Virus record (IMG/VR): IMGVR_UViG_3300017788_000058
Span: 1 to 42,740 of that record
DNA length: 42,740 nt
Direction: 5' to 3' (one strand)
Origin: a virus
Below, one piece after another: positions 1 through 42,740 of the stretch. Both the position numbers and the translations under genes were made by a program. Under the pieces are notes generated by a model, which was not told where the DNA came from, did not search any database, and saw only the letters and a program-made list of their open reading frames with translations. Position 1 is the stretch's first letter. The number at the start of each line of letters is the position of its first letter.

Positions 1-1080
1 CTCACCGATCTCTTTCAGCGTGTCCTGATGTTCCTGCTCCTGCGTCTGGTTGGCTAAGATCTGCAGAGCTGCTTCTCGAACCTGCTCTCCTTTGCTTGCC
101 AGTATTTCCGCCTGTTTAGTGTCGTGGACGTCTTGTCCGCAGGCATAGCACTTGTGGGCTTCGAGGCTGGCTATCTCTTTTTTCAGTTTTTCGATCAATC
201 GTTCCTGCTTTTGATTGTCCGCAGTGATGTTAGCGATCCATTTCTCCGCAGCATCCTTGCGCTGTTTCTTTTTGTTATAGTCGTCCCAGCATTTGTGCGC
301 AGCGATCTCCGCTTCGATGTCGATCTTTTCCAGATGACCTATGCTGGTTTCTAGATCAACGACGGCCTTGCCTTTGTTTTCAGTCCAGAGGCGTTCTTTC
401 CTCTCCAGTGCTTCGATGCTCTGCTGGATCTTTTCATTAGATATCTTGACGGTCTCGATGCGGGTGTTTTCTGCGGCGACGGCATCCTTTGAAAACTTGA
501 TCTGTTCTTTGAGCTGTTCCGCTTTTTCGCTTAATAATGTGATGCCTAACAGCTCTTCGATGATGGCTCGTTGATCTGCTGCCTTCATAGACAGGAAAGG
601 CTCTGTATAGGTGTTTAATGCCACTAGATGTTTGAACATGTCGTGGCTCATTCCGAACAGCACTTCTATGGATTTCTGGGTTTCTCGGCTATCTCCCTGG
701 CTCTCGTCTTGATCGCTCTGTTGCTGTTCTTGGCCGTTGATGCTGAACTTAAGCAGATTAGGCTTGCGACCACGCTCGATGTGATATTCTACACCTGACT
801 TTTCGAAAGAGCAGGTTACTAACATGGCTTTGCCGTTGATCTTGTTTACGAGATTGTCTCGCTTGATGTTGGTTAACGCCTGACCGTAGATAGCATAACT
901 AAGTCCGTTAATGATCGTGGTCTTGCCTGTGCCGTTTCTAGCGCCGCTGTCATCACCGCCTAGGTCTAGATTCTCACCTAAGACCAATGTCAGTTGACCT
1001 TTATCAAAGTCTATGGCCTGGGTCTGATTGCCCACGCTCATGAAATTACGCACGGTTAGATTTTTTATCTTGATAGTCAT
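1..1080 (-). CDS. 46: Recombination endonuclease large subunit, gp46 (SbcC/Rad50-like), partial
   Basis: This is the ATPase subunit of the phage Mre11/Rad50-type complex, which processes DNA ends for recombination-dependent replication. The start is the ATG at 1080-1078, and 360 codons are open to the left edge, so the C-terminal half is missing. The N-terminus carries an RNF-MSVG segment and a P-loop ending NGTGKTT (lysine about residue 53). An insertion between the usual glycine and the RNG part (GENLDLGGDDSGARNGTGK) is typical of marine T4-like gp46 and unlike T4 itself. A long polar, coiled-coil-like stretch follows from about residue 180, then a zinc-hook CYAC with cysteines at about residues 311 and 314. 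The start overlaps the gp47 stop as ATGA (1077-1080), so the two are translationally coupled. The second coiled coil and the Walker B/signature lobe lie outside the window. Confidence 0.93.
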   Translation of the reverse strand, partial: MTIKIKNLTVRNFMSVGNQTQAIDFDKGQLTLVLGENLDLGGDDSGARNGTGKTTIINGLSYAIYGQALTNIKRDNLVNKINGKAMLVTCSFEKSGVEYHIERGRKPNLLKFSINGQEQQQSDQDESQGDSRETQKSIEVLFGMSHDMFKHLVALNTYTEPFLSMKAADQRAIIEELLGITLLSEKAEQLKEQIKFSKDAVAAENTRIETVKISNEKIQQSIEALERKERLWTENKGKAVVDLETSIGHLEKIDIEAEIAAHKCWDDYNKKKQRKDAAEKWIANITADNQKQERLIEKLKKEIASLEAHKCYACGQDVHDTKQAEILASKGEQVREAALQILANQTQEQEHQDTLKEIGE

Positions 1081-2087
1081 AGGTCTTTGTATATGTCTAG
1101 CAGCAGAGTTTTGTCAAAGGCTTCTGAATCGATGGCATTGATCTGATTCATCACGATGGTATCCACGGATTCGAACTCTAGATCGATGGGCACAGCATTA
1201 GATTCTACTTCTACTTTCTCTGGAATCAGCATCAGCTCTCTAAGATCATACTGGGGAATGAACTGTTCTTTGATAAAATTAGCTTCCTCAAATGTAATCG
1301 GTACATCGATAATTACTCTGCAGTGCATCTTAGGCTTCAACAGTTCGTCTCCCTTATCGATGATCTGGCTGAGCTTGAACAATCTGTAGGTAGGCTGACC
1401 AGGCCATGTGCGATATTCCGGTGTGCCACCCCATTCTAATATCATCATACCTCGATCATCGTCTCCGGCGTCGGCATAATTGTGCGGGAAAGCATTGCCC
1501 ATGTAGACGATGTTGCCTGCCTGCTGGCGCTTGTGGAAGTGCCCAGTAAACACATAGTCCTGATTGACGAAATGGCTGCGCTGCAACTGACCGTGATCAG
1601 GCATCTGCACCATGGCATTCATATAGAAGCTGGGAAGCTCTAGATGACCAAAGATATATTTGCTTTTGATGTTGGGAATATCTTTCCATTCTTCTGCTAT
1701 CAGCCAAGGAAGGATAGTGACCTCTCCTTCCGTGATAGGTTCTCTCACCGGCACGATGTTAGGGAACAGCCGCATGAACTCTACGGAGTTGATCTCACGT
1801 TTGTCTTTATAAAAAAGATCGTGATTGCCCAGTATGAAATACATTTGTTCAAAGCTCTTGCTCAGGCGCTCGAGATTTGACAGAGTATAGTTCATAGTAG
1901 AAACGTCAGTGCTGGCACGATTGTGATGCCAGTCGCCTAGGAAGATGCAGGTTTCCGCACCTTCTCGTTCAGCTTCTTCGCAGAACCACTTGACGAATTC
2001 TTCGCAGTCTATGTTATGTGTCCTACTACCGCTCTTCAGACCAAAATGTATGTCTGTGAAACAGGCTACCTTTTTAAATAGATTCAT
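1077..2087 (-). CDS. 47: Recombination endonuclease small subunit, gp47 (SbcD/Mre11-like)
   Basis: This is the metallophosphoesterase nuclease partner of gp46. The 336 residues match the T4 gp47 length closely (T4 is about 339). The calcineurin-like phosphoesterase motifs appear in order: DIHFG (D12, H14), GDWHHNR (D52), GNHD (N88-H89-D90), GHLE (H148) and TGHFHKRQ (H183, H185). These supply the two-metal active site. The C-terminal third is the less conserved capping region expected to contact gp46. The gene lies downstream of gp55 with about 31 bases between them and overlaps the gp46 start by four bases. Base composition is visibly richer in GC than the structural genes to the right. The identity is secure from the full motif set and the gp46 neighbour. 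Confidence 0.95.
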   Translation of the reverse strand: MNLFKKVACFTDIHFGLKSGSRTHNIDCEEFVKWFCEEAEREGAETCIFLGDWHHNRASTDVSTMNYTLSNLERLSKSFEQMYFILGNHDLFYKDKREINSVEFMRLFPNIVPVREPITEGEVTILPWLIAEEWKDIPNIKSKYIFGHLELPSFYMNAMVQMPDHGQLQRSHFVNQDYVFTGHFHKRQQAGNIVYMGNAFPHNYADAGDDDRGMMILEWGGTPEYRTWPGQPTYRLFKLSQIIDKGDELLKPKMHCRVIIDVPITFEEANFIKEQFIPQYDLRELMLIPEKVEVESNAVPIDLEFESVDTIVMNQINAIDSEAFDKTLLLDIYKDL

Positions 2088-2118
2088 AGATATATTGTAT
2101 AACCTTTGTGAGTAAAGA

Positions 2119-2976
2119 TCAATCCCAGTCGCTACTGCCTTCGGAAGTGCTTCCGGAGGTGCGCTCTTGGACCATACCGTTATTGTTTCCGCTGTTCTGT
2201 CTTGTCCAACTAGGATTCATACCGTTCATCTCCAGTATGTCATCCCGAATGTTTTGATTTCGTTTCTCGATGTTGATGATCCTAACAAACGAGTTAGTAA
2301 CAGCAGCGGTGTAATAAGCGAAAGGATTATCAGATTTACTTTCGTCAAACTGAAGACCTATTTGAGTGAGCTGTAGGATGGCCTGTCCACGCATCTCGTC
2401 GTTGTAGGTATAACCTCGGACATTGCCGCGTGTGGCATAACGCTCGCAGAGTTTCAGGAACATGCGTGCTAGATTGTCAGTCATGCGGCCGTGTTCTTTG
2501 TTGAATTTGCCAGATTTCATCGGACCTTGCCAATGGCTTTTGCCTACGCAGACGAGATTGTCGTTATCATCAAATTTCCAGTGTTGGAACGGAGGAAAGT
2601 TCACTTTCTCGTGGCTGTCAGCGGTGTTTTTTAGCGTCTTCTTACGGCCCGGTGCTAATGGAACGTGTTCAAACGTCATCACTCGAAATATTAGATCTGT
2701 CTTAGGGATTTTTTTGTAGTTGATTTCAAAATCTTTGGCAGATGCTTTTTTATCTGTTTCTTGGGCTACAGAATGAGCTAATTTTCCTAATCTAGTTGCT
2801 CTGTGTCTTTTAGCTTCTGCTATGGTTCTGATATTGATTTTTTCTAGATTAGGAACGATCAAATCGTATTCGTGATATTCTGTTTTTACAAAAGAACAGT
2901 ATGTATTTTTTGAAAGATGTATCTCTCTTAAAAGATCCTTGTTTGTTAGATATTTTATTTTTGGTTGTGGTGTCAT
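2119..2976 (-). CDS. 55: RNA polymerase sigma factor for late transcription, gp55
   Basis: This is the late sigma factor that redirects host RNA polymerase to phage late promoters. It has 285 residues against about 185 for T4 gp55, because of a long N-terminal extension seen in marine T4-like phages. The sigma-region-2-like part is at about residues 165-250 and contains GYTYNDEMRGQAILQ, FDESKSDNPFAYYTAA and NIEKRNQNIRDDIL. These residues would bind the polymerase coiled coil and melt the TATAAATA-type element. The tail is Ser/Gly/Asn-rich and ends in acidic residues. The start is the ATG at 2976, preceded on the minus strand by an AGGAG ribosome-binding site (2988-2992). The gene is divergent from the structural operon that it should activate. 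The first ~95 codons are clearly AT-richer than the rest. Confidence 0.9.
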   Translation of the reverse strand: MTPQPKIKYLTNKDLLREIHLSKNTYCSFVKTEYHEYDLIVPNLEKINIRTIAEAKRHRATRLGKLAHSVAQETDKKASAKDFEINYKKIPKTDLIFRVMTFEHVPLAPGRKKTLKNTADSHEKVNFPPFQHWKFDDNDNLVCVGKSHWQGPMKSGKFNKEHGRMTDNLARMFLKLCERYATRGNVRGYTYNDEMRGQAILQLTQIGLQFDESKSDNPFAYYTAAVTNSFVRIINIEKRNQNIRDDILEMNGMNPSWTRQNSGNNNGMVQERTSGSTSEGSSDWD

Positions 2977-2987
2977 TCTATAGAATT

Positions 2988-2992
2988 CTCCT
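2988..2992 (-). promoter_or_regulatory. Ribosome-binding site for gp55
   Basis: The minus strand reads AGGAG, ending 11 bases before the gp55 ATG. It is one of the few clear Shine-Dalgarno sequences in the window and supports the start at 2976. Confidence 0.55.
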
Positions 2993-2999
2993 AGTACAT

Positions 3000-3005
3000 A
3001 TTATA
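3000..3005 (-). promoter_or_regulatory. Possible -10 element for gp55 (minus strand)
   Basis: TATAAT is read on the minus strand inside the 80-base divergent gap. It would start RNA near 2993, just ahead of the AGGAG site. No good -35 hexamer is visible at the expected distance, so this is only a candidate for a host-type or early/middle promoter driving gp55, gp47 and gp46. Confidence 0.3.
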
Positions 3006-3023
3006 TTAGCACATTTTTCCAAT

Positions 3024-3031
3024 AATAAATA
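3024..3031 (+). promoter_or_regulatory. Late promoter (AATAAATA) for the baseplate operon
   Basis: AATAAATA fits the T4-like late promoter -10 element recognised by gp55 (T4 TATAAATA; NATAAATA in marine relatives). It ends 25 bases before the ATG at 3057. A transcript would start around 3037, with a leader of about 20 bases. It is well placed as the head promoter of the long plus-strand structural operon. Confidence 0.7.
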
Positions 3032-3056
3032 CCATTATTGAGAGAAATATTATCAA

Positions 3057-4142
3057 ATGCCATTACCCACTAATCCTTTTGCTAAATTAGTATCATCTGT
3101 CAGCCAAGCTATTTCCCCAGTTAGTAATTCTATCTCCGCCGGCGCTGCTGGACTAAAGGATCAGATTTCTAAAGCAAATCTAGATCAAAAAATCAGCGAT
3201 CTCGGCGGGGAATTGGGCAGCGGTCTAAACGGAGCTACATCTGCCATCAAGAACGGAGTTAATAATTTCGCCGATGACGCTAGAAAATTTACATCTGCAC
3301 TGGGACAGGCCGCTCCAGGACTACAGAGCCTTGCCGGCAATACCAGTAAGATCACAGCCGATATTTCCAGCAGTTTAAGCAAACTGTCAGGAGGAAGTCT
3401 TGCAGGAGGAATCAGCCAACTAGCGGGTTCTATATCTAAAGCAGCAGGCACACTAAACGATATTTTAAGTTTAAGAAGAGGAGGAAACATTCCATCTGGA
3501 GCAGAATACGTTAAAAGCCAAGGATCTGCGATTAAACTAAATCCAGGTAGCAAAGACGATTGGAGGGTCAGGATACAAGCCCCATGGAAAGTATTCAATT
3601 CTTCTATGTTTGATGCGCTAGAAAAGACCGGTGGCGTGGTTTTTCCATTTTTACCTAACATTACGCTGAGTACCAAAGCTAATTACACCAATGTAGAAAC
3701 AGTACATACCAACTATCCGTACTATTCTTATAAAAATAGTGCCATCGACGACATACAGATTTCATGCGAGTTTCCAGCAGAGACCGAAACAGATGCAGCC
3801 TATTGGATCGCTGCCACTACGTTTTTCAAGACTGCGACCAAAATGTTTTTTGGTCAAGGTGAAAATGCAGGAAACCCCCCTATCATATGCAACCTGACAG
3901 GATATGGAGCAAGCGTGTTTGATCGAATTCCTATCATTATTACAGCGTTTTCTGTAGAGTTTAAAGACGATGTTAATTACATAAGATGCAATTTATTTGG
4001 CACCAACACCTGGGTTCCTATTCTCAGTACGATAACTATAACCTGCGTGCCGATTTACAGCAGGCAATCGTTGAGAAAATTTGATCTTAAAAATTATGCG
4101 GCCGGCAAAATGGTCAGCGATCAAGGTGTGGGATATCTATAA
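3057..4142 (+). CDS. Baseplate tail-tube initiator/cap protein, gp48/gp54-like
   Basis: This is a probable tail-tube-fold protein joining the baseplate hub to the tail tube. The N-terminal half (about residues 1-155) is low-complexity and rich in Ser, Ala, Gly and Leu, with helix-forming repeats. The C-terminal half (about 175-361) is a beta-rich domain with VVFPFLPNITLSTKANYT, a THTNYPYYSYKNS-like segment (here VHTNYPYYSYKNS), AAYWIAATTFF and GYGASVFDRIPIIIT. This pattern is seen in gp48/gp54 proteins of T4-like marine phages. Its 361 residues compare with 364 for T4 gp48 and 320 for gp54. It is the first gene of the plus-strand operon and its stop overlaps the next ATG (TAATG). Which of gp48 or gp54 it represents cannot be settled by eye. 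Confidence 0.7.
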   Translation: MPLPTNPFAKLVSSVSQAISPVSNSISAGAAGLKDQISKANLDQKISDLGGELGSGLNGATSAIKNGVNNFADDARKFTSALGQAAPGLQSLAGNTSKITADISSSLSKLSGGSLAGGISQLAGSISKAAGTLNDILSLRRGGNIPSGAEYVKSQGSAIKLNPGSKDDWRVRIQAPWKVFNSSMFDALEKTGGVVFPFLPNITLSTKANYTNVETVHTNYPYYSYKNSAIDDIQISCEFPAETETDAAYWIAATTFFKTATKMFFGQGENAGNPPIICNLTGYGASVFDRIPIIITAFSVEFKDDVNYIRCNLFGTNTWVPILSTITITCVPIYSRQSLRKFDLKNYAAGKMVSDQGVGYL

Positions 4143-4441
4143 TGGCAATTTATACCAATACTAGTCCGTGGTCTTCTACGCCCCAGAACAATTTCTATTT
4201 AGAAACTTTAAGAATACGTCCGGTTCCTGCAGAGCCAGACGATTTTCAATACGTTATAGAAAATCAATATAAACATAGACCAGATCTCTTAAGCTACGAT
4301 CTATACGGTACATCTAAATTATGGTGGGTATTTGTGCAGAGGAATATGAATATCATAAAAGATCCGATATATGATTTCATTCCTGGAGTAAAAATTTTTC
4401 TACCTAAAAAAAGCAACCTAGAAAAATTTTTAGGAGTATAA
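4142..4441 (+). CDS. 53: Baseplate wedge protein gp53
   Basis: This is a small baseplate wedge component that helps wedges assemble around the hub. The 99 residues hold the typical core RPDLLSYDLYGTSKLWWVF followed by an IKDPIYDFIPG segment, as in gp53-family proteins. It is shorter than T4 gp53 (196 residues), which carries extra sequence. The ATG overlaps the preceding stop by one base and the stop is directly followed by the next ATG, so translation is coupled on both sides. Position among gp48/54, hub and gp5 genes agrees with this call. Confidence 0.85.
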   Translation: MAIYTNTSPWSSTPQNNFYLETLRIRPVPAEPDDFQYVIENQYKHRPDLLSYDLYGTSKLWWVFVQRNMNIIKDPIYDFIPGVKIFLPKKSNLEKFLGV

Positions 4442-7066
4442 ATGTCTATTTTTGAAAATAGAAATCAGACGGTCGACAACGTAAATCAAAGGATCGATCA
4501 ATTTAATTCCACCAGAGCTAGGCTAGGAGAAAATTTTTCTTCGGCTGCTGATTCATTTTCTAGCACGATTAGGAATCTTGGTGTAATTTCACCGTCTACA
4601 AAACCCGACGGTACTTCGGCAACTGTATTGCCAAATAGTTCCTCGTTGTCCAAAGGATTAATAGAAAAATTAACAGGTAAAAAAGAAGAATCTGCCGCTG
4701 ATAAAATAGTGAACGGAAATAGTTCGCTGGAAGACAAAACCAAAGATAGAATACATTCCAAAAGCGGATCAAAATTTGAAAAGCTAGTGGAAAATCCTCT
4801 TTTGAATTTTGCTTCATACAGCCCGATGTGGACCATGGCCTGTTTAACAAAAGATCAATTTAATAATCCTACTTTGTATAGAAATAAAGATAGCGCCTTA
4901 ACAGGAGTTATTTTTAGTTCAGGTGGAAGATACGGATCGCAACGTGCTTCTACAGCCAGCGGTGTTCCTGAATATTTTGTTAATAATTTTCAAATGAATT
5001 CTATCATTTCTGCCACGCCTAAAACAGGGAATCAAAACGCAATAAAATTCAGTTTTGAAATCATAGAGCCTTTTAGTATGGGACTGTTGTTACAAAGCAT
5101 GCAAGTGGCGGCAAGGAAAAATGGATATGCAAATTATCTTGATAATGCACCGTACGTCTTAAAATTAGATTTTTTAGGTTATGATGAATTAATGAATGTG
5201 TATAAGGTCGTCAAACCTAAATATTTTGTGATGAAACTAACGTCGGTAAAGTTTGAAGTCAACGAAGGAGGAAGCAAGTATAAAGTAGAAGGAATTCCTT
5301 TTAATCATATCGCTTTTAGTGATGTGCATAATATAACTTATACCGACATGAAATTAACCGGAGGAAGCATTAAAGAAGTCTGCGATAACCTAACAAAACT
5401 TCTAAACGACGTCGAAAAAACATTAGTCAACGAGAAAAAAATAAATTTTCCAGACGAATATGTAATAGAGTTTCCTACAGAGTCTGAAAAATCACAGGTC
5501 TTTAAAAAACCCCTACCGGATGCACCAAGTGCGACTACTTCTGGAGGAGATACAGGAGAAATACCAGGAGTGACAGTAATTTCGTCCGCCGGTTCGCAAG
5601 GGGCGTTCCAAGGCCTTTCATCCGCTTCTGGTCCTGTGGCATCTGAAACTTTAGATTATGATCCTAATGATATAGGAGCGTCGGTCTTTGGTTTTGGCCC
5701 GTCATATGGCGGAAATTTTGGTTTTGGTTTCGAGCGGGACAAAGTGGATCCCAATACCGGCAAGATACAGAGAGACAAAATAACCATAGACCCGTCAAAG
5801 AGAGAATTTCTTTTTGCACAAAAACAGAGCATTACTGATATCATTACGCAGTTAGTGATCAGTTCTAAATATGCCAAAGATGCCGTTAATCCTAGAAGAC
5901 TAACCAACGAAGGATTTATCAGGTGGTTTAAGTTAGATGTCCAGATGCAGTTTTTACAATATGATACTAAAATCGGAGATTTTGCTAGAAAAATAGTCTA
6001 TAAAGTCTCTCCTTATCTAGTGCATCATAGTATTTTTTCAAATCCTAATTCGGTGCCTTATGGTTATAAAGAATTAGAAAAACAGATTGTTAAAAAATAT
6101 GAATATATCTATACCGGACAGAATGTAGACATACTGAAATTTAATATCAACATAAACAATTTATTCTACACAGGAAGCAATCCTCGTCCCGAAGCAAATT
6201 CTGCAAATATACAAAATCAAGATCAGACAGGTTCTGCTCCTAAACCAGGAAAAACAGTTGTTATAGGAGAAGGCACGGCACCAGAAGCGCAGCTGGCCTA
6301 TTCTGGAAGACGTAGAACATATCCGTCTCCCGAACTGTTAGATAAAGATAACAAAGGTGGTGATGGCTCGGCAGATACCGAAAAGAAAGTTGCAGAATCT
6401 TTCCACAAGGCTTTTTTAAACGGATCTAGTGCTGATCTAATCACGGTAGATCTAGAAGTATTGGGAGATACCTACTGGCTAGTAGATTCAGCCATCGCGA
6501 ATTATTATTCGAAGGCTCAAGAAGGATCGACTCAAATTTCTGAAGACGGGACAGCTAATTATACAGGAAGCGATGTCTATATCTATGTTATTTTTAGAAC
6601 ACCGGCAGATGTCGACACTACCACGGGTTTATATGCGTGGCCAAATAAAGGAAAGATCAGCCCTTTTACCGGAATATACAAAGTCACGATGGTAGAAAGC
6701 CATTTTACGGATGGAAGTTTCAAACAGAAATTAAAATGTTTAAGAATGCCATTGCAGGCATTTGATTTTGAAGGTGATCCACCTAAGACAGATAAAGAAA
6801 CTGTAGCACTAACAAAGATTGAAGAAGAGAAGAAACAGCCGTCTAGCATGTTAGAAAGCAATAATCCTCAGTTTTCTTTAAAACTATTCCCTGATTTTTC
6901 TTCTTCGCCACCTCCTTCCGATAACAGCCCTCCGTCGATAGGCCGGATCGATAGATTTGTCAACAGTCTAGGAGATCCTAATGCACCTCCTTACACCGGA
7001 GACGATCCTATAGTAAGAGCTAGATTAGGACTGCCACCATTAGAAGAAAACAGAGACATAAATTAA
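4442..7066 (+). CDS. Large baseplate hub protein, gp27-like (putative)
   Basis: This 874-residue protein lies directly upstream of the gp5-like spike, where a central hub protein is expected. The first ~130 residues are polar and helix-prone. A middle beta-rich part includes KFSFEIIEPFSMGLLLQSM and YVLKLDFLGYDELMNVYK. A later segment (YKVSPYLVHHSIFSNPN, then FNININNLFYTG) and the GIYKVTMVESHFTDGSFKQK segment resemble hub domains of VgrG/gp27-type tail proteins. The C-terminus has a proline-rich stretch (SSPPPSDNSPPS). It is about twice the length of T4 gp27 (391). The hub role is inferred mainly from context and these weak resemblances; another marine-phage hub subunit is possible. Confidence 0.55.
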   Translation: MSIFENRNQTVDNVNQRIDQFNSTRARLGENFSSAADSFSSTIRNLGVISPSTKPDGTSATVLPNSSSLSKGLIEKLTGKKEESAADKIVNGNSSLEDKTKDRIHSKSGSKFEKLVENPLLNFASYSPMWTMACLTKDQFNNPTLYRNKDSALTGVIFSSGGRYGSQRASTASGVPEYFVNNFQMNSIISATPKTGNQNAIKFSFEIIEPFSMGLLLQSMQVAARKNGYANYLDNAPYVLKLDFLGYDELMNVYKVVKPKYFVMKLTSVKFEVNEGGSKYKVEGIPFNHIAFSDVHNITYTDMKLTGGSIKEVCDNLTKLLNDVEKTLVNEKKINFPDEYVIEFPTESEKSQVFKKPLPDAPSATTSGGDTGEIPGVTVISSAGSQGAFQGLSSASGPVASETLDYDPNDIGASVFGFGPSYGGNFGFGFERDKVDPNTGKIQRDKITIDPSKREFLFAQKQSITDIITQLVISSKYAKDAVNPRRLTNEGFIRWFKLDVQMQFLQYDTKIGDFARKIVYKVSPYLVHHSIFSNPNSVPYGYKELEKQIVKKYEYIYTGQNVDILKFNININNLFYTGSNPRPEANSANIQNQDQTGSAPKPGKTVVIGEGTAPEAQLAYSGRRRTYPSPELLDKDNKGGDGSADTEKKVAESFHKAFLNGSSADLITVDLEVLGDTYWLVDSAIANYYSKAQEGSTQISEDGTANYTGSDVYIYVIFRTPADVDTTTGLYAWPNKGKISPFTGIYKVTMVESHFTDGSFKQKLKCLRMPLQAFDFEGDPPKTDKETVALTKIEEEKKQPSSMLESNNPQFSLKLFPDFSSSPPPSDNSPPSIGRIDRFVNSLGDPNAPPYTGDDPIVRARLGLPPLEENRDIN

Positions 7067-7067
7067 C

Positions 7068-8711
7068 ATGGCACAACAAAAAAGAACAGCAGTTAATCGA
7101 ACCAGCAAGGCAAACGTAGGAACCGGTACTTATCTAGCTAGGGTAATCAGTCATCTCGATCCAACATTTACAGGAGGATTAGAAGTAACTCTAATGAGAG
7201 AACAAGGAAATACTCCGGGTGATGCTAATCAAACCTACATAGTCAAGTATGCTAGCCCATTCTTCGGTAACACCGGATTTGAATTTATGGGACTTAACAC
7301 CGCGAGCAAGTCTTCTACATTCGATGCTTATAACGACACTCAGAAAAGTTATGGTATGTGGTTTGTCCCGCCGGATGTTGGAGTAAATGTTTTGTGTCTT
7401 TTCGTAGATGGCGATCCTAGTCAAGGATATTGGTTCGCATGTGTTCCTCCTCGATTTGCCAATCACATGGTACCAGCGATCGGAGCATCTTTGGAAAACG
7501 ATTTAGATCAAGCCGACAAGAAAAAATATAACACAACACTGCCGTTGCCCGTAGCAGAAATTAATAAAAAAATAAACAGCACAGAACAGAGAGTAGACGT
7601 TGACAAGATAAAAAAACCAGTGCATCCTATAGCTGATCGATTTTTAGGTCAGGGTTTGTTAGAAGACGATATTAGAGGATTTACAACGGCATCGGCGAGA
7701 AGAGAAGTACCTAGCTCTGTTTTTGGGATTTCGACCCCTGGACCCCTAGATAAACGACCAGGGGCAAAAAAAGCACCGATTGGAAAAATTCAAGGACCTA
7801 CACCAACACCTGTTCCTGTAAGTAGGCTAGGCGGAACACAGTTGGTATTTGATGACGGCGATGATAGATACCAACGCAAAAAACCAGCTGGAGAACTAGG
7901 ACAGGGAAATGCGTATGCTGATATTCTTAACAAAGAAAAAGGAGATCCGACTATACCTTACGGAGAATACTTTCGAGTAAGGACAAGAACAGGCCATCAA
8001 ATACTTCTTCATAATTCTGAAGATCTAATCTATATAGGAAATGCTCGAGGTACAGCATGGGTAGAATTAACCAGCAATGGCAAGATAGATATCTATTCGC
8101 AGGATAGCATTAGTATACACACAGAAAACGATCTTAATATTCGAGCTGACAGAGATGTCAACATGGAGGCAGGTCGAAACATAAATTTTCGCACAGAAAC
8201 CGGACGCTGGCACGCCGATATAGCCACTGATCTAGAATTTTACATCGTTAATGATTCAAAAATCACCATTGGAAACAACTTAGATATAAAGATCGATGTT
8301 GATACAAAAATAACCACGGGATCAAATTATGATCTCAAAGTAGGCAGCGATCAAAAAATTACTACAGTTGGTAATCTAGATGCTCGAACAGGCGGAAACC
8401 AGAAATACACAGCAGGTGGAGACACGGATATCAAGACAGGCGGTAACCACACAGAATCGGCCGCTAGGATTGACATGAACAGTTTTCCTGCAAAAACCGC
8501 CGTCGAAGCTACAGAAGCCAGTATCTTAGAACCTTTAGAGCTTAGAGAAAATTTAAAAACATCCAAAGACGTAGGTTGGGAGAAAAAATATCAGGACGGT
8601 AAAATAGAAAGCATTATGACACGCATCCCCATGCACGAGCCTTGGGCACTGCACGAAAATTTTGCCCCCGATCTCGTAACTCCTGATAAAACCGATAGGG
8701 AGATATCGTGA
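7068..8711 (+). CDS. 5: Baseplate central spike, gp5-like, without lysozyme domain
   Basis: This is the membrane-piercing spike at the centre of the baseplate. The N-terminal ~145 residues look like the gp5/VgrG OB-fold, with YLARVISHLDPTFTGGLEV and SYGMWFVPPDVGVNVLCLF. A linker follows that is rich in Pro and charged residues (about 150-300). GHQILLHNSEDLIYIGN leads into a beta-helix with repeated short strands (DINM/DLNI/DVNM-like units and TGGN repeats, about residues 310-465), which would form the trimeric needle. The C-terminal RIPMHEPWALHENF motif is shared with marine T4-like gp5. T4 gp5 has a lysozyme domain between OB-fold and needle; none is recognisable here. The stop overlaps the gp25 start (TGATG). 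Confidence 0.85.
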   Translation: MAQQKRTAVNRTSKANVGTGTYLARVISHLDPTFTGGLEVTLMREQGNTPGDANQTYIVKYASPFFGNTGFEFMGLNTASKSSTFDAYNDTQKSYGMWFVPPDVGVNVLCLFVDGDPSQGYWFACVPPRFANHMVPAIGASLENDLDQADKKKYNTTLPLPVAEINKKINSTEQRVDVDKIKKPVHPIADRFLGQGLLEDDIRGFTTASARREVPSSVFGISTPGPLDKRPGAKKAPIGKIQGPTPTPVPVSRLGGTQLVFDDGDDRYQRKKPAGELGQGNAYADILNKEKGDPTIPYGEYFRVRTRTGHQILLHNSEDLIYIGNARGTAWVELTSNGKIDIYSQDSISIHTENDLNIRADRDVNMEAGRNINFRTETGRWHADIATDLEFYIVNDSKITIGNNLDIKIDVDTKITTGSNYDLKVGSDQKITTVGNLDARTGGNQKYTAGGDTDIKTGGNHTESAARIDMNSFPAKTAVEATEASILEPLELRENLKTSKDVGWEKKYQDGKIESIMTRIPMHEPWALHENFAPDLVTPDKTDREIS

Positions 8712-9145
8712 TGGCACGTTTATATAATCAAAAAATAGTAGCTAGCCAATTTGCTAGAACCGAACAGAATTCGAACACATTTACCTATAAAGGGTTCAGC
8801 AGTACTAATAATAAAAGAAATTTCAAGTTGTATGATATAGATTTAGTCAAACAAGACCTGCTAAATCATTTTTATATCAAACGAGGAGAAAAATTAGAAA
8901 ATCCGCAATTTGGTACGGTTATTTGGGACATGTTGTTTGAAAATTTTACCGAGGAAGTAAAAGAAATTATAGCCAGAGATGTGGAAGAAATAATCAATTA
9001 TGATCCAAGAATAGCGGTCAATTCTGTGATAGTAGATTCCACAGATCAAGGAATACGGATAGAAGCAGATATAATTTATTTGCCTTTTAATATCAGCGAA
9101 AGAATGACTTTTAATTTTGATAGAAATAATAATATTATAAGTTAA
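8711..9145 (+). CDS. 25: Baseplate wedge protein gp25 (GPW/gp25 family)
   Basis: This is a wedge component that starts sheath polymerisation at the baseplate. The family core is visible: DLVKQDLLNHFYIKRGEK, NPQFGTVIWDMLFENFTEE, an INYDPRI motif and a C-terminal IEADIIYLPFNISE strand pair. A longer reading from a GTG at 8708 is possible, but the ATG at 8711 is preferred: it overlaps the preceding stop as TGATG and matches the junction style of this operon. The 144 residues are near the T4 gp25 length (132). It is followed by a late-promoter octamer and gp6. Confidence 0.92.
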   Translation: MARLYNQKIVASQFARTEQNSNTFTYKGFSSTNNKRNFKLYDIDLVKQDLLNHFYIKRGEKLENPQFGTVIWDMLFENFTEEVKEIIARDVEEIINYDPRIAVNSVIVDSTDQGIRIEADIIYLPFNISERMTFNFDRNNNIIS

Positions 9146-9153
9146 TTTCACCC

Positions 9154-9161
9154 AATAAATA
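9154..9161 (+). promoter_or_regulatory. Late promoter (AATAAATA) upstream of gp6
   Basis: This AATAAATA element sits in the 37-base gap between gp25 and gp6 and ends 21 bases before the gp6 ATG. The predicted transcript would start near 9167, giving a short leader. It probably boosts expression of gp6 and the giant gene. Confidence 0.65.
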
Positions 9162-9182
9162 TAAAAAAAGCTATGGAAAACA

Positions 9183-12100
9183 ATGACTACTACATCTAGA
9201 CAGAACAATTTAATACTAAATCAAGATTGGACTAGGATCTATCAGACTTTTAAAAATGCTGATTTTAAAAGTTATGATTTCGAAAATCTTCGCAGAGTAA
9301 TTCTCACCTACCTGAGAGAAAATTATCCAGAAGATTTTAACGATTATATCGAGTCTTCAGAATACATGGCATTGATTGATGCTGTCGCATTCCTCGGTCA
9401 AAGTTTAAGTTTTAGAATAGACTTAGCGAGTCGAGAAAACTTTTTAGAGCTTGCTGATAGAAAAGAAAGCGTACTTCGACTGGCTAGAATGCTTAGTTAT
9501 AATGCAAAAAGAAATATAGCTGCTAATGGTCTGTTAAAATTTACATCTATTTCTACCTCAGAAGAAATTTTCGATGCCAACGGCAGAAACCTAGCAGAAC
9601 AAATTATAGGTTGGAATGATCCAACCAATGTTAACTGGTTAGAACAGTTTTTATTAGTTTTAAATGCCAGCATGTCTGATAATACCGAATTTGGAAGAAA
9701 TCAAGGATCGGCAACTATTCAGGGAATACCTACCGAACAGTATCGCTTTAGATCAGCGATACGAGATGTTCCTCTTTTTAGTTTTAATAAAACAGTAGCT
9801 AGTCGAAGCATGGTGTTTGAAATTATCAGCACCTCTTTTAAAGGACGAGAATTTATCTACGAAGAATCTCCTACTCCCGGTAATCAGCTAGGTTTTCTTT
9901 ATCGTCAAGACGGCAGAGGACCAGCTAGTTCAAACACGGGCTTTTTTATGATGTTTAAACAAGGAAGTCTAGAAGTAGCTGATTTTTCTATAGATGCTCC
10001 TACTATAAATGAAAGAGTAGCAATTAACGCAGAAAATATCAACAATGATGATCTATGGTTATTTTCGATTAATTCTTCAAATGTCCAGCAAGATCAATGG
10101 CAGCAGGTGTCAAGTTTAGTAGGATCAAACATTGCATACAATAGCATCGCAAACGATATAAGAAATATATATTCAGTCATAACTAAAGAAAATGATGCGG
10201 TGGACTTTTTATTTGCAGACGGAGTTTATGGTAATTTACCTAGAGGAAATTTTAGAGTATATTATAGAGTTAGCAACGGATTAAATTATTCTATCACTCC
10301 TGCCGAAATGAGAGGAATTAATATTTCAATTCCTTATATTAGTAAGTTTGGATCTTTAGAAACTCTCAATGTAAATTTAGCTTTAAATTATACCGTAAAT
10401 AATTCTTCACCTACCGAAGATATAGATTCTATCAAACAACGTGCACCTGCAGTATATTATACACAGAATCGAATGATAACAGCTGAAGATTATCAGTTGG
10501 CGCCTTTATCTAGTAGCCAGGAAATTTTAAAAGTAAAATCTATCAATAGAATAAGCAGTGGTATTTCTAGGAATTTTGATTTGATCGATTCTTCTGGGAA
10601 ATATAGTTCTATAAATGTGTTTGCTGATGACGGTTACATCTATAAAGAAGACATTGAAAATACGTTGACTTTAAAATTTAAAAATAGAATTGAAATATTA
10701 AATTTTTTAAGGCAAGATATAGAGAAAAAAATTAAAGATTCTCCTATATATAATTTTTATTTGACCAAGTATGATAAGATATTATTTCTCGATGAAAGAG
10801 AAGAGTGGGTTAGAATAACTTCCGGAATAAATCAATCTACTGGGTATTTTAAAAATCGTATAGATGACTTTTTATTAAGAGTAGGATCTTTTAGCACAAG
10901 CAGTTTAAAATTTCTTTCTGCAGAATCTCTTATAAAATTTGTTCCTCCTAGTGGCAAAAAATTTAAAAATAATAGTCTCGTAGACGAAGACATATCTGAT
11001 CCTAATCAGGTTTCTTATCTATGGACTAAAGTAGTACGAATAGTTGGCGACGGAACCAATAATGGTAGAGGTACTTTATCTAATGGATCTGGCCCGATTG
11101 TTTTTAGTGATGTGATCCCTAGCGGAGCCATTGCGAGCAGAATAGTGCCCAGATTTATTAATACTATTTCTGATTCTCTCGAAATTGAAATCATAAATCA
11201 GCTAGTAGAGAATCAAAATTTTGGTCTGAGATATGATATCAATTCAACATCTTGGAAAATTATCGATTCACCTAATATTGATCTTACATCAGATTTTAGT
11301 CTAGGAAAAACCGGTGATACAACCAGGAACAATTTAGATGCATCGTGGCTAATATCGTTTGTTAAAAAAGCAGATGAATATAGAGTTAAAATTAGGGGCC
11401 TAGAATATAGATTCGGCAGCCTAAGACAGAATAGATTTTATGTTGATTCGTCTTCTAAGATCTATGATCCAAGCACTTCGAAGGTCATTAGAGACAACAT
11501 CAAGGTTCTAGGAATAAACACCGGAAACGATTTTATCAATCCGTTGGTTAGGGATGTCAATTTTACCGTGGCAGGTCCTATAAAATTCGAGGACGGTTTT
11601 GAAAAAACCGATGAAATTAAAATATCGTTTACAGATAGAGACAACGACGGAGTGATAGATGATCCAGAATCTTTCGAATCGATAGCAGGAACAGATTTAA
11701 ATCTGAGATATTTATTCTTCAAAGTAGTAGAAGATAATTTTGGAAATTTTGGATATGAAATAGTTAATGACGAATCGGTCATTCTGAGACAACGAGAATC
11801 TCAATTAAATTTGTCAACGGAGATGTTGCCAGACGGTCAGCTAATTTATTTTTATGATGGCTCAGAAAACAGAATCAAGCGATTTGATGCTACGACCAAT
11901 ACCCTAATTTTAGAAAGTTCATACAAAGCCAATATAGGAAGGTCTAATTTAAAATTCCAATATATGCATAGTGCATCTGAAGATAGAAGGATAGATCCTA
12001 GTGCAAGCAATATTATCGATGTTTATCTTCTTACCCGAGGATACGATTTAGAATATAGAAAATTTTTATCTGGGGGATTGACCAACGAGCCAACCCCTCC

Positions 12101-12566
12101 AACGAACGATACATTGAGAATCGTTTTTGGTTCAAAATTAGATTCTATTAAATCTATAAGCGATGAAATAATATATCATCCGGCAAAATATAAAGTATTA
12201 TTTGGTGCAACCGCTGATGAAAAATTACAAGCTAGATTTAAAATTGTAAAAAATAAAGAAAGATCTATTAATGATAACGATTTAAAAGTTAGAATTATTT
12301 CTTCAATGAATGAATTTTTTAATATTAATAATTGGGATTTTGGAGACAGGTTTTATCTAGGAGAGCTTACGACCTACGTGCTTAATTCTGTTTCTCCAGA
12401 TATAACCAACATAGCTATCATTCCAAAACAAACTACACAGACGTTTGGAAATCTATTTGAAATACAATCTAGGGCTGATGAAATATTCATTAGCGGCGCA
12501 GTTGTTGATGACATTGATATCGTAGAATCGATTGATTTAGCTGAAATTAATAAGAGTATGAATTAA
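9183..12566 (+). CDS. 6: Baseplate wedge protein gp6-like (baseplate J-like)
   Basis: This is a wedge ring protein that forms the inner baseplate iris with gp7. It has 1,127 residues, much longer than T4 gp6 (660), as is usual in marine T4-like phages. The N-terminus (QNNLILNQDWTRIYQTFKNA, IDAVAFLGQSLSFRIDLA, RKESVLRLARMLSYN) matches gp6-type proteins. The middle has the baseplate-J-like part with DGVYGNLPRGNFRVYYRVSN and RAPAVYYTQNRMITAEDY. Near residue 818 a DRDNDGVIDDPE loop looks like a calcium-binding DxDxDG loop. An upstream ATG at 9173 is out of frame and quickly stopped, so 9183 is the start. The giant gene begins one base after the stop. Confidence 0.88.
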   Translation: MTTTSRQNNLILNQDWTRIYQTFKNADFKSYDFENLRRVILTYLRENYPEDFNDYIESSEYMALIDAVAFLGQSLSFRIDLASRENFLELADRKESVLRLARMLSYNAKRNIAANGLLKFTSISTSEEIFDANGRNLAEQIIGWNDPTNVNWLEQFLLVLNASMSDNTEFGRNQGSATIQGIPTEQYRFRSAIRDVPLFSFNKTVASRSMVFEIISTSFKGREFIYEESPTPGNQLGFLYRQDGRGPASSNTGFFMMFKQGSLEVADFSIDAPTINERVAINAENINNDDLWLFSINSSNVQQDQWQQVSSLVGSNIAYNSIANDIRNIYSVITKENDAVDFLFADGVYGNLPRGNFRVYYRVSNGLNYSITPAEMRGINISIPYISKFGSLETLNVNLALNYTVNNSSPTEDIDSIKQRAPAVYYTQNRMITAEDYQLAPLSSSQEILKVKSINRISSGISRNFDLIDSSGKYSSINVFADDGYIYKEDIENTLTLKFKNRIEILNFLRQDIEKKIKDSPIYNFYLTKYDKILFLDEREEWVRITSGINQSTGYFKNRIDDFLLRVGSFSTSSLKFLSAESLIKFVPPSGKKFKNNSLVDEDISDPNQVSYLWTKVVRIVGDGTNNGRGTLSNGSGPIVFSDVIPSGAIASRIVPRFINTISDSLEIEIINQLVENQNFGLRYDINSTSWKIIDSPNIDLTSDFSLGKTGDTTRNNLDASWLISFVKKADEYRVKIRGLEYRFGSLRQNRFYVDSSSKIYDPSTSKVIRDNIKVLGINTGNDFINPLVRDVNFTVAGPIKFEDGFEKTDEIKISFTDRDNDGVIDDPESFESIAGTDLNLRYLFFKVVEDNFGNFGYEIVNDESVILRQRESQLNLSTEMLPDGQLIYFYDGSENRIKRFDATTNTLILESSYKANIGRSNLKFQYMHSASEDRRIDPSASNIIDVYLLTRGYDLEYRKFLSGGLTNEPTPPTNDTLRIVFGSKLDSIKSISDEIIYHPAKYKVLFGATADEKLQARFKIVKNKERSINDNDLKVRIISSMNEFFNINNWDFGDRFYLGELTTYVLNSVSPDITNIAIIPKQTTQTFGNLFEIQSRADEIFISGAVVDDIDIVESIDLAEINKSMN

Positions 12567-12567
12567 C

Positions 12568-15500
12568 ATGACAGACAAAATTTTTCCGAAAAGTCAGCTA
12601 CCTCTGAGAAGAACGACCGAATTGCTTCCTCAGGTATTTCAGACTGAGAATAATGAGAAATTTTTTGGAGCGGTTGTTGACCCTCTCGTACAGCCAGGTA
12701 TCTTAGAAAAAATCACAGGCTATATCGGAAGAAGATACGGAAAGACTTATAATTCTTCCGACATATACTTAGATAATGATGCCACTCTAAGAAGTCGATA
12801 TCAATTAGAGCCGGGAGTTGTGATTAATGGCGACAATGAATCGGTTTCTGAGTTTTATGATTATATTGATTTAAAAAATCAGATAAAATTCTTTGGAAAC
12901 ACTGTAGAAAGAGATGACAAGATTACCAAGCAACAGCATTATACCTGGTCTCCTCCTATTAATTGGGACAAATATGTCAACTATAGAGAATATTATTGGG
13001 AACCGCTGTGTCCGCCACCTATAAAAGTTTCTGGAAATTATACAAAGATTATAAGTTCTTATAGGGTTTCTTTAGGGTTGGGATCATCGTGGATATTATC
13101 TCCTGACGGTGCTACGAATAATCCTATGATAACTTTATATAGAGGACAGAAATATAAATTTCAAATTAATGCTCCCGGCGAACCGTTCGTATTAAGAACA
13201 AATTATGATACCGGATCTTTGATCTTTAATCCCAATGCAAGTTATCAGACAAATCAATTAGTGGTATTTGATAATAAAGTTTGGAGATCTAAAAGAGAAA
13301 TAAGTCCTTTAGATGGCAGCACTATAGATGAAAATTCTCAAGATTGGGAATTAGTCGAACCAGTATCGGCAGGTAAGGCTCTTGATTACGATCAGGGAGT
13401 TATAAACAATCGAATCGAGGTGGGAGAACTAGTTTTTGAAGTTCCTGAAAATGCTCCCGATATACTTTTTTATCAGTCTGCGATCGATCCTAATAGATTA
13501 GGTAAAATTATAATAGCTAATATTGATACAAATACATTTATAGATATAGAAAAAGAAATATTAGGTAAAGTCAATTATAAAAGCAGTAATGGAGTAGAAT
13601 TCACAAACGGTTTAACTATAGAATTTACCGGACAAGTGTTTCCCGGAAAATATTCTTCTGGAAGCTGGATAGTTGAGGGCGTGGGAGAATCTATAACATT
13701 GACAAATGTCTTAGATTTAGTTGTTCCTTCTCTCTCCGCCGGCGCCCCTGATATTTTATTCGATATAGAGGGATTTGATACAGAACCTTTCGACGATGCT
13801 TCGGCCTTTCCAGCTAACAAAGATTACATAGTATCTGCTAGAGATAGCCGAGATCGCAATCCGTGGAGTCGATATAATAGATGGTTTCACAGATCTGTTT
13901 TAGAATATGCCTACAAATCTAGAGGTTCTGATTTTCCGGCAGACGAAAATTCAAGAGCAAAAAGGCCGATAATAGAGTTTAATTCTAATTTACAATTATT
14001 CAATCATGGATCTATTGCCAAAACAACTGTAGATTATATAGAAGATTTTACTGACGATGTTTTTAGTAAAATAGAAGGTAGTTCGGGATATAATGTCGAC
14101 GGAGAATTTTTGTTTGACGGTGCTAGGATTCTTGTAACAGCAGACAAAGATTTTTTAACAAACAACAAAATCTATAAGGTTAAATTTATAACGCACAACG
14201 GTCGTAGGCAGATACATTTAGCAGAAGAGCCGGACGCAGAATCTATTATCGGACAAGGAGTATTAATAAGACGCGGACAAAAAAATTCGGGCCTGATGTA
14301 TCATTATGCCAAAATACCAAAGTTCGACGAAAACAATAAAAGAATAGTGGGCGAAGAAGAAAAATGGATATCTAGTCAAAAAAAGACCGGAGTAAATCAG
14401 CCTCCTTTGTTTGACGCCTACGATGAAAGCGAAGTGAGTTTTTCTGATATACAAAAATATCCAGTCAGCACATTTTCTGGAACGACAATTTTTTCATATA
14501 GGATAGGAAATGGACTAAAAGATACAGAATTAGGATTTTCTTTAAGATATCTTAATATTGATAATGTTGGAGATATACAATTTGAGTGGGTCTGGGATAA
14601 TCAGGAATTTTCTTTTTTAGAAGATAGAACACCGATCACCAAATCAATTTCTTCGGGTTATTATAAAATAAACGGCCAGGGGTTTGAAAATGGCTGGAAA
14701 CTGTTAGATCCTAAATATCAACAGATACTAATAGATTCTGTTGTTCTCGAAAATGATACAGATATAATTGAACTAAAGTCTATCGACTGGGATTCGGTGA
14801 CAGTATTCGAAATAAAATTCGAAATAAACGGGTTCGAGGAGAAACTCGACTACCAAAGAAAGAACAATATTTTTTCTTTTAATAAAAGATTAAAACAAGG
14901 AGATATTTTAACTGTTAAAATACTAGCCGACACTGAACCAATAAATGGTTATTACGAGATTCCTCTTGGTCTAGAAAAAAATCCTTTAAATGAAAGTTTA
15001 AAATATTTTACATACGGCGAAGCAGTCGATCATGTGGGATCTTCTTTAGATTTCAGCAAAGAATTCTTAGGAACGTATCCAGGTAATTCAAATCTGAGAG
15101 ATATTTCTAATTTTAAAAAATTCGGAAAAAGATTTTTAAAACATGAAGACTTATCACCGGTATCTTTCTTATTGCTCTGCGATAAAGTTTTTAATGTTAT
15201 TAAATCAATAAAATACTCAAGTAAAACTTATTTTGAATTTAAAAATAATTTTATTTCTAAATCATTAGAATTGTCTTTCGATGAAAATATACCCGATTTC
15301 GTCGATAATATCATCAATGAAATTACAAAGACTAAAAATAGCACTACTGCTTTTTCTGATTCGGATATGATAGGAAGTGGTGCTTATAAGTCTATAGATT
15401 ATATTGTCGAAGACGAAGGAATTAAAACTTTTGCCCTTAAAGAAAAGTTTAATTTAACTGAATTAAGTAGAAAAGCAGTCTATGTTTATCATAACGATAC

Positions 15501-18500
15501 TCATTTGATTCATGGAAGGGATTATACATTCGATGATACGTTCGCTTTTTTAAGATTAAGTATTAACCTACAAGAAAATGATAGATTACAGATAAGAGAA
15601 TATCTTTCTACTAGCTATAACTTTATTCCTCCTACACCTACAAAGTTAGGATTGTATAAAAAATATCTTCCTAAGAAATTTGTAGATGACACATATTCTG
15701 AACCAATAGAAGTAATACAGGGCCACGATGGAAGCATCACTGTTGCTTACGGAGATTTTCGAGACGATATTTTATTAGAATTAGAAAAAAGGATTTATAA
15801 TAATCTAAAAAATAATTATGATGAAAATTATTTCAACATCGATGACATAGTCAGTTCATATTACCATAAATCTGATTATGACAAAAATCATTTAGATGAG
15901 ATTTTAAACCAAGATTTTCTCGGTTGGATTTCTAACTCGGGATTAAATTATTCTAAAAACACATATTTTGATTCGGAAAATAGTTTTACTTATACCTATT
16001 CAAACATGACTGATAATATACAGTCGGTAAATTTGCCGGGATATTGGAGAGGCGTTTACAAATGGTTTTACGGTACTGATCGTCCACATCGTTATCCATG
16101 GGAAATGCTTGGTTTTTCTGAACAACCGGACTGGTGGGAAAAGGAATACGGTCCAGCCCCATATACAAATGGAAATCTATTGTTATGGGAAGATCTAGAG
16201 CAAGGAATCATCCGTCAGGGAGAACGAAAAGGAAGGTATAATAGATATAAACGTGCTGGAATTTTAAAATACATCCCAGTCGACGGCGATGGAAAATTGC
16301 TTAGTCCGTTGGATTCTGGTCTAGCATCTAATTTTACGCTGGTCAACAATAGGGGATCTTTTAAATTTGGAGACGTGTCGCCTGTAGAATATGCGTGGAG
16401 ATCTAGTTCTAATTTTCCTTTTTCGTTAGTGGCAGCCCTGTGTCTTTTAAGACCTTTTGATTATATCAATAAACATCTCGATAATTCATCTAAAATAAAA
16501 AATAAGTTAGGACAAGCAGTTAACAAGAGTACTAATAAATTTTCTTTGTTAACTGACACATTTCTTCCTGAAGTAGGCGGCAACCTGTCTTCGGGATTGG
16601 TTAATTATATCAATGATTATCTCAAGGCCCAAGGAATCGCGCCAAAAGATTTTATAAAAAAAGTTCAATCTATTGATGTTAAATTAAGTTCGAGGATTTC
16701 TGGCTTTGTAGATAAAGATCAACAGAAATATCTTTTAGATAGTAAAAGTCCTCGTTCGACTACAAGCAGTATTTTTATTCCTGCAGAAGATTATGATATA
16801 ATTTTTAATGTTAGTTCTCCTATCGAGGCCTTGAGCTACAGCGGTGTTATTATAGAAAAAACCGAAACAGGATGGGTCATGCAAGGTTATGATTCATTGC
16901 AGCCTTATTTCAATTATTATGAACCGATACCTGGACAGAAAGACCCTGTAGTTTCGGTGGGCGGAGTAAGCGCACCATACAAAGATTGGAATGAAAACAT
17001 TATTTTCGGAAACGGTGAAATAACATTATATAGAGGTGATTTTTACAGAAGTATAAAAACACATAATTCTGGAGAATCGTTTGATAAAAGTCTGTGGACA
17101 CGATTGCCTAAACTTCCGATAAATGGCGGAGTAGAAGCAGTTATTAGAAAAAACTTTAAAACTACATTATCGACTTTAAGCTACGGAGAAGAATTAAAAA
17201 CGATCCAGCAGATTGTGGATTTTCTTTTAGGATATGAAAAATATCTAGAAAGTCAAGGGTTTGTGTTTGATGACTACGAAAGAAGTTTACAGTCTTCAAA
17301 AAACTGGACGTTATCGGCAAAAGAATTTATGTTTTGGACCAGACATAACTGGGCTGTTGGATCTTTAATTTCTTTGAGTCCGTCGGCGAAAAAAGTTAAG
17401 ATCAATTTTCCTATAGGAGTTGCAGATAGCATATTAGACAGTTTTTACGAATATCAATTATTGAAAAGCGACGGAAGACCATTAAGGATAGATTTAATTA
17501 ATGTCAAGCGAGATTTTCAGAATATTGAAGTTAGCACAACTGATGATACACAAGACGGAATATATTATTTAAAGTTATTCTATGTATTAAAAGAACATGT
17601 AACTATATTCAATGGTAGAACAGTATTCAATGATGTTATATTCGATAAAACGACCGGATATAGACAAGAAAGAATCAAGACTAATGGGTTCAGAACATTG
17701 GATTGGGATGGAGATTATACTAGTCCGGGATTCTTGTTCGATAATGTTAACATACAATCTTGGCAACCATTTGTTGATTACAAATTAGGAGATATTGTTT
17801 CTTATAAGTCATTTAACTGGGTAAGCCAAATTAATCAACAAGGAACAGAAGTATTTGATGATTCTTTTTGGTCGAGATTGGATTCTGCTCCTGTTAAAAA
17901 GTTGATACCTAATTTTGATTATAGGATTAATTTATTCGAAGACTATTTTGAAGTAAATTCGAACGGAGTAGGTCAGGTTCAAAGAGACCTAGCAAGGCAT
18001 TTTGTAGGATATCAGGCTAGACAGTACTTAGAAAACTTAGCAGAAGATCCGGTTTCTCAATTTCAGATTTATCAAGGATTTATAAGAGAAAAAGGATCAA
18101 AAAATTCCGTCACTAAGGTATTTGATAAACTTAGCCAAATTGACAAACCTAGTTTAAAAATTAGCGAAGAGTGGGCCTTACGTTTAGGCAAAATTGGAGG
18201 CTATGATCAATCAACAGAACTTGAATATAAATTAGATAAAGAAAAATTTTTATTAAATCCTCAACCGGTATCGTATGTATCGAGTCTACCTGAATTTCCA
18301 GCAGATAGATATTTAAGAATTATCAAAGATGATTTCACTATCATGCCTACTGGAGCTGATGTAGATCTGTATCCACTAAAAACTTATGCAGAGGCAAGTT
18401 TAACAGCAGGGTATGTTAACGTTGATCAGATAGATTTGGTTCTTGTAAACCAAGAAGAATTAACAACTTTTGATATTAATCAATTAAAAGAAGGAAACCA

Positions 18501-21500
18501 TATATGGTTTACTTTTGATAATTTTTCATGGAGTGTCTATCGCTTTGACAGGTCTTCTGTTTTGTATATCGTAGGAATAGAAAGAACATCAGATACATCT
18601 GTTCTTGTTAATTTTAATAGAAGACATAATTTTGTTGTCGGAGAGTATCTCGGCTTTAGAGTAGAAGGTTTTACAGGTTTCTATGAAATATCATCGGTTG
18701 AGGCCCAAAGCATTTCTGTAAGTATACAGGAAGAAAATCCCGATCCTTTATTCGATATAAGCACAATCACTCCGATTTATACGTTAACTCTGGCTAGATA
18801 CGCTTCTTATAAAGATCTTTCTTTAAATGAAGCAGCATTATTACAAGACAGATCTAAAATTTGGATTGATAAAAACCAAAACAATAAATGGGAAGTAATT
18901 GAAAAGAAAAAACAATATCAGTCAAAAAATTTAATAGACTACGGCATTTCATCTCCCCTCGGCGCTGGTTCGAAGGTCGTTTATGATGACCTAAATAAAT
19001 TATCTATTGCATCTATACCCGGATCTGGTTATGTTATGACATATATAGAAACTTCGAGGGGGCTTGGATTAAGACAGATATTACAAACGCCTGGAGGTTT
19101 TGAAGACAATTTAATAGGATCGTTCGGACAAGAAATGGCGTTAAGTCCCGACTCTAGATGGTTATTTGTATGTTCGCCATCAGCCGACGATATTTCAAGC
19201 AATTACAAAGGAAATTTTGATCCGTTGTCTGTTTACGTAGAAGATGACATAGTACTTTATGAAGGAAGATTATTTAAAGCTAACGGTGATGTAGTAGGAG
19301 ACGGAAGTTCCATCACGGTTTATTCTCAAGATTGGTCCCCAGCTACTATTATTCCTGCCTTTTCGACAGCATCGGGACAATCATTCGCAAAACAGGGGTT
19401 GGTATCGATATATGAATTTGTTAATCAACAGTGGGTTTTAAGACAAAACTTTGTTAGCCCCAGGCCCGATTCGTACGAATATTTTGGATCGGCCGCAGCG
19501 ATCGGATTATCTGGATCAACTTATTATGCCGCGATTTCTGCCCCAGGCGCTAATAATAATATAGGAAGAGTTTATATATTTGTTTATAGAAACAATCAAT
19601 GGCAAATTTTAGAAAATTCGAATTACAAAGGCAGATACAATCCAGGAACGAGATTTCAAGGAAGTGTTTCTTTTATTAACGGTCGTAGCGTATTAAATGT
19701 TAATAGTATAGACCAAGGAACCTTGATAGAATCTGGAATGCAGATTTCTGGTTCTGGAATATTACCTCAAACTTATATAACGGGTTTTATTTCGTCTTCA
19801 GGGACCAAAGGCGGTATAGGTCAGTATATATTGAACAAATCTATGAATGTTCCGTTAACTACAATCGAAGGAACAACATTTTATGCTATTGGCTCTATAG
19901 TTTATTATGATGGATATTTATGGGAATCTAAAGCAGATAACATAGGAGATTTTAGCACAATAACGATCGACTCTGCAGATTGGTTGAGACTAGATAATAT
20001 TACAACTCCAACGTCTTTGCCACAGAATATCTCGATACAAGACGACGGCTCCACGTTATCAGAAGGTATCCTGAGCGAATCACAAGTAGCAGAATTAGTC
20101 AAAATCGGCGATAAGTTTGGATCTAGCATCACAATGAACAGAGACGGTTCTCTCTTAATAATAGGTGCCCCTGACAGCGACGGCCAGTTTTTTACGAATT
20201 ATAAAGGAATTTATAGATCAGATTTTGAATATATCCAAGGCGACGTAGTTAAATTTCAAAACAGATATCACAGATTAGTTAATGATGGTTCGGTTCCAGC
20301 TGATTCAACTATAAGAAGCTACAATCAAGAACCAGTGGGATTACCTTGGCAAGAAGTAGGTGATAGCACGATAGAAACTACAGGAAAAGTTTTTATATAT
20401 GAAAGAAATTCATCTGACAGATATATTTTAAAACAAACTTTAACTGCTGATAGTCTATCCTTATACTCGGATTTAGAGTCAGGGATTGGTATTAGTTCCG
20501 GAGACAAATTTGGATTTTCTCTTGATATCGATAATTCAGGAACAATATTAACAATAACCAGCCCCGAAGCAGATCTAAACTTTCAAAATCAAGGATCGGT
20601 ATATCTTTTTACTAGGTCGCAAGGGCTGTCTAGTGAATTTAGATTGACACAAAAGTTAGAAAGCTACGAAATATTTCCTAATGAATATTTTGGCCAGTCG
20701 GTCTGCATAAGTCCCAATATGCAGAAAATAGTAGTCGGAGCCAAAAATTCTCCTTTTACCTCATTTATTAATTTTGATCTATCATCTACCACTTTTGATA
20801 GAGCATCTACTAGATTTTATTTCTCGACCGGATTCGCTGGCGCAGCTTATATCTTTGAAAGAAAAGATGATAGATATTTTCTCGTAGAGAAGCTTCAGGC
20901 TGATCCGAGTCCTTTTGAATCGTTCGGAGCTAGTGTTAGCTGTTCTGATTCTGTTGTTCTGGTCGGGTCGCCTGATTATATAGCCCCCGCACCTCACGGA
21001 GCTGTTGTAGCCTATGAAGGACCAAAAACTGGAATAATTAGATTATTTAGGAAAGATCCTTCTTTGAGCTCATGGGAATTAATTTCATCTCAGCACGATG
21101 TTGTAGATATAGATAAAATTAGAACTGTATCTATTTTTGACAATAACACATCTGTCAAAATTGCAGATTTAGATTTTGTTGATCCTGCGAAAATGAAAAT
21201 TCTTGGAATCGCTGAACAAGAATTAAAATTTAAAACAGAGTTTGATCCTGCAATTTATAATATAGGTAATGATCAAGTAATTGTAGATAAAGATCTCGCA
21301 TGGACAGATACACATGTAGGAGAGCTTTGGTGGGATATTTCTAAAGCTAAGTGGTTAGATTACGAACAGGGAGATCTTTCTTACCGCATAGCTAATTGGG
21401 GGAAACAAGCGACAGGTTCTAGGATCGTTATATGCGAATGGGTGTCTACGACTCTTTTACCATCGGAATGGGCGGCTTTGGCAGATACAACAGAGGGATT

Positions 21501-24500
21501 AGCGAACGATATAAGCGGCCAGCCTTTATATCCTAATGACGATGTTATTACAATTAAAGAATTATTCAATCCTATTACAGGACAGTTGACAGAAACACGC
21601 TTCTATTACTGGGTAGTGAATAAAAATATAACTCCGAAGATTCCCGGAAGAAAAATTTCAGCTATCGATGTGAATATCTTAATATCTGAACCGTCGAGTG
21701 TTGGTCTAGTGTTTTATAGTATAATTGATTCTAAAACGATTCTTGCTTACAATTTTGAAAGATTATTTAGATCCGGAAATCTTTTGTTTAACATGGTCTA
21801 TTCTATCGATAATTCCTTATCTAATATTTCTCATAGAGAGTTTCAAATATTAGCAGAAGATTCGTTAGGCAGTCGACCCGACGAACAGTTAGAGAAAAAA
21901 TGGATTGATAGTCTGATCGGAATAGACGAGGTGGGTAATAGAATTCCGGATCCGTTATTATCAGAAAAACAAAAATATGGAGTTCAGTTTAGGCCGAGAC
22001 AAAGCATGTTTAAGAATAGAACACCGATTCTTAAAGATACTATTGAATATATCAACATGATATTAAAACAAGAAGCATTCTCGGACGTTGTAGATTTTAC
22101 ATTACTATCTTCTAAAGAAGATATACCAGTAGAAGAATTAAATTTATATGATGAAAGTGTTGATGGAGATATTGATCTAGATAATGTTGGAACAGTTAGA
22201 GTTAAACAGGCAATTTTAAAGGTTAACATAGTTGATGGTGCGATAGATACGATAGATATAGTAGATTCTGGTTTCGGATATAAGAAATCGCCACCGGTAG
22301 TTATTTCCGGAACAGGCCAGGGAGCCGAGGCGGTCGCCGAAATAGACAATCAAGGGAGAATAATTTCTGTTCTCGTATCAAACAAAGGTAAAAAGTATTC
22401 TTCGGCATTCGCTACCGCAAGACCTTTTTCTGTTCTGGTAAATTTTGATTCTACTCAAAATAATCTTTGGAGCATTTATTCTTGGGACGATGCAAGAAAG
22501 GTATTTTATAGAACTAGAACACAATCTTTCGATACATCAAAATTTTGGAAATATGTTGACTGGTGGAAGGAAGGATACTCTCCGTCTGATAGAATAGTTA
22601 AAGAATTAGATGGTTTTTATCAAGAACCCTCTGTCTCAATAGAAGTGGGTGATTTATTAAGATTATCATCATATGGTGATTCGGGATGGGCCGTCTTAGA
22701 AAAAATATCTGATCGACCTTCAGAATCAGAATCTAATTATGTTTTGGTAGGAAGGGGAAACGGTACAATAGAGTTGAGCGAAAGTCTCTATAATCGCAAT
22801 ATTTCTGGAGTAGGATTTGACACAATCACGTCTTTTGATACTGGCCTATATGATATCGAGAATACCAAAGAATTAAGAAATATTCTGAGAGCAGTACAGA
22901 AAGATATTTTTGTAGCAGATTATGAAATCGAATGGAATAAATTATTTTTTAAATCGATCAGATATGTTTTTGTCGAGCAAGAGTATGTAGACTGGGCATT
23001 TAAAACCAGTTTTGTAAAAGCGACACACAATGTTGGTAAACTACAGAAGAAATTAAATTACAAAAATGATAATATCGATTCCTATCTAGATTATCTAAAT
23101 GAGGTGAAGCCTTTTAGAACTACAGTTAGAAATTTCATAAGCGGATACGAACAGGACGAAGATTATAGATCTTCTGCTTCTGATTTTGATCTTCCGTCAG
23201 TCTATTCTAAAGTAGAAGGAAAAATAATCGAAGTTAATGAATCTTCGGGACTCGTTAATCAATATCCTTGGAAGTGGTATTTAGACAATACAGGATTCGG
23301 AATAACCTCCATTGAAATAGTAGATAATGGTTCAAACTATATAGTTCCACCTCAAGTTTTAATCATCGGAGATGGGGACGGGGCTGTCGCTAAAGCATAC
23401 ATTTCCAATGGAACGGTTTCTAAAATATTGGTAGTTAATCCAGGCTCGGGATATAGAACTGCACCTTTAATTTCTTTAGTGGGCGGTAATGGTTCGTCGG
23501 AGCGAATTGCTAGAGCTATCGCAATTTTAGGCGATTCTAAAATTAGAACTTTTGATCTTTCTATTAAATTTGATAGATTAAGTGAACAAGGCGAATACAG
23601 CGAATTTATTAAATCAGAAACATTTATAGCTACTGGGGCCAGTAGTGTATTTGAGCTAAGATACCCATCTACTCTAGATAAAACAAAAATTAAAGTTAGT
23701 TTAAATGATCAACTCATATTAAAAGATCAATATTCTTTATCTGTCTATAAAGCCTATAACAATACATATGAAGTTTTAAAAGGTAGACTTACTTTTACTG
23801 TAGTTCCTGCTTCCGGTGATGTAATCACTATTAATTATGAAATAAACGATGAGATTTTAGATAGCGTAAACAGAATTCAAAAATATTATCATCCGAGAAC
23901 CGGAATGAAATCGAGAGATCTTAATCAGCTAATGACTGGTATAGATTTTGGAGGTGTAAAAATTCAAGGAACGACCTTTGATGTTACGGGAGGTTGGGAT
24001 GCACTACCTTGGTTCACAGATACGTGGGATTCAGTGCAATCGGGTGCGGATCATTATGTTGTGGTAGACGGTAGCACTACTGCAGTAGTACTACCTTATG
24101 TTCCCCCTGTCGGACAACGGATAAACATTTATCTTAAAAGGGCCGGGGAAAGAAGGAATCGAGATATATTAAATCTTCAATTTGAAGATGAAATACCGGA
24201 ACCCCCTACGATAAGAATCGACGATCCTAATTACAGCGATCAATGGAATTCTAATTCGGTTATAAATCCTAATGCTCAGATGCCAACATTTATTGGCGAT
24301 GGATCTACAAGAATTGTAGAAATTGGAGAATACATTTCTTTGAATGCCGGCGATACGCTGATATTCAGACCCGAAGAAAGTGATGGTTCTGTAACAATTA
24401 CAGACAATAATATTTTAGATACATTGGTATCGGGAGGAACGTTATCTGCAGTCTCTGGCGCCTATTCGACAGCTAATGGAATAACTTCAGAAGAAATAGT

Positions 24501-26565
24501 CTTGGATGCAGGAAAATTTATTAGTCCCGAACAAGTTTTCGCTCCCGAGGAAAATATACCCGGACAGGTATTAGATAGTTTAAGTATTAAGGTATTTTCG
24601 ACGATAAGATCGGGTTCAACCCCATTGGAATCTTTTACAAGATTGAGCGACGGTATAACAAAAAATTATAAAATAAATTTACCAATAGTTGATATTAACT
24701 CGATTATAATATATGTAGATAAAGTCAAAAAGACCGTAAATCAAGACTATGAAGTTGATTTTTTGAACAATTCGATAAACTTCATTTCTGCTCCTATAAA
24801 CAATTCTGTGATAGAAATTTTTTCTATCGGTGTCGGCGGCCTGGGAATTTTAGACTATCAAAATTTTATTGCAGACGGAGAAACAAATTTATTTTTAACA
24901 TCAGCAAATTATTCCGATACGACATCGGTTTTTGTTACATTGGATGGAGTAGCTGTCGAAGCTTCATTTTTATCGAGCGATGAATTATTAGATGTAAAAA
25001 ACAGAACATTAATAAGGTTTGCAACTACGCCTTCGGTATTGTCTGTGATTAAAATAATCTGTCTATCATCTAGTGTAGATACAGATTCTTCCGGACTTTC
25101 GATTATAGGTATAAACAGACAAGAATTTGATTACGATGGAAGCACACGGTCATTTGATCTAGACAATTTTGTAAACTTATCTAGAGGATCGACAGTGGCT
25201 AGTTCTATAGTCGAAGTTAATAACATTGCATTAAGAGGCGTTGATTCTATATTTAAAATATATGATGGCCAAGATAACATATTGCTAGGAGTTGATCCTT
25301 TTGAAACGTCTGGAGCTATTTTACCTTCTAATATAAAAGTTTTTATAAATGGAATTCTAAAATTGTTGGTTCAGGATTATGACTATGACGGAATTACAAA
25401 AACACTAACATTAAATTCTGAATTTTTAAATATAGGTGATAGGATTAAAATAGAAGTCGATCTAAGGTCTGAATATGCTTTTGTTGATAACAATTTAATA
25501 ATTCTTCCTTCGGTTTCTCTACAAGAAGATGATGAAATAACTATAACTTGGTTTTCAGAATATCCTACTATGGATATAATTTCTGATGAATTTGTTGGTG
25601 GTAAAGTAAATTACAAACTGTCAACAGTTCCGCTGGACGCATCTTACGTGTGGGTTTACAAAAACGGACAACGACTTATTAAGGATGTAGAATATTCAGT
25701 TTCTATTCCGAGAGGAGTTGTTTATATAAAAAATGCTACTTCAAGTCAAGATTTAATTAAAATAGTTCAATTTGGTGATAGCTTATATAAAGATCCTTCT
25801 GCATACGAATTGTATAAAGATATGCTGAATATTAATTATTTTAGAAGATATTCTGTCGGAACAGTTATTCTAGAAAAAGATCTTTTATATTATGACAGTG
25901 AAATATTTGTTTTAAACGGAGACAGTTTACCCGATCCTAAGATTAATTCTAACAAACCAGGAATAATCACAATTAATGGTGAAAGGATTGCATATTTTCA
26001 AAAAACCGGTAATAGATTATTACAATTACGAAGGGGTCTTAGCGGCTCTTCTATAAAAGAAATTCATGCAAAAGGCTCGAATATCAACGATTCGAGTGAT
26101 ACCGAAGCTCTGCCCTATTCTGAAGAACAGCAAAAAGAAAGTTTTATTAGCGATGGTAGTACACTGTTAATAGGTCCTCTTCCTTATGTTCCAAATAAGG
26201 CGAACATAGATAATTGGTTTAAGACATCTATACCCGAAGAAAACGGGCCTTGTTATGAAGTAGAAGTGTTTGTCGGCGGAAGAAGATTAAGAAAAACATC
26301 GATAGAAATTTTTGACGAAACGCTAGCTGCTACTAGTCCAGAAGGAAACAGAACGCTCGAGGCAGATTTTTCAGTAGACGGCATAAGCCCAGTTATTCGA
26401 TTATCTGTGCCGGCCCCTGCAGGATCTAGAATTACGATAGTTAAAAAGACCGGAAAAGTGTGGTATGATAGAACTAACAGCGGGTTTACTGGAAATCAAT
26501 TGTTATCGAATTCTAATTCGATAGCTAAACTCATAGCTCAAAAGACTACTAAACTTCCCGAATAA
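12568..26565 (+). CDS. Giant gp7-like baseplate/virion protein, 4,665 residues, multi-domain mosaic
   Basis: One uninterrupted reading frame of 14 kb. The N-terminal ~190 residues (RTTELLPQVFQTENNEKFFG, GRRYGKTYNSSDIY, YQLEPGVVI) resemble gp7-type wedge proteins of marine T4-like phages; T4 gp7 is about 1,032 residues. The rest is beta-rich. Segments like CBM5/12 carbohydrate-binding modules (Y..GDIV.Y...W.S followed by FW or DW) lie at about 220-265, 1473-1514, 1729-1775, 2212-2260, 2405-2480 and 2525-2600. FG-GAP-like blades (FG-S-hydrophobic, then IGAPDSDG or ISAPGANN, then GSVYLF) span about 2180-2850. WVSTTLLPSEWAAL lies near 2959, GVQFRPRQSMFKNR near 3138, and G-x-GY paired beta repeats near 3222-3281 and 3579-3655. 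A conserved C-terminal part includes DFGGVKIQGTTFDVTGGWD (about 3792). Attachment by a gp7-like head with a host-facing body is inferred. Confidence 0.75.
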   Translation: MTDKIFPKSQLPLRRTTELLPQVFQTENNEKFFGAVVDPLVQPGILEKITGYIGRRYGKTYNSSDIYLDNDATLRSRYQLEPGVVINGDNESVSEFYDYIDLKNQIKFFGNTVERDDKITKQQHYTWSPPINWDKYVNYREYYWEPLCPPPIKVSGNYTKIISSYRVSLGLGSSWILSPDGATNNPMITLYRGQKYKFQINAPGEPFVLRTNYDTGSLIFNPNASYQTNQLVVFDNKVWRSKREISPLDGSTIDENSQDWELVEPVSAGKALDYDQGVINNRIEVGELVFEVPENAPDILFYQSAIDPNRLGKIIIANIDTNTFIDIEKEILGKVNYKSSNGVEFTNGLTIEFTGQVFPGKYSSGSWIVEGVGESITLTNVLDLVVPSLSAGAPDILFDIEGFDTEPFDDASAFPANKDYIVSARDSRDRNPWSRYNRWFHRSVLEYAYKSRGSDFPADENSRAKRPIIEFNSNLQLFNHGSIAKTTVDYIEDFTDDVFSKIEGSSGYNVDGEFLFDGARILVTADKDFLTNNKIYKVKFITHNGRRQIHLAEEPDAESIIGQGVLIRRGQKNSGLMYHYAKIPKFDENNKRIVGEEEKWISSQKKTGVNQPPLFDAYDESEVSFSDIQKYPVSTFSGTTIFSYRIGNGLKDTELGFSLRYLNIDNVGDIQFEWVWDNQEFSFLEDRTPITKSISSGYYKINGQGFENGWKLLDPKYQQILIDSVVLENDTDIIELKSIDWDSVTVFEIKFEINGFEEKLDYQRKNNIFSFNKRLKQGDILTVKILADTEPINGYYEIPLGLEKNPLNESLKYFTYGEAVDHVGSSLDFSKEFLGTYPGNSNLRDISNFKKFGKRFLKHEDLSPVSFLLLCDKVFNVIKSIKYSSKTYFEFKNNFISKSLELSFDENIPDFVDNIINEITKTKNSTTAFSDSDMIGSGAYKSIDYIVEDEGIKTFALKEKFNLTELSRKAVYVYHNDTHLIHGRDYTFDDTFAFLRLSINLQENDRLQIREYLSTSYNFIPPTPTKLGLYKKYLPKKFVDDTYSEPIEVIQGHDGSITVAYGDFRDDILLELEKRIYNNLKNNYDENYFNIDDIVSSYYHKSDYDKNHLDEILNQDFLGWISNSGLNYSKNTYFDSENSFTYTYSNMTDNIQSVNLPGYWRGVYKWFYGTDRPHRYPWEMLGFSEQPDWWEKEYGPAPYTNGNLLLWEDLEQGIIRQGERKGRYNRYKRAGILKYIPVDGDGKLLSPLDSGLASNFTLVNNRGSFKFGDVSPVEYAWRSSSNFPFSLVAALCLLRPFDYINKHLDNSSKIKNKLGQAVNKSTNKFSLLTDTFLPEVGGNLSSGLVNYINDYLKAQGIAPKDFIKKVQSIDVKLSSRISGFVDKDQQKYLLDSKSPRSTTSSIFIPAEDYDIIFNVSSPIEALSYSGVIIEKTETGWVMQGYDSLQPYFNYYEPIPGQKDPVVSVGGVSAPYKDWNENIIFGNGEITLYRGDFYRSIKTHNSGESFDKSLWTRLPKLPINGGVEAVIRKNFKTTLSTLSYGEELKTIQQIVDFLLGYEKYLESQGFVFDDYERSLQSSKNWTLSAKEFMFWTRHNWAVGSLISLSPSAKKVKINFPIGVADSILDSFYEYQLLKSDGRPLRIDLINVKRDFQNIEVSTTDDTQDGIYYLKLFYVLKEHVTIFNGRTVFNDVIFDKTTGYRQERIKTNGFRTLDWDGDYTSPGFLFDNVNIQSWQPFVDYKLGDIVSYKSFNWVSQINQQGTEVFDDSFWSRLDSAPVKKLIPNFDYRINLFEDYFEVNSNGVGQVQRDLARHFVGYQARQYLENLAEDPVSQFQIYQGFIREKGSKNSVTKVFDKLSQIDKPSLKISEEWALRLGKIGGYDQSTELEYKLDKEKFLLNPQPVSYVSSLPEFPADRYLRIIKDDFTIMPTGADVDLYPLKTYAEASLTAGYVNVDQIDLVLVNQEELTTFDINQLKEGNHIWFTFDNFSWSVYRFDRSSVLYIVGIERTSDTSVLVNFNRRHNFVVGEYLGFRVEGFTGFYEISSVEAQSISVSIQEENPDPLFDISTITPIYTLTLARYASYKDLSLNEAALLQDRSKIWIDKNQNNKWEVIEKKKQYQSKNLIDYGISSPLGAGSKVVYDDLNKLSIASIPGSGYVMTYIETSRGLGLRQILQTPGGFEDNLIGSFGQEMALSPDSRWLFVCSPSADDISSNYKGNFDPLSVYVEDDIVLYEGRLFKANGDVVGDGSSITVYSQDWSPATIIPAFSTASGQSFAKQGLVSIYEFVNQQWVLRQNFVSPRPDSYEYFGSAAAIGLSGSTYYAAISAPGANNNIGRVYIFVYRNNQWQILENSNYKGRYNPGTRFQGSVSFINGRSVLNVNSIDQGTLIESGMQISGSGILPQTYITGFISSSGTKGGIGQYILNKSMNVPLTTIEGTTFYAIGSIVYYDGYLWESKADNIGDFSTITIDSADWLRLDNITTPTSLPQNISIQDDGSTLSEGILSESQVAELVKIGDKFGSSITMNRDGSLLIIGAPDSDGQFFTNYKGIYRSDFEYIQGDVVKFQNRYHRLVNDGSVPADSTIRSYNQEPVGLPWQEVGDSTIETTGKVFIYERNSSDRYILKQTLTADSLSLYSDLESGIGISSGDKFGFSLDIDNSGTILTITSPEADLNFQNQGSVYLFTRSQGLSSEFRLTQKLESYEIFPNEYFGQSVCISPNMQKIVVGAKNSPFTSFINFDLSSTTFDRASTRFYFSTGFAGAAYIFERKDDRYFLVEKLQADPSPFESFGASVSCSDSVVLVGSPDYIAPAPHGAVVAYEGPKTGIIRLFRKDPSLSSWELISSQHDVVDIDKIRTVSIFDNNTSVKIADLDFVDPAKMKILGIAEQELKFKTEFDPAIYNIGNDQVIVDKDLAWTDTHVGELWWDISKAKWLDYEQGDLSYRIANWGKQATGSRIVICEWVSTTLLPSEWAALADTTEGLANDISGQPLYPNDDVITIKELFNPITGQLTETRFYYWVVNKNITPKIPGRKISAIDVNILISEPSSVGLVFYSIIDSKTILAYNFERLFRSGNLLFNMVYSIDNSLSNISHREFQILAEDSLGSRPDEQLEKKWIDSLIGIDEVGNRIPDPLLSEKQKYGVQFRPRQSMFKNRTPILKDTIEYINMILKQEAFSDVVDFTLLSSKEDIPVEELNLYDESVDGDIDLDNVGTVRVKQAILKVNIVDGAIDTIDIVDSGFGYKKSPPVVISGTGQGAEAVAEIDNQGRIISVLVSNKGKKYSSAFATARPFSVLVNFDSTQNNLWSIYSWDDARKVFYRTRTQSFDTSKFWKYVDWWKEGYSPSDRIVKELDGFYQEPSVSIEVGDLLRLSSYGDSGWAVLEKISDRPSESESNYVLVGRGNGTIELSESLYNRNISGVGFDTITSFDTGLYDIENTKELRNILRAVQKDIFVADYEIEWNKLFFKSIRYVFVEQEYVDWAFKTSFVKATHNVGKLQKKLNYKNDNIDSYLDYLNEVKPFRTTVRNFISGYEQDEDYRSSASDFDLPSVYSKVEGKIIEVNESSGLVNQYPWKWYLDNTGFGITSIEIVDNGSNYIVPPQVLIIGDGDGAVAKAYISNGTVSKILVVNPGSGYRTAPLISLVGGNGSSERIARAIAILGDSKIRTFDLSIKFDRLSEQGEYSEFIKSETFIATGASSVFELRYPSTLDKTKIKVSLNDQLILKDQYSLSVYKAYNNTYEVLKGRLTFTVVPASGDVITINYEINDEILDSVNRIQKYYHPRTGMKSRDLNQLMTGIDFGGVKIQGTTFDVTGGWDALPWFTDTWDSVQSGADHYVVVDGSTTAVVLPYVPPVGQRINIYLKRAGERRNRDILNLQFEDEIPEPPTIRIDDPNYSDQWNSNSVINPNAQMPTFIGDGSTRIVEIGEYISLNAGDTLIFRPEESDGSVTITDNNILDTLVSGGTLSAVSGAYSTANGITSEEIVLDAGKFISPEQVFAPEENIPGQVLDSLSIKVFSTIRSGSTPLESFTRLSDGITKNYKINLPIVDINSIIIYVDKVKKTVNQDYEVDFLNNSINFISAPINNSVIEIFSIGVGGLGILDYQNFIADGETNLFLTSANYSDTTSVFVTLDGVAVEASFLSSDELLDVKNRTLIRFATTPSVLSVIKIICLSSSVDTDSSGLSIIGINRQEFDYDGSTRSFDLDNFVNLSRGSTVASSIVEVNNIALRGVDSIFKIYDGQDNILLGVDPFETSGAILPSNIKVFINGILKLLVQDYDYDGITKTLTLNSEFLNIGDRIKIEVDLRSEYAFVDNNLIILPSVSLQEDDEITITWFSEYPTMDIISDEFVGGKVNYKLSTVPLDASYVWVYKNGQRLIKDVEYSVSIPRGVVYIKNATSSQDLIKIVQFGDSLYKDPSAYELYKDMLNINYFRRYSVGTVILEKDLLYYDSEIFVLNGDSLPDPKINSNKPGIITINGERIAYFQKTGNRLLQLRRGLSGSSIKEIHAKGSNINDSSDTEALPYSEEQQKESFISDGSTLLIGPLPYVPNKANIDNWFKTSIPEENGPCYEVEVFVGGRRLRKTSIEIFDETLAATSPEGNRTLEADFSVDGISPVIRLSVPAPAGSRITIVKKTGKVWYDRTNSGFTGNQLLSNSNSIAKLIAQKTTKLPE
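19122..21105 (+). other. FG-GAP-like propeller region with interleaved CBM5/12-like modules inside the giant protein
   Basis: At least five FG-x-S/A blades are readable: FGQEMALSPDSRWLFVCSP, FGSAAAIGLSG...ISAPGANNN, FGSSITMNRDGSLLIIGAPD, FGFSLDIDNSGTILTITSPE and FGQSVCISPNMQKIVVGAK, plus FGASVSCSDSVVLVGSPD. Three are followed by an NYKG-led module with Y/V-GD-V-x-Y/F-x-x-x-x-W/H, the spacing of chitin-binding type modules. The pattern suggests a beta-propeller whose blades carry binding insertions. This is a fold inference from motif spacing, not proven homology. Confidence 0.5.
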
Positions 26566-26568
26566 ATA
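26561..26568 (+). promoter_or_regulatory. Late promoter (AATAAATA) overlapping the giant gene stop
   Basis: AATAAATA shares its TAA (26563-26565) with the stop codon of the giant gene. It ends only five bases before the next ATG at 26574. With the usual gp55 spacing, the RNA would begin at or next to that ATG, giving a leaderless or nearly leaderless message. Confidence 0.6.
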
Positions 26569-26573
26569 TACAT

Positions 26574-27227
26574 ATGGATAATACAGAAACTATGGATCTT
26601 GATAAACCCCCCCAACATGCAGAACCGAATGAACAAGGAGGATTTCATTTTGAAGGACATATTAAAATTTATGATCCCGAAAATGGCGAAATTTTCATTG
26701 ATAAAAGAAATGCTATTCATTACGAAAATATGAGTATTGCGATGGTTCAGAGTATATCTAATCAAGGATTAGGTAGTATATATGAAATGTCTTTTGGTAA
26801 TGGCGGTACTACGGTAGATCCTACTGGATTAATAACTTATCTTACACCAAATACTATAGGTACTAATTCTAGCCTTTACAATCAGACTTTTACGAAAATA
26901 ATTGATCAGAATGCTGTAGAAAATACCGATTCTTTCAGAAATAAAATGGAGATCAGACACATAAGTGGAGCTACTTATAGTGACATTTTGGTTAGTTGTC
27001 TCCTAGATTACGGAGAACCGATCGGGCAAGAAGCTTTCGATAATGGAAAGAGTTTGGATGGAAATTTCGTTTTTGATGAACTAGGACTGAGAGCATTCAA
27101 TCCCAATGGTCAAGGAAAACTGCTTACACATGTTATTTTTCATCCTGTACAAAAATCGTTGAATAGACTCTTACAAATAGATTATACCGTTAGGGTGCAG
27201 AGCCTGACCGGCTTTACTGAGGTTTAA
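26574..27227 (+). CDS. Virion structural protein between baseplate and fibre genes
   Basis: This 217-residue protein is of a type common in marine T4-like phages near the baseplate-fibre junction; no exact role is known to me. Visible landmarks are GGFHFEGHIKIYDPENGE, DKRNAIHYENMS, YEMSFGNGGTTVD, SLYNQTFTKIID and a C-terminal strand set ending in VRVQSLTGF. No signal peptide or membrane segment is seen. The chosen start at 26574 lies five bases after a late promoter octamer; a second in-frame ATG at 26592 (Met7) would allow a short leader but has no Shine-Dalgarno sequence. The next gene starts three bases after its stop. A baseplate-to-fibre connector is a guess from position. Confidence 0.5.
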   Translation: MDNTETMDLDKPPQHAEPNEQGGFHFEGHIKIYDPENGEIFIDKRNAIHYENMSIAMVQSISNQGLGSIYEMSFGNGGTTVDPTGLITYLTPNTIGTNSSLYNQTFTKIIDQNAVENTDSFRNKMEIRHISGATYSDILVSCLLDYGEPIGQEAFDNGKSLDGNFVFDELGLRAFNPNGQGKLLTHVIFHPVQKSLNRLLQIDYTVRVQSLTGFTEV

Positions 27228-27229
27228 AG

Positions 27230-29296
27230 ATGCCATACATCGTTAATTTTACTGATAAAGATAACAAGGCTCCTATAACGGTTTTTGATAATACATCGAA
27301 TACTGATACCTCTTTAATTTTGCCTGGAAGAAACGTTGCCGGTTATGGACAAATTATCGCTGAAAATTTTATAGGAATTTTAGAAAATTTTGCTTCGACT
27401 TCAGCCCCTATAAATCCAGTAGAGGGCCAATTGTGGTACGATACTGAAGACAATGTTTTAAAATTATACGATGGAATTTTATGGAAAGCGGCTTCTAATA
27501 TACAGAAAAGTCCTACAGAACCGGCAGTAGACGAATCGAACGTAGGAGAGTTATGGGTAGATACTACTAATCAGCAGTTGAGAATCTATACAGGAACTAG
27601 ATGGATATTAGTTGGTCCAGTAGAAAGCACGATAGACGGATTAAGATATGGTCCTGTGATAGAGACTGTCATCGATTCTGACAATATCAATAGACCAATT
27701 TTAATTTTTTATCTAGCCGATATTCCGATTTTAATTGTTAGCAAGGATACTTTTACTCCTAAAATCATCATTGACGGGTATGACATTATTAGAACTGGCA
27801 TTAATATTACTTCTAATTCTATCTCGGATGTTTTTCCGAAATACCACGGGGTATCTGTGGGCGCCGAAAACTTAGTTATTTCAAATGTGCAGATACCTGC
27901 CGGAAGATTTTTAAGAAGTGATACCATTAATACAGTTGAAAACTCTTTTAATATCAGAGGTTCTGGCGGATTAACATTAGGAGTTGATGGAACTTTTAAT
28001 TTATCAACGACTTCTACAGCCGCTAAAATTTATAATTCTGCCGAAGGGAGTAGCTTAGATCTACAAACCAATAGAGATGGGATACCTAGCACTATATTAA
28101 GAATATTAGATGATAATGTAGGAATAAACAAGGCAGTTCCTGAAGAGGCACTAGATGTTGATGGGAATATTAGAACCAGCGGATCGATAATTTTAACTAA
28201 TACTACTGAAAGTTCAAATTTAAATAATGGTAGTTTTAGAACTGCTGGCGGAGCAGCTATTTCTAAAAATCTTTTGATAGGATCCGATCTCGATGTTGCC
28301 GGGATCACCCAGACAAGAAACATACAACCAAAAACCACTGATATCCATGACTGCGGAACTGCTGCAAGGAGATGGAACACCGTTAGAGCAAAAAGTATTA
28401 TAGCCGATACTATAGAAGGGGTATTACAGGGAAACATCAGTGGAAATGCTAATACAGCAACAAATTTAAAAAATGTCACTACTTTTCAATTGGCCGGCGA
28501 CGTTGTTTCTCCAGCCATACAATTTGATGGACAAGTTGGTAGTTACACTAAAATTTTTAACACACAGTTAACAGCCAATATTATTGTAAGTAAACCTCAA
28601 CCGTTTCCGAATTTTTCTTCCTCTGAAGATGAAATTTTAGTTTACAGGCCCTCTCAAGGTCTTTTAAAGCAACAAAGAGATGTCTTCATATCAGATCTAG
28701 GAGTTCCTATAGGTACTATATTACCGTTCGCAGGAATCAATGTTCCCAGAGGTTATCTGTTATGCGATGGCTCGGAAATTGAAAAAGTAAAATATCCAGA
28801 CTTGTTTGATGTGATAGGTAATACCTATGGAGTTGCTACATTAGGCTTTGATAGTTTTAAATTGCCAGATCTGCGAGGACGATTTGCTCTAGGCAGAGAT
28901 AACATGGACAACGGATTTACGGTTCCTAATTTAACTGGCGGAATAGTAGATGCGGGCGGCGGAGATACTAACAGAGTAGATGACGTGAATGCAGACATAA
29001 TTGGAGGCTCCGCTGGCCAGTCGAGAGTAGTTCTTGATTTGTCTAATCTGCCTGATCACCAACATACTTTAAACGTAAACGGTATTCAGTACGCAGCAGT
29101 TAGAGTGGATACTTCGATTAATGTCCCAGGAAAAACCGGATTAGGACCAACAGCTCCGGGGCAAGCACAGTACTTAGAAGATTCTGGTTTGGTTAGAAAA
29201 CCCAGTATTGATTTTAATCTTAGTGCTCCTGTAGGTATAATGAATCCTTATTTGACAGTCAACTATATGATCAGGTCAGGACCTGAGAGATTTTAA
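27230..29296 (+). CDS. Fibre protein A with shared N-terminal module and C-terminal tail collar domain
   Basis: This 688-residue protein is the first of four fibre paralogues. The N-terminal ~130 residues carry PGRNVAGYGQIIAENFIGIL and two tandem G-x-x-W-x-D-x-x-x-x-x-L-x-x-Y-x-G-x-x-W hairpins (GQLWYDTEDNVLKLYDG, GELWVDTTNQQLRIYTGTRW), probably the virion attachment part. The middle is beta-rich shaft. From about residue 490 a phage tail collar domain is clear: PIGTILPFAGINVPRGYLLC, DGSEIEKVKYPDLFDVIG and LPDLRGRFALGRDNM, with LPDHQHTL near 607. Collar domains occur in T4 gp12-like short tail fibres, where the HxH can bind metal. It ends about 11 bases before fibre B. An adhesin or fibre role is well supported; the receptor is unknown. 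Confidence 0.82.
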   Translation: MPYIVNFTDKDNKAPITVFDNTSNTDTSLILPGRNVAGYGQIIAENFIGILENFASTSAPINPVEGQLWYDTEDNVLKLYDGILWKAASNIQKSPTEPAVDESNVGELWVDTTNQQLRIYTGTRWILVGPVESTIDGLRYGPVIETVIDSDNINRPILIFYLADIPILIVSKDTFTPKIIIDGYDIIRTGINITSNSISDVFPKYHGVSVGAENLVISNVQIPAGRFLRSDTINTVENSFNIRGSGGLTLGVDGTFNLSTTSTAAKIYNSAEGSSLDLQTNRDGIPSTILRILDDNVGINKAVPEEALDVDGNIRTSGSIILTNTTESSNLNNGSFRTAGGAAISKNLLIGSDLDVAGITQTRNIQPKTTDIHDCGTAARRWNTVRAKSIIADTIEGVLQGNISGNANTATNLKNVTTFQLAGDVVSPAIQFDGQVGSYTKIFNTQLTANIIVSKPQPFPNFSSSEDEILVYRPSQGLLKQQRDVFISDLGVPIGTILPFAGINVPRGYLLCDGSEIEKVKYPDLFDVIGNTYGVATLGFDSFKLPDLRGRFALGRDNMDNGFTVPNLTGGIVDAGGGDTNRVDDVNADIIGGSAGQSRVVLDLSNLPDHQHTLNVNGIQYAAVRVDTSINVPGKTGLGPTAPGQAQYLEDSGLVRKPSIDFNLSAPVGIMNPYLTVNYMIRSGPERF

Positions 29297-29307
29297 TGGA
29301 ATAGCAA

Positions 29308-31197
29308 ATGGCATATCAAATTAACAAAACTGACGGAACGATTTTATCCACGGTGGCAGATGGACAAATAGATGAGAATTCTAGCGATTTAACTCTCATC
29401 GGCAGAAATTATAGCGGATTCGGCGAAATTTTAAATGAAAATTTTGTTAAACTTTTAGAACATTTTTCGTCGTCAGCATCTCCTCGAAATCCAGTAAGGG
29501 GGCAAATATGGTTCGATGCCGGAGAATCAAAATTAAAGGTTTATAACGGAGTTAGGTTCGTTCCGGTCAGTTCAGCCACTATTTCAAACTCTCAGCCAAC
29601 TAATCTAGGCATAGGAGATCTATGGTACAATGATGTTGCTAAACAACTATTTTTCTTTGACGGTACTTCTCCAGTGTTATTGGCTCCTGCCTACAGTGAA
29701 GGTCAGAGTCTCAGCGGACTAAAAGTCGAAAGTGTGCTAGATACACTTAATCAAACCCGTGTCATAACTTTGCTCTATAATAACGGAGTATTGCTGGGTA
29801 TCTTTGCGAAGGACCAATTTGATTTAAAAAATGCGATCTCCGGTTTTAGCGGTAGGATAGAACCGGGATTTAATGCAGGTTCACTTTCCGGAATTAAATT
29901 TAAAGTAACGGTTACAAACTCCGAAAAATTAGGAGGACAAGATGCGTTAACTTATGTGAGAAGAGACACGTCTAATACCATTGACGGTCAGCTTAGACTA
30001 ACCAGTGATCTAGGACTAGTAATTGGCAGTGGCGGACAGGGTAATTTTGTTATTAACGATGGAAATCTTCTTATAGCTAATGCTGCTACAGAAAAAAATA
30101 TAAGGCTAAGTGTACGACGAGGTATAGATCAAGAAGACGGTTTAATTATTTCGCCTTCGAATAGGACGGTTTCGATATATCCTGGATTTAGTGATAGCGA
30201 AGTTGAAATTGGTGGAAGTCTTACGATATCTGGTGATCTCACTGTTAACGGAACGACTACCACAGTCAACACAAGTAATTTAACAATCGAAGATAAAAAC
30301 ATAGAATTAGCTCTTCAGACAGGCATCACACCTACAGATGTAAACGCCGATGGTGGAGGAATTATTTTAAGAGGATCTTCTAATCATGTTCTTTTGTGGT
30401 CAAATACAGGATCTCCAGCTACACCGGAATTGCCGGCTCTGTATTCTCAGGCGTGGAACAGCAGCGAGCATATCAATTTAGCAACAAACAAATATTATGC
30501 AATTGATGGAATTCCTTTGTTAATCCAGACAAGCACAACACCAGGATTACAGACTTTCAAACTTACTGATAGGGTCACTGCCATTGATGGTGTTACAAAC
30601 TTTGGTAAACAAAATGTTTTAAACGTTGGTCCTGGATTAGTAGGTGATCCGCCTTATATTAGAATTCAAGATAATCGCATATCGACTTTAAGTGGAGTAG
30701 GAGTTCCTCTAAATTTAGATTTAGAACTATACCCATTGGGAGATATTGTATTACCAGGATCGGCCAAAATTACAAATTTGTCAGATCCGGTATCTACTCA
30801 GGATGCTTCAACTAAAGGATATGTTGATAATAAAGTAGAAAGTAGAAACATAGTTTTAAGTATTGATATATCTGACGGCAAATCTAATAGCTACATTGTT
30901 AACAATATTCTTAATAATATAGCTCCTCCGGCTGAATATAGATCAGGAACACAGGCTAGGATTCTATGCACGATTTTAAGTAATTCTAGCACTACATTTG
31001 ATATGAATGCAATCACAACTCTCTCTACGAATGTGTTCGTCACTCCAACGCCGGGGACTGCTAGCGCAGTTACAAACATAGCCTTTTCACCACCGTCGAT
31101 ACCAGGACAAGGAATAACAGCGATCAGAATAGTAAAAATATTTCAAGTAATATTAGGTGCCTGGTCATTTATATCAGATACACCATTACCAGCATAA
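29308..31197 (+). CDS. Fibre protein B, paralogue with shared N-terminal module
   Basis: A 629-residue paralogue. Its N-terminus repeats the family pattern: IGRNYSGFGEILNENFVKLL, PRNPVRGQIWFDAGESKLKV and a second GDLWYNDVAKQLFFFDG hairpin. The shaft contains SGDLTVNGTTTTVNTSNLTI and EDKNIELALQTG, a segment widespread in T4-like marine fibres. SDPVSTQDASTKGYVDNKV follows, a common element before a C-terminal tip. The C-terminal ~110 residues (from about residue 520) lack a recognised tip domain. The start follows fibre A by 11 bases with only a weak ribosome-binding match. Likely a tail-fibre or baseplate-fibre subunit; partner and receptor are unknown. Confidence 0.75.
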   Translation: MAYQINKTDGTILSTVADGQIDENSSDLTLIGRNYSGFGEILNENFVKLLEHFSSSASPRNPVRGQIWFDAGESKLKVYNGVRFVPVSSATISNSQPTNLGIGDLWYNDVAKQLFFFDGTSPVLLAPAYSEGQSLSGLKVESVLDTLNQTRVITLLYNNGVLLGIFAKDQFDLKNAISGFSGRIEPGFNAGSLSGIKFKVTVTNSEKLGGQDALTYVRRDTSNTIDGQLRLTSDLGLVIGSGGQGNFVINDGNLLIANAATEKNIRLSVRRGIDQEDGLIISPSNRTVSIYPGFSDSEVEIGGSLTISGDLTVNGTTTTVNTSNLTIEDKNIELALQTGITPTDVNADGGGIILRGSSNHVLLWSNTGSPATPELPALYSQAWNSSEHINLATNKYYAIDGIPLLIQTSTTPGLQTFKLTDRVTAIDGVTNFGKQNVLNVGPGLVGDPPYIRIQDNRISTLSGVGVPLNLDLELYPLGDIVLPGSAKITNLSDPVSTQDASTKGYVDNKVESRNIVLSIDISDGKSNSYIVNNILNNIAPPAEYRSGTQARILCTILSNSSTTFDMNAITTLSTNVFVTPTPGTASAVTNIAFSPPSIPGQGITAIRIVKIFQVILGAWSFISDTPLPA

Positions 31198-31202
31198 TCA
31201 TG

Positions 31203-31208
31203 AAGGAG
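31203..31208 (+). promoter_or_regulatory. Ribosome-binding site for fibre protein C
   Basis: AAGGAG lies 11 bases before the ATG at 31220. It is a full Shine-Dalgarno match in a cluster where most genes have none and supports strong separate initiation of this fibre gene. Confidence 0.6.
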
Positions 31209-31219
31209 CGAATTGACCC

Positions 31220-33502
31220 ATGCCTTATGTAATCAACAAGACTAATGGACAACCTCTACTGACACTAGATGATGGAGCATTAGATACTACAACTAGCTTA
31301 TCCTTAGTCGGAAGAAATTTTGTTGGCTACGGTGAATTACAGAATGAAAATTTTGTACATCTTTTAGAAAATTTTGCGGGAAATAATCCCCCATCTAGAC
31401 CGATATCGGGACAGGCTTGGTTTAATACTCTAAGTAATGTTCTTCATGTTTATGACGGAACGAAATGGATAGTTGTGGGTTCTGCTCCGTTGTCAGAAAC
31501 TGCTCCGGAAGATCCGTCTATCGGCGCATTTTGGTACAAAACTCCGATTGGTATTTTGTATATCTATGATGGAAACGAATGGATCTTGGTTGGTCCCGAC
31601 AAAATTCAAAATTTTGGACCGACCGGTGCTAAACCTCAAATTTTATTAGATATAGTCAATAATCCTCAGCCGGTCATACTTTTCACGATTGACGGAACAG
31701 TAATTTCTATAGCTTCTTCTAATTCATTTACTATAGGATTACAAAATGAGATACCTGGATTTTCTCAATTATTGCCCGGGATTAATTTATCTACTAGTGT
31801 TGTTGTTTCTGGTAATTTAACCGGAAAAGCAACTACCGCAGAACGACTCCATACTCCTATAAGAATCAACGGAATTAGTTTTAACGGAGAAACAGACATA
31901 ACTGTTAAATCTTCGACAACAAATAAATTAATCAGAGGCACTTTTCTTACCGGAAGCGATTTTGATGGATCAGAACAGATTTCTTGGGGAGTAGACGCAA
32001 CCCCAAATAACGTCATTGGAAAAATTGTAGCGAGAGATTCTTCGGGAAGTTTTTCAGCAGGAACGATAAACGCTTCTAACTTTGTCGGAAGTTTATCTGG
32101 TAATGTAAATGCGGAATCGGGAACAAGTAATTTTAATATAATTCAAGCTAACCAATTTATTGGAGCTAACCTTACTGGTAATTCTAGGACTGCTACGAGA
32201 TTACAAACTGCTAGAAATATCAACGGTACTCTGTTTGACGGAACTCAAGATATAACGATTACAGCAAATGCTTCGACGCTTACAGGAAATGTGTTAAATT
32301 CCACAGTTGTTTTTTCAAACTTAACCCAGGTAGGAACGTTAACGAATCTCAACGTTAACGACGATGGTATATCTATAGGCAATGGAGGCCAATTAAGAAT
32401 TACATCTTCCGGTTCTACTACGAATGTAAGAAATTCTGCTAGCAACGGAACCTTAGAATTAGAAATAAACGATCTAGCCAGCCCCTCTAACAGCGCAAAA
32501 CTTTCTTTTATAGCATCTTCTACTTCACTTTCTCAAGCAGGTGATAATCTATCGGCGATAATTCCATCAAATCAGTTTAACTTGGGACATCCAAATTATC
32601 AATTTAATAAAGTTTATGCTTCGACCGTTATAGCTAATCTCCAAGGAAATTCGAATACTTCAACGCTATCATCTGCGACTACTAATATTGCAGGCGGTAG
32701 TTCTGGATCGTTGCCGTATCAGTCTTCGACAGGAAGCACGGCATTTTTATCTCCAGGTGTTCCTGGACAGGTACTTAGAACTCAAGGATCTGGATCTCCT
32801 CCGACTTGGGGAAGTATAGGTTTTTCAGTTTTACAGAGAGGAAATTATTTAACAGGCGATAATTATGACGGGTTTAATAGTTCTATATGGTCTGTAGATG
32901 CAACTATCACTAATACCGCTAACAAAATTGTAGCAAGAGATTCTTCGGGAAATTTTTCTGCAGGAACTATAACAGCTTCGTTGAACGGAAATGCAGCTAC
33001 CGCTTCTAGATTGCAGACAGCAAGAACAATCAATGGAATCAGTTTTGATGGAACTGAAAATATTAATATACCCTTGACGACCGGAACTGATCCTACCAAA
33101 GTTAGCAAGACCGGCGATACAATGACCGGTCAGCTTACATTGTCATTGACACCTACCCAGCCCGGACATGCGACTAATAAATCATATGTAGATAGCCGAC
33201 TTCCTGTATATACTTTTGTTACGGGAAATACAGTATTCAGTACTTCTGGATTTACGAATATAGTTGGCTCGTGGAGCGATGGTGCAAACTTTTTTGATGT
33301 ATTTCCGCCTAGCGGAAAATTTATGGTAAATCTAACAGCATTTATTCCCAGCATCGCGGTATTATATTATGCTGGAACAGTTAATGGTGATGACCATACG
33401 AGATGCACTTGGGTGAGCCTAAGCGATAGGATTAGAGTTTATGTACAGAATACTGAACAACGCTCTACTCCTGCAGCCAATTATCTAGCAATTTGGAGTT
33501 AA
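31220..33502 (+). CDS. Fibre protein C, paralogue with repeated shaft elements and distinct tip
   Basis: This 760-residue paralogue is the longest of the four. The N-terminal module is present (VGRNFVGYGELQNENFVHLL, GQAWFNTLSNVLHVYDGTKW, GAFWYKTPIGILYIYDG). The shaft has three copies of a GN-x-x-TA-x-RL-x-T-x-x-x-INGI-x-F-x-G-x-x-x-I element at about residues 198-229, 320-349 and 590-618. It also has two copies of a ~50-residue unit built on LTG...W.VDA...KIVARDSSG.FSAGTI at about 237-283 and 537-587. A VSKTGDTMTGQLTLSL and HATNKSYVDSRL element leads into a C-terminal tip ending near TPAANYLAIW. Such shaft repeats are typical of trimeric T4 gp37-like fibres. The small gene right after it may assist its folding. 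Confidence 0.78.
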   Translation: MPYVINKTNGQPLLTLDDGALDTTTSLSLVGRNFVGYGELQNENFVHLLENFAGNNPPSRPISGQAWFNTLSNVLHVYDGTKWIVVGSAPLSETAPEDPSIGAFWYKTPIGILYIYDGNEWILVGPDKIQNFGPTGAKPQILLDIVNNPQPVILFTIDGTVISIASSNSFTIGLQNEIPGFSQLLPGINLSTSVVVSGNLTGKATTAERLHTPIRINGISFNGETDITVKSSTTNKLIRGTFLTGSDFDGSEQISWGVDATPNNVIGKIVARDSSGSFSAGTINASNFVGSLSGNVNAESGTSNFNIIQANQFIGANLTGNSRTATRLQTARNINGTLFDGTQDITITANASTLTGNVLNSTVVFSNLTQVGTLTNLNVNDDGISIGNGGQLRITSSGSTTNVRNSASNGTLELEINDLASPSNSAKLSFIASSTSLSQAGDNLSAIIPSNQFNLGHPNYQFNKVYASTVIANLQGNSNTSTLSSATTNIAGGSSGSLPYQSSTGSTAFLSPGVPGQVLRTQGSGSPPTWGSIGFSVLQRGNYLTGDNYDGFNSSIWSVDATITNTANKIVARDSSGNFSAGTITASLNGNAATASRLQTARTINGISFDGTENINIPLTTGTDPTKVSKTGDTMTGQLTLSLTPTQPGHATNKSYVDSRLPVYTFVTGNTVFSTSGFTNIVGSWSDGANFFDVFPPSGKFMVNLTAFIPSIAVLYYAGTVNGDDHTRCTWVSLSDRIRVYVQNTEQRSTPAANYLAIWS
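32023..32980 (+). repeat. Internal duplication in fibre protein C
   Basis: Near-identical DNA around 32023-32066 and 32929-32972 encodes KIVARDSSG-S/N-FSAGTI. It is part of a longer imperfect duplication (about residues 237-283 and 537-587). Silent and conservative differences show the copies are older than the repeats near the right edge. Confidence 0.7.
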
Positions 33503-33504
33503 CA

Positions 33505-33864
33505 ATGTATTATATTTGTATAGAAAATAATAGAATTGTTGGAATACAGAATTATGAACCTCAGGTGCCTCCTACAGTGTCGGTCTGTCAGGTTTCCGAT
33601 GAACAATATGAATTATTAAAAGTAGGTTCTCATATTTTCGATATAGAAACTAGGCAGATCTCTGCTAATATTAATTTTTCTGTAGAAAAACTAGAAATAG
33701 ATAAAAAGAACTCTGTAGAGAGAGAGTATTTAAATTCTACAGATTGGATGATTTTAAGACATCTGCGTCAAAAGACTCTGGGAATTGATACTAGCCTAAC
33801 AGAAGATCAATTTAGAGATCTCGAAATAACCAGACAAGAAGCTGCGCTTCGTATAATTTCATAA
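33505..33864 (+). CDS. Small fibre-assembly-like protein
   Basis: A 119-residue protein lies between fibre genes C and D. The C-terminal half (EREYLNSTDWMILRHLRQK, then SLTEDQFRDLEITRQEA) matches the pattern found in small proteins downstream of phage tail-fibre genes, often called tail-fibre assembly proteins. The start is set at the ATG 33505 because GGAG lies six bases upstream (33495-33498). A longer reading from a TTG at 33493 is possible but would overlap the previous gene. No catalytic motif is visible. A chaperone role for fibre C is inferred from the pattern and position only. Confidence 0.55.
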   Translation: MYYICIENNRIVGIQNYEPQVPPTVSVCQVSDEQYELLKVGSHIFDIETRQISANINFSVEKLEIDKKNSVEREYLNSTDWMILRHLRQKTLGIDTSLTEDQFRDLEITRQEAALRIIS

Positions 33865-33867
33865 ATA
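33860..33867 (+). promoter_or_regulatory. Late promoter (CATAAATA) for fibre protein D
   Basis: CATAAATA overlaps the end of the small assembly-like gene and ends 22 bases before the ATG at 33890. A CGGAG ribosome-binding site lies between them, so this promoter leaves room for a normal leader. Confidence 0.6.
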
Positions 33868-33889
33868 TCGTATATTCGGAGTCTTAATA

Positions 33890-35668
33890 ATGGCATATCA
33901 ATTAGACAGATTTAATGGGACATTTTTAGTTAATGTTGATGATGGTTCTATAGAAACTAATTCAACTGATTTAAGGTTCGTAGGTAAAAATTATGCGGGA
34001 TACGGAGAGGTTCAAAACGAAAATTTCTTGCATCTTCTAGAAAATTTTGCTAATACGACTCCGCCACCCAAAGTAATCAGCGGGCAGATCTGGTACGATA
34101 ATGCTAATAAAAAATTAAAATTTTACGATGGAACTAGATTTAGAGTAGCAGGCGGCGCCGAAATAGGAACTACGGCTCCATCTGGATTGACCATAGGAGA
34201 GTTTTGGTGGGATACTTCCGCCAAGCAATTATACACATGGACCGGAACAGATTTTGTACTTATAGGTCCAGAAGCATCTCCCGATCTCGGATCGGCTTCG
34301 GCAGTATCTCAGGTAGTGAAAGATATCACCGGTGGAAATCATACTATATTGAAACTTATTGCTGGCGGTAAAACTATAGGAATTATCAACACCGATGAAC
34401 AGTTTACCCTTAACAGCACTTTAAATCCAATCGAAGATTTTTCTTTAATACGTAAAGGATTTAATCTCGTTCGAACCAATGCTAGCGGTGTTAGTTCTGA
34501 CGGTTTCGCATATTGGGGATCGGCCTCTAATTCTTTGAGATTAGGAGGAATCGAAGCTAATCAATTTGTTCAAAAAGGTGATGTAGCATTTGATCAAGAA
34601 ATATCTTTTAAAGATCCCGGTTTCCAGTTAGGTGATGGAAACGATCTTCGCGTGAGGGTTGAGAACAACGACGAAGTTGTTTTTGAAAATAGATTGGGTA
34701 ATGATATTACTTTTAGGATTTCTTTATCACCAATAGATAAAAGAAACGTAGGAGTTTTTAATTCCAACGGAATCGATCCCGGAGACAATTTAGTTTACGA
34801 TTTAGGAAGAACAACACTAAAATGGAAAACTATATATGCCGGAACTGTTGATGCTAACGTCATAGGAAATTTAACAGGTAATACTGTGGGAGCCCATACT
34901 GGTAATTTATTAGCAGCTGACTCTACAGTAATGGTAAATGCAACCACTAAGCAGATAGGTTATCCATTGGCAAATATTGTAGGTGAGCTTACAGGAAACG
35001 TTCAAGGAAACGTAGTAGGAACAGCCAGTAGTGCAAGTAGCATAAATAACATTCCACCGTCAATAGCTATTCCATCACCATTAACCGCTACGATTCCGAT
35101 AAGAGATGCTACCGGTAATATTACAGCTAATCAATTTATCGGCACAACAGATAGATCAGATAGATTAAGAATAAATGATGCTGCAGTCGATTCGGATCCC
35201 AATTATAGATCGGCGAAAACATCAGCAACAGCGAATACTGTGGCCGCCAGAGATAGTTCTGGAAATATTTTAGCGGTATTATTTGACGGAACAGCAACTG
35301 CCGCTAGATATGCTGATTTAGCAGAAAAATATCTTCCTGATCAAGAATATGAAGCAGGGACTGTGGTCTCGATAGGCGGTACGGCTGAAATTCGTGCGTC
35401 GATGATAGGCGACAGAGCTATTGGGGTAATTAGTACCAACCCAGCGGTTATGATGAACAAAGATTTAGAAGGTGGTATATATGTGGCACTTAAAGGTCGG
35501 GTTCCGACAAAGGTGATCGGAACAGTGAGGAAAGGCGATCGATTGATAGCGACAAATAATGGGTGTGCTATGCAGGCCGAATATCACCACCACGTAGATG
35601 TTTTTGCAATAGCTCTAGAATCCAGCAGCGATCCCCAAGTGAAATTTATTGAAGCATTGGTATTGTAA
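33890..35668 (+). CDS. Fibre protein D with shared N-terminal module and possible intramolecular chaperone end
   Basis: A 592-residue fourth paralogue with the common N-terminal module (VGKNYAGYGEVQNENFLHLL, GQIWYDNANKKLKFYDGTRF, GEFWWDTSAKQLYTWTG). The C-terminal ~120 residues (from about 474) read YADLAEKYLPDQEYEAGTVV, then GDRAIGVISTNPAVMMN and GGIYVALKGRVPTKVIG, KGDRLIA. This pattern is widespread at the ends of phage and bacterial fibre-like proteins. It loosely resembles Peptidase_G2-type domains that trim themselves after folding, but I cannot assign catalytic residues. The stop overlaps the next ATG by one base. The fibre role is likely; self-cleavage is speculative. Confidence 0.72.
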   Translation: MAYQLDRFNGTFLVNVDDGSIETNSTDLRFVGKNYAGYGEVQNENFLHLLENFANTTPPPKVISGQIWYDNANKKLKFYDGTRFRVAGGAEIGTTAPSGLTIGEFWWDTSAKQLYTWTGTDFVLIGPEASPDLGSASAVSQVVKDITGGNHTILKLIAGGKTIGIINTDEQFTLNSTLNPIEDFSLIRKGFNLVRTNASGVSSDGFAYWGSASNSLRLGGIEANQFVQKGDVAFDQEISFKDPGFQLGDGNDLRVRVENNDEVVFENRLGNDITFRISLSPIDKRNVGVFNSNGIDPGDNLVYDLGRTTLKWKTIYAGTVDANVIGNLTGNTVGAHTGNLLAADSTVMVNATTKQIGYPLANIVGELTGNVQGNVVGTASSASSINNIPPSIAIPSPLTATIPIRDATGNITANQFIGTTDRSDRLRINDAAVDSDPNYRSAKTSATANTVAARDSSGNILAVLFDGTATAARYADLAEKYLPDQEYEAGTVVSIGGTAEIRASMIGDRAIGVISTNPAVMMNKDLEGGIYVALKGRVPTKVIGTVRKGDRLIATNNGCAMQAEYHHHVDVFAIALESSSDPQVKFIEALVL

Positions 35669-36558
35669 TGACAGATATAAATGCCAGCGATTATAATCTT
35701 ATTAGAAATAAGATTTTACAAATCTTAGGTACCGGGTCAGGCACATCGGGATATGGTCAAAGTATACAAAGTTCTGATGTAGCATCGGGCAATTTGATCA
35801 CAGCTGACCAATGGAATTTACTCAGGACGGATATTGAAAACATCAGATTGCATCAAACCGGAGCTGTTCCTACCCTTCCAACGATTGCGACAGGGCAACC
35901 TGTCGTACTATCTGCAGCCGCTCCTAATTTCGGGTTTGATACAGTGTTGGCTGGTGCTTTTACTGATAGATTTAATATAGGAACAGGAAGATCTTTGGTA
36001 TCTACCGGTATAAGCCAGAGCAGGACAGGTTCTTGGTCAGTTCAATCTCGGTGTGTGGCAACAGTCACTTTTGGGAGCGCAGATCTGGCTAGATTCTTTT
36101 TCAATAGCGGTGGCAAAATTAGAATAACCAGTTCTCGATCGGGAGGTTCGTCTTCTGCACAAAATAATGCTTGGTCTAATCTGCTAACAGCAGCAGGAGC
36201 ACGCGAATTTGGCGGTAATATTTCTTTGCCCTCGCATTTTTATAAATTAACTAATAGTTATAATGACAATGTATTCTACACAGTAAATTTAAGCACACCC
36301 TATTCTGCTAATTTTTATGAATTGGCTGCAAAATGCAATGTAGCTAACAATAATACAGGTACTGCAACCACGATAGATTTTAGAATAACTTGGAGAGATA
36401 ATTATGTCGATCCAGGATCGCCTCCTCCTGGAGATTTAGTCGATGGAACATTAGATGTCCAAATACAAGAACTGAAAGCTACTGGATCTTTGATTCCGTC
36501 AGGCAGTTTTTCTATAACCAGTCCTGCGTTCTCTATATCTTCTATTACCGCCGCATAA
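35668..36558 (+). CDS. Structural protein, first of a tandem paralogous pair
   Basis: This 296-residue protein is of a type found repeatedly in T4-like marine phages, of unknown exact role and probably part of the tail or fibre tips. Landmarks are NASDYNLIRNKILQILGTGS, SGYGQSIQSSDV, ADQWNLLRTDIENIRLHQTG, LARFFFNSGGKIRITSSRSG, QNNAWSNLL and PPPGDLVDGTLDVQIQ. All except the start recur in the next gene. The shape suggests a helical N-terminal attachment part (about 1-70) followed by a beta-sandwich. It starts on the last base of the fibre D stop codon (TAATG). Confidence 0.6.
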   Translation: MTDINASDYNLIRNKILQILGTGSGTSGYGQSIQSSDVASGNLITADQWNLLRTDIENIRLHQTGAVPTLPTIATGQPVVLSAAAPNFGFDTVLAGAFTDRFNIGTGRSLVSTGISQSRTGSWSVQSRCVATVTFGSADLARFFFNSGGKIRITSSRSGGSSSAQNNAWSNLLTAAGAREFGGNISLPSHFYKLTNSYNDNVFYTVNLSTPYSANFYELAAKCNVANNNTGTATTIDFRITWRDNYVDPGSPPPGDLVDGTLDVQIQELKATGSLIPSGSFSITSPAFSISSITAA

Positions 36559-36580
36559 TTTTTTTTTCAAATTTTAAATC

Positions 36581-36588
36581 TATAAATA
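36581..36588 (+). promoter_or_regulatory. Late promoter (TATAAATA), six bases from the start codon
   Basis: A perfect T4 late-promoter octamer sits in the 36-base gap between the two paralogous structural genes. It ends six bases before the ATG at 36595. The normal start point would fall at about that ATG, so a leaderless transcript is predicted. It follows a run of nine T residues (36559-36567). Confidence 0.65.
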
Positions 36589-36594
36589 CAGCCT

Positions 36595-37584
36595 ATGCCA
36601 GTAAACGATAAAATTAGAGTGCTAGAATATAATAATATTCGAGCTAAAGTGATCGGAGTCTTAGGAGCGGGAAGCGGAAATTTTGGTTATGGTCAGGTAT
36701 TAAGCAGTTCTGATGTGTCAATAAGCAGCAAAGTTACAGTAAATGAATATGCTTTGCTGAGAAATGACATCATTAATGCATACAGACATATCTTTGGTTC
36801 GAATCCCGTTTTAGCTACTCCTGCCGAAGGAAATACTATTAGATATAGTACAACATTTACACCTTCAACAGCAAATAGTCCTATTACACAGTATGATACC
36901 TGGGCAGATCAATTAATCGCGAATAGGTTTACAGTAGCAGGAAGCCAGGCTATCACGGCCTCTAAAGGATCTCAAAGTAGGAATTTTACTTCAGTGTGGA
37001 CTACGAGACTGGAGTGTACGATTACTGTTAATTTCACCACAGCCAATCAGGCCAGATTCTTTTTTAATAGTGGTGGCGAAATTAGATTCGGTTCGTCGAG
37101 GTCTGGAGGAACAGCTAATCCATTTCCGGGACATATACAAAACAATGCTTGGACGACTCTATTGGCCAGTGCTAACGCTAGATTTGGTGGAAATTTTCCA
37201 TCGATAGGTACATCACCTGCCGACGGCCAGAATTATTACAGGTTAAATAATTCTGCATTTGGTAGCATATCTCCGTTTTATACCGTATCAGCATCTAGTC
37301 CTTATTCGCTAAATGTATGGAGGGTCAAAGCCAGAGCCACCGATACCGCAAACAATTCAACAGGCACATGTAAACAGATGGAGTTTTTGGTCGAATGGAT
37401 CGACGGATACACAGATCCTACGGCTGGACTACCGGGGAATCCGCCTCCGGGTGATCAAGTAGACGGATTAATAACGGTATCGGTGTCAACGCAGGAGGCA
37501 TTCGGTGCGTTGGTTCCTGTAAGCGCCGGCAATTTTACAGTAGAATCACCTGTGGTTAATTATTCTTCGATTTCTGGTTCTTGA
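36595..37584 (+). CDS. Structural protein, second of a tandem paralogous pair
   Basis: A 329-residue paralogue of the preceding gene. Shared segments include EYNNIRAKVIGVLGAGSG, FGYGQVLSSSDV, ARFFFNSGGEIRFGSSRSGG, IQNNAWTTLL and PPPGDQVDGLITVSV. It differs by inserts such as ANPFPGHIQ and GTSPADGQNYYRL. The start at 36595 is supported because its N-terminus aligns with the start of its paralogue, although no Shine-Dalgarno is present and a late promoter lies only six bases upstream. The two may be alternative or co-assembling virion subunits; the function is unknown. Confidence 0.6.
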   Translation: MPVNDKIRVLEYNNIRAKVIGVLGAGSGNFGYGQVLSSSDVSISSKVTVNEYALLRNDIINAYRHIFGSNPVLATPAEGNTIRYSTTFTPSTANSPITQYDTWADQLIANRFTVAGSQAITASKGSQSRNFTSVWTTRLECTITVNFTTANQARFFFNSGGEIRFGSSRSGGTANPFPGHIQNNAWTTLLASANARFGGNFPSIGTSPADGQNYYRLNNSAFGSISPFYTVSASSPYSLNVWRVKARATDTANNSTGTCKQMEFLVEWIDGYTDPTAGLPGNPPPGDQVDGLITVSVSTQEAFGALVPVSAGNFTVESPVVNYSSISGS

Positions 37585-37606
37585 TTTGATCAGATAATTT
37601 TTCATC

Positions 37607-37614
37607 TATAAATC
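37607..37614 (+). promoter_or_regulatory. Possible late promoter (TATAAATC, one mismatch)
   Basis: TATAAATC differs from the late octamer only at the last base. It lies in the 55-base gap before the glycosyltransferase cassette and ends 25 bases before the ATG at 37640. That distance matches the normal-leader promoters at 3024 and 9154. The mismatch makes it a weak candidate. Confidence 0.35.
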
Positions 37615-37639
37615 TCTAGAGTAAATAAACTACTATTTA

Positions 37640-38002
37640 ATGGGTACGTTTATGGATGCAAGATTGCAACAAGCTCTAGATTTCGCTAAGTATAAAGAAA
37701 CATTCGAAATACAAAAAAATCAAGCCAGAGAAAAGCTAGATGCCAAATTGACTTTTGGTTATAGTGGTGGTATCTTTAAAATTGATCGAGGATTGATAAG
37801 TTTCGTACAATTTTTATTGGATAACGACAGAAAAACCGATGTTCCTTTATTAGATTATAACCATAATCCTATACTAGTCAAAGACCTCGAAACATTCAAG
37901 ATAGAAATATTAGATAGATATTTTGCTGGTGTTCTTGAATACTACAACGAGAATGAAAGAATAAAAAAATCTAGATCAGTAGAAAAGCTTCTAGACCTAT
38001 GA
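37640..38002 (+). CDS. Conserved small T4-like phage protein, unknown function
   Basis: A 120-residue protein of a kind seen in many marine T4-like phages. It contains ALDFAKYKETFEIQKNQARE, LTFGYSGGIFKIDRGLISF and a C-terminal KSRSVEKLL motif. It is mostly helical and charged, with no signal peptide or membrane segment. An alternative start at 37652 (Met5) cannot be excluded; neither has a clear ribosome-binding site. Its stop overlaps the next ATG as ATGA, so it is the first gene of the coupled cassette. The function is not known to me; an assembly or accessory role would be a guess. Confidence 0.6.
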   Translation: MGTFMDARLQQALDFAKYKETFEIQKNQAREKLDAKLTFGYSGGIFKIDRGLISFVQFLLDNDRKTDVPLLDYNHNPILVKDLETFKIEILDRYFAGVLEYYNENERIKKSRSVEKLLDL

Positions 38003-38859
38003 TCAAAAAAGGAATTTTAATTTTTGCTCATAATAGTCAATATCTTGACTACGCTAGATTAGCCGGCATATCCGGAAAATTAGCTGTTGAAAAGTTAGGG
38101 ATGCCTGCTACTTTAATTACAGACGATGATACCGTGCGATGGGCGAAATCAAATAACGAATATCGTTTTCTTTCTCAGATTTTTGAAAATATAATCATAT
38201 CGGATCGACCAAACATGGCCAATCAACGAAATCTCAAAGATGGTGATATATCAGAACGGATTCCTTTTATTAATAGCAACAGGAATTTATCTTGGGATCT
38301 TTCCCCATACGATAGAACATTGGTTATTGACAGTGATTTTTTAGTGTTATCGAATAATTTAAACAAGTACTGGGATTTAGACGACGACTTTTTAATTGCC
38401 GAATCTGCGTCAGATATCGACCCCAATGATAGATTAGGATACCATGATAGATATATTTCTGATACAGGAATAAAACTTAATTGGGCTACTACTTTTTTCT
38501 TTACGAAAAACGAAAAAACTAAAGTTTTTTTTGATCTATGTAAAGTTATATCATCTAATTATCAATATTATGCAGATCTCTTTAGGTTCGATCCTAGGCA
38601 ATATAGGAATGATATAGCTTTTAGTATTGCTGTCCATATATTAAATGGATTTTCAACAAAGGAAATAAATTTTTTGCCCCCAGTTAAAACATTTTTAGAT
38701 ACTGATTTATTAATCAATGTTGGAAATAAAAAATTAACATTTTTAATCAAAGACAAAAGCGGGGTATCGTATACCGCATGCAGTGTTTTTGATCGAGATA
38801 TCCATGTCATGAATAAGCAGAATTTATTGAGATTCGAGAAAGAGTTAAAGTTATTATGA
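37999..38859 (+). CDS. Glycosyltransferase-like protein 1 (GT-A fold, DSD)
   Basis: A 286-residue cytoplasmic enzyme-like protein. The N-terminal GILIFAHNSQYLDYARLA strand-helix and a central YDRTLVIDSDFLVLSNN place a D-x-D metal/nucleotide-sugar motif at D111-S-D113, as in GT-A glycosyltransferases related to family 8. Near the C-terminus DIHVMNK (H269) could provide the metal-binding histidine. Donor and acceptor cannot be told. It overlaps the genes on both sides by four bases (ATGA), so it is made with them. Modification of virion proteins or of host glycans is inferred from its place next to the fibre genes. Confidence 0.65.
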   Translation: MIKKGILIFAHNSQYLDYARLAGISGKLAVEKLGMPATLITDDDTVRWAKSNNEYRFLSQIFENIIISDRPNMANQRNLKDGDISERIPFINSNRNLSWDLSPYDRTLVIDSDFLVLSNNLNKYWDLDDDFLIAESASDIDPNDRLGYHDRYISDTGIKLNWATTFFFTKNEKTKVFFDLCKVISSNYQYYADLFRFDPRQYRNDIAFSIAVHILNGFSTKEINFLPPVKTFLDTDLLINVGNKKLTFLIKDKSGVSYTACSVFDRDIHVMNKQNLLRFEKELKLL

Positions 38860-39698
38860 ATTTTGGATATCTTTTAATTGTGTCTAAAAACGATAAAATT
38901 GATTATTTAAAATTAGCCTATGCTTTGGCAATGAGCATTAAAAACACACAGAAGCAAGGATATGATAAAGTTGCTTTAGTAATAGACGATAAAAAATCTT
39001 TAGATCGATTTCGATCTGTGTGGGTATTTGATGAGATAATCGAATGGGATCAAGAAACGTTTTGGGATGGACGAGCCTGGATGGACCAATTAACTCCCTG
39101 GGATCATACTGTTTGTCTCGACGTTGACATGTTATTTTTAAGAGATTATAGTCATTGGATTGATTATTTTTTAGAAGAAGATATAGACCTTTATGTTCCT
39201 AATAAAGTTTTCAATTATAGAAATGATATAGTTTCTTCAGATTATTACAGGGAATGTTTTGTTAAAAATCAATTGCCCAACTTATATTCTTTGTATACGT
39301 TTTTTAAAAAAGATTCAAATAAAAACAAAGAATTTTTTGAGCTTTCGAGATTAATAACAAAGAATCAAAATTATTTTTCTAATAATTTCTTAACTAAAAG
39401 AAAACCGAAGATAATAGGCACAGATGAGGTCTTCGCACTTGCCTCTAAAATTTTAGGTATCTCCGACGAAATTTCTTACGATATGGAATTTCCTAAAATT
39501 GTTCATATGAAGCCGATGATACAGGACTGGCCTTGGCCGGCAGATGATTGGACCAATCATCTAGGTTTTTATTTGAACAGAATTGGGCAACTAAAAATAG
39601 CTAACTATAAACACGATTCTATAGTCCATTATGTAAAGAAAGATATTATTACTGATGAAATTGTTAATATATTGGAAGAAATTTTATGGAAGAAATAG
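38856..39698 (+). CDS. Glycosyltransferase-like protein 2 (GT-A fold, DVD)
   Basis: A 280-residue protein resembling the preceding one in plan. GYLLIVSKNDKIDYLKLAYA forms the nucleotide-binding N-terminus. WDHTVCLDVDMLFLRDYSHW carries D89-V-D91, and KIVHMKPMIQDWPWP (H217) resembles the C-terminal H-x-x-x metal ligand of family 8-like enzymes. No membrane segment is visible. It starts within the stop of the previous gene and overlaps the next by 13 bases, indicating strict translational coupling. Sugar donor and target are unknown. It may act in sequence with the other two enzymes of the cassette. Confidence 0.68.
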   Translation: MNFGYLLIVSKNDKIDYLKLAYALAMSIKNTQKQGYDKVALVIDDKKSLDRFRSVWVFDEIIEWDQETFWDGRAWMDQLTPWDHTVCLDVDMLFLRDYSHWIDYFLEEDIDLYVPNKVFNYRNDIVSSDYYRECFVKNQLPNLYSLYTFFKKDSNKNKEFFELSRLITKNQNYFSNNFLTKRKPKIIGTDEVFALASKILGISDEISYDMEFPKIVHMKPMIQDWPWPADDWTNHLGFYLNRIGQLKIANYKHDSIVHYVKKDIITDEIVNILEEILWKK

Positions 39699-40291
39699 AT
39701 TTTTTTAATTTTCCTGAGATTGAAAATGTAAAATATTGTGCGGTATACGATCCTGACACATTAATGATTATCAGTGTGGGACCCTCTATTGCTTTTGTGA
39801 ATACCAAATATAAGATTTCTATAGATGAAAATCTCGCAGAAGAAATTATATCAGGCAAAATTAGAATACATCATTGTTTCGCCGACCTTCATAATAAATC
39901 TATAGATATTATAGAAAAACATCAGATAAGAAAAATTGATGATATACTCCATAGAATAATAGAAAAGGAGTGGTCGACGATTGTTGATCCCGAAATTTTT
40001 TTATTATGCGAAAAGAAAAAACATCAAATCAAGATCCAGATGACTACCGAATATGGAGGAACCAAAAAATCATCGATGCCAGTAAAAAGAAAATGTGCAT
40101 GGAGCGGAGATACGGTTATGGATTTTTATATTACCGAATATAATGATCCTAATATATTAATAGATACGTTTTCAATTACGATTGATGAATTGATTTCAAA
40201 AACTAAAACTATCGGTGTTAACAGTTTACCTGAAAAATTTAGCATTTATACTAGGCGTATTTTTAAAAATTATATGGTACATATCAAATGA
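39686..40291 (+). CDS. Unknown protein inside the glycosyltransferase cassette
   Basis: A 201-residue protein that I do not recognise. Visible parts are KYCAVYDPDTLMIISVGPSI, an IRIHHCFADLHNKS segment, RKIDDILHRIIEKEW and a basic stretch SSMPVKRKCAW. A YDPDT...VGPS start is seen in small phage proteins near glycosyltransferases, but no function is known to me. No signal peptide, transmembrane helix or catalytic motif is clear. It overlaps glycosyltransferase 2 by 13 bases and glycosyltransferase 3 by four, so a partner or acceptor role in the same process is plausible but unproven. Confidence 0.5.
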   Translation: MEEIDFFNFPEIENVKYCAVYDPDTLMIISVGPSIAFVNTKYKISIDENLAEEIISGKIRIHHCFADLHNKSIDIIEKHQIRKIDDILHRIIEKEWSTIVDPEIFLLCEKKKHQIKIQMTTEYGGTKKSSMPVKRKCAWSGDTVMDFYITEYNDPNILIDTFSITIDELISKTKTIGVNSLPEKFSIYTRRIFKNYMVHIK

Positions 40292-41187
40292 AAGTTATCG
40301 AATTTGACATTATTTTTTTAAGTTATGATGAATCCAATTCTGATCTACACTACGCAGATTTGTGCTCCAAAGTTCCTTGGGCTAAAAGAATTCATGGAGT
40401 AAAAGGCAGCGATGCGGCCCACAAGGCTGCTGCAGAACAGAGTGAAACTGATTGGTTTATCACCGTCGACGCTGACAATATAGTAGATCCTAAATTTTTT
40501 AACATAGATTTAGATATGAGCGATCCTAAAATCCGTGTTTACGGGTGGTGCGGTCGAAATAGAATCAATGGTTTACGCTATGGAAATGGCGGATTAAAAA
40601 TATGGAACAAAGAATTTGTAAAAAACATGAGAACACACGAGGCCAGCGAATCTGATAGAGCTCGTGTTGATTTCTGTTGGGAAGATGGTTATAGAAATTT
40701 TCCTTTGACATTTAGTGAAAGTATAATTACCGGAAGTCCTTTCCAAGCATGGCGGGCAGGATTCCGAGAAGGTGTAAAAATGACATTACTTGACGGAGTA
40801 AAAGTCCCTCCGCAAGAAATACAACAACATATATGGTGGCATAATATACATAGACTGCGTATGTGGTCAACTGTCGGCATGCACGAAGAAAACGGAAAAT
40901 ACGCTGTACTAGGCGCCAGGATGGGAACCTATATGACCAATTGCACAGATTGGGATTATGTACAGGTCCGAGACTTTGAAGTACTGAGAGAAATCTATGA
41001 AACAACAGTTAATCATACTTTTGTAGAAGAAGATGCACAAGATTACGGTACTAAAATAAGACACGAGTTAGGACTAGATTGGCCATGGCTCGATAAGCAA
41101 CAGAGCAAATACACTTTAGATTTATATAACGAAACCATGAATCTTAATGATACCTATTTCAAAATGCCGGTACCTACAAATGTATGA
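40288..41187 (+). CDS. Glycosyltransferase-like protein 3 (GT2-like, DAD)
   Basis: A 299-residue protein of a type common in marine T4-like phages and some large viruses. It has DIIFLSYDESNSDLHY at the start, AKRIHGVKGSDAAHKAAAEQ, then DWFITVDADNIVDPKFF with D61-A-D63 as the D-x-D motif, and RINGLRYGNGGLKIWNKEF. A long C-terminal part carries PFQAWRAGFREGVKM and HIWWHNIHRLRMW, which look like acceptor-side helices. It starts in the stop of the previous gene (ATGA) and its end overlaps the repeat-array gene by eight bases. The donor is unknown. The downstream repeat protein appears to derive from this fold. Confidence 0.72.
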   Translation: MKVIEFDIIFLSYDESNSDLHYADLCSKVPWAKRIHGVKGSDAAHKAAAEQSETDWFITVDADNIVDPKFFNIDLDMSDPKIRVYGWCGRNRINGLRYGNGGLKIWNKEFVKNMRTHEASESDRARVDFCWEDGYRNFPLTFSESIITGSPFQAWRAGFREGVKMTLLDGVKVPPQEIQQHIWWHNIHRLRMWSTVGMHEENGKYAVLGARMGTYMTNCTDWDYVQVRDFEVLREIYETTVNHTFVEEDAQDYGTKIRHELGLDWPWLDKQQSKYTLDLYNETMNLNDTYFKMPVPTNV

Positions 41188-42740
41188 TATATTTTTTGTT
41201 TCTAAAAATTGCATAGATGACGACACATGGAAACGATTCCATGAAAAGTATCCTTTGTCTGTTAAGTTAGAAAATGTTAAATCTATTGATGAAATAAAAC
41301 AAAAAACATTTACTAAGATGTTTTGGATAGTATGGGATGATTTAATATTAGACGATGATTTTGATTTGAAAAAATATAGATCTACAAAGTGGGATGATAT
41401 GTACGTGCATATTTTTAAAAACGGTGAATCTTATGATGGCATCTGTTTAATTCCTAAGCAGTTAGAAATAACTAAGAAAGAGTTTGATCACAGATTTTTC
41501 ACAGAAAAGAAAGAAATAGACATAAAAGCCAGCGAACCTCTTCCTTTCGAAGTACATAATATCAATACCTACGAAGCATATCTTAATGTATTAAATGAAT
41601 GTAAAACAAATATGTTTTGGGTAGTTTGGTCAGATATTGAATTAATTAAAGAATTAACTTATCATGTTCCTTATTACGATCAGCACATAATTCATGTGTT
41701 TAAGAATAATGAATTTTATGACGGTGTGGTTTTATTTCCTAAAAATGGAAAAGTTTCTAAAAAAGAGTTTGATCACAGATTTTTCACAGAAAAGAAAGAA
41801 GTAGATATAAAAATTTCTAGACCTAAACAGTACGATAAGTTTTTCATAAAGACATACGACGAATACTTAGATGCTCTCGAGTCATCTACGACTGAAATGT
41901 TTTGGATCATCTGGCCGGAAGTAGAGATCATAGATGATTCGGTCTTTGATTTATATTTTGATCATCATAGTGTTTATGATAGATCCGAAAATCATCTATT
42001 TAAAAATTTATGCAATTTAGAAAGCAGTTATTATAATGGCGTAGTTTTGTTTTCAAAAAACAAACCTATTTCAAAAAAAGAATTTGATCGAAGATACCTA
42101 ATAGATAAAAAAGAACATGATCGAGTTGTGTCTGTTTCTAGATATAAACGTTATAATATACGAACTTATGACGATTACGAATCTATTTTAAAGAGTGAAA
42201 CACAGCCTATGTTCTGGTGTATATGGCCGGAAGTAGAAATAACTGACGAGTCTGTATTCGATCTTTACTTTGATCAACGTAACGGAAAGTATGATTATGA
42301 TAGGTCAATGAATCATATGTTTTTAAATTCCTGCAACGGAGAAAGCTCATATTTTTCTGGTGTTGTTTTATTTTCAAAGAACAAACCTATATCAAAAAAA
42401 GAATTTGATCGAAGATACCTAATAGATAAAAAAGAACATGATAAAAACGTTTCTCGGTTTAGGTACAGAAGATATGTTATAGATGATTACGATCAGTACG
42501 TTGACATAGTAGAAAATGAAACACAACCTTTATTCTGGGTATTGTGGCCTGAAATAGAAATAACAGATAGCAGTATTTTTGATCTATACTTCGATCCTAG
42601 AGATGGCAAATATGATTATGATCGTAATGAGAATCATGTTTTTAAACATTTATTTAGAGGAGAAGAGACGTTCTTTAACGGTGCGGCTCTTTTGTCAACC
42701 AACAAAAAAATAGGTAAAAGAGAATTTGATCATAGATTTC
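41180..42740 (+). CDS. Tandem-repeat protein of degenerate glycosyltransferase-like modules, partial (runs off right edge)
   Basis: A reading frame of 520 codons, still open at the right edge. It starts at an ATG overlapping the end of glycosyltransferase 3 by eight bases. It consists of about five modules of 95-107 residues. Each holds an aromatic core (MFWIVWDD, MFWVVWSD, MFWIIWPE, MFWCIWPE, LFWVLWPE at 41318, 41612, 41897, 42209, 42530), then a His-Phe/Val region, a YDG/YNG-V-hydrophobic segment and KKEFDHRF or KKEFDRRY. The first module begins MYDIFFVSKNC and aligns along its length with the start of glycosyltransferase 3. Where that enzyme has D-x-D, the repeats have W-D-D, W-S-D or W-P-E, so they are probably not catalytic. 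Glycan or protein binding is a guess. Confidence 0.65.
   Translation, partial: MYDIFFVSKNCIDDDTWKRFHEKYPLSVKLENVKSIDEIKQKTFTKMFWIVWDDLILDDDFDLKKYRSTKWDDMYVHIFKNGESYDGICLIPKQLEITKKEFDHRFFTEKKEIDIKASEPLPFEVHNINTYEAYLNVLNECKTNMFWVVWSDIELIKELTYHVPYYDQHIIHVFKNNEFYDGVVLFPKNGKVSKKEFDHRFFTEKKEVDIKISRPKQYDKFFIKTYDEYLDALESSTTEMFWIIWPEVEIIDDSVFDLYFDHHSVYDRSENHLFKNLCNLESSYYNGVVLFSKNKPISKKEFDRRYLIDKKEHDRVVSVSRYKRYNIRTYDDYESILKSETQPMFWCIWPEVEITDESVFDLYFDQRNGKYDYDRSMNHMFLNSCNGESSYFSGVVLFSKNKPISKKEFDRRYLIDKKEHDKNVSRFRYRRYVIDDYDQYVDIVENETQPLFWVLWPEIEITDSSIFDLYFDPRDGKYDYDRNENHVFKHLFRGEETFFNGAALLSTNKKIGKREFDHRF
41477..41800 (+). repeat. Perfect 39-base direct repeat in the module array (modules 1 and 2)
   Basis: The copies are 41477-41515 and 41762-41800, encoding KEFDHRFFTEKKE in both. 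They are separated by one module length and identical base for base, while flanking parts of the modules differ widely. Confidence 0.85.
42071..42442 (+). repeat. Perfect 51-base direct repeat in the module array (modules 3 and 4)
   Basis: The copies are 42071-42121 and 42392-42442, encoding SKKEFDRRYLIDKKEHD in both. The bases just before them (AACAAACCTAT, then one mismatch) also match. This points to recent duplication or gene conversion between neighbouring modules. Confidence 0.85.

Follow-up and report, generated by a model that had tools for sequence, protein, structure and literature searches.

The last gene of an environmental virus record breaks off at the contig end after a series of repeats that resemble part of a glycosyltransferase (GT). 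What are these repeats, what protein do they belong to, and what might they do? The window, that is, the whole stretch of DNA analysed here, is a linear virus record of 42,740 bases. Its last ORF (41180..42740, plus strand, as are all features given below) runs for 520–531 codons with no stop, and its 3′ end is missing. The likely start is 41180, where the protein reads MYDIFF, because the resulting 8-nt overlap with the stop of the upstream enzyme gene (40288-41187) is conserved in two related loci, L003 and L187; the other candidate start is 41147. The open frame 41180-42739 comprises five modules with lengths of 119, 95, 105 and 107 residues and, for the last, 94 or more, in agreement with the five modules of about 100 residues (here ~95–120) reported in the initial annotation. 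That annotation also read W-D-D, W-S-D or W-P-E at the position of the D-x-D motif of GT enzymes, and the same triplets are recovered here. Module 1 (41180..41536, residues 1-119) carries WDD and is of the "first" type, belonging to the single clade (98 SH-aLRT) formed by all first modules in our tree. Module 2 (41537..41821, residues 120-214), recognised by its match to the module models and by the tree, carries WSD. Modules 3 (41822..42136, residues 215-319), 4 (42137..42457, residues 320-426) and 5 (42458..42739, residues 427-520, cut by the contig end) all carry WPE, and module 4 is 73% identical to module 3. At the DNA level the modules are 62–78% identical to one another, which makes them old repeats; with no pair above 78%, a recent duplication inside the window is ruled out. 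The contig ends before any catalytic domain of this gene.

What lies beyond the contig end can be judged from relatives. Scans of IMG/VR with the window ORF, the C-terminal domain, first modules and two divergent arrays yielded more than 200 loci; in IMG/VR as a whole, the GT domain has at least 574 relatives and the first module at least 533. Complete relatives share one layout: a first module of ~115 residues, 0–15 further modules of ~95–107 residues, and a C-terminal GT domain of ~225 residues, which begins YDIVFISYNEPNAD and carries an invariant DGD. Modules were counted by profile models over 164 distinct complete ORFs with a GT domain. No module is present in 42 of these ORFs, and 1–16 modules are present in 122 (one in 26 ORFs, two in 23, three in 16, four in 23, five in 20, six in 2, seven in 1, eight in 1, nine in 3, 13 in 2, 14 in 3 and 16 in 2), counts that describe loci fetched by similarity and not population frequencies. 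Since module 5 of the window groups, albeit weakly (tree support 81), with the last modules of relatives, a GT domain probably follows it directly beyond the contig end.

This layout bears on the suggestion, made in the initial annotation, that the repeat is perhaps a sugar- or protein-binding scaffold. In 122 of the 123 complete module-bearing ORFs, the modules precede one full GT domain with an intact D-G-D, and an array standing alone without an enzyme is thereby ruled out. The sole exception, a four-module ORF at L068, is probably half of a split gene, as two overlapping ORFs (L068:6362-8669) encode four modules and then one module plus a GT domain. A frameshift, an error or gene fission are candidate causes of the split. 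Homologues of the GT domain are also found in cells, and none of the 69 counted, mainly from actinobacteria and proteobacteria, carries modules, which rules out a host-derived array. Several variant architectures were seen along the way. The N-termini encoded at L006, L041 and L066 are longer by ~130 residues (..YVWLVDPN.. / ..YVWLIKKG..) that precede the first module recognised and look like one more, very diverged module. At L098 and L102, whose contigs are binned as Neisseriaceae and Bdellovibrionales, a single module-free ORF joins two GT domains of the family. On a plasmid of Rhodobacter sp. CZR27, a type VI secretion cluster includes, close to a gene for an M14 peptidase, a module-free cellular homologue of the GT domain (L254; 711846-712772).

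From which protein did the modules arise? In profile comparisons, the first modules match residues 1–107 of the C-terminal GT domain (99.2%, 1.8e-19) and the later modules match residues 41–104 (98.1%, 1.4e-13), against a maximum of 2.6% in controls made of 15 column shuffles and one reversal. The upstream enzyme matches the first modules at 73% over the enzyme's first 43 residues, and the later modules at 3%. Since the modules match the C-terminal domain better, direct descent from the upstream enzyme is ruled out, and descent from the C-terminal GT domain of the relatives is well supported by these profiles. The likeness to the upstream enzyme that was noted initially is real, as are the GT origin and the tandem duplication proposed from it; the source is the C-terminal domain, however, and it is via this closest relative that the link to the upstream enzyme runs. 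One of the anchors then used, KIWNKEF against ITKKEF, is ~8 residues out of register, GGLKIW being the segment that pairs with DGICLI. In a tree of modules and GT domains (97 rows, 95 columns), all modules fall on one side of a branch with support 100 and all GT domains on the other, while many inner forks are open and the finer branching is untrustworthy.

By sequence, the upstream enzyme itself (40288..41187, 299 aa) is paralogous to the GT domain and stands further from the modules than that domain does. It is an intact GT-like protein with the motif VDADN, and its family matches the C-terminal GT domain at 2.5e-47 in profile comparison. Among the GT genes tested, 62 of 71 with modules and 29 of 42 without have this paralogue as their immediate upstream neighbour. 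Searches of Pfam, PHROGs and NCBIfam with the array protein and its relatives returned nothing significant. The upstream enzyme scores 14.7 bits against Pfam Glycos_transf_2 (PF00535), below the cut-off of 23.3, and an L003 protein scores 18.8 bits against Glyco_tranf_2_3, below the cut-off of 27. Among the phage records of INPHARED, tblastn with the array, the GT domain and the upstream enzyme gave no match at 1e-5, and just one weak match, under an RNA-ligase gene, at E values up to 1. Together, the C-terminal GT domain and the upstream enzyme form a divergent family that is common in IMG/VR and falls below all Pfam and NCBIfam cut-offs.

Structure prediction sharpens the picture of what has been duplicated. 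We used AlphaFold2 to model a 354-aa protein from L013, which consists of one module and the GT domain (mean pLDDT 91.5, pTM 0.67), and a two-module slice of the window array, modules 3 and 4, from an alignment without GT rows (pLDDT 95.0, pTM 0.82). Module 1 of the L013 protein has the element order E-H-E-H-E-E-E-E-H-E over residues 4–120. In the model, the GT domain repeats this order up to the strand at 247–258, with one additional short helix, and then continues with five further C-terminal helices that are missing from the modules. Later modules are predicted to lack one helix and one strand near their start. On these models, the module would fold as a compact, GT-A-like core that lacks the helices of the C-terminus, and would not be a mere N-terminal half. 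The "half-domain" of the initial annotation is correct in that the module is truncated, but the module appears to keep the GT-A core, strands and helices alike, and to miss the C-terminal helices alone, later modules being short of one more alpha-beta step.

Foldseek searches with the module-plus-GT model against the PDB returned GT-A enzymes (K4CP, LH3, R699, WrtF and SunS; E from 3.3e-5), the top match being the two-domain K4CP. These matches, together with the pLDDT of the model, indicate a GT-A Rossmann-like fold for the C-terminal GT domain of the relatives. The module pair alone reaches a best E of 0.13 against the PDB; 46 of its best 50 PDB matches are GT-A or sugar-nucleotidyltransferase-like, all with E of 0.13 or more and counted without a base-rate control. 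Against BFVD, the pair matches two uncharacterised phage proteins, A0A6J5LK21 and A0A6J5L5L5 (804 and 1076 aa; 8e-7 and 1.4e-5), followed by viral glycosyltransferases. A profile search of the PDB with the module pair brought up only TFAM (E 0.005), which we rejected as spurious, this being an unrelated, all-helical DNA-binding protein. Overall, we are close to certain that the array protein consists of GT-derived cores followed, in relatives, by a GT domain.

Can the modules still work as enzymes? Both Asp residues of D-x-D are invariant in 80 of 80 aligned GT domains, and none of the 238 modules with a readable motif keeps the motif, so that the catalytic degeneracy noticed in the window extends to every module read. 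(The automatic reading of the triplet is a few residues off in some modules; in the aligned set this neither creates nor hides a D-x-D.) Trp stands in place of the first Asp in 91% of first modules, and W, P, S or Y does so in later modules; the second Asp is kept in 86% of first modules. Three further GT motifs, EPNAD, GIHQAH and NPIN.LEYGYGG..K, are missing from the modules, and the structural residues F52-W53, H78, G95 and L98 (numbering of the L013 GT domain) are retained. The lost residues and the missing helical part suggest that the modules are inactive, and we consider it very probable that they are non-catalytic accessories.

The opposite reading would be that the modules are active, singly or in pairs, each adding a sugar; the protein would then polymerise at several sites, as the chondroitin polymerase K4CP does with its two domains. 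That K4CP is the best Foldseek match of module plus GT speaks for this, and K4CP has tandem GT-A domains in one chain, as is predicted for the phage protein. Both GT-A domains of K4CP are catalytic. Unlike in K4CP, all domains of the phage protein but the last are truncated and without catalytic motif; with D-x-D found in no module and the helical C-terminal part missing, a multi-site polymerase is barely conceivable. The predominance of Trp in first modules invites another reading, in which the reshaped donor pockets make the arm multivalent and lectin-like, binding the sugar product or a host glycan and so keeping the enzyme on its polymer. Stacking against sugars would be a natural use for an aromatic side chain at the former donor site. 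In later modules, however, the residue at this position varies, the other pocket motifs are lost, and carbohydrate-binding families gave no match. We regard such a lectin-like arm as rather improbable.

It is also possible to ask whether the arrays serve any purpose. Copy number is unstable and close homologues lack modules, as might be expected of a decaying or selectively neutral expansion. Against this, dN/dS is ~0.13 for the modules (0.06–0.22) and 0.10 for the GT domain, as measured over 32 usable gene pairs that are not independent of one another; these ratios indicate that the modules are under purifying selection. In addition, frames are kept open up to about 1850 codons and the first-module clade is fixed. 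Decay or neutrality is thus highly unlikely.

The instability itself has a regular form. Close relatives differ by exactly one module in three pairs (L243/L247, L218/L237 and L200/L203, at 88–98% GT identity), and a fourth pair differs by an exact, in-frame tandem duplication of 321 nt (L242 relative to L249), with a 6 kb downstream flank that is 99.98% identical. One caveat to the fourth pair is that an exact repeat of this kind may also result from misassembly of one of the two contigs; the other three pairs are unaffected. Near-identical modules accompany diverged GT domains in some pairs, and the reverse holds in others (L204/L206, L204/L232), as expected from recombination within the gene. 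From the one-module differences, our computations point to unequal recombination as the means by which the arrays change length. The inner modules are also ordered by type. Those of L005, lying between its first module and its last, read A-A-B-C, A-A-B-C, A-B-C, A-B-C, and in L288 two types largely alternate, as judged by eye. Such order implies that the modules are not interchangeable beads.

These features weigh differently on a further reading, in which the arm is a molecular ruler or spacer: a rigid rod with no specific binding, the number of modules setting the distance between catalytic domain and anchor and hence the length or position of a glycan. Module count changes by whole units, and the confidence with which two modules are modelled as one unit suggests that they sit at a set distance from each other. 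The literature discusses coiled coils that act as rulers for the chain length of O-antigen (PMC5082667). Such rulers, for example WbdD, offer no more than a possible analogy, in that rod length could set glycan length: WbdD-type rulers are coiled coils, and the phage array is predicted to consist of tandem GT-A cores. A pure spacer, moreover, need not keep a fixed first-module clade or the ordered types of L005, and a candidate anchor was not found. We therefore consider a pure ruler unlikely.

Our preferred reading, held with moderate confidence as a whole, is that the gene encodes a phage glycosyltransferase with an N-terminal arm of pseudo-glycosyltransferase modules that docks or spaces a repetitive acceptor. 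The C-terminal GT-A domain, which would lie just past the window end, would transfer the sugar, and the arm of dead modules would hold or space the acceptor before the active site. Each module might contribute a small surface for docking, or a constant rise, and a larger number of modules would then extend the reach or add to the binding. Docking in particular, as opposed to spacing or sugar binding, is a tentative choice on our part. The arm would appear to be dispensable for catalysis in general, because the family includes 42 complete GT genes with no modules. A bolder extension is that the arm is programmable, the number and type order of its modules setting where and how far the active site works on a repetitive virion fibre or a growing glycan, and that phages retune it by gain or loss of single modules. 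We offer this extension as speculation with a small chance of being right.

The nearest precedent for an arm of this kind comes from LH3 and R699, each of which has an accessory GT domain. Human LH3/PLOD3 has a non-catalytic, GT-A-like "accessory" (AC) domain beside its catalytic one, proposed to aid substrate recognition (PMC6082870), and in mimivirus R699 a likewise non-catalytic accessory GT-A-like domain forms a salt bridge with a residue linked to the active site (PMC11838735). Likewise, the phage proteins combine putatively non-catalytic GT-A-like domains, inactive to judge from their lost residues, with a catalytic GT-A domain in the same chain (122 complete ORFs). In LH3 and R699 there is one AC copy, which is C-terminal and not in tandem; in the phages there are 1–16 copies, which are N-terminal and seem to derive from the enzyme's own catalytic domain. 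Profile searches of the PDB gave no sequence match to the LH3 AC domain. The C-terminal domain and the upstream paralogue, with their D-x-D and, by model, GT-A fold, are otherwise like GT-A / Glycos_transf_2-like enzymes of phages and bacteria. Searches of the literature for tandem degenerate or pseudo-glycosyltransferase arrays, which did not extend to subscription papers, found nothing on point, and across the family libraries, the PDB and the searchable literature such an array is described nowhere. A single accessory GT domain is thus already known; what appears to be new is the long, ordered, length-variable array built from the enzyme's own core. Here an enzyme seems to have turned dead copies of itself into a repeat protein, now carried by hundreds of environmental phage contigs and representing a new repeat scaffold of ~100 residues per unit. 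The series of 0, 1, 2 and up to 16 modules on the same catalytic domain offers a natural system for asking what pseudo-enzyme modules do.

What might the acceptor be? The array is located after the tail-fibre genes, as the last in a run of candidate glycosyltransferase genes. This run includes a candidate with DSD or DAD in its orthologues (37999..38859) and another with an invariant DVD in its orthologues (38856..39698), both identified by alignment and without a PDB or family match. An ORF of the same operon (39686..40291), with counterparts at L003:8507-9124 and L187:7489-8112 and no family match, separates these from the VDADN paralogue. Judging from gene order alone, the acceptor would most likely be a part of the virion, for instance the tail fibres, whose genes lie just upstream, and less likely a glycan of the host surface. 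The window phage has T4-like baseplate genes, its wedge protein is ~36% identical to those of the jumbo phages Atu_ph07, PA5oct and SCTP-2, and related contigs reach 280 kb. Elsewhere, at L281, the array is flanked on one side by a tail-sheath gene, which follows it, and on the other by an S74-chaperoned fibre gene and an Anp1-like glycosyltransferase candidate. The L005 array is preceded by genes for a UDP-glucose/GDP-mannose dehydrogenase, a DegT-type aminotransferase and a B12/radical-SAM protein, and the L003 array is directly followed by five consecutive radical-SAM genes (L003:11976-18367), one with SPASM. Such settings fit glycosylation of the virion or of a surface glycan, with DNA glycosylation as another possible role of the enzyme. 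The arrays also suggest that large aquatic phages invest heavily in glycosylation, be it of their own virions or of the host surface. A different lineage of aquatic jumbo phages is reported to have core glycosyltransferases (PMC12619734).

Finally, several neighbouring genes deserve mention in their own right. Five radical-SAM genes are an unusual number for a phage operon; they may modify peptides or sugars, and similar-looking genes are present in L187. Within the window, four tail-fibre-like genes (27230-29296, 29308-31197, 31220-33502 and 33890-35668) have a common N-terminal region of ~110 residues (phrog_15511/14394) and differing remainders, and probably provide several fibres on one attachment domain. 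Just after them lie two adjacent genes (35668-36558 and 36595-37584), whose products, apparently paralogous and 296 and 329 aa long, match no PHROG. Further upstream, 12568-26565 encodes a structural protein of 4,665 aa with FG-GAP repeats, baseplate- and connector-like segments and a possible chitin-binding module of the CBM_5_12 type.
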